Source of the DNA: an uncultured Blautia sp. | GTDB taxonomy: Bacteria > Bacillota > Clostridia > Lachnospirales > Lachnospiraceae | NCBI GenBank assembly: GCA_946622645.1 | Contig: CAMOQF010000011.1 | Coordinates: forward strand, 1 to 33,476 | DNA: 33,476 bases | Direction of reading: 5' to 3' | Part shown: positions 1-33,476 of the stretch, piece after piece | How the letters are laid out: each line of letters starts with the position of its first letter | How positions within the stretch are numbered: the first letter of the stretch is position 1 | Program-made: the position numbers and the translations under genes | The notes under the pieces: model-generated | The model's database searches: none | What the model was told of the DNA's origin: nothing | What the model saw: the letters and a program-made list of their open reading frames with translations, nothing else

Positions 1-67
1 AGAGACTGGTCAAATTACGACAGTCAAAAGGGAGCATATCAGCATATTCTATTCCTCTTTCAACCTG

Positions 68-98
68 TATAATGAATAATGTCACTATTATCATGACA
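68..98 (+). promoter_or_regulatory. Possible promoter and small inverted repeat ahead of the KdgT-type permease
   Basis: A perfect -10 hexamer TATAAT lies at 68-73. The matching -35 position (45-50, TATTCT) is weak, which suggests an activator-dependent promoter. Just downstream is an inverted repeat, TGTCA (80-84) and TGACA (94-98), with a 9-nt gap, placed where a repressor operator could sit. The permease ribosome site AAGGAG is at 112-117, 10 nt before the ATG. The regulator cannot be identified from the sequence. Confidence 0.35.
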
Positions 99-127
99 GT
101 AAAAACATAATAAGGAGCAGGAAAGCC

Positions 128-1084
128 ATGAAAGATCAACGCCATCCAATCACCGGTATAATGAACAGGATCGCGGGCGGGATCGTTATCGTACCCATGT
201 TCGTGGTCTCTATCATCAATACTTTCATTCCCGGTTTTCTGAATCTGGGAGGGTTCACAACAGCCTTTTTTTCGTCCGGCAGTACGCCGTTTATCATCTC
301 CGTCCTTCTGTTCATAGCAGGAACGCAGCTTGATATCCGGGAAATGGGACCTGCGCTGAAAAGAGGCGGCCTTCTCAGCCTGACACGCATCCTCATCGGC
401 ATACTGGCAGAAGTTGTGGTTCTGGCGCTGGCCGGACCTAAGGGCTTTCTGGGCGTTTCCGCGCTGGCGATCGTCATCGGTCTTCTCAGCTGCAACCCGG
501 GCGTCTACATGGCGGTATGCCAGGAACACGGTGACAAACACGATATCCCGGGGTTCGGGATCATGAACCTGGTTCCGGTACCGGCGATCCCGGTGATCCT
601 GTTCGGCTTTGCAGCCGGCGCAGGCGTGGATTACATGAGCCTTGTCACCACGATCATTCCGTTCTTCCTCGGCATGCTGTTCGGCAATATAGATCACTCA
701 TTCACAGCCATGGCAAACGGCGCAACGCCTGTGTTTTTGTTCTTTATGGGCGTCACCTGCGGCTCTACGATGAACTGGTTCACCCTCTTCTCACAGCTTG
801 GCGGCGGCATTTTACTGTCAGTCTTATACTTTGTCATCTCCCTGCCGCTTACGCTTCTCGTTGACCGTGCGATCCTGAAAAGGCCGGGATATGCTGGCGC
901 TTCCATGTGCTCCATGTCAGCTGTATCCATCATCATGCCTGCTGCAGTGGCGGAAGTGGTTCCTTCCTATGCTCCGTACGCAGAAACAGCAGCGGCGCAG
1001 ATCGCGCTGGCCGTAGCGATCACATGCATTATCACACCATTTGTATGTCAGTGGGTTCTGAAAAAGTGGGGCGGAGCAAAGTAA
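128..1084 (+). CDS. 2-keto-3-deoxygluconate permease family transporter (KdgT-like)
   Basis: A 318-residue, very hydrophobic protein with about ten membrane segments. It matches the KdgT family (a secondary transporter that imports 2-keto-3-deoxygluconate with protons) in overall length and in segments such as the N-terminal GGIVIVPMF, the central ISVLLFIAGTQLDIR and FLFFMGVTCGSTM. KDG comes from breakdown of pectin and other uronates, so the role fits a plant-glycan feeder. No KDG kinase or aldolase lies next to it in this window, so the exact substrate is inferred from family only. The first ATG follows a good AAGGAG site. The neighbouring copper operon has its own promoter and appears unrelated. 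No terminator is visible between the two. Confidence 0.85.
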   Translation: MKDQRHPITGIMNRIAGGIVIVPMFVVSIINTFIPGFLNLGGFTTAFFSSGSTPFIISVLLFIAGTQLDIREMGPALKRGGLLSLTRILIGILAEVVVLALAGPKGFLGVSALAIVIGLLSCNPGVYMAVCQEHGDKHDIPGFGIMNLVPVPAIPVILFGFAAGAGVDYMSLVTTIIPFFLGMLFGNIDHSFTAMANGATPVFLFFMGVTCGSTMNWFTLFSQLGGGILLSVLYFVISLPLTLLVDRAILKRPGYAGASMCSMSAVSIIMPAAVAEVVPSYAPYAETAAAQIALAVAITCIITPFVCQWVLKKWGGAK

Positions 1085-1114
1085 TTCACGCTAAATAAAA
1101 CATAATTTTCCATC

Positions 1115-1170
1115 TTGACAAATACCCGTGGGGGGTATATTCTACGATTGCAGATACCCCTTCCGGGTAT
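1115..1170 (+). promoter_or_regulatory. csoR-copA promoter with two CsoR-type operator palindromes
   Basis: A consensus -35 TTGACA is at 1115-1120 and a plausible -10, TATTCT, at 1138-1143 (17-bp spacer). The spacer itself holds ATACCCGTGGGGGGTAT (1122-1138), and a second palindrome, ATACCCCTTCCGGGTAT (1154-1170), lies just downstream. Both resemble known CsoR operators, which have TACCC/GGGTA arms around a G/C-rich centre. Copper-free CsoR would block RNA polymerase at either site; Cu(I) binding would release it. The sites directly precede the csoR gene, which indicates autoregulation of the whole operon. Confidence 0.85.
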
Positions 1171-1193
1171 TTTTCATATGGAGGATGCAAGAA

Positions 1194-1511
1194 ATGGAAA
1201 AAGAAATAATGACCAACGACTGCTGTTGTTCCGGAAAAATGAAACTGCGGGATGAAGAAACAAAAAAAGCCCTGATCTCCCGCCTGAACCGGGTCGAAGG
1301 GCAGATCCGCGGAATCCGCGGGATGGTAGAAAAAGACGCCTACTGTATCGATATCATCACCCAGGCATCAGCCGCAGGCAGCGCCTTGAACAGCTTTTCA
1401 AAGGAACTTTTGAGCGATCACATTAAAAGCTGTGTCGCTGAGGACGTACGGAACGGAAACAACGAAAAGCTGGATGAGCTTGTAAAAACACTGCAGAAAC
1501 TGATGAAATAA
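1194..1511 (+). CDS. csoR: Copper-sensing transcriptional repressor CsoR
   Basis: A 105-residue, all-helical CsoR/RcnR-family repressor. It keeps the Cu(I) ligand set C51, H76 and C80 (spacing C-x24-H-x3-C), the diagnostic CsoR pattern, and the family signature around RLNRVEGQIRGI at residues 30-41. The start at 1194 is chosen because GGAGG (1180-1184) sits 9 nt upstream; a longer reading from 1128 would run through the operators and lacks a ribosome site. The short N-terminal tail has an unusual run of three cysteines (residues 10-12) outside the usual metal site. It lies 28 nt before copA, in one operon. When it binds copper it is expected to leave the two upstream palindromes. Confidence 0.93.
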   Translation: MEKEIMTNDCCCSGKMKLRDEETKKALISRLNRVEGQIRGIRGMVEKDAYCIDIITQASAAGSALNSFSKELLSDHIKSCVAEDVRNGNNEKLDELVKTLQKLMK

Positions 1512-1539
1512 CATATGAAAGTACGAGGTGCGATCTGAT

Positions 1540-4131
1540 ATGGAACAATATACAGTGACCGGCATGAGCTGTGCTGCATGCCAGGCCAGAGTGGAAAAAG
1601 CGGTCTCCAAAGTTCCGGGCGTCACTTCCTGCAGCGTGAGCCTTCTTACCAACTCCATGGGAGTGGAAGGGACGGCTTCTGCAGAAGCTGTTATACGTGC
1701 CGTCACCGACGCAGGTTATGGTGCTTCCAGAAAAGGAGCCGGCAGAACAGCTGCCGGCTCCGATGCATCCTCCATTGAGGAACAGGAAGAAGCCCTTCGG
1801 GATCACGAAACGCCCGTTCTCAAAAAAAGGCTGTTCACTTCCCTCGGCTTTCTGCTCATCCTCATGTACTTTTCCATGGGGCACATGATGTGGGGCCTTC
1901 CTCTTCCGGCTTTCTTTCAGGACAACCATATCGCTATGGGCCTTGTACAGCTCCTGCTGGCCGCCATCGTCATGGTCATCAACCAGAAGTTTTTTGTCAG
2001 CGGTTATAAGAGTCTGTTCCATGGCGCTCCCAACATGGACACTCTGATCGCTCTGGGTTCTTCGGCTGCCTTCGGATATTCCACCTGTATGTTGTTTGCC
2101 ATGACCCGGGCTCAGGTGGACGGTAATACCGAAGCTGTCATGTCCTATATGATGGAATTCTACTTCGAATCCGCAGCCATGATCCTGACCCTGATCACCG
2201 TCGGAAAAATGCTGGAGGCCTATTCCAAAGGAAAAACCACCAATGCACTGAAAAGCCTGATGAAGCTGGCTCCTAAGACAGCCACTCTCCTGCGGGACAA
2301 CGTGGAAGAAACCGTGCCCATCGACCAGGTCCGGGCCGGAGATATCTTCGTTGTCAGACCGGGAGAAAACATTCCGGTCGACGGACGGGTGCTCTCCGGT
2401 ACCAGCGCGGTCAACGAATCCGCCCTTACCGGCGAAAGCATCCCTGTAGACAAATCTCCCGGGGATGAGGTCTCCTCGGCCACATTAAACCAGTCAGGCT
2501 TCCTCACCTGTGAGGCCACCCGTGTCGGCGAAGACACTACCCTCGCGCAGATCATCCAGATGGTCAGCGACGCGGCAGCGACCAAAGCTCCTGTTGCCAG
2601 ACTTGCCGACCGGATCTCCGGCGTCTTCGTACCGGCGGTCATCGCTATTGCCATTGTCACGATCGTCATATGGCTGGCTGTCGGAGAGACAGTGGGCTTT
2701 GCTCTTGCCCGCGGGATCTGTGTCCTGGTGGTCAGCTGTCCCTGTGCTCTGGGTCTGGCAACGCCGGTAGCCATTATGGTCGGAAACGGTATGGGTGCCA
2801 AAAACGGGATCCTGTTTAAAAACGCGGAAGCGCTGCAGGAGACCGGCAGCGTACAGATCGTTGCGCTCGACAAGACCGGTACCATCACCAAAGGGGAACC
2901 CTCTGTAACCGATCTGCTCCCTGCCAACGGAGTCTCAGAAGCTGAACTGCTCTCCAAAGCATACGCGCTGGAACAGAAAAGCGAACATCCTCTGGCCAGA
3001 GCGGTCACGGCCTGGGCAGAAACCCGTTGCGGCAGCGTGTTTCCTTCCGTGGAAGACTTCCGCGCTCTTCCCGGGAACGGCCTTTCCGGTACGGTTTCCG
3101 GCCTTCGCCTGTACGGCGGAAACGAAACTTTTATCCGCACCCGGACACGTATCCCTCCAGAGATGACCAATATGGCCCGACAGCTGGCAGACGAAGGCAA
3201 AACGCCTCTCTTTTTTGCCGATGACAACCGTTTTCTCGGCATTATCGCCGTGGCGGACACGATGAAAGAAGACAGTGTCCAGGCCATCCGCGAGCTCCAG
3301 AATATGGGCATTCACGTAGTCATGCTGACCGGAGATAACGCACGCACCGCACAGGCGGTCGGTAAGGCTGCGGGTGTAAACGAAGTCATCGCCGACGTCC
3401 TTCCGGACGGAAAAGAAGCCATCATCCGCCGCCTCTCTGAATTCGGAAAGACAGCCATGGTCGGCGACGGTATCAATGACGCGCCGGCTCTGACCCGGGC
3501 GGACATCGGCATCGCCATCGGTGCAGGTACGGACGTAGCCATCGATGCCGCGGATATCGTCCTGATGAAGAGCTCACTCCTGGATGCAGCCGCGGCTGTC
3601 CGGCTGAGCCGCCGGACTTATCGGAACATCCTGGAAAATCTGTTCTGGGCCCTGATCTACAACACACTCCTGATCCCGACCGCTGCCGGTGCCTATGTGA
3701 AGCTTTTCGGGATCACCATGAACCCCATGCTGGGCGCCGCTGCCATGAGTCTCTCAAGCTTCTGTGTAGTCACCAACGCCCTGCGCCTGAACCTTCTGGA
3801 TATCCACGATCCTTCCAAAGATAAACGTATGAAAAGACAACTGCCCTTATCAGCGGATGGCACGCTGTTAACGGAATATAGCAAAGAAAAAGAACAACCG
3901 GTTGAGAAAGGAGAAATCATGAACAAAACACTGAAGATCGAAGGAATGATGTGTCCTCACTGCGAGGCCTCCGTAAAGAAGGCGCTCGAAGCTCTGGACG
4001 GTGTCAGCGAGGCTGTTGTCAGTCATGAAGCCGGAACCGCAGTCGTCACATTGACCTCCGACGTGGAAGATACTGTACTTGCACAGGCTGTGGAGGCCAA
4101 AGACTACAAAGTCCTTAGTGTGGATGCTTAA
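1540..4131 (+). CDS. copA: Cu(I)-exporting P1B-type ATPase CopA with a fused C-terminal CopZ-like domain
   Basis: An 863-residue copper pump. Reading from the N terminus: a heavy-metal-associated (HMA) domain with GMSCAAC (C11, C14), membrane helices, the TGES actuator loop, the membrane Cu(I) site CPC (C400-P401-C402), the phosphorylated aspartate D444 in DKTGT, a SEHPL nucleotide-binding motif, TGDN and GDGINDAP. After the last helices comes a linker and a second HMA domain from about residue 794 with MMCPHC (C805, C808). That tail resembles a free CopZ copper chaperone. The start at 1540 follows GAGGTG by 9 nt; the GTG at 1528 lies inside that site. The 3' end overlaps the convergent ATP-grasp gene by 17 bp. 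Cu(I) specificity follows from CPC and the CsoR neighbour. Confidence 0.95.
3907..4131 (+). other. Possible internal translation start giving a free CopZ-like chaperone
   Basis: Inside copA and in the same frame, AAAGGAG (3907-3913) sits 5 nt before an ATG at 3919. Translation from there would give a separate 70-residue HMA protein with MMCPHC, the size of a normal CopZ. The sequence just before it encodes a charged, linker-like stretch rather than a domain. This looks like a former copZ gene whose upstream stop was lost, and it may still be made on its own. Whether internal initiation occurs cannot be settled from sequence. Confidence 0.5.
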
Positions 4132-5044
4132 ACCATCGCAGTATAGAGAAGCCCTCTTTGTCTGTGATCAGTTTCTCAGGCAGATGAATGGCCTCACCGA
4201 GCCGGTAATCCCATTCCACAGGCTTAAACCGTTTTAGGCCGCTTCCGGAATAGAAGGTCATCTCTCCGACGTAGATCCGGCCTTCTGACTCATAAAAATC
4301 CACCCGCACAAAAGGAAACGGCTCCGCAAGTTTTTCGGCAAGTTCTATCATTTTTTCATAATGCAAAGGCTTTTTCGGCGGACTATCAGCCGGCCTGTCA
4401 CATCTGGAGAACGGAAGGGCATTGAATTCTTTGTCAAACCATGTAAACGTCGCGTTCTCTTCGGATCCCCGGTCCATCACGATCAGCAGGTACTGAAACC
4501 GGCCGTCGCAAATGTGAAATTTGTAATCGTTGGATTCCTCCAGATATTCTTCGGCATAAACGACCGGTTTCATATGCCTGAAGCCCCAATTGAAAAGATG
4601 GTAGTAGGAATTGTGGTACGGCATCATCCAGGAACGGATCTGCGCGCGGGCTTTCTCCACATCCAGCCGGGATCTGTCCGGAACAACAATATTATATCCG
4701 GAAGACCAGTTTACTTTTAAGACATACCTTTCCGGAAGGTTATCAAAGTCGATCTGGTCCGGATCATCCCAGGAAGCGATCGTCGGAACCGCATATTCTT
4801 CACCGATGGTTTTCGCGATATAGTCTTTTACGGCATATTTATCCGCGCATTGTGTAATGCGCGGATCCTGATAATACAGCTTCAGCCACTGTATCTTTTC
4901 ATTGAAGCTTCTGGGGTTCCTGAGATCCGGCACGTATCCGACATTTTTCTGAAAGATCTCAGAGATGATCCTGATTTTTGTCTTCGTATTCAGGGTTTCC
5001 CTTATATCATAGTGTTCTTTCTTAATATCATTCATATTCTGCAT
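4115..5044 (-). CDS. TupA-like ATP-grasp family protein
   Basis: A 309-residue cytosolic protein resembling the TupA-like ATP-grasp family, named for a teichuronopeptide biosynthesis protein. Visible features are the N-terminal [19 protein letters not shown] block, the [12 protein letters not shown] segment (probable ATP-binding lysine), [10 protein letters not shown] and the metal-site-like [20 protein letters not shown]. Family members are usually found in capsule or cell-wall polymer clusters and are thought to attach amino acids or similar groups; here there is no glycosyltransferase cluster, so the substrate is unknown. The gene starts 11 nt after the stop of the upstream secreted-protein gene. 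A GGAG lies 4 nt before the first ATG; a second ATG at 5035 is possible. Its end overlaps copA by 17 bp. Confidence 0.8.
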
Positions 5045-5055
5045 CGTGCTCCGGT

Positions 5056-5778
5056 TTACAGTGTAGGTGCATGGCTGTAGAGAGAAGGGTCAGGGTCCAC
5101 ACCTTTTACTTTGCAAAGAGCTTCTCCCAGCGCCTCCGCGTCTTCCAGGGTGTATTTGCTTTTTCCACAGACAAGATTGCCTGCTTCAAGCCTGAATGAA
5201 ACCGTTTCTTCTTCCGGAAGATAGAAAACAAGCACTATGTCACTGTCTGTAACGGACATGTCAACAGGCAGTCCAAACTTCACTTCTTCCATAGCTGCCA
5301 GAATTTCGTCGATCAGCTCCGGATCCGACGTATAATAGTCCGCACATGCAAAAAACTGTTCTTCATACAGGAACTTCTCTGCTTCCCTGCACCTCTCTGT
5401 TATTCCGTAGAACGGACGGTCCAGCCTGACCGGTTCCTGCAGGAGGTCATTTTCTCCTTCCCCGTATTTATTGACAGTGTACCATGCGCTCGTCGTTGTA
5501 TGCCCGGCCTCCTCATCCATGACGATATCATACAGGTGGATCCGGAATTCGTTTTCACCGGCCTGCTGGCAGTCGGCGTATTCCGGCATGTGGCCGAAAT
5601 GCGTTTGAAAGTAAACGCGGGCAAGCTCAGCCAGCTGCACAGTATCATATCCTGGTCCTAAAAGAGAAGGAACATTATCCGGAAGTTCCGTCGCGGCTGC
5701 CGGCATGGCGTTGATGCACGTCAGTGCGGCTGTAATCATACCGGCCATGACTATTTTCTGAAAAAGTCTGCTTTTCAT
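5056..5778 (-). CDS. Secreted protein of unknown function
   Basis: A 240-residue protein with a clear signal peptide (positively charged MKSR, hydrophobic core, AAA before the predicted cleavage near residue 29). I do not recognise a named family. The first half has a run around EFRIHLYDIV and TSAWYTVNKYG that resembles a domain I have seen in other clostridial secreted proteins. The start at 5778 is preferred because GGAGG (5787-5791) lies 8 nt upstream and it begins exactly at the signal peptide. A longer start at 5835 overlaps the antiporter stop as ATGA but would bury the signal. There is no convincing lipobox (ALTC lacks the small residue before Cys). It sits between the antiporter and the ATP-grasp gene in one apparent operon. 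Confidence 0.7.
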   Translation of the reverse strand: MKSRLFQKIVMAGMITAALTCINAMPAAATELPDNVPSLLGPGYDTVQLAELARVYFQTHFGHMPEYADCQQAGENEFRIHLYDIVMDEEAGHTTTSAWYTVNKYGEGENDLLQEPVRLDRPFYGITERCREAEKFLYEEQFFACADYYTSDPELIDEILAAMEEVKFGLPVDMSVTDSDIVLVFYLPEEETVSFRLEAGNLVCGKSKYTLEDAEALGEALCKVKGVDPDPSLYSHAPTL

Positions 5779-5831
5779 CTTCCATTCCTCCTTACAGGCA
5801 ATCACAGTTTTGCAGCTTTTCTGTTGTCCCA

Positions 5832-7139
5832 TCATCTGTCCTGCCCATCCGGATGATCTTCTCTTCCGGAACCAGACGCGTTTCCAAGTTTTTTACGGAT
5901 CCCATCGTATACACGTCTCACCGTCAGACCCTGGATGACAGTCGTGAAGAATACGATTGCGTAGGTGCAGCCTAAAAGGATAAAATAAACTTTTTCCGGC
6001 AGGATCTCCTTCGTACTCATGGCGAGAGCCACCGAAAGTCCGCCTCTTAAGCCTCCCCAGGTCAGAAGCTTTACAAAGCTCACCCGGTCATAGCCGTCGG
6101 GAAGTTCTCCCATCAAAAAGCTTGAGATCGTAAGGCTTCCCGTCCTGGCGACCAGATTAATGATGATGCCGATCAACGAAAGTATGATCACCCGGTCCAT
6201 CTGTAGAATATGGACAAAGGTCAGCCCGAGCATCACATACAGGATCGAGTTCATAAGCACATCCAGCGTCTCCCAGACCGCCTCAAAATGCTCCTTGCGT
6301 TCCGGCAGCTCTTCTTCTTCGTGTCGTCCGCGCAGAGCAGAAAAAAGAAGCCCGCACACTACCGACGCGATCGCTCCGGAAAAGCCGGCCCTCTCGCAAA
6401 TGACATAGGACGCCGAAACTGTCAGAAGGCTGACAAAGAGGCCGATCTCCTTGCTGTCCGTTCGCCGGTAGATCTGAAAACACAGCAGGGTCACGACACT
6501 GCCTACGAGAACCGCCCCGAGGATCTCCTTCCCCATGATGACCAGAAATCCTCCTGACGAATTCTCTGTGACCAGTCCGGAAAAAACAACAAACAGAGCA
6601 ACGCCTACACCGTCGTTAAACAGCGACTCTCCCTGGATCAGGAACGAAAGCTTTTTGGGCAGCCCGAACTTGCTCAGTATGCCGGTCGCTGCGATCGGAT
6701 CTGTAGGCGCGATGATGCTGCCGAACATCAGGCAGACCGGCAGCGACATTGAAAGCCCGAGGAGCCGCCCGGCTCCGTAAAAAAGGAAACCGTAAAACAC
6801 TGCTCCCAGAAGGGTACACACAAATGCAAGCACTGTAATCTGCCTGGCCTGTTCACGGAAATCAGAAAGCTTCATATGCAGAGATCCGGCAAAAAGCATC
6901 AGGCAGAGAACGCCCTCCAGCAAAAAGCCCTCAATATCTATATAGTGCGTCTCTCTCAGGACATCGCCGGCCGGTGTCCCCCGGACAAGCATAAAAACAG
7001 GAAGCAGGATGAAACCGATCACTACAGAATACAACAGAAGCGCGATCTCATGCGGCAGATGTGTGACTTTCTCGTTAAAAAAACCAAGCAGGCAGATCAC
7101 TGCCATAATAATCGAAAAAACTATCAGAATACGTTCCAT
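5832..7139 (-). CDS. CPA1-family Na+/H+ (cation:proton) antiporter
   Basis: A 435-residue membrane protein with about 12-13 helices. It carries the CPA1 ion-site hallmarks IIAPTDPIAATGIL and, soon after, GESLFNDGVGVALF; these aspartates bind the exchanged ions in NhaP/NHE-type transporters. A later TWGGLRGGLSVALA motif is also typical. The predicted role is sodium or other cation export in exchange for protons, for pH and salt balance. It ends in a polar cytoplasmic tail. It is the first gene of a three-gene minus-strand operon behind a strong promoter at 7249-7277. The ATG follows a GGAG by about 9 nt. Confidence 0.9.
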   Translation of the reverse strand: MERILIVFSIIMAVICLLGFFNEKVTHLPHEIALLLYSVVIGFILLPVFMLVRGTPAGDVLRETHYIDIEGFLLEGVLCLMLFAGSLHMKLSDFREQARQITVLAFVCTLLGAVFYGFLFYGAGRLLGLSMSLPVCLMFGSIIAPTDPIAATGILSKFGLPKKLSFLIQGESLFNDGVGVALFVVFSGLVTENSSGGFLVIMGKEILGAVLVGSVVTLLCFQIYRRTDSKEIGLFVSLLTVSASYVICERAGFSGAIASVVCGLLFSALRGRHEEEELPERKEHFEAVWETLDVLMNSILYVMLGLTFVHILQMDRVIILSLIGIIINLVARTGSLTISSFLMGELPDGYDRVSFVKLLTWGGLRGGLSVALAMSTKEILPEKVYFILLGCTYAIVFFTTVIQGLTVRRVYDGIRKKLGNASGSGREDHPDGQDR

Positions 7140-7248
7140 ATGTCATCACTCCGTTCCATTGTCACTCAAAAACAGCCCCATCTTTTGTCTTCAGATCGTA
7201 AAAAAACAGGAGCTCTTCAATTGTGCAGTTCAACTAATTTTTGCAATT

Positions 7249-7277
7249 ATTTTATCGTGTTTTAGTCATTCTGTCAA
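7249..7277 (-). promoter_or_regulatory. Strong sigma-A-type promoter for the antiporter operon
   Basis: On the minus strand a perfect -35 TTGACA (7272-7277) is followed by a 17-bp spacer and the -10 TAAAAT (7249-7254), five of six consensus bases. It is oriented toward the antiporter gene, about 105 nt from the expected transcript start to its ATG. This is the best promoter match on this strand upstream of that operon. Confidence 0.8.
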
Positions 7278-7396
7278 TTCAACAGCCGTACAAAACCTGC
7301 CTGCGATTTCTTCCGTTCTGTGCAATCTGCCACACGTTTTTTGCGGTCTATAAAGTGTATGAAAAGTCAAGCCTTTTTTATTATTTCTATATACAA

Positions 7397-7402
7397 TATA
7401 AT
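7397..7402 (+). promoter_or_regulatory. Candidate -10 element for the flavoprotein gene
   Basis: A perfect TATAAT hexamer lies in an AT-rich tract about 85 nt before the start codon. The -35 window, 17 bp upstream, is only a run of T, so the match rests on the -10 alone. Confidence 0.35.
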
Positions 7403-7486
7403 ATGTTTATACTGAAAAAGCCCGAAAAACAGAGCGTCACATGTAACCAGATATGTCCCAGAGCAGATTGTAAAGGAGGAAGAACA

Positions 7487-8458
7487 ATGGGAAAAAAAGT
7501 AGTTGCTTTTACAGCCGGCCGGCGCGGTGGGAACTGTGAGATCTATGTTAAGATCGCGCTTCAGGAACTCACGACGATGGGGATCGAATGTGAGATGATC
7601 CGTCTCCACGAATGCGACCTTCGCCCCTGCCTTGACTGTAACAACGGTCCCTGCTATGCCAAAGGACCTCACGCCTGCGTGCTGAAAGATGACGGCCCGT
7701 GGCTCGCTGAAAAATTTCTGGAGAGCGATGGATATCTTCTTGCCGCTCCCGTATGGTCGCTTTCTCCCTGCGGCGTCGTGACCGACTTCCGTGACCGTGT
7801 GTTCGGCCCCAAGATGGACCTTTCCCAGATGGAAGCCCACGGCATTCCTGAATGGGCTGAAGGCCGTGCAAAACAGCGTCCTGGCGCTCTGATCTCTGTC
7901 GGCGGTGCTCTGTCCGAACATTGGACATCTCTGGGTCTGGCTACTCTTTACACGACCACTTTCTCTGCACAGACCAACATTGTTGATAATGTCAACATCT
8001 ATCAGGTAGCTGATCCGGGCGAAGCCCTGATGAGGAAAGATTATATCACAAAGGTAAGATATCTTGCTCAGAATCTGGGACATGCCGTTCTGAATCCGCA
8101 GAAGGACTGGGAGAACAAGTGGCTCGGCGATCTGGAAGACGGTGAAGCATGTCCGGGATGTCATACTTCTCTTATGATCGCAAAACCCGGCCGTGATTAT
8201 GTTGAATGTGCCGTTTGCGGACGCAGAGGATATGTGACACTGGATAAAGAAGGAAAGATGCAGTATTCCTGGCCGGAGGATAACCGGAACCGTCTGACCA
8301 TGATGGGCAAATTCGATCATGTCAGAGAGATCGAAAGACATACCGCAGAAAGATATGAGCCTCACAAAGATGAGATCCAGGAAGAGCTGAAGAGATTCCG
8401 TCAGATGGAACAGTTCACTGTGAAAGCGCCCTCTAAGCAGAAAGCAAAGGAGGCCTGA
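7487..8458 (+). CDS. Iron-sulfur flavoprotein (flavodoxin fold) with C-terminal rubredoxin-like ribbon
   Basis: A 323-residue cytosolic protein. The N terminus (KKVVAFTAGRRGGNCEIY) fits an NADPH-dependent FMN reductase/flavodoxin fold with an FMN phosphate loop. Four cysteines follow at C48, C51, C56 and C64 (C-x2-C-x4-C-x7-C), like the compact [4Fe-4S] motif of Isf-type iron-sulfur flavoproteins. Near the C terminus are two CxxC knuckles, C222/C225 and C241/C244, which could bind iron like rubredoxin or zinc. The start follows AGGAGGA by 6 nt. It is tightly coupled to the ABM-like gene 2 nt downstream. The same domain order occurs in the protein encoded at 21308-22282, so the two are paralogs. 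It probably carries electrons or reduces a small organic substrate; the substrate is unknown. Confidence 0.8.
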   Translation: MGKKVVAFTAGRRGGNCEIYVKIALQELTTMGIECEMIRLHECDLRPCLDCNNGPCYAKGPHACVLKDDGPWLAEKFLESDGYLLAAPVWSLSPCGVVTDFRDRVFGPKMDLSQMEAHGIPEWAEGRAKQRPGALISVGGALSEHWTSLGLATLYTTTFSAQTNIVDNVNIYQVADPGEALMRKDYITKVRYLAQNLGHAVLNPQKDWENKWLGDLEDGEACPGCHTSLMIAKPGRDYVECAVCGRRGYVTLDKEGKMQYSWPEDNRNRLTMMGKFDHVREIERHTAERYEPHKDEIQEELKRFRQMEQFTVKAPSKQKAKEA

Positions 8459-8460
8459 TC

Positions 8461-8739
8461 ATGGTAGTAGTGATCAATGACGACAGAGTAAGCGATGTCG
8501 AAGCATATCTTCCCGTTGCAAAAGCCTTCGCCGCCGATTCGGCAGCAAACGAAGAAGGCTGCATCAGCATGGAAGTCCTGGTCGATCCGAAGGTAGAAGG
8601 CCGTGTTCTTTATCTGTCTCACTTTGAAAGTGAAGAGGCTTTTCTGAAAAGCACGCAGGGAGCGATTTTTCATAAATGGCTTCCCGAACTGGGAAAATAC
8701 TTTATCTCCGCTGAAGACCATGTGTTCGAAGTAAAATAA
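8461..8739 (+). CDS. ABM-domain protein (putative quinol monooxygenase fold)
   Basis: A 92-residue protein resembling the antibiotic biosynthesis monooxygenase (ABM) family, a dimeric ferredoxin-like alpha/beta barrel that includes YgiN-type quinol monooxygenases. Typical traits are the N-terminal beta strand, the EGCISMEVLVDP segment, the LSHFESEEAFLKS stretch and a conserved-looking HKWLPEL near the end. It lies 2 nt after the flavoprotein stop, and its AAAGGAGG site overlaps the end of that gene, which indicates translational coupling. In an anaerobe, oxygen-dependent activity seems unlikely, so it may act on quinone-like or aromatic compounds without oxygen, or protect against them. Fold assignment is fairly firm; function is inference. 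Confidence 0.75.
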   Translation: MVVVINDDRVSDVEAYLPVAKAFAADSAANEEGCISMEVLVDPKVEGRVLYLSHFESEEAFLKSTQGAIFHKWLPELGKYFISAEDHVFEVK

Positions 8740-8758
8740 TCAGATTTTCTGACCTGAT

Positions 8759-8816
8759 CAGACAGGGGACAGTTGTAAAAACGGAATCTTCCGCTCATAC
8801 AACTGTCCCCTGTCTG
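8759..8816. repeat. Long nested palindrome (REP-like element or bidirectional terminator)
   Basis: A 19-bp perfect inverted repeat, CAGACAGGGGACAGTTGTA (8759-8777) against 8798-8816, surrounds a 20-nt centre. The centre holds a second small palindrome, CGGAATCTTCCG (8782-8793). It lies between the ends of two convergent genes. There is no clear T tract after the stem on either strand, so an ordinary intrinsic terminator is not obvious. The GGGGACAGTT core resembles palindromes dispersed in many Firmicutes genomes and linked to RAYT-type transposases. Only one copy is present here. Confidence 0.7.
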
Positions 8817-8904
8817 TTTCTGGTAGATCATGTAATCCTTCTGATCTCTCTGATATCGTTCAACCCACCATGCAGCTTTTTCTTCCGGGTTTTTCCTCCC
8901 GTAC

Positions 8905-9582
8905 TTACAGATTTTTCACGTACCGGCATTTTGGATAGCCGGAGCAGCCGTAGAACCGGTTTCCGGCGTTAAATCCCTTCCTGGCGGTGCGGAGGATCAG
9001 TTCTTTGCCGCATCTGGGGCATATCAGCGCATCCGGTCCCGGTTCATCCTTCAGCTTATACTGCTTCACAAAGCTTTCTATCTCAACTCCGGCTTCCATA
9101 TACCGAAGCATGATCTCTGCAGCTGCTCTTGCATCGCTGTCAGCCTTGTGATGATCCAGATCGATCCTATAGTAGCTGCACATGTCGTCCAGGCCATGCC
9201 TGATTCCCGGAAGCAGCCTTCTCCCCATCTGAACCGTACAGCAATAGGGTACTTCACTCTTCCAGTCGATCTCGTAATCCCGAAGGCACTTTTTCAGCAC
9301 GCCCATGTCAAAGGGCGCGTTGTGGGCTGCCAGGATTCCGGAAGATAATAGCGGTTCGATCGATTTCCACAGCTGGGAGAACGTCGGCGCATCCGCCACG
9401 GTACCTTCATCGATCCCTGTGAGCTGTATATTGAAATAGTCAAAAGATGTTTCCGGATTGACATAGGAGAAAAAACTGTCGGTGATCCGTCCTTCTTCAA
9501 TGACCGTGATCCCGATCGCGCTCATTCTGTCGTTGTACCGGTTCGGTGTTTCCACATCGAATACTATAAATCGGGACATCAT
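8905..9582 (-). CDS. DEDDh 3'-5' exonuclease with C-terminal topoisomerase-type zinc ribbon
   Basis: A 225-residue protein with two parts. Residues 5-165 are a DnaQ-like exonuclease: Exo I FDVET (D9, E11), Exo II AAHNAPFD (D92) and Exo III HKADSD (H145, D150), so the full DEDDh metal and catalytic set is present. Residues from about 187 carry a four-cysteine zinc ribbon (CPRCG then CSGYPKC) of the kind found at the C terminus of type I DNA topoisomerases. This suggests single-strand DNA binding that guides the nuclease, for example in repair or replication clean-up. The start overlaps the stop of the upstream GH31 gene (ATGA), so the two are co-translated although functionally unrelated. A second ATG directly follows the first. 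Confidence 0.87.
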   Translation of the reverse strand: MMSRFIVFDVETPNRYNDRMSAIGITVIEEGRITDSFFSYVNPETSFDYFNIQLTGIDEGTVADAPTFSQLWKSIEPLLSSGILAAHNAPFDMGVLKKCLRDYEIDWKSEVPYCCTVQMGRRLLPGIRHGLDDMCSYYRIDLDHHKADSDARAAAEIMLRYMEAGVEIESFVKQYKLKDEPGPDALICPRCGKELILRTARKGFNAGNRFYGCSGYPKCRYVKNL

Positions 9583-11603
9583 ATTCTCTCAAAGACCGGC
9601 ATATAGTCGATCGGAGCATCAACGCGGACCGTCTGACCGCCTTCATAGATCGTATCGTTGCTGGTAAGCCTCCAGGAGCCGGCCGGGAGATACACTTCTC
9701 TCTCAAACCGGTTCAGCCGGAAGACCGGCGCGCAGAGGAACCGGCTGCCGAACATATACTGATCCTGGAGTGTCCAGCATTTTTCATCTTCCGGGAATTC
9801 ATAGAACATGGTCCGGATCAGAGGCGAGCCGTTTTCACTGGCCTCTGCATACAGATCCCGGATGTAATCGTGCATGTCGATCCGGATATCGTAGTACTTT
9901 TTCATGATGGCGTAGTTGTCTTCGCCATAGCTCCAAAGCTCGTTCGGCTGCCCGGTATGCAGATAGCCTCCGCCGTAATCTCTCTCATCCAGAGGCGGAA
10001 TATTATACGGGCCGCGGTCCCCGTGCATACGGAATACGGCCGAGTATACCGCGAACTGATACCACCGGATCAGAAGCTGGCGGAAATCCGGATCATTTAC
10101 GTCATCCGTCATAAAACCGCCGATATCGGTCGTCCACCAGGGTATGCCTGCAAGACCCATATTGAGACCTGCCTGCACCTGCTCATAGAAAGCCTGGAAG
10201 GTGCTGGGAACGTCACCGGACCAGATCACATTTCCGTATTTCTGTGAGCCGGCCCAGCCGCAGCGGAGAAGATTGACAACCGGTTCGCTCTGTTCCTCGA
10301 TCATCCGGTCATAGAAGATCCGGCTGTAAAGCTGCGGATACAGGTTGCTGCACTGAAGCGCCGGCATATCCAGATAACGGTAGTGGTCAAAATCATAGAC
10401 CCCGTAATCCGGCTCCGAGTTGTCCAGCCAGAATCCGTCGATCCCCAGATCATAATAGTTTTTCTTGCACGTTTCCCATACATATTCACGGGTCCTGGGA
10501 TTGAACACGTCGATCTCCACGCAGTCCCCCTGATAATCATAAGTCTGGGCAGCGCCGCGCTCGGTGTGGATCAACAGTCCTTCTTCCATCATGGGACCGA
10601 AGTTTTCGCTCCGGCGGTCCACGGACGGCCATACGGAAACGATCACCTTGATGCCCATGGCGTGCAGTTCATCCACCATCGCTTTCGGATCCGGCCAGTA
10701 GGTGCTGTCAAACTTCCAGTCTCCCTGATAGGGCCAGTGGAAGAAATCGATCACGATCTGGTCGATACGGATCCCTTCCTTCCGGTAAGCCCGGGCGACC
10801 TCCAGGACTTCATCCTGTGTACGGTAGCGAAGCTTGCATTGCCAGAGTCCCATCCTGTCTTCGGGAAAAGCCGGGGCACGTCCGGTGACGCCGGTATAGT
10901 TCGCCAGAATATCTTTCGGCGTATCTGCCGCTGTGATCCAGTAGTCCATCTCTTTTGTGGAACGTGCGGTCCATTCGGTATAATTCGTTCCGAAAGAAGC
11001 TCGTCCTACTGCAGGGTTATTCCATAAAAAGCCATATCCCAGGCTGGAGACGGCAAAGGGAACGCTGATCTGCGAATTCCGCTGCTCCAGATCCAGCAGA
11101 GCGCCCTTGAGGTTCAGGTGCGGCTGCTGATACTGACCCATCCCGAAGATTTTTTCTTCATCATTCGGATCAAACCGGACCGTCAGACTATAGTCCGATC
11201 CGCCGATCACGCCCTTGTATTCACGTCCGATAATCTTAAGGCAGCGGCTGCTCTCGCTTATGGTTCCCTGATAGCAGCGATAATACTCGCGGAGGATCAG
11301 GCTGTCATCCTTAAAAAAGCTGATCACGCCTTCAAGGTTGACCTCCGCCCTCAGTCTCCCGTTCGTGATGGACGCTGCCGGCACCTTGGAGATGGTCCCG
11401 TCTCCGACCCAAAAGTCCACAGTGGATATAGTCACTTCAGATTCCGTCTTTGCAGGTGTCTCAGTAAGGGCCCATCTGCGTCCGGAAAAGTCAGAAAACA
11501 TAGTCGACCGTACCCGGAAAGAATCCTTCCCCCACGGTTCGATCATCAGTGTTTCTCCTTTATGGCGGGCAATGAGGGCTCCTTCATGTTCTTCAAATCT
11601 CAT
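9579..11603 (-). CDS. Glycoside hydrolase family 31 (alpha-glucosidase/alpha-xylosidase type)
   Basis: A 674-residue enzyme without a signal peptide, so cytoplasmic. The N-terminal beta-sandwich spans about residues 1-245, followed by a TIM barrel. The family nucleophile is D394 in FWLDNSEPD, and the acid/base is D464 in WSGDVPSTF; WWTTDIGGF is also a GH31 hallmark. Members release alpha-linked sugars, mostly glucose or xylose, with retention. The exact linkage cannot be read from the motifs. The start follows AAAGGAG by 7 nt. It directly follows the apiosidase-like gene (21-nt gap), suggesting shared work on plant-derived glycans or glycosides. Confidence 0.92.
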   Translation of the reverse strand: MRFEEHEGALIARHKGETLMIEPWGKDSFRVRSTMFSDFSGRRWALTETPAKTESEVTISTVDFWVGDGTISKVPAASITNGRLRAEVNLEGVISFFKDDSLILREYYRCYQGTISESSRCLKIIGREYKGVIGGSDYSLTVRFDPNDEEKIFGMGQYQQPHLNLKGALLDLEQRNSQISVPFAVSSLGYGFLWNNPAVGRASFGTNYTEWTARSTKEMDYWITAADTPKDILANYTGVTGRAPAFPEDRMGLWQCKLRYRTQDEVLEVARAYRKEGIRIDQIVIDFFHWPYQGDWKFDSTYWPDPKAMVDELHAMGIKVIVSVWPSVDRRSENFGPMMEEGLLIHTERGAAQTYDYQGDCVEIDVFNPRTREYVWETCKKNYYDLGIDGFWLDNSEPDYGVYDFDHYRYLDMPALQCSNLYPQLYSRIFYDRMIEEQSEPVVNLLRCGWAGSQKYGNVIWSGDVPSTFQAFYEQVQAGLNMGLAGIPWWTTDIGGFMTDDVNDPDFRQLLIRWYQFAVYSAVFRMHGDRGPYNIPPLDERDYGGGYLHTGQPNELWSYGEDNYAIMKKYYDIRIDMHDYIRDLYAEASENGSPLIRTMFYEFPEDEKCWTLQDQYMFGSRFLCAPVFRLNRFEREVYLPAGSWRLTSNDTIYEGGQTVRVDAPIDYMPVFERI

Positions 11604-11624
11604 CCTGTCTCTCCTTTGATTTTG

Positions 11625-13067
11625 TCACCATTCAAACACTTTTCTGATCTGATCGTCTTTTTCGCCGGCTCCATAGGTGCCTGCCGGAACAGCGATCCTG
11701 TCCGGATCTTCGGCCAGGATCAGGACCCTGTCCGGAGCATCTGAAGGCGCATTTCCGATGCTTAAGATGCCGTCGGATACCGGCAGCGGTCCGCTGACCG
11801 CCTGCAGGGTCCCGTCCGCAGGGCAGAACCAGGCCGCATGCACTTCGTCGTCAAACAGGCCTTTCAGGTCGATCCTTTCTTCCGTCTCTGCCGCAAAGTA
11901 GACCAGCAGGATCTTCTCTTCACGGTTCTCCGCCGCCTGTTCATGCAGATCCAGCACGTCTTCTTCCGAAGACTGACGGAACAGCCGCTGCTGGCAGGGT
12001 ATAAAACTGTGCAGGGGATATGCCTCCATAAAGTCTCTCAGGATCTTCATCTGGCCCGATCCCTCAGACTGCAGCGCTTCATCCCAGGTTTCCCGGCAGA
12101 TCATGTTCTTTTCTTTCTGTGTGGCTGTGCACCATACGGATGAATGTCCGTAGGTATGACCGAACGCTCCGGACAGCAATGCCCAGTATGCCCTTTTTCT
12201 TACGATATAAGTGCCGTGAAAGCTGTTTTCATCCTCCACCGGCCAGGTCATGGGCATATGCTCGTAAGCCGGTTCCCCATCCCATACGGGATAAGACGGA
12301 TGATTCTTCCGCTCCTCTTCGACCAGCAGATAATTCTTCTTGAATGCTCCATGTCCGGACTGCAGCATGATAAAGCTGATCCAGGCATCCTCCTCTGTCC
12401 AGTAAGAAAAAGTAGAGCAAAGGCCGGTCTCGGCCTCATGACAGGCATGATACGTGATCAGAAGCTTTTTCCAGTCTTCATGCGCACTGTCATAACAGAG
12501 TTTATGACCTGTGAGTCCTTTGGAGAGGCCTTCGGCAAGAGAACGCCACACGGGTCGGTAGTCTTCTCCCCGGCATACGGGCATCCGGTCGCCGCCCAGA
12601 CACCAGAGGATGTTCTTCCGGTGTTTCATGCGGTCGCCCAGCCAGCAGCCATAAGCTTCCGCGTTCTGAAGCGTCACATACTTTTTGTGGGTGCCGCCGC
12701 TCCAGTCCCAGCCTACCACCAGCTCTCCCCAGCAAGGCAGAAGCAGTACATAAAAACCATATTTCTCCGCCTGGTCAAGCACCCAGTCCACATAGGAGAA
12801 ATAGGCTTCGTCCGGTTTCAGCAGGTCCTGGTCATGAAGAGCCGGAATACCGCATGGATTTTTCATTTCTTCATTAAATTCCGGATCGAGCACCACCATC
12901 TGGAGCACGGTAAATCCCTGTTCTTTGCGTGTCTGCATATAATAGTGGACATCGTCCCACTTGAGGCGTGCCGGAACCGTCCATGCGGTATCCGCCAGCC
13001 ATATAAAAGGACTCCCGTCTTCTCTTACAAAATACCTGCCGTTATCTGATATCCTGAGTCGTTCCAC
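11625..13067 (-). CDS. Apiosidase-like glycoside hydrolase (GH140/DUF4038 type)
   Basis: A 480-residue protein resembling the apiosidase-like (GH140, formerly DUF4038) TIM-barrel family followed by a small C-terminal beta domain of the putative collagen-binding type. Supporting segments are the opening ISDNGRYFVREDGSPFIWLADTAW, the WVLDQAEKYGFYVLLLPCW block and WDGEPAYEHMP. Known members remove apiose from the pectin rhamnogalacturonan II. A GTG start at 13067 is chosen because AAGGAG (13077-13082) lies 9 nt upstream and the family's N terminus begins right there. An upstream ATG at 13106 would add residues unlike the family. No signal peptide is seen, so it would act on imported oligosaccharides. 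It is paired with the GH31 gene. Confidence 0.82.
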   Translation of the reverse strand: MERLRISDNGRYFVREDGSPFIWLADTAWTVPARLKWDDVHYYMQTRKEQGFTVLQMVVLDPEFNEEMKNPCGIPALHDQDLLKPDEAYFSYVDWVLDQAEKYGFYVLLLPCWGELVVGWDWSGGTHKKYVTLQNAEAYGCWLGDRMKHRKNILWCLGGDRMPVCRGEDYRPVWRSLAEGLSKGLTGHKLCYDSAHEDWKKLLITYHACHEAETGLCSTFSYWTEEDAWISFIMLQSGHGAFKKNYLLVEEERKNHPSYPVWDGEPAYEHMPMTWPVEDENSFHGTYIVRKRAYWALLSGAFGHTYGHSSVWCTATQKEKNMICRETWDEALQSEGSGQMKILRDFMEAYPLHSFIPCQQRLFRQSSEEDVLDLHEQAAENREEKILLVYFAAETEERIDLKGLFDDEVHAAWFCPADGTLQAVSGPLPVSDGILSIGNAPSDAPDRVLILAEDPDRIAVPAGTYGAGEKDDQIRKVFEW

Positions 13068-13118
13068 TGCAGTCTTCTCCTTCCTTCCCAAGAGGAACAG
13101 CAGCAATGAATGGTCGTG

Positions 13119-13355
13119 TTACAGTTTTCTTCCAAGCCAGATCAGGATGCAGGCACCGACAGCGGAGACGGCCGTTCCGCCGATCAGTCCATGGCCTTGA
13201 ATGCCGATGATCCCTAAAACAATGGAGCCTACCACACCGCCGAGCAGGCCCAGGATGATGTTTTTCAGCATACTGCCTTCGCTGCCCATCACTTTCCCTG
13301 CGATCCAGCCGGCAAGGCCTCCCAGAAACAGTGTCCAGATAATTCCGAAAATCAT
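13119..13355 (-). CDS. GlsB/YeaQ/YmgE family small membrane protein
   Basis: A 78-residue protein with three hydrophobic helices. The pattern of glycine-rich helices with GGLAGWIAGKVMG and LGLLGGVVGSIVLG is that of the transglycosylase-associated (GlsB/YeaQ) family. These are stress-associated inner-membrane proteins of unclear mechanism; the transglycosylase name is historical. It is preceded by a purine-rich AAGGAAGG site and lies between the GNAT gene and the apiosidase-like gene in the same direction. It has no apparent functional link to either. Confidence 0.9.
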   Translation of the reverse strand: MIFGIIWTLFLGGLAGWIAGKVMGSEGSMLKNIILGLLGGVVGSIVLGIIGIQGHGLIGGTAVSAVGACILIWLGRKL

Positions 13356-13395
13356 GGTTTTTTCCTTCCTTTCTGCTTTTTTATCTTTTGTAAAA

Positions 13396-13878
13396 TCACT
13401 TCAGGTCCTTGAAAAAGAACCTGTTCATCGTACTGTGAACAACGCTTTCCGGACGGGGTATCGCCCTGTATCCGGATCTTTCATAGATATGGAGCGCTGC
13501 CTGCAGATTGGTATGGGTCTCCAGATACATACTTTCATACCCCATCTGTCGGGCGCACTCTTCGATATGTGCGATCATCCTGTACCCCAGACCATGTCCT
13601 TTGGCTGAGTCATCCAGATACAGCTTCTGCAGTTCCGCGCAGCTTTCAAAGCCGTCGAATTCCGCCATACCGATGCCGCCGATCACGACGCCGCCGTCCA
13701 GAAGCGCATAATAAGCGCGTCCCGGTTCGGCATAGAAATCAGAGAGATGGTCGAGCCCTTCGTCAAAATAGGCCGTACCCGGGATGTCAAGATGACAGGC
13801 CTTCAGATTGCTGCGGATCAGCCGGGCAATATCAGCGTCGTATTGTGGAGATAAGGGATAAAATCTGTAATCAGGCAT
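13396..13878 (-). CDS. GNAT family N-acetyltransferase
   Basis: A 160-residue single-domain acetyltransferase. The acetyl-CoA-binding motif A is visible as LQKLYLDDSAKGHGLGYRMI (residues 83-102, with the pyrophosphate loop KGHGLG). It is followed by the family's C-terminal LQAALHIYERSGYRAI region. The acceptor substrate cannot be predicted. GGAG lies about 9 nt before the ATG. The gene starts 25 nt after the pepT stop and is probably co-transcribed with it. Confidence 0.88.
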   Translation of the reverse strand: MPDYRFYPLSPQYDADIARLIRSNLKACHLDIPGTAYFDEGLDHLSDFYAEPGRAYYALLDGGVVIGGIGMAEFDGFESCAELQKLYLDDSAKGHGLGYRMIAHIEECARQMGYESMYLETHTNLQAALHIYERSGYRAIPRPESVVHSTMNRFFFKDLK

Positions 13879-13903
13879 GTATGTCTCTCCTGCAAAAGTC
13901 TGT

Positions 13904-15124
13904 TCAAACTGCTGTATATCTGCCGATTATTCCGAGAATAACGTTGACGACAAAGTCCATGCCTTCCGCCGTGATATGCTCATAAGGGCCGTGAAAAGCA
14001 GCCCCGCCGGTTCCCAGGTTCGGACACGGAAGCCCTCTGTAGGACAGCTGTGCGCCGTCTGTTCCGCCCCTGACAGGAGAAACGACCGCTTCGATTCCCA
14101 GCTCCTGCATCACCGCTTTTGCATTTTCGATCAGATGAATGCACGGCTCGATCTTTTCCTTCATATTGCGGTACTGCGGATGGATTTCCAGGATCACGGT
14201 GCCTTTGCCCCAGCGTTCATTCATGATCTTTTCTATGTGACGCAGCGTCCCGATCCTGGCTTCATAATTCGCCGAGCTGTGATCCCTTATAAGAAGCCGG
14301 ATCCGGGCATGTTCCACATTGCCTTCGATATCTGTCAGATGGAAGAATCCTTCGTACCCTTCCGTGTCCCGCGGCGTCTCCGCTTCCGGAAGCATGGAGA
14401 TGATCCGGGAGGCAAGAAGGCCTGCATTGATCATCTTGTCTTTTGCATCGCCGGGATGGATATTGAACCCGTTAATATCAAAGACAGCCAGCGCCGCGTT
14501 AAAGTTTTCGTATTCAAGCTCGTTTTCCAGGCCGCCATCCACGGTATAAGCGTACCGGGCTCCAAAGCCTTCGATGTCCAGATCCTCTGCGCCTCTGCCG
14601 ATCTCTTCATCAGGAGAAAAGCATATGCAGATCTTTCCGTGGCAGGTTCCGCCATTCAGGATCCTTTCCGCCGCGGTCATGATCGCGGCGATGCCGGCCT
14701 TGTCGTCAGCTCCTAAAAGCGATGTTCCGTCCGTCGTGATCAGGGTGCGTCCCTTCATCGTTTTCAGATGCGGGAACTGTTCGGTCCTGAGGATCAGCCC
14801 GCTGTTTCCAAGCGGTACGTCATTTCCGTCATAGTTTTCGTGGATCTGCGGGTTTACATGTTCACCGTTAAAATCCGGAGCCGTGTCCAGATGGGCGATA
14901 AATCCAAGCGGTGGTGCCTGCTCATAACCCTCTGTCGCCGGTATTGTGCCGTAGACATAGCATTTTTCATCCACTCTGACGTCCGAAAGCCCCAGAGCCT
15001 TCATTTCATCTGCCAGAGCGTGTGCCAGATCAAACTGTCTGGCTGTGGAGGGTACTGTTGCGGCGTCTTCGTCGCTGGTGGTATATATTTTTACATATTG
15101 AAGCAATCTCTCATATGCTCGCAT
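13904..15124 (-). CDS. pepT: Peptidase T (tripeptide aminopeptidase)
   Basis: A 406-residue M20B metallopeptidase, matching the usual PepT length of about 408. The di-zinc site residues are visible in the expected places: H78 and D80 in AHLDTAPD, D140 in LLGADDKAG, and E173/E174 in SPDEEIGRG. The late GGTDGAQLSYRGLPCPNLGTGG motif is also diagnostic. It removes the N-terminal residue from tripeptides in the cytosol, the last step of peptide use. GAGG precedes the ATG by 6 nt. The gene is co-directional with its neighbours and serves general peptide catabolism. Confidence 0.95.
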   Translation of the reverse strand: MRAYERLLQYVKIYTTSDEDAATVPSTARQFDLAHALADEMKALGLSDVRVDEKCYVYGTIPATEGYEQAPPLGFIAHLDTAPDFNGEHVNPQIHENYDGNDVPLGNSGLILRTEQFPHLKTMKGRTLITTDGTSLLGADDKAGIAAIMTAAERILNGGTCHGKICICFSPDEEIGRGAEDLDIEGFGARYAYTVDGGLENELEYENFNAALAVFDINGFNIHPGDAKDKMINAGLLASRIISMLPEAETPRDTEGYEGFFHLTDIEGNVEHARIRLLIRDHSSANYEARIGTLRHIEKIMNERWGKGTVILEIHPQYRNMKEKIEPCIHLIENAKAVMQELGIEAVVSPVRGGTDGAQLSYRGLPCPNLGTGGAAFHGPYEHITAEGMDFVVNVILGIIGRYTAV

Positions 15125-15172
15125 TCCAAACCTCTTCTGTATGGTTCAATTCATATCAGCCGACGTCGTTGT

Positions 15173-16495
15173 TTACGCGGCCTCTTCCAGACTGTATGCT
15201 TCCTGAATCTCGTCAAATGCGTCGATCTTGTTTCTGAACAGATCCATCAGATCCTTCTCGGCGATCATGCCGTTTTCGCTCACAGGAACATCCTTAAAGG
15301 AAAGCGGGACGATCATGGGCGGGTTTTCAAGAGACAACGGCTGGATCTCTCTCAGCTGCTCCACGCTCTGGTAGACAAGACTGACTTTATAGAAAGCTTC
15401 CCCTTCCTGGTTTCTCCACCGTTCAAATACCAGTTTGGAGCCGATCGGCGTCTGCGGCTCGATCGCACCCGGCAGGGTGTAGTCCTCCACACCAAGGGCC
15501 GAAAGCGTGCTGGCGATCGTAGAGTCATGGCCGCAGAGGAAGGTAAACTCCCGGCCCTGGGCGTTCATCTCGGCATAAAGCTCTTTCAGCATGGGATGGG
15601 CCAGATTGACGGCCAGATCTTCCGTCATGAACAGGATCTCCTGATAGTTTCCGAGAATTCCTCCGATCGCCTTCCAGTCCTCCTCGGACATTTCATGTCC
15701 GAAAGCAGCCTTCTGGTCGTCCGTCTCTTCATAATACTGCAGGACCAGGGCGTCCGCCACGGAGGTTGCCGTTTTCATAGGTCCTGACATTGCGGGCTCT
15801 TTATCCAGTTCAAGGGTCAGGACCGATTCATCTTCCAGAAGATTTCCATAGGTTCCGCTCTTGTAGCCTTCGCTCTCTTCCATATCTGTCACTTCCATCA
15901 GAAGTTTCAGCGCGTCCGCTTCCTTCTCAGCATAACCGGAAAGCCCTTCTCCGCCTCCCTTTTCGGAGATCTCCGCCTGGATCGCCTCATCATATCCATC
16001 ATTCATGAATCTGATAATGGGAAGGAACATGGTGTCCAGTTCATCATAGTCCACATGCCGTTCCACAGGCGATACGGACACCGGCAGCAGTCCTGTGGAG
16101 AAATAATGCGCCGTAGCCTGGGTGCGCTGCAGACCGTTTGCGTAAAAGCGGACCGCTCCATCTTTCGGAATATAGTTTTCGGGGAACAGTCCCTCATTCT
16201 CGAGCCACAGGCGGAAGTACTGACCCATGGTCGTCTCCAGCATTGCACCTTTCAGGGAAAGCTCTCCGGCGTTCGAAGTCCACGGGAACCACTCGTGCGG
16301 CGTGATGTCATCCAGCAGGGAACCCTTTCCGGAAAGCGGAGAACGGATATTATGACGGCTCAGGACCACAACCTGTTCAAGGGTGTATTCCCGCGCTTCG
16401 CCCTCTTCCTCCGCTTCTGAAGCTGCTGCGGATGCTGCCATGGTACAGAACAGCATGAGCATTGCCATCATAAGTGCCATCCATTTTCTTTTCAT
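15173..16495 (-). CDS. Secreted histidine-type acid phosphatase (phytase-like)
   Basis: A 440-residue protein with a signal peptide (MKRK, long hydrophobic stretch, ASA-type cleavage near residue 23). It belongs to the branch-2 histidine phosphatases. The phosphate-binding motif is RHNIRSP (R47, H48, R51), where most family members have RHGxRxP, and the partner motif is GHDSTIASTLSALG near the C terminus. Family members release phosphate from phytate, glucose-1-phosphate and similar compounds outside the membrane. No membrane anchor is visible. AAAGGAG lies 11 nt before the start. It follows the amidase gene by 35 nt. The Gly-to-Asn change beside the catalytic His is unusual. Confidence 0.87.
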   Translation of the reverse strand: MKRKWMALMMAMLMLFCTMAASAAASEAEEEGEAREYTLEQVVVLSRHNIRSPLSGKGSLLDDITPHEWFPWTSNAGELSLKGAMLETTMGQYFRLWLENEGLFPENYIPKDGAVRFYANGLQRTQATAHYFSTGLLPVSVSPVERHVDYDELDTMFLPIIRFMNDGYDEAIQAEISEKGGGEGLSGYAEKEADALKLLMEVTDMEESEGYKSGTYGNLLEDESVLTLELDKEPAMSGPMKTATSVADALVLQYYEETDDQKAAFGHEMSEEDWKAIGGILGNYQEILFMTEDLAVNLAHPMLKELYAEMNAQGREFTFLCGHDSTIASTLSALGVEDYTLPGAIEPQTPIGSKLVFERWRNQEGEAFYKVSLVYQSVEQLREIQPLSLENPPMIVPLSFKDVPVSENGMIAEKDLMDLFRNKIDAFDEIQEAYSLEEAA

Positions 16496-16530
16496 CTTTG
16501 AAATGTCTCCTTTCTGTCTTCCCGGCAGAT

Positions 16531-17838
16531 CTACCTGCCGTAGAATTGATTCAGTCCGTCTACGATCGCTTCGGCGATCGGCGTCTGCGCTGCTGCATTG
16601 TGAAGTGAAGCCCGGTCTCCTACCTCCAGGTCAAGGGTCGGTATGACCGAATAGGAGGTCTGCGTAAGATCCAGCGGACTGTTTCCGGTACCGAAGATCC
16701 TGAGTCCTTTGCTGCGGACTCCTGCCAGAATACAGGCCCCCAGCTGTTCCGATCTCTGGTAATGCTGTGCGACCGGCTGCATGGCTCTGTAGGATGCAAT
16801 GTTTGGGACTCCTGTATAAAAGAAGCCTTTATTTGTAGCGGAAGCATCATAGTGCAGGGACAGATGACAATCTGCGTAATGGTTCGCAAAAAGCGCCCGC
16901 GCCACGTTATCCAGCTGGGTGTCAGCCTCTTCCCGGATCATCAGGACATCATATCCTTCGTCCAGCAGTTTCTGCTTCAGGATCAGGGCGAGTGAAAGTG
17001 TTCCTGCCGCTTCTGATGTCCCGTCTAAAAAGGCTGTCCCGGCGGATACCGCTATTGCATAGATCGATCCGGCTGCTGTGGAACCGCCCGTCACCTTTGG
17101 AGTTCCGTCCGGATGACAGAGCGTTTTATAATTCCACCCTCCGTAGGTTCCATGACCTGCGTTGACGGCAACAACGATCCCGTTTGACTTCGGCGCATGA
17201 TACAGCTTCACCTTTCCGGAATGGATCCTGGAATTGGAAGCATACTGCCAGGAAGGATTCCAGGACAGCGTCTCAACCGGGGGCACCGGCGCTTTTACGG
17301 TCAGCTTGATCTTGCGGGTAATGCCGTTGCTCCTCACATAGATCGTGGTACTGCCTGCTCTTTTCGCCGTGATCTTGCCGGTTTTATTGACATATGCGAT
17401 CTTAGCGTTCCCGGACGCATATGTGACGGTCGTTGTTTTGGGGGCCGTCTTCACTGTGATCGCGGATCTCTTCCCTTCCGTAAGCGTCAGCGCCGAAGGA
17501 CTGGTCACTTTCAAGGAAGCTCCGCATACCGTGATATTACAGACAGCCTTCTCGCTCCCGCAGGAAACAGTGATGACGGCTTTGCCTTTTTTTAATCCAG
17601 TCACTTTCCCCTTGCTGTTGACTTTTGCGACAGAAGGATCGGAGCTTTTATACTTTATTTTTCCCGTCAGTTCCCCTTTCGGCTTCAGCGTGACCTTCTC
17701 ACGGCCTTCTACATTGTAAAAAAGGGATATCGATGAATAATTCAGGCTGATGCCGGTGTTCGCTTCTGCTGCAGCCGACAGTACAAAAATCAACAGACAT
17801 GCCAGCGGCAGAAACAGAATGATCCTTTTCTCCTTCAC
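16531..17838 (-). CDS. N-acetylmuramoyl-L-alanine amidase with two Big_2 domains
   Basis: A 435-residue exported cell-wall hydrolase. After a signal peptide (about residues 1-26) come two bacterial Ig-like Big_2 domains (about 28-105 and 108-182, with SSDPSVAKVNSKGKVTGLKKG and a similar second copy). These are followed by an Amidase_3-type catalytic domain from about 220, with the zinc ligand H229 in VNAGHG and the later HLSLHYDAS motif. It would cut the lactyl-peptide bond of peptidoglycan. I chose a GTG start at 17838 because AAAGGAG (17845-17851) lies 6 nt upstream and the signal peptide begins there. An in-frame ATG at 17859 has no good ribosome site but remains possible. Confidence 0.88.
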   Translation of the reverse strand: MKEKRIILFLPLACLLIFVLSAAAEANTGISLNYSSISLFYNVEGREKVTLKPKGELTGKIKYKSSDPSVAKVNSKGKVTGLKKGKAVITVSCGSEKAVCNITVCGASLKVTSPSALTLTEGKRSAITVKTAPKTTTVTYASGNAKIAYVNKTGKITAKRAGSTTIYVRSNGITRKIKLTVKAPVPPVETLSWNPSWQYASNSRIHSGKVKLYHAPKSNGIVVAVNAGHGTYGGWNYKTLCHPDGTPKVTGGSTAAGSIYAIAVSAGTAFLDGTSEAAGTLSLALILKQKLLDEGYDVLMIREEADTQLDNVARALFANHYADCHLSLHYDASATNKGFFYTGVPNIASYRAMQPVAQHYQRSEQLGACILAGVRSKGLRIFGTGNSPLDLTQTSYSVIPTLDLEVGDRASLHNAAAQTPIAEAIVDGLNQFYGR

Positions 17839-17878
17839 ACTTTTCTCCTTTCCAGTCATCTTTTGTCGCACAGATCCT

Positions 17879-18535
17879 TCACCCTTCTTTAAGATAAGCC
17901 GCCGCATCATCCAGGCTCTCCAGGACTGCTTCGGCAAGGCTTCTCATCTCCTCGTTGGCAGCGAGCAGATCCGGTACCATGATGGGCTTAAGGTTTCCAT
18001 TGTAAGCTGCTCTGATGCCGTTATACGAATCTTCTATCGCATAAGCCTTTTCGGGAAGCGTGCTGATCTTTTCGCATGCTGCGAGGAAAATGTCCGGTTC
18101 CGGCTTGCTTTTTGTCACCATATCGCCGGTAACAACGGCGTCGAAGAACGAAAGGATGCCTGCGTCCCTCAGCTGCGCTTCCACCGTCTGTCTTTTTGTA
18201 GAAGAGGCAAGTGCGATCTTTTTGTTGTTCTCTTTTAAGAAGGTAAGAATGGTCAGGACGCCTTTTTTCATCGGCAGTCTTCCGCCATCGTATTTTTCAT
18301 GGTACATTCTGGATGTTTCCTGCGCATACCGGTCATATGGAAAGTCTTCTCCATAGGCTTCCAGCATGATCTCTTTTGTTCTGGCCGCATTCACGCCGAT
18401 ACAGTCGTAGTAAGGCGTCCTGATGTCTTTGATGCCGTATTTCTCAGCAAGAACGATCCAGCAATCCATTACGGCTTTCTCAGAATCAAAGATCACGCCG
18501 TCCATGTCAAAGACAACCGCGTCAAAATCCCTCAT
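17879..18535 (-). CDS. HAD-superfamily hydrolase (beta-phosphoglucomutase/phosphatase type)
   Basis: A 218-residue cytosolic protein. HAD motif I is DMDGV with the nucleophile D10 and D12; motif II is LASSTKRQT; motif III/IV is KSKPEPDIFLAACEKI with AIEDSYNGIRAA. A helical cap lies between motifs I and II, as in beta-phosphoglucomutase and sugar-phosphate phosphatases. The substrate is unknown. It overlaps the end of the SGNH hydrolase gene by 4 bp (ATGA) and has GGAGG upstream, so the two are translationally coupled. Confidence 0.9.
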   Translation of the reverse strand: MRDFDAVVFDMDGVIFDSEKAVMDCWIVLAEKYGIKDIRTPYYDCIGVNAARTKEIMLEAYGEDFPYDRYAQETSRMYHEKYDGGRLPMKKGVLTILTFLKENNKKIALASSTKRQTVEAQLRDAGILSFFDAVVTGDMVTKSKPEPDIFLAACEKISTLPEKAYAIEDSYNGIRAAYNGNLKPIMVPDLLAANEEMRSLAEAVLESLDDAAAYLKEG

Positions 18536-19209
18536 TCCTGCAATTCCTCCAAAACCGCTGCCATCTGTTCCGCGAACGTCTTCTGTCCTTCTTCCGAAAT
18601 ATGGACCAGGTCAAAGCACAGCTCTACGCCCCATTCGCCGGCGTCGGCAAAATGAACCTGGTATTCTTCCGCGCTTTCCCGGAACTTCCGGTTCATACGG
18701 AGACATTCTTTATAGTACTTTTGGGCAAGCGGATCTTCCGATGTTTCGCTTCCGGACGGGACAGGGGCGATCACGAGGATCTGATCCGGCCGCAGGTGAT
18801 CTGTCAGAAAGGTCAGAAAGATATCCATCCTGTCCTGCACGACCTCCGCATCCGGATCGTACATGGACAGAATGTCATTGGTACCCAGCATTACGGCAAA
18901 CATACCGTCCTCCCCTGCCTGCTCAAGAAGCGGCAGGATCCAGTCCGCGCTCTGGGTGGGATCAGGGATCTTTCTGCCGTTGAGGCCCTGGGAAATAATG
19001 TTCCAGCTGCTCCCGGTCTTCTCCTGCAGCAGAGTGGTCCACAGATGCTCCTCCGGGTATCTGCCTTCCTCCATGTCCGCAGGATCAAATCCGTAGGTAT
19101 TGGAATCCCCGTAAAAAATGATCGTCCGTTCCGCCTCAGCTCCCATGACTTTCCCTCCCGACAGCGCTGCCAGAAAAATGGCTGCCGCCATCATCCAACC
19201 TGTTTTCAT
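18532..19209 (-). CDS. SGNH/GDSL-type hydrolase
   Basis: A 225-residue esterase-fold protein with all four SGNH blocks: GDSN (nucleophile S36), the glycine in QGLNGR, the asparagine in MLGTNDIL, and the D-x-x-H pair in CFDLVH. An N-terminal hydrophobic stretch ending near MGAEA suggests export or a membrane anchor. Family members hydrolyse ester bonds, often acetyl groups on carbohydrates. The gene opens the minus-strand run that ends at 8905, behind a promoter at 19300-19328. A GGAG lies 10 nt before the start. Confidence 0.88.
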   Translation of the reverse strand: MKTGWMMAAAIFLAALSGGKVMGAEAERTIIFYGDSNTYGFDPADMEEGRYPEEHLWTTLLQEKTGSSWNIISQGLNGRKIPDPTQSADWILPLLEQAGEDGMFAVMLGTNDILSMYDPDAEVVQDRMDIFLTFLTDHLRPDQILVIAPVPSGSETSEDPLAQKYYKECLRMNRKFRESAEEYQVHFADAGEWGVELCFDLVHISEEGQKTFAEQMAAVLEELQE

Positions 19210-19299
19210 CCGGCGTCATCTCCTGTCCTTTATGATGATCCGGCGTTTCCTTTTTTGCCCGGTACGCCGGTTCTGCAGTTTCTTCTGTCATATACATTT

Positions 19300-19328
19300 A
19301 TCATACACAGTTCCCGGAATGAATGCAA
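19300..19328 (-). promoter_or_regulatory. Promoter for the SGNH hydrolase operon
   Basis: On the minus strand, TTGCAT (19323-19328) and TATGAT (19300-19305) are spaced 17 bp. The -10 matches five of six consensus bases and the -35 matches the first three. It points toward the SGNH gene with a leader of about 85 nt. A divergent promoter for the acyltransferase may lie near 19382-19387 (TATCAT), but its -35 is only a T run. Confidence 0.55.
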
Positions 19329-19406
19329 TGAGAAAAGCCTCTCCGCGGCGGTTCTTTCTTTTTTTTCCGCCTGTCCAGTGGTATCATAAAGATAAAGGAG
19401 AATGCC

Positions 19407-21245
19407 ATGATATTAACGATTTATCCGATCCTGTTTTTCATATTGATCTTCTGGGGAGCCAGAAGGGAACGCGGCGATTTTTTTGTCCAGGGAAAAATGC
19501 TCCGCGCTGCCGCCTGCATCGGCGTGATCCTGCATCATCTGGCGCAGCATTCCACCGGTTATGGATCTGTCTATAAAGGTCCTGTAACGGTTTTCAACGA
19601 TCTCGGCATCGTTTTTACGGCAGTCTTCTTCTTTTTTTCCGGCTTTGGGCTGATCACCAGCGTTTACAATAAGCCGGACTATCTGAAGACATTTCTGCAG
19701 CGCCGTCTCCCCACCGTGCTGATCCCGTTCTGGTGCGTCAATCTTCTGTTGCTGCTGGTGAGAAGACTCTTTTACGGCATCCGGAGCAGCCTTCCTGATC
19801 TGCTAAAGGATCTGTCCGGGCTGACCCTTGTCGACAGCAACAGCTGGTTCATTATCGAGATCGTGCTTCTGTATCTGCTGTTCTTTCTGCTGTTCCGCCT
19901 GATCCGCAAAAAAAACGCCGCGCTCTTTCTTCTGTGTGTTGGGGTCATTCTGCTGATCCGGTATGGCTCTCTGCAAGGACACGATACCGGCGCCGCGGTC
20001 CACTGGTTCAAAGGGGAATGGTGGTACAATTCCACGATCGCCTTTGTATTCGGAGCTTTATATGCGCGTTTTCAGCAGATCGACCGGTTTTTGTTCCGAC
20101 ACGCCGGCGCTTTCTGTATCCTGTCGATCCTGCTGTTTGCTGCGGCGCTGTATGGATCTGTATACACAGTCAGGCGATACGGCTATTACGATGGAAATCG
20201 TTCTTCCGCGATGATCACCCTGGCGTCCCAGACAGCAGTCTGCCTGGTGTTTCTCCTGATGATCCTGGTCGTCAATATGAATCTTTCCATCGGTAACAGG
20301 GCTCTTCGATATGTGAGCCGAATCAGCCTGGAGCTGTATCTGATCCACGGCTGGTTTCTGGACCTGTTTTTCGATGGAATGCGCCTGAGCGATCCTCTCC
20401 GGTACGCGCTGGTGATCCTCTGCAGTCTGCTGGCTGCTTCTGTTCTTTGTCCTCCGGACCGGTGGCTGAGCAGAAAGCTGACCTCTCTTCTGACGCCCCG
20501 GCAGAAGCCCGTTGAAACACTTGAACGTGAGCTTCAGAAAAAGAGAAGAAAAAAGTGGATCCGGATCGCTGCGGGGCTGCTTCTGGTATCAGCGCTGGCC
20601 GTTCTGTTCCTGTCCGGAAGACGCTGGCTGTTTGCGAAAAAAGAATATGAAGAAGAGATGGAAGCCCTCCGTTCCGCCCGGGTCGGCGACGAAGTTCTTT
20701 GGGGTTATTATAATACGGACACCCTAAGCCCGGGTCCTGAACGGCTCACCTGGATCGTACTCCGGAAAGATGGCGATTCCGTCTGTCTTTTATCCAGGGA
20801 AGGGCTGGCCGGATCTGTCTATCATCATAAGCACGAAGCTGTTTCCTGGGAGGAAAGCGATCTGCGTCAGCTGATCAACTCTTCAGAATTCACGGATATG
20901 TTCAGCCGATATGAGCGTGAAAGCATGGTCGAAAGAGGCGGGGATCTGGTCTCGCTTCTGAGCGCCAAAGAGGCACAGACGTATTTTGATTCGGACCGGT
21001 CCCGGGAGCTGCAGATCACGGATGCTGCGGCCGCTTCGGGAACCAACATAAACCATCTCAGCAAAGACCACAACTGGGACATGAAAGGATACCGCTCATC
21101 CTGGTGGTGGCTGCGGGGAGATAACGGCGTGGAAGATATCTACGCTCCGATCGTGACGGTCGACGGAACCATTGAAAAAAAAGAAAAGAACGTCAACCGG
21201 CCAAACGGTGCCGTCCGGCCGGTGATCCGGGTGAACTGCAGATAG
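19407..21245 (+). CDS. Membrane acyltransferase fused to a C-terminal DUF6273-type domain
   Basis: A 612-residue protein. Residues 1 to about 350 form a multi-helix acyltransferase-3 type membrane domain: an early RAAACIGVILHHLAQH segment with the family histidine pair, and a late SLELYLIHGWFLDLFFDG segment. These enzymes transfer acyl groups to cell-surface glycans or similar acceptors. A charged linker and another helix (about 387-405) follow. From about 422 to the end lies a soluble domain resembling DUF6273: GDEVLWGYYNTD, LTWIVLRKDGD, WEESDLRQLIN, SLLSAKEAQTYF and WWWLRGDNG. The DUF6273 function is unknown. The start follows AAAGGAG (19394-19400) by 6 nt. It stands alone between two minus-strand blocks. 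Confidence 0.82.
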   Translation: MILTIYPILFFILIFWGARRERGDFFVQGKMLRAAACIGVILHHLAQHSTGYGSVYKGPVTVFNDLGIVFTAVFFFFSGFGLITSVYNKPDYLKTFLQRRLPTVLIPFWCVNLLLLLVRRLFYGIRSSLPDLLKDLSGLTLVDSNSWFIIEIVLLYLLFFLLFRLIRKKNAALFLLCVGVILLIRYGSLQGHDTGAAVHWFKGEWWYNSTIAFVFGALYARFQQIDRFLFRHAGAFCILSILLFAAALYGSVYTVRRYGYYDGNRSSAMITLASQTAVCLVFLLMILVVNMNLSIGNRALRYVSRISLELYLIHGWFLDLFFDGMRLSDPLRYALVILCSLLAASVLCPPDRWLSRKLTSLLTPRQKPVETLERELQKKRRKKWIRIAAGLLLVSALAVLFLSGRRWLFAKKEYEEEMEALRSARVGDEVLWGYYNTDTLSPGPERLTWIVLRKDGDSVCLLSREGLAGSVYHHKHEAVSWEESDLRQLINSSEFTDMFSRYERESMVERGGDLVSLLSAKEAQTYFDSDRSRELQITDAAAASGTNINHLSKDHNWDMKGYRSSWWWLRGDNGVEDIYAPIVTVDGTIEKKEKNVNRPNGAVRPVIRVNCR

Positions 21246-21258
21246 ACTGTGATCGTGC

Positions 21259-21292
21259 AAAAAGGCCAGGGGCATCATCAACGCCCCTGGCC
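21259..21292 (-). terminator. Intrinsic terminator, best for the minus-strand flavoprotein operon
   Basis: A perfect 10-bp stem, GGCCAGGGGC (21264-21273) and GCCCCTGGCC (21283-21292), with a 9-nt loop. Read on the minus strand it is followed by five T residues, a standard terminator 16 nt after the flavoprotein stop. On the plus strand the tail is ATGTTTCT, so it may also slow transcription from the acyltransferase gene. Confidence 0.88.
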
Positions 21293-21307
21293 ATGTTTCT
21301 ATTATCT

Positions 21308-22282
21308 TTATGCTTCTGTTGTTTTCCAAACCGGCTTGTATGCCGCGTATTCTTTTTTCTTTTCGTCCAGGAAGTCTTTCTTTTCCATGATGATCGGGAT
21401 GCAGATCCGCATCATTTCGCCGATCTCGGCGTGATGCTCGTTCAGACCGACGATCGTGTTTCTTGCACGTTTTACTTCCTCCGTCGGGAATACGATCTTC
21501 ATCTTGCCGTCAGCCATCTCGACCTTGCCGTGGCTGCCGCAGACAGCGCAGGTGACGGTGTCTGTGCCGTCCACCGTCATCAGATTCAGGTGGCAGGTGG
21601 GACATGTGCCCTCTTCTCCGAACCAGGTGGTCTCTTCGTAGGGAACACCCAGGTTGTTGGCCAGATTCTCGCCCATCTTGAAGACATCTTCCATCATGGG
21701 CGGATCCAGGAAGGGGCTGGTTTTACGGCCCTGATCGTTCGCGTTGATCTGGCCGACCACCTTCATGGCCTGGGAACAGCTGAACAGATGCATCATCGGA
21801 AGGCCCATGCCGGTCCAGTCCGGAGTCCAGGCGCCGCCGACTGCGATGTAGCTGACCCAGCGGTCTTTGAAATAACGCTCATCCAGAAGCGGACGTCCGT
21901 CTGCTTTTCTCTTTTCCTGTTCGTCGATCATGGAAGCACGGTCATGCGCTGCGCCGAAACGGTCCGTGATATTTTTCAGCTGGCCGACGATACCCACCGA
22001 ATAGACCGGAGCCACGATGATGATGCCGTCGGCGTCCAGGATCTTTTCTTCGACCATCAGATAGTCATCTTTGATCCAGCATTTGATCTTCCCGTCGGGC
22101 GCTTTGCTGCACGCGCCGCAGCCGCGGCACTGTCCGATGTCCAGTGTGACGGTGTTGAGAAATTCGACTTCTATGTCTTTGCCGGATGCCTTTGCGGCGG
22201 CTTCGACGCCCATCAGAGCCTGCTTACAGTAAATGTCGCTGCGCTCGTTTTTTCTTCCCATTGAAATGCCAAGAACTTTCAT
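21308..22282 (-). CDS. Iron-sulfur flavoprotein with rubredoxin-like ribbon (second paralog)
   Basis: A 324-residue protein with the same domain order as the one at 7487-8458. The N-terminal flavodoxin-type start is KVLGISMGRKNERSDIY. The cysteine cluster C52, C55, C58 and C68 (C-x2-C-x2-C-x9-C) fits an Isf-type [4Fe-4S] site. Near the C terminus are two CxxC knuckles in TCPTCHLNLM and VTCAVCGSHG. The start at 22282 has GGAGG 10 nt upstream and begins at the first strand of the fold; the reading that begins at 22399 runs through a promoter. It has its own promoter but follows the oxidase-like gene in the same direction by 120 nt. A role in electron transfer or reduction of an organic substrate is inferred. 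Confidence 0.82.
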   Translation of the reverse strand: MKVLGISMGRKNERSDIYCKQALMGVEAAAKASGKDIEVEFLNTVTLDIGQCRGCGACSKAPDGKIKCWIKDDYLMVEEKILDADGIIIVAPVYSVGIVGQLKNITDRFGAAHDRASMIDEQEKRKADGRPLLDERYFKDRWVSYIAVGGAWTPDWTGMGLPMMHLFSCSQAMKVVGQINANDQGRKTSPFLDPPMMEDVFKMGENLANNLGVPYEETTWFGEEGTCPTCHLNLMTVDGTDTVTCAVCGSHGKVEMADGKMKIVFPTEEVKRARNTIVGLNEHHAEIGEMMRICIPIIMEKKDFLDEKKKEYAAYKPVWKTTEA

Positions 22283-22308
22283 CTCGCGATATCCTCCAAT
22301 CTGCGAAT

Positions 22309-22362
22309 AGCGTGTACGCTGTACCTGGTTCCATGATACAAAACCTTGTCCGGCATTGTCAA
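22309..22362 (-). promoter_or_regulatory. Promoter and possible operator for the second flavoprotein gene
   Basis: On the minus strand a perfect -35 TTGACA (22357-22362) and the -10 TATCAT (22333-22338, five of six) are spaced 18 bp. A short inverted repeat, AGCGT/ACGCT (22309-22320), lies just downstream, close to the expected transcript start, where a repressor could bind. This promoter separates the flavoprotein gene from the upstream oxidase-like gene, so it can be induced separately. Confidence 0.65.
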
Positions 22363-22402
22363 CGTACATGATTTCCGCATAAAAGAGGAAACAGGGCATC
22401 TC

Positions 22403-23290
22403 CTATCTTTTATGGATCACGGAAGCATCCATTTTATCCAGACGATAGCAGCCTGTGAAGGACATGGCTTTCTTCAGTTCGTCCGTCAGCTTCCGGATAT
22501 GGGCAGCCATAGCCGCGGCGCCTTCATTTTTGATGATGGGCATAAACGGTCTGCCTACACAGACGCCGGCCGCTCCCAGCGCAAGCGCTTTAAAGGCATC
22601 CATGCCGGTGCGGATCTCGCAGTCGACAAAGACCGGAACCTTTCCTTCCGTTACGCGGATGATCTCCGGCAGAAGCATGACCGGAGGAACCGCATAGGTG
22701 ATCCGGTTGTTATGGTGTGAGAGAAGCATTCCGGCCGCGCCTGCTTCCAGGACCTCGTTGGCATCGTAGATACTCAGCACTCCTTTGGGGATGACCGGCA
22801 GCTTCGAAAAATCGCAGATCTGACGCAGCTCCTCCGTCGTCATCGGAGCCATGACATCCTCAAAGACAAGATCCGCCGATCCATCGTTGGAGAAAGGATG
22901 GTCAATGTCGATCCCGACTGCCAGCAGATTGTGCGAAACCGCATGCTCGATCTTTTTATAGATCTTATCGCGATCCTTATATGGTTTGATGATCTCTACG
23001 AGAGAGGCGCCCGTGCCTGCCATCATCTCGATCTCGGGCTCTTCAGCCATGCCGTACCATAACACGGCGTCCGCCTGAGCCGCTCCTTCGGCATACGCCT
23101 TTGAAGCCCCTTGCCCCACGAACTCTTCCAGATGAGAAAGAGCTGCCGTCATGATGGGAGTTGAAAATTTCTTTCCAAACAGTTCAAACGACGCGTCCGC
23201 AAAAGCAGAATTCATATAGCGTGTTTCTATAAGCAGCGAATTCAGATATTCTCTTGTTATCTCGTTGGAATTACCGGTTGCTTCTGCCAT
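22403..23290 (-). CDS. FMN-dependent alpha-hydroxy-acid oxidase/dehydrogenase-like protein
   Basis: A 295-residue TIM-barrel protein resembling the lactate/glycolate oxidase superfamily. Retained landmarks are the strand-5 lysine K169 in PVIPKGV, the catalytic-type histidine H193 and arginine R196 in SHHNNR, R227 in VDCEIRTG, the KALALGAAGV helix and a GRPFM phosphate-site end. The usual motifs are SNHGGR and DGGVRRG, so the active-site loop has diverged. It is also shorter than typical members of about 350 residues. The second ATG (23290) is preferred since AAGGAGG lies 8 nt upstream; the first is only 2 nt away. It follows the Dabb-type gene by 39 nt. The substrate is unknown; type 2 isopentenyl isomerase-like proteins share this fold. 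Confidence 0.72.
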   Translation of the reverse strand: MAEATGNSNEITREYLNSLLIETRYMNSAFADASFELFGKKFSTPIMTAALSHLEEFVGQGASKAYAEGAAQADAVLWYGMAEEPEIEMMAGTGASLVEIIKPYKDRDKIYKKIEHAVSHNLLAVGIDIDHPFSNDGSADLVFEDVMAPMTTEELRQICDFSKLPVIPKGVLSIYDANEVLEAGAAGMLLSHHNNRITYAVPPVMLLPEIIRVTEGKVPVFVDCEIRTGMDAFKALALGAAGVCVGRPFMPIIKNEGAAAMAAHIRKLTDELKKAMSFTGCYRLDKMDASVIHKR

Positions 23291-23329
23291 GTTCATATCC
23301 TCCTTCTTTCACAGCAAACCCTGTCTGTC

Positions 23330-23614
23330 TCAGTCGTCGCAGTCAAAGATCGCCTTCTTTGCGATGATGCCGCCGTATTGTAATTTCCACCTGAGATGCG
23401 GTTCCGAGACATCGTAAGCCGGGAGGGCCTCCCGGTCCATATCCATGATGATCATCATATCATAGCGGTTCGGACGGTCTGATGAAGACAGTTTGATCTC
23501 CACTTTTTTTATTCCCGGTATCTGCAGCGTTTCTCTGAAAATGCCATAGACCGGTTCTTCAAGGGATGCCGTGTCTGTTCCTTCTTCGAACTTCACAATA
23601 ATATAGTGTTTCAT
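23330..23614 (-). CDS. Dabb (stress-responsive dimeric alpha/beta barrel) domain protein
   Basis: A 94-residue protein resembling the Dabb family, a dimeric ferredoxin-like fold related in shape to the ABM family. Features are the N-terminal strand KHYIIVKFEEG, the helix and the IPGIKKVEIKLSSS region, and a YDMMIIMDMDREALPAY segment. Such proteins occur in stress responses and as cyclases or decarboxylases in aromatic and polyketide metabolism. It begins 36 nt after the GH3 gene and precedes the oxidase-like gene, all in one direction. GGAAGG lies 9 nt before the ATG. The function is unknown. Confidence 0.72.
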   Translation of the reverse strand: MKHYIIVKFEEGTDTASLEEPVYGIFRETLQIPGIKKVEIKLSSSDRPNRYDMMIIMDMDREALPAYDVSEPHLRWKLQYGGIIAKKAIFDCDD

Positions 23615-23650
23615 ACACGCTGTCCTTCCATTTGAGACGGTCCTTCCGGT

Positions 23651-25930
23651 TTAATCCGGTTCATTGATCTTTGCTGTAAGAGCAAGAAGCTGGTCATATG
23701 TCATCTCTCCTGCGCCAAAGCTCAGCATGGTCCTCAGAGGCATATACTGCATCATCGCCCGGCTCATTTCATCCGAGATCGCTTCTGACGCCGCTTCTCC
23801 CTGATCCTTTCCCTGACTGGCAAACTCTTCCATCATCTTCTGCAGGATCGGCCCGAAGATCCTCATGGCCTTCGGATTTTTCTCAAGATCCATAAATATG
23901 GTATCCGGGTCGACCGGATCCAGCGGTTCCGGAACGCTTCCAGTCACTTTTACGGACTGGCAGAGGACGATGTCACGGCTGCTGCGTCCGATCTGGATGC
24001 TGTAATCGCCGTCAGCGACAAACCAGTCATGAAGCCTGACATTCCAGTACGCAAAAGCTCTCTTGTCCAGTTTGAAGGCGACCGTCTTTGTCTCACCCGG
24101 AGCAAGCTCCACTTTTTCAAAGCCTTTCAGTTCCCGCACGGGACGGAAAACGCTGCACACGGGCGCCCCGACATACAGCTGAACCACTTCTTTTCCGCTT
24201 ACGCTGCCGGTATTTGTCACATCCACGCAGACATCCAGCGTCTGCGTATCATCGATCTCAACCGCCCCGAGACGGAGATTGCTGTACGTAAAGGTCGTAT
24301 AGCTTAAACCAAACCCGAAGGGGAACAGGACCTCCATCTTTTTCTTGTCATAATAACGGTACCCTACAAAGACGCCTTCATTATAGAGCGCTGTATTCCC
24401 TTCTCCCTGATAGGACAGATAAGAAGGATTGTCTTCCAGCCGGATCGGGAAGCTTTCCGGCAGACGTCCGCACGGATTCACTTCTCCCCACAAGACTGCT
24501 TTTGTAGCAGCTCCGACAGCCTGTCCTCCCAGATATCCTTCCACCAGGCCTTTCACGCAGTCGATCCAGGGCATCTCCACAGGAGCCCCGTTGTAAAGAA
24601 CGACTACCGTATTGGGATTTGCTTTGGCTACCCTCTCGATCAGTTCCACCTGACATCTGGGCATCCGCATATGTGTCCGGTCATAGCCTTCGCTCTCAAA
24701 GCTGTCCGGAAGGCCGGCAACGATCACGGCTTTGTCGCAGAGAGCCGCTGCTTCCACAGCTTCGGAGATCAGCTCTTCATCCGGCTCCTCATTTACAATA
24801 TCATAGCCTTTGGCGAAGATGGTATTCCCGTTTCCTTCCAGCGCGTCCGCAAGACTCTCCACGCGGAAACTGTTGATATGAGAGCTTCCGCCGCCCTGGT
24901 ATCTTGGCTGGAACGCAAACCTGCCGATCACGGCGATCTTCTCCTCTTTTCCGAAAGGAAGAACGTCGTCATCGTTCTTCAGGAGCACCATGCATTCCGC
25001 CGCCAGTTTTGCTGCAAGCTGATGCTGTGCTTCCAGGTCCCACTCTGTATCAGGTTTACGGTTGGAGATATAGCGGTCTATGATATTCAGGATACAGCGG
25101 ACCGATTTATCCACCGCTTCTTCGGAAAGCGTTCCGTTTTTAACAGCCTCTACGATCCGTGCATCGTTGGCGCCGCCGCTTGACGGCATCTCCAGATCCA
25201 GGCCGGCTGTCACGCCTTTTACGCGGTCGCTTACAGCCCCCCAGTCGCTCATCACATATCCGTCAAAGCCCCATTCATCCCGAAGGACTTCTGTAAGGAG
25301 CCAGTGGTTCTCCGAAGCGTAGACCCCGTTCACTTTATTGTAGGAACACATGACCGTCCAGGGATGGGCTTTTTTAACAGCCGTTTCAAAAGCAGGCAGA
25401 TAGATTTCCCGGAGGGTCCTCTCATCCACCACGCTGTCCGAAGACATACGTCTGTGCTCCTGGTTGTTGGCCGCAAAATGTTTGATGCTCGTTCCGACAT
25501 TCCGGCTCTGGACGCCCTCTATCAGAGCGGCGGCGAGTTCCCCTGCCAGAAGAGGATCTTCGCTGAAATACTCAAAGTTTCTCCCGCAGAGCGGAGATCT
25601 CTTGATGCAGACAGCAGGACCCAGGATCACGCTCAGATCCTCATGCTGACAGGCATCTCCTATCCCTTCGCCGATCTGCCGGAGAACTTCCCGGTCAAAG
25701 CTGGCTGCCGTCGCGCTGCCTGCCGGAAAACAGACTGCCTTTATACTGTCGTTGATCCCCAGATGATCTGCCTTGTCATCCTGCTTGCGAAGACCGTGGG
25801 GGCCGTCGCTCATCATGGTCGCAGGGATCCCAAGGCGCTCTATCGCTTTGGTATGCCAGAAATCAGCACCTGATAAAAGAGAGGCTTTCTCTTCCAGGGT
25901 CATTTCAGATATGAGTTTCTCAATATCCAT
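23651..25930 (-). CDS. Glycoside hydrolase family 3, beta-glucosidase type
   Basis: A 759-residue cytoplasmic enzyme with no signal peptide. The domain order is a TIM barrel with KHFAANNQEHRR and the nucleophile D229 in VMSDWGA; an alpha/beta sandwich with the SFESEGYDR motif, where an acid/base glutamate is expected (E412 or E414); and a fibronectin III-like domain at about 565-655. An extra helical tail of about 90 residues follows. Members release terminal beta-linked glucose or xylose from oligosaccharides or aryl glycosides. AAGGAGG precedes the ATG by about 11 nt. It starts 36 nt after the last ABC transporter gene, so it probably acts on the imported compound. Confidence 0.93.
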   Translation of the reverse strand: MDIEKLISEMTLEEKASLLSGADFWHTKAIERLGIPATMMSDGPHGLRKQDDKADHLGINDSIKAVCFPAGSATAASFDREVLRQIGEGIGDACQHEDLSVILGPAVCIKRSPLCGRNFEYFSEDPLLAGELAAALIEGVQSRNVGTSIKHFAANNQEHRRMSSDSVVDERTLREIYLPAFETAVKKAHPWTVMCSYNKVNGVYASENHWLLTEVLRDEWGFDGYVMSDWGAVSDRVKGVTAGLDLEMPSSGGANDARIVEAVKNGTLSEEAVDKSVRCILNIIDRYISNRKPDTEWDLEAQHQLAAKLAAECMVLLKNDDDVLPFGKEEKIAVIGRFAFQPRYQGGGSSHINSFRVESLADALEGNGNTIFAKGYDIVNEEPDEELISEAVEAAALCDKAVIVAGLPDSFESEGYDRTHMRMPRCQVELIERVAKANPNTVVVLYNGAPVEMPWIDCVKGLVEGYLGGQAVGAATKAVLWGEVNPCGRLPESFPIRLEDNPSYLSYQGEGNTALYNEGVFVGYRYYDKKKMEVLFPFGFGLSYTTFTYSNLRLGAVEIDDTQTLDVCVDVTNTGSVSGKEVVQLYVGAPVCSVFRPVRELKGFEKVELAPGETKTVAFKLDKRAFAYWNVRLHDWFVADGDYSIQIGRSSRDIVLCQSVKVTGSVPEPLDPVDPDTIFMDLEKNPKAMRIFGPILQKMMEEFASQGKDQGEAASEAISDEMSRAMMQYMPLRTMLSFGAGEMTYDQLLALTAKINEPD

Positions 25931-25965
25931 TCTCTATTATATCCTCCTTTCATACTGAAAAAAGG

Positions 25966-26832
25966 TTATTCCACCGTGCTGAGATCCCATGCCTCATGAA
26001 TCTTGGGCACATCGCTGATCAGACGGCGCGTATAGGGCGCTTTCGGCGTAAGGATCACTTCGTCCGCAGAACCGTGCTCCACAAATTTGCCGTGTTCCAT
26101 GATATATACAGTGTCGGAAATATAATATGCCAGACCGATATCATGGGTGATGAAGATGACCGTCATCCCGATCTCGTCACGGAGGTTCAGCAGCATATCC
26201 AGGATCGTGGCTCTGGAGCAGGCATCGATCATCGACGTAGGCTCGTCCGCCAGGAGGATCTTCGGCTTCAGCAGGAAGATGCGGGCGATCATCAGACGCT
26301 GCATCTGGCCGCCGGAAAGCTCAAAGGGATATTTGTTGGTAAGCTCCGCAAACTTCAGGTTTACAAAGCTGCAGGCCTCGGTCATCATCTCCGTCTTCTT
26401 TTCCATGGGAAGGCTTTTCCCGCCGGTCATGTTGATGCAGTCCAGAAGGACCGTATCGATCTTGTTGAATACGTTGAACGAAGAAAACGGATCCTGAAAG
26501 ATAGCCTGAATGTTTTTCCAGTATTCTTTTTTCTTTTTTCGTGTGGAAATATCACGGGGAGCTCCTCGGAAGAAAATCTCTCCTTCGGAGACCGGCAGCA
26601 GCCCCAGGAGCATCTTGGACAGGGTGGTCTTTCCGCTGCCGCTCTCTCCCACGATACTGACCAGTTCTCCCTCCCGGAATTCAAAGTCCACATGGTCCAC
26701 AGCCACATTCTGTTTGCTGCCCGATCCGAAGATACGGGTGACGCCTTTTCCGCTCAGGCAGAGCGGATTCTGCGAAACATCCCGGCGGCGGTCCAGACTG
26801 ACGGTACTGGTGTTGTCATTGTCTGTCTTCAT
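25966..26832 (-). CDS. Opp/Dpp-type ABC transporter ATPase (OppF/DppF-like)
   Basis: A 288-residue nucleotide-binding subunit. Visible are Walker [10 protein letters not shown], the Q-loop region around [11 protein letters not shown], the signature LSGGQMQR and Walker [10 protein letters not shown] followed by MID, then the H-loop FITHDIG. It pairs with the OppD-like subunit to drive import through the two permeases. It is shorter than many OppF proteins and lacks the C-terminal cysteine motif seen in its partner. The gene overlaps the upstream ATPase gene by 17 bp, and its GGGAGGTG site lies inside that gene. Confidence 0.93.
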
Positions 26833-27835
26833 TCGCGTACACCTCCCTCAGATGTTCTACAGAATGACCGCACCGGTAAGTCCTTCCTTCTTCTCCGAAT
26901 TCCATGATCGGATAAGAATTGTACTTACAGGACGGCATCGCGTATTTGCAGCGTTCCGCAAACCGGCACCCTTCCGGCGGATGTTTCAGGTTGGGCGGCG
27001 TACCGGGGATCGCGATCAGCTTGTTGGATCTGGTTCCGTCCTCCGGAACCAGGATCGACCGCATCAGGCCCCTGGAATACGGATGTACGGGGTCGAAAAC
27101 CATCTCCTTGGCACTGCCTCTCTCCACGATCTGTCCCGCATACATGACCATGATATCATCGGTCACATTATATAAGAGCGGAAGCTCATGGGTGATAAAG
27201 ATCATGGATTTGATAAATCCTCTGTCCATCATCTCCCGCAGCATCTTGATGACGACCTTCTGGCTGGTCACGTCCAGCGCCGAGCTTGGCTCGTCCGCGA
27301 TCAGGACCTTCGGGGAAAGGATCGTGGAAATAGCGATGACGACACGCTGTTTCATGCCGCCGGACAGTTCCACCGCGTACCGGTCCAGGGCTTCCTTTGG
27401 CAGATGCAGCTCTTCAAACCTCTTGACGGCCATCTCCTTGATCTGCTTTTTATCCGCTTTCGGGTCATGCGCCCGGATCACATCCACGATAAAATCCGAG
27501 ATCCTTCTGGTCGGGTTCAGCGCATTCATGGCTGCCTGGGGAATATAAGCCACATCGGATCCCAGAACGTTCTTTCGAACGGTGTCCGGGTCCATTCCGG
27601 AAATGTTCTTGCCGTCCACGATGATCTCCCCGCTCATATAATGGAGCGGCGGGAAATAATAACCCATCAGGCTCAGAGCCAGAGTGGATTTTCCGCATCC
27701 GCTCTCGCCGGCGATCCCGAGGCTCTTCCCTTCCTCGATGGTCAGGGAGACATGGTCCACCGCGTAGACGTCTTCATGAAAGCGGGTGATATATTTTGTT
27801 GTCAGTTCTTTGACTTCCAGCATTACTTTCGCCAT
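26816..27835 (-). CDS. Opp/Dpp-type ABC transporter ATPase (OppD/DppD-like)
   Basis: A 339-residue nucleotide-binding subunit: Walker [13 protein letters not shown], signature LSGGMKQR, Walker [13 protein letters not shown] and H-loop FITHELPLL. The C terminus holds the oligopeptide-transporter extension with [11 protein letters not shown], a further cysteine in MPSC and RCGHS, which may bind an iron-sulfur cluster as in related OppD/DppD proteins. It works as a heterodimer with the OppF-like protein. AAGGAGG precedes the start. It follows the permease gene by 12 nt. Confidence 0.93.
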
Positions 27836-27847
27836 ATCGTCCCCTCC

Positions 27848-29095
27848 TTAATCACGCAGCGTCGGATTGAACACCTGGTCGAGGCCTGTGTTCATCAGAT
27901 TCAGCGAGAATGATATCAGCGTGATCATCAGGATCACGGGGAAATACGCCCACCAGGAGCCGTTCAGATGCGCTGAATACAGCATCGCCCAGTTCATCAT
28001 GAGGCCCAGGGTCGGCACCTCCGTCGTCTTAGGCCCGAGGCCCAGGAGGGAGAGCTGCGCTTCCGCAAGGATCCCGCTGGAGACCTGCAGGATAAACGCC
28101 ATGACCACATAGCTGGCAATGTATGGCAGGATATCGGTCGCCAGGATCCGGAACAGTCCGTGCCCGGAAAGTCTTGACAGATTGACATGGTCCCTGTTCC
28201 GCAGCGAAATGACCTGGGAACGGACAGACCTTGCCGTCCACGTCCAGCTGGTAAGACCGATGACCAGAGCCACGACCGGCGCGCCTCTCTTATCCTGACC
28301 GATCGAATAAGAGATCAGGATCAGAAGGACAAATCCGGGAATGACCGTGAAAATATTGGTGATGAACATGATGATATCATCCACCAGGCCGCCCAGGTAT
28401 CCGGACAGAAGGCCCAGCAGAAGGCCGATCACCGTTGCGACCGCTCCGGCGATCAGACCGATGAAGATCGATGTACCGGCAGCGGATACAAGCTCCTTCA
28501 GAACGTCCCGGCCAAAGTTGTCTGTTCCCAGAACCAGGTTTTTGGTGTTGGGAACGTCCTTCACATTCACATAGTCCTCGGTTCCGATGGTCGCGACCAC
28601 CTGTTCTTCTCCGGAGGAGTCTTTTTCGGTCACGGTCATCTTCCCTGCGGATCCAAGGCTTCCGAGCGAAGCATTCAGACGCTTGTAATAGTTTCGTTCC
28701 GCCTTGGTCATCCCTGCCGGACGTGCTGTCTCGTCGTAATTCTCTTTCCAGACCGCAAGCAGCGCGTCCGTATCCGACAGATCCAGGCCGCTCACATCGA
28801 TCTCCATGGCTGACAGCCAGTCTGCCATCTTCTGCCGGTCCGCTTCCTTCAGGACGTTGCCAAGGCGTTTGACCGCCGCGTCCGGAAGCTTCAAGGTTTC
28901 CGTCTCCGTTGTCACTGTGTCATAAACAGACACATAAGTGCCGGGCTCCGCAAAAGTACCCACGCCGATCATCTCCAGGGGGTTTCCCGGATTGATCAGA
29001 GGATAGATGATCAGCAGCAGAAGGATCCCGACAAAGATGATAAAGCCTGCCACAAATTTGGAAGAATGGAAGATCTGACGCAATGTGTTTTTCAT
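27848..29095 (-). CDS. Opp/Dpp-type ABC transporter permease (DppC-like) with a large extracytoplasmic insert
   Basis: A 415-residue membrane subunit. After the first helix (about 13-34) there is a long soluble stretch to about residue 185, then the family motif [16 protein letters not shown] and five further helices with the coupling-loop region ([22 protein letters not shown]). Typical DppC/OppC proteins are about 290-310 residues, so roughly 100-120 residues are inserted on the outer face. The ATG at 29095 is preferred; the alternative at 29119 is a TTG without a ribosome site. AGGGGGG lies upstream. It follows the DppB-like gene by 16 nt and forms the pore with it. Confidence 0.9.
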
Positions 29096-29111
29096 CTTTT
29101 CTTCCCCCCTC

Positions 29112-30116
29112 TCAGTCAAGCTGCGCGGCTTTTACCCGCGGGTCGATGAATCCGTAGATGATATCCAGCAGGAAGCTCAGCACCAGGACCATCAAGGTGA
29201 TGATCAGAGTGGTGGCCGAGATCAGCGGATAGTCTCCGCCGGAGATCGCGGTAAACATCGTGCTCCCAAGGCCCGGATAGCTGAAGATGATCTCTGCCAC
29301 CAGAGCGCCGCCGATCATGGTACCGATGGACATCGCAAGGCCTGTCACCTGCGGAAGCATGGCGTTCCGGAACACATAGCCGACGATCTTACGGTCCTTG
29401 ATCCCCAGGAAACGGGCATATTTGACATAATCCGCGTTCAGTTCATAGATGGACATGGAACGCATGCCGACCGCCTGACCGCCGATGGAGATCAGTACGA
29501 TGCTCCAGAAGGGCAGCTGGTAATGCGCGATCACGGATTTGACGAAATCCCAGCTGAAGTTCGGGATCATGTCATAAGCGTAGCCGCCCGACGTAGGTGC
29601 TATTTTCCACTTGACGGCAAACAGCACCAGCATGATCACCGCCATGCCGAAGGCCGGGATGTTGCTCATGAAAAGCGCCATGGGAAGAAGGACCTTGTCA
29701 AAGCCCTTACGTATATAGGCTGCCAGTGCTCCCAGCAGATTGCCCAGAAGCCACCCTACGATGATCGCAGGCAGCTGCAGGGCAATGGTCCAGCCCAGGG
29801 AGCTTGCCAGAATATCACTCACTTTTCGTGGATACTGGCTGAAGGAGGTTCCCAGATCTCCTTTAAACAGATTGCCGACAAAGATAAAAAACTGCTCGAT
29901 CATCGGCTTGTTGGTGCCGAATTCTTCCTGATACTTTTCGTAGATCCGCTGAGAAGCGCTGGCGTCCGTCACGCCCTGGGCCATCTTGCCCGTAATGGCG
30001 GCAACCGGATCGTTCGGCATCAGACGCGGAAGAACAAAATTCAGGATGACAGCCACAACAAGCGTGATCAGAAACCAGATGATCTTTTTTCCAAAGTATT
30101 TCCGATACCCTTTCAT
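29112..30116 (-). CDS. Opp/Dpp-type ABC transporter permease (DppB-like)
   Basis: A 334-residue membrane subunit with six helices. The N-terminal helix is followed by the DppB hallmarks [12 protein letters not shown] and [11 protein letters not shown], then [20 protein letters not shown]. The coupling-loop region is [26 protein letters not shown] and the end is YGFIDPRVK. Together with the DppC-like subunit it forms the import channel. GAGG lies 7 nt before the ATG. It is the first gene after the intergenic hairpin that separates it from the binding-protein gene. Confidence 0.93.
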
Positions 30117-30191
30117 GCCTGCACCTCTTCTGTATGATTAGCTGGTTTTATTGTATCTGCGCGTTCGGTTACAGATACGGTTCTTTCACTG

Positions 30192-30226
30192 AAAAGCGGC
30201 CATGCTTCCTGAAGAAGCATGGCCGC
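30192..30226 (-). terminator. Intercistronic hairpin between binding-protein and permease genes
   Basis: A perfect 13-bp stem, GCGGCCATGCTTC (30196-30208) and GAAGCATGGCCGC (30214-30226), with a 5-nt loop. On the minus strand it is followed by four T residues. It sits about 50 nt after the binding-protein stop and before the permease gene. It most likely acts as a leaky terminator or 3'-end stabiliser so that the binding protein is made in excess over the membrane parts. Confidence 0.8.
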
Positions 30227-30276
30227 ATGCCCCGCCTGTTTCTATACAAGTCTGAGGGCTGAAGCTGTGACTTTTA

Positions 30277-32076
30277 TCAGCCTACCAGTTCCAGATCATA
30301 CAGAGCAGCGATGCCATAGCCATCGGTGCAGTCTGCGGGCGGAATGTTCCTGCCATCGCCCTCTTCCGGATAGTTGGTCCATACGCTCTCATTGACAGCG
30401 TGGAACACAGCCGGACGATACATCAGGGAGAAGCTCGGAACTTCTGTCAGATAAATCTGAATAGCTTCGGTGTACAAAGCTTTCAGTTCTTCAGGATCAG
30501 AGGTAAGCGGGATCTGTTTTACGATCTCGGTAGCGCGGTCGTTCTTGTACTGGCCCCAGTTGCCTGTCCAGTTGTTCTCGATGCCTGCCAGATCGCCATC
30601 CAGGAACTGACGTACACGGCCCCAGGGCATGGAGGGTCCGGCACCGTCCGGAGACCACATAAAGATGTCATACTCGGTCTGGTTCGGGTTGGTGAAGACG
30701 GTCTGAACGGTATCCCACTCGGGGAACAGTGTGGTGATCTCAACGCCGATGTTCTTGCCTGCTGCAGCAACCACTTCCATAGCTGCCATCCAGTCGGTCC
30801 AGCCGTTCGGGCATACAGCGTTCAGGGAGATCTTTTCTCCGTTGTATTCACGCCAGCCATCGCCGTCAGTATCGGTAAGGCCTGCCTCATCGAGGAGTGC
30901 GTTTGCGCCGTCGATGTCATTGCCTGCCCACTGCAGATCAGCTACTGCCTCATGATCATACAGGGCCTGCTCACCTTCGGTCGGGTTCATCAGGGAACGA
31001 GGAACGTCTGCGAAGGACGGGCTCTGGTTGGTCATAGCGTTTGCGATGATGGTGTCATAGTCCACTGCGATCGCGATTGCTTTACGAAGAGCGGTGTTCT
31101 CAGCCAGTACCGGATTGTTCATGTTGTACCATGCGGTCGGCATGGTCAGGCATACGCCGTACGGAGCTTCTTCCATATAAGTGGAGATCGGAAGATCCTC
31201 TTCCAGCCAGGTGTTCTGGATGTTCGGAAGGAACTGCTGGTCAACGTCGATCTCGCCGGCCTTGAAAGCAACTTCAGTAGCCGCATTGTCAGCATAGATG
31301 GTGTGAGCGATGTACTTCGGAACCGGAAGCTTGCCCCACATGGAAGCATCCTGGCCCCAGTAGTTGTCGTCACGGATCAGGACGACCTTCTGGTCATCAT
31401 CGAAGTATTTGGTGTACGGGCCGGACCATACAACATCCTCTGCCGCATCGTTCATGATGGCGGTCGGATCGTTGTTGTTCCGCTCGCAGACTGCATCGAT
31501 CCAGCCTGCCTGCGCGATCAGAACTGCGCTCAGGAAGTCATTGACCTTCAGCGGATTGACGGGAACGCCATCCTCTGTCACGGCTGCCTTGATGACAAAG
31601 GTCTTGTCATCAACTGCTTCGATGCTGTCGATATACGGGCCATAGCCGGTGCCTACGCCGTTGGCGATCTCTACGCCGATGTCAAAGGTACGGATGACGT
31701 CCGCGGAGGTGACATCGGATCCATCGGACCATTTGGCTGCGTCTTTGATCTTGACGGTCATCTCGGTCAGATCATCGTTCCAGGCAAAGTCGCCGTCTGC
31801 AAGAAGCGGTGTCAGAGAACCATCCAGGAAATTGTACATGTACAGGGTCTCAAACATAAGGGTACGGCTGCCGATCAGCTGCGGTGTGGTAGCCATAGCG
31901 TTGTTCTGGTTTGTGCCGATGGGGTTGTAGCTGTTGACCGTGCCCCACTGCTGTCCGCCGAAATACAGGGTTTCTTCTCTCGGAAGCTGGACATCCTCAG
32001 CCAGAACAGAGACTGTGCTCATCATTCCGGTCAGAGTGATGGCTGCCGTGAGTAACAAAGCAGTAAATTTCTTCAT
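30277..32076 (-). CDS. ABC transporter substrate-binding protein, family 5 (Opp/Dpp type)
   Basis: A 599-residue exported binding protein. A signal peptide ends near VSVLA-ED (about residue 26), and no cysteine lies there, so the usual Gram-positive lipobox is missing. The mature part has the family-5 features: a TPQLIGSRTLMFETLYMYN-type opening, LTEMTVKIKDAAKWSDG, SADVIRTFDIGV and ALRKAIAIAVDYDTI. Family-5 proteins bind peptides, but a subset binds cello- or other oligosaccharides, and the GH3 neighbour favours a sugar ligand here. AAGGAGG precedes the ATG. It is first in the transporter operon. How it stays at the cell surface is unclear. Confidence 0.9.
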   Translation of the reverse strand: MKKFTALLLTAAITLTGMMSTVSVLAEDVQLPREETLYFGGQQWGTVNSYNPIGTNQNNAMATTPQLIGSRTLMFETLYMYNFLDGSLTPLLADGDFAWNDDLTEMTVKIKDAAKWSDGSDVTSADVIRTFDIGVEIANGVGTGYGPYIDSIEAVDDKTFVIKAAVTEDGVPVNPLKVNDFLSAVLIAQAGWIDAVCERNNNDPTAIMNDAAEDVVWSGPYTKYFDDDQKVVLIRDDNYWGQDASMWGKLPVPKYIAHTIYADNAATEVAFKAGEIDVDQQFLPNIQNTWLEEDLPISTYMEEAPYGVCLTMPTAWYNMNNPVLAENTALRKAIAIAVDYDTIIANAMTNQSPSFADVPRSLMNPTEGEQALYDHEAVADLQWAGNDIDGANALLDEAGLTDTDGDGWREYNGEKISLNAVCPNGWTDWMAAMEVVAAAGKNIGVEITTLFPEWDTVQTVFTNPNQTEYDIFMWSPDGAGPSMPWGRVRQFLDGDLAGIENNWTGNWGQYKNDRATEIVKQIPLTSDPEELKALYTEAIQIYLTEVPSFSLMYRPAVFHAVNESVWTNYPEEGDGRNIPPADCTDGYGIAALYDLELVG

Positions 32077-32099
32077 GGGATCCTCCTTCTCAACAAGGT

Positions 32100-32202
32100 G
32101 ACCGGAACATAATCACCAATTTCCGGTCTGTAAGTGGCGGGTTTCTATGCAAAATACTACCATATTTCCTTTTTAATACAATAGAATTAACTAATTAATT
32201 AG
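32100..32202 (-). promoter_or_regulatory. Promoter region, AT palindrome and leader hairpin of the transporter operon
   Basis: On the minus strand TTGTAT (32176-32181) and TAGTAT (32154-32159) with a 16-bp spacer form a modest promoter. Immediately upstream is a perfect 12-bp palindrome, CTAATTAATTAG (32191-32202), in very AT-rich DNA. Downstream, in the predicted leader, GACCGGAA (32100-32107) and TTCCGGTC (32121-32128) can form an 8-bp stem with a 13-nt loop just before the ribosome site. The palindrome could bind a regulator, though LacI-family operators usually have a central CG. Confidence 0.4.
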
Positions 32203-32244
32203 ATTATATCCAAATGTTCAAGATGTTTTTTGTGCTATTTATAC

Positions 32245-32275
32245 AAAAAGGCACGGCTGTCTGCCGTGCCTTTTT
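32245..32275. terminator. Bidirectional intrinsic terminator after the LacI-type gene
   Basis: A perfect palindrome: A5 plus GGCACGGC (32245-32257) against GCCGTGCC plus T5 (32263-32275), with a 5-nt loop. Both strands end in a T run. It begins 3 nt past the regulator stop codon, so it ends that transcript and insulates the transporter promoter. Confidence 0.93.
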
Positions 32276-32277
32276 CT

Positions 32278-33288
32278 TTACGTTTCGGTATGGATGGTCC
32301 TGACACTCTCCTTCTCCTGGAAGTGTCCGGTTACAATTGAAATATGCTTTTTCGTATACTCACCGTTCATCCTGCTGAAAAGGGCGTGAACGGCTTTTTT
32401 TCCCATCTCTTTCACATCCAGTTTGTAGACAGTAAAATCCTCTTCCCGGCCGGACACATAGCCGGCAGTCCCGAATTTGACGATGGAAACATCTTCGGGA
32501 CATCGGAGGCCTTTTCTGGCCAGGTGCCGGCTCAGAAGATCCGCAACTGCATCCGATCCGCAGACATAGGCGGTCGGAGCATCTTCCGGAATGATCTCAA
32601 GGTTCTCCAGATCCTGTCCTGTGATGACCCACTCTTTCCGGACCGGGAGCCCATGCTCTGTCATGGCCCGTACATACCCCAGGTATTGTTCCATATAAAT
32701 AGGAGTTTCCAGGATCCGTCCGATAAAGGCGATCTGTGTATGGCCCCGGTTTAAAAGATAATTGGTGATCTGACAGGCTGCATAAAAGCCATCCGATATG
32801 ATGCAGTCAGCATTGCTGTTGTCCGGCATAAACCCCAGATACACCAACGGTACTCTGCTCTTGTGGGAAAGCATCTCCAGATATGGTCTGTCGAATGAGC
32901 CCAGCAGGATCAGTCCATCCATATTTTCTTCCCGGATCACCATGGGAACGCTGCACTTTTTTTCCATCTGCAGGCCGATAATCTCCGTCGTTGCATTGCA
33001 CTTGCAGCGGGCACATTCATCCACAACGTGCTGCAGGATCATTGCATAGAAGGGTTCTGTCTGCGACAGATATTCTTCCGGCACCAGTACGCCCACGCTG
33101 AAACTGTCCCGTTTTCGTTTTCTTCGCTCTCCGACAGGCTCATAACCCATCTCACGCGCAAGTTCTTTGATCCTTGAACGCATGCTTTCCGAGACACCGC
33201 TGTACCCGGCAAGAGCTTTCGAAACCGTCACAGTACTGACGCCGGCTCTGGCTGCTATATCCTTCATTCTGACCTGCTGATCACCCAT
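32278..33288 (-). CDS. LacI-family transcriptional regulator
   Basis: A 336-residue repressor. Residues 7-60 are the LacI DNA-binding domain (MKDIAARAGVSTVTVSKAL, then a hinge near ELAREMGYEP). The rest is a periplasmic-binding-protein-like sugar sensor with the usual VGVLVPEEYL opening and the NMDGLILLGS and NADCIISDGFYAA segments. Many family members control sugar uptake operons, and this gene sits just upstream of the importer and GH3 genes in the same direction, so it is the best candidate regulator of that locus. GGAG lies 10 nt before the ATG. The effector is unknown but is likely a sugar from the imported glycoside. Confidence 0.92.
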   Translation of the reverse strand: MGDQQVRMKDIAARAGVSTVTVSKALAGYSGVSESMRSRIKELAREMGYEPVGERRKRKRDSFSVGVLVPEEYLSQTEPFYAMILQHVVDECARCKCNATTEIIGLQMEKKCSVPMVIREENMDGLILLGSFDRPYLEMLSHKSRVPLVYLGFMPDNSNADCIISDGFYAACQITNYLLNRGHTQIAFIGRILETPIYMEQYLGYVRAMTEHGLPVRKEWVITGQDLENLEIIPEDAPTAYVCGSDAVADLLSRHLARKGLRCPEDVSIVKFGTAGYVSGREEDFTVYKLDVKEMGKKAVHALFSRMNGEYTKKHISIVTGHFQEKESVRTIHTET

Positions 33289-33408
33289 ATTATATAATCT
33301 CCGTAGAAAGTATGCCAGCCGCTTTGATCTTTGTAAATCCTGCCAATAACCGACCTGTACTGTCCTGCTGTTTTACAGGTGTACAAACCCGTCAGCCGTA
33401 ACATTTTA

Positions 33409-33437
33409 ATAATACCATATCCGCCTGTTTTTGTATA
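33409..33437 (-). promoter_or_regulatory. Candidate promoter for the LacI-type gene
   Basis: On the minus strand TATACA (33432-33437) and TATTAT (33409-33414) are spaced 17 bp, matching four and five of six consensus bases. It would give a leader of about 115 nt before the regulator start. The remaining sequence from 33289 to the window end shows no further gene. Confidence 0.45.
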
Positions 33438-33476
33438 CATCAGAAGTATCAGCGTTTTTTCTTTACAGCCGGTTGA

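Follow-up and report, generated by a model that had tools for sequence, protein, structure and literature searches.

A predicted Opp-type importer/GH3 unit and a flavone reductase-class flavoprotein gene lie head to tail on a Blautia contig

Analysis of a 33,476-nucleotide stretch of DNA from an uncultured Blautia sp. (contig CAMOQF010000011.1; the window) revealed a run of ten genes that probably represents two or three largely independent units arranged head to tail. The first unit comprises a LacI-family regulator, an oligosaccharide importer and a GH3 β-glucosidase; the second is a single gene, here called FLR-A, whose product belongs by homology to the class of the flavone reductase FLR. 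The first-pass annotation had proposed a complete locus for a plant glycoside and its aglycone. The importer with its GH3 gene and an FLR-class enzyme survive from that proposal, but the ten genes are not one conserved system, as none of the other genomes examined has them in this arrangement. The comparative evidence thus corrects a tempting operon story. The ten open reading frames, defined by ORF and domain searches and confirmed to lie on one strand, are listed here in the direction of reading with the promoter- and terminator-like elements.

32278..33288, minus strand, LacI-family regulator (PF00356 and PF13377 above cut-off)
32245..32275, minus strand, terminator-like hairpin 3' of the LacI gene, palindromic, 13 pairs (listed by the search on the plus strand)
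30277..32076, minus strand, family 5 solute-binding protein, SBP (PF00496, SBP_bac_5)
30196..30226, minus strand, strong hairpin between the SBP and permease genes, 14 pairs, loop of 3, TTTT
29112..30116, minus strand, OppB-type permease (PF00528; 67–91% identity in the loci of nine relatives)
27848..29119, minus strand, OppC-type permease (PF00528; probable ATG start at 29095, from the gene caller)
26816..27835, minus strand, OppD-type ATPase (PF00005, PF08352)
25966..26832, minus strand, OppF-type ATPase (PF00005; 17 nt overlap with OppD)
23651..25930, minus strand, predicted GH3 β-glucosidase (PF00933, PF01915, PF14310)
23330..23614, minus strand, Dabb-like small protein (PF07876, below cut-off)
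22403..23296, minus strand, FMN_dh, an FMN-dependent dehydrogenase/α-hydroxy-acid-oxidase-like protein, short form (PF01070; family alignment)
22333..22362, minus strand, promoter-like TTGACA-18-TATCAT, 50 nt upstream of the flavoprotein ATG
21308..22282, minus strand, FLR-A, FLR-class flavoprotein and flavone reductase homologue
21264..21292, minus strand, terminator-like hairpin after FLR-A, 13 pairs of which 9 are G-C, TTTTT

Between OppB and FMN_dh, successive genes are separated by 16, 12, −17, 35, 36 and 33 nt, the largest of these gaps within the 39 nt given in the first-pass annotation. The spacing of 36 and 33 nt points to a shared transcript for GH3, Dabb and FMN_dh in this genome. 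Wider gaps separate LacI from SBP (201 nt), SBP from OppB (160 nt) and FMN_dh from the flavoprotein gene (120 nt). Because of the terminator-like hairpin at its 3' side, the LacI gene probably has its own transcript, and the hairpin between the SBP and permease genes likely serves as a partial terminator that would keep SBP in excess.

The importer genes encode a family 5 SBP, then two permeases and then two ATPases, which is the composition of an Opp-type β-glucan/mannoside importer, and these genes recur as a group in relatives. SBP orthologues of at least 54% identity, fragments included, were found in 11 other genomes among 116 searched, the window's own being counted in the 116. Nine orthologue loci were fetched, excluding contig-end orthologues in G062 and G039; many of the relatives' contigs are short, and six can be read past OppF. 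In two of these six, a GH3 gene follows OppF (G036, 72%; G031, 66%), and in three there are GH2 mannosidase-like genes nearby (G031, G014 and G089), while Dabb, FMN_dh or FLR-A lies downstream of OppF in none. An importer joined to a GH3 gene, as claimed earlier, therefore recurs in two relatives, but its extension to ten genes is not conserved. In G050 (L180), the orthologous SBP gene is preceded by a LacI gene whose product is 44% identical. No LacI operator common to the transporter orthologues emerged from five SBP upstream regions, which aligned poorly and contained differing palindromes.

The best solved relatives of the SBP are 2o7i, 4jsd, which we take to be the same protein as 2o7i, and the mannoside-binding 4pfu. 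The 4JSD and 4JSO entries are laminaribiose and laminaripentaose complexes of tmCBP, the cellobiose/β-glucan binding protein of Thermotoga maritima, which is encoded in an ABC operon and aligns to residues 31–574 of the window SBP (available text of PMC3850815). In both systems, the genes for the SBP, the ABC transporter and a glycoside hydrolase lie together, but the hydrolase is an endoglucanase in the tmCBP operon (PMC3850815) and a GH3 enzyme in the window. Since the nearest solved relatives of the SBP bind β-glucan or mannoside, and GH2 mannosidase-like genes lie near three of the six readable orthologues, the cargo suggested by homology is gluco- or manno-oligosaccharides rather than a phenolic glycoside. 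The cello-oligosaccharide locus of PMC12838199 was rejected as a model for the importer: as described in the available text, no ATPase gene lies close to it and MsmK energizes the transport, so that it represents another transporter type.

The GH3 protein matches thermostable β-glucosidase B (PDB 7ms2) over its full length with a score of 896 bits and contains GH3 N, GH3 C and Fn3-like domains, as expected of a BglB-like enzyme. It starts MDIEKLISEMTLEEK, in which no signal peptide is seen by eye. The best NCBIfam model, NF041610 for exo-α-(1->6)-L-arabinopyranosidase, gives 845.1 bits, short of its curated cut-off of 1300, and this assignment was rejected. We propose that the first unit (LacI, SBP, OppBCDF and GH3) would import short β-linked oligosaccharides of plant origin, with gluco- or manno-oligosaccharides as the likeliest cargo, and that a cytoplasmic GH3 enzyme would remove terminal glucose from them, under the control of LacI. 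The parts of this unit are assigned from homology and a gene order common to relatives; its substrate and regulation we infer.

FLR-A has one significant solved relative, the flavone reductase FLR of Flavonifractor plautii (PDB 7D38, 7D39, 7D3A and 7D3B; PMC7862272), matched by 7d38 with an E of 1.7e-34. In a pairwise search, the two proteins are 32.2% identical over 295 columns spanning FLR residues 3–277 (about 89% of 310; E 2.8e-39), within the bounds used to search for FLR homologues (identity at least 30%, coverage at least 80% and E at most 1e-10 to the F. plautii protein; available text of PMC7862272). They are similar in length, belong to the same FMN_red fold family and have the same CPxCH...CxxCG C-terminal extension. 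FLR residues D103, G106, V144, G146, W149, H271 and I275 are retained, among them all four of those at which the substitutions G106A, W149A, H271A and I275A cripple FLR (PMC7862272). The C-terminal tail is essential in FLR (PMC7862272), and FLR-A, at 324 residues, is long enough to possess one, the comparison having covered FLR residues 3–285 only. Within that range, FLR-A departs from FLR at E91, K92, S147 and T279 and at residues of the FMN-phosphate loop. T279, the probable relay to the flavone C4 carbonyl (PMC7862272), is not kept in FLR-A, where the position is Met; in the second window homologue it is Thr. Because of these departures, the substrate may be other than flavone. Overall, we predict from the alignment that the last gene encodes an ene-reductase of the FLR class, a class that acts on flavonoid aglycones.

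Iron-sulfur flavoproteins of the Methanosarcina type are defined by a 4Fe-4S cluster motif. The Cys-rich stretch of FLR-A gives a Fer4_2 match below cut-off, and the same stretch is present in FLR, whose structure is described with FMN; the available main text on FLR contains no words starting with iron, Fe-S or cysteine (PMC7862272). The label 'iron-sulfur flavoprotein' given by the first-pass annotation is accordingly replaced by FLR class, an annotation that can be assayed.

The FLR-A gene appears to be equipped for its own transcription. The promoter-like site upstream of it matches at 11 of 12 positions, ranks first among the 14 sites found in 21200–33476, and was equalled in 0 of 1000 mononucleotide shuffles. 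The likely start is the ATG at 22282; a reading frame extended to 22399 would cross the promoter-like region. A σ70 element with 11–12 of 12 matches lies upstream of five of eight FLR-A genes, the window's included, and a good promoter-like element is missing from the other three; the window's flank can be aligned to the other FLR-A flanks at the gene start only. None of seven other FLR-A copies (a fragment in G050 was left out) has the importer, GH3, Dabb or FMN_dh beside it. In one (L179), the gene lies close behind an FAD-oxidoreductase-like gene with SnoaL within four genes. We therefore treat FLR-A, with its promoter-like element and terminator, as the second unit; the protein would be an FMN ene-reductase that most likely reduces the C2–C3 double bond of a flavone-like enone, serving as an electron sink or in detoxification.

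It is possible, though we think it the less probable case, that FLR-A is instead a general FLR/WrbA-like flavoprotein acting on quinones or other electrophiles in stress or detoxification. Several FMN-contact residues are unlike those of FLR, a second copy of FLR-A in the same genome (C107, 93%) adjoins what is presumably an MsrA-like gene, and in L171 the gene follows that of an MFS transporter; the five FLR homologues in the window's genome also argue for divided functions. Against this, the residues critical for FLR activity are all retained, and all 11 of the further putative FLRs tested convert apigenin (available text of PMC7862272).

Between the two units lie the Dabb-like and FMN_dh genes. 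The former product scores 19.6 bits against PF07876 over nearly the whole domain, with a gathering score of 25, and the Pfam Dabb model at E 0.001 has no match in the window's own genome; the Dabb label of the first-pass annotation is thus weakened to plausible remote membership. The gene is present in 22 of 397 family genomes, its own included; G314, G124 and G342 were left out of the 21 others when loci were drawn. At the 20 loci inspected, neighbours vary and the gene is solitary, with GH3, FMN_dh, FLR or SBP beside it in none. In L239, it overlaps a GH31-like gene on the same strand by 4 nt.

FMN_dh passes the PF01070 gathering score of 24.9 with 167.1 bits. A structure match and a family alignment of 71 sequences, the window's among them and rows under 280 residues left out, indicate that it retains the Lys, His and Arg that we take to form the C-terminal half of the active site. 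These and PF01070 it has in common with α-hydroxy-acid oxidases such as plant glycolate oxidase and lactate oxidase; it differs in its length of 297 residues, in which the N-terminal part is absent, and in having Lys where the oxidases have Tyr, near a YKDR segment. Assignment as L-lactate oxidase was rejected (TIGR02708, 75.2 bits against a curated cut-off of 645.5).

The neighbours of FMN_dh were read with a codon-scored gene caller, in place of a first crude ORF neighbour count that was limited to 52 FMN_dh ORFs. Of 80 FMN_dh loci, all but L081 gave a call, making 79; some calls are fragments and, the caller having been trained on window genes, those in distant genomes are rough. Neighbours are variable across the 79 loci, in 40 of which the full four genes on either flank were called. 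Within a distance of four genes from FMN_dh, no locus has Dabb or FLR, and two (L029 and L087) have GH3 or OppC; eight loci with ABC-ATPase matches alone (25–30%) were not counted. Taken with the Dabb and FLR-A contexts, the three genes are largely found apart from transporter and GH3 (GH3 or OppC near FMN_dh, 2/79; such neighbours at Dabb, 0/20, and at the flavoprotein gene, 0/7), the outcome that the first-pass annotation had itself named as contrary to its proposal. Since Dabb and FMN_dh are elsewhere in most relatives, their role is more likely that of passengers than of steps in a pathway, and in this species they would probably be read through from GH3.

That FMN_dh, and perhaps Dabb, are working parts of the importer operon, acting for instance on an α-hydroxy acid or sugar, we consider unlikely. 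None of the six readable transporter orthologues carries either gene, and the neighbours of both vary over the loci described. The tight spacing and ribosome-binding-like sites do favour such a role, as does the Dabb/GH31-like overlap. Moreover, both FMN_dh homologues of G062 (61% and 36%) are found at the end of Opp-type operons, after a gap of 45 nt in L022 and with one gene between in L029. These operons are not orthologous to that of the window, and one of them has a 30% GH3 nearby; on their account, FMN_dh may occasionally be a member of Opp-type operons.

More doubtful still is a single operon in which a phenolic or flavonoid glucoside is imported and split by GH3, and the aglycone then passes to Dabb, FMN_dh and FLR-A for processing. 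The possible action of three enzymes on an aglycone, as suggested in the first-pass annotation, gains one enzyme clue in FLR-A, a member of a flavonoid-reducing class, and the gaps are tight as far as FMN_dh. The genome also has other flavonoid-type genes, including two CGDB genes, one of them (L246) presumably inside a DgpABC-like cluster, and FLR paralogues in the genus lie near Opp genes (six loci) or CGD pairs (four loci). Nevertheless, one conserved ten-gene locus was rejected, as the order is absent from the other genomes examined and homologues of the last three genes are mostly apart; a separate promoter-like element precedes FLR-A, and SBP and GH3 resemble β-glucan-type proteins. The lack of a match in the genome to phloretin hydrolase (PF18089) weighs little, since the search matched none of the control genomes either. 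That one lineage recruited the FLR-class reductase, FMN_dh and the Dabb-like protein behind a β-glucoside importer/GH3 to form a new flavonoid-glucoside uptake-and-reduction locus, with FMN_dh supplying electrons to the FLR enzyme and the Dabb-like α/β-barrel assisting in ring cleavage of the reduced aglycone, is a conjecture to which we give very little credence.

The electron transfer chain of FLR is described as remaining to be explored (available text of PMC7862272). In the survey of the genus, from which several matched FLR homologues were left out and in which L206 gave no FLR gene call, several genomes proved to have more than one FLR paralogue. Some of these paralogues recur in clusters, either alongside genes for Opp transporters and SnoaL or alongside paired C-glycoside deglycosidase genes, and such clusters offer leads to what FLR-class enzymes act on and what supplies their electrons.

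The gene block is laid out as the first-pass annotation had given it, with ten minus-strand genes encoding, in order, a LacI regulator, a family 5 solute-binding protein (SBP), OppB, OppC, OppD, OppF, a GH3 enzyme, a Dabb-like protein, an FMN-dependent dehydrogenase-like protein (FMN_dh) and a flavoprotein, FLR-A:

21308–33288, minus strand: the ten-gene block
21308–22282, minus strand: FLR-A, its last gene

From OppB to FMN_dh the intergenic gaps are 16, 12, −17, 35, 36 and 33 nt; wider gaps precede the SBP (201 nt), OppB (160 nt) and FLR-A (120 nt) genes. Terminator-like hairpins lie 3′ of LacI (a palindromic one) and 3′ of FLR-A, and a strong hairpin separates SBP from OppB. Per-gene GC content is 0.51–0.55, save for the small Dabb-like gene (0.47), so that composition does not clearly point to recently acquired foreign DNA. 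The most plausible reading of the block is a local assemblage of an importer of known type with a GH3 gene, two genes found mostly elsewhere, and a gene for a reductase of the flavone reductase (FLR) class, which we infer to be independently transcribed.

The top solved relatives of the SBP are 2o7i, 4jsd and 4pfu; 2o7i we take to be the same protein as 4JSD, and 4pfu is annotated as a mannoside-binding protein. Entries 4JSD and 4JSO are described as Thermotoga tmCBP bound to laminaribiose and laminaripentaose; genes for an ABC transporter and for an endoglucanase accompany that of tmCBP (PMC3850815). Along its whole length the GH3 protein aligns with thermostable beta-glucosidase B; assignment as an arabinopyranosidase, its top NCBIfam model, was rejected on a score under the model cut-off. 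SBP orthologues (54–96% identity, fragments counted) occur in 11 other genomes of the 116 searched, and nine of these loci were fetched, six being readable beyond OppF. The first-pass annotation had proposed a possible complete locus for import of a plant glycoside and processing of its aglycone, a view that the relatives largely speak against: the window's full gene order is absent behind OppF in all six, none has Dabb, FMN_dh or FLR-A behind the transporter, and Dabb and FMN_dh lie mostly elsewhere. GH3 follows OppF in two (G036 and G031), succeeded in G036 by a convergent mannitol-dehydrogenase-family gene, and GH2 genes carrying mannosidase Ig domains are found close to the transporter in three (G031, G014 and G089).

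FMN_dh (297 residues; PF01070, 167 bits) lacks the N-terminal part of the alpha-hydroxy-acid oxidases. Lys, His and Arg of the active site are retained, but Lys takes the place of the glycolate oxidase Tyr near the YKDR segment; the roles of these four positions are presumed. Its relatives in named records, 80 loci, are labelled mostly as rumen or gut Clostridia and in four cases as Treponema; a separate set of 116 genomes has relatives in 21, the window's own included. Their neighbours vary. Among 79 called loci, only 40 of which offer four genes on both sides, FLR, Dabb or ABM genes lie within four genes in none and GH3 or OppC in two (L029 and L087); eight more have only ABC-ATPase matches (25–30%). 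One genome, G062, speaks for the single-locus view. In its locus L029 an SBP-OppB-OppC-two-ATPase operon (24–37% to the window's) is followed by a 410-aa gene and, 24 nt on, by FMN_dh, with a 30% GH3 farther along; in L022 a 36% FMN_dh homologue lies 45 nt behind an Opp-type ATPase gene. Both FMN_dh homologues of this genome are found at the end of Opp-type operons non-orthologous to the window's.

The Dabb match of the small protein is under the Pfam cut-off, and the Pfam model matches nothing in the window's genome at E 0.001. With the protein itself as query, relatives appear in 3 of 64 genomes from the genus and 22 of 397 from the family, its own counted in both, and none of 20 fetched loci has GH3, FMN_dh, FLR or SBP beside them (E 1e-5). 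In L239 the Dabb gene and a GH31-like gene overlap, and generic ABC ATPase matches turn up at several other loci.

FLR-A appears to form its own unit. A TTGACA-18-TATCAT element, equalled in none of 1000 mononucleotide shuffles, lies 50 nt 5′ of its ATG, and matches at 11–12 of 12 positions are present in five of eight FLR-A upstream regions (the window, L171, L175, L176 and L177) and absent from L168, L178 and L179. Between the window flank and the others, the match is limited to the 26 bases where the gene begins. In the seven other FLR-A contexts, some on short contigs (3.8–8 kb), no window-type SBP, OppB/C, GH3, Dabb or FMN_dh lies within four genes; a 93% copy in the window's own genome adjoins an MsrA-like gene (recognised from sequence), another FLR-A stands behind an MFS gene, and SnoaL (L179) and AraC-type (L178) genes lie within four genes.

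The sole significant solved match of FLR-A is one sequence (7d38/7d39/7d3a/7d3b, E 1.7e-34), the FLR of Flavonifractor plautii, described as reducing the C2–C3 double bond of flavones and flavonols (PMC7862272). At 32.2% identity over 295 columns, FLR-A keeps D103, G106, V144, G146, W149, H271 and I275, including four positions whose alanine mutants are much reduced or dead, and departs at E91, K92, S147, T279 and the phosphate loop. By the search criterion of that paper it is a putative FLR; the 11 further putative FLRs tested there all converted apigenin (PMC7862272). The aglycone idea is thereby partly rescued, through FLR homology rather than gene order.

The window's genome holds five FLR homologues and two CGDB genes. 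In the 22 fetched and called loci that hold FLRs of other types in the genus, Opp SBP or permease genes lie within four genes in six, the C-glycoside deglycosidase (CGD) pair (PF19906 and its TIM-barrel partner) in four, SnoaL in seven and GH3 in two, against OppC 1, CGD 0, SnoaL 0 and GH3 2 in the 79 FMN_dh control loci; since the two sets do not cover the same taxa and the FLR loci include phylogenetic redundancy, this pattern is a lead rather than a test. The organism may therefore well deal with flavonoid-type glycosides, but probably through loci other than this block.

Six clusters join an FLR paralogue to Opp SBP or permease genes (L169 4520–9597, on the genome's own contig C52; L187, L189, L190, L191 and L193), five with SnoaL. 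L169 also has phosphotransacetylase, ACP and ChsH2-type zinc ribbon genes (Pfam), with look-alikes in L190 and L191; such clusters perhaps break down an aromatic or polyketide-like compound that the cell takes up. FLR paralogues lie at most four genes from CGD alpha/beta-type genes (PF19906) in L194, L196, L198 and L199, the last two with ribose-type binding-protein genes. L246 (1929–8239, own contig C88), the site of one of the two CGDB genes, carries CGD alpha/beta-type genes, two Gfo/Idh-like oxidoreductase genes and a large AraC-type gene, resembling, partly by sequence recognition, the DgpABC C-deglycosylation cluster. In L200 (731–5495) and L201 an FLR paralogue adjoins a PFL-like glycyl radical enzyme gene and an apparent gene for its activating enzyme. 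Within the window, 7493–8739 (plus strand) encodes a distant FLR homologue (7493–8458; 25% to FLR, below the PMC7862272 criterion) and, directly after it, a small ABM-fold protein, a pair found also in L192 (G025, contig C118; ABM 54%). At 9579–13106 (minus strand) a GH31 gene adjoins an apiosidase-like (PF13204) gene; the two may form a pair for apiose or a plant glycoside.
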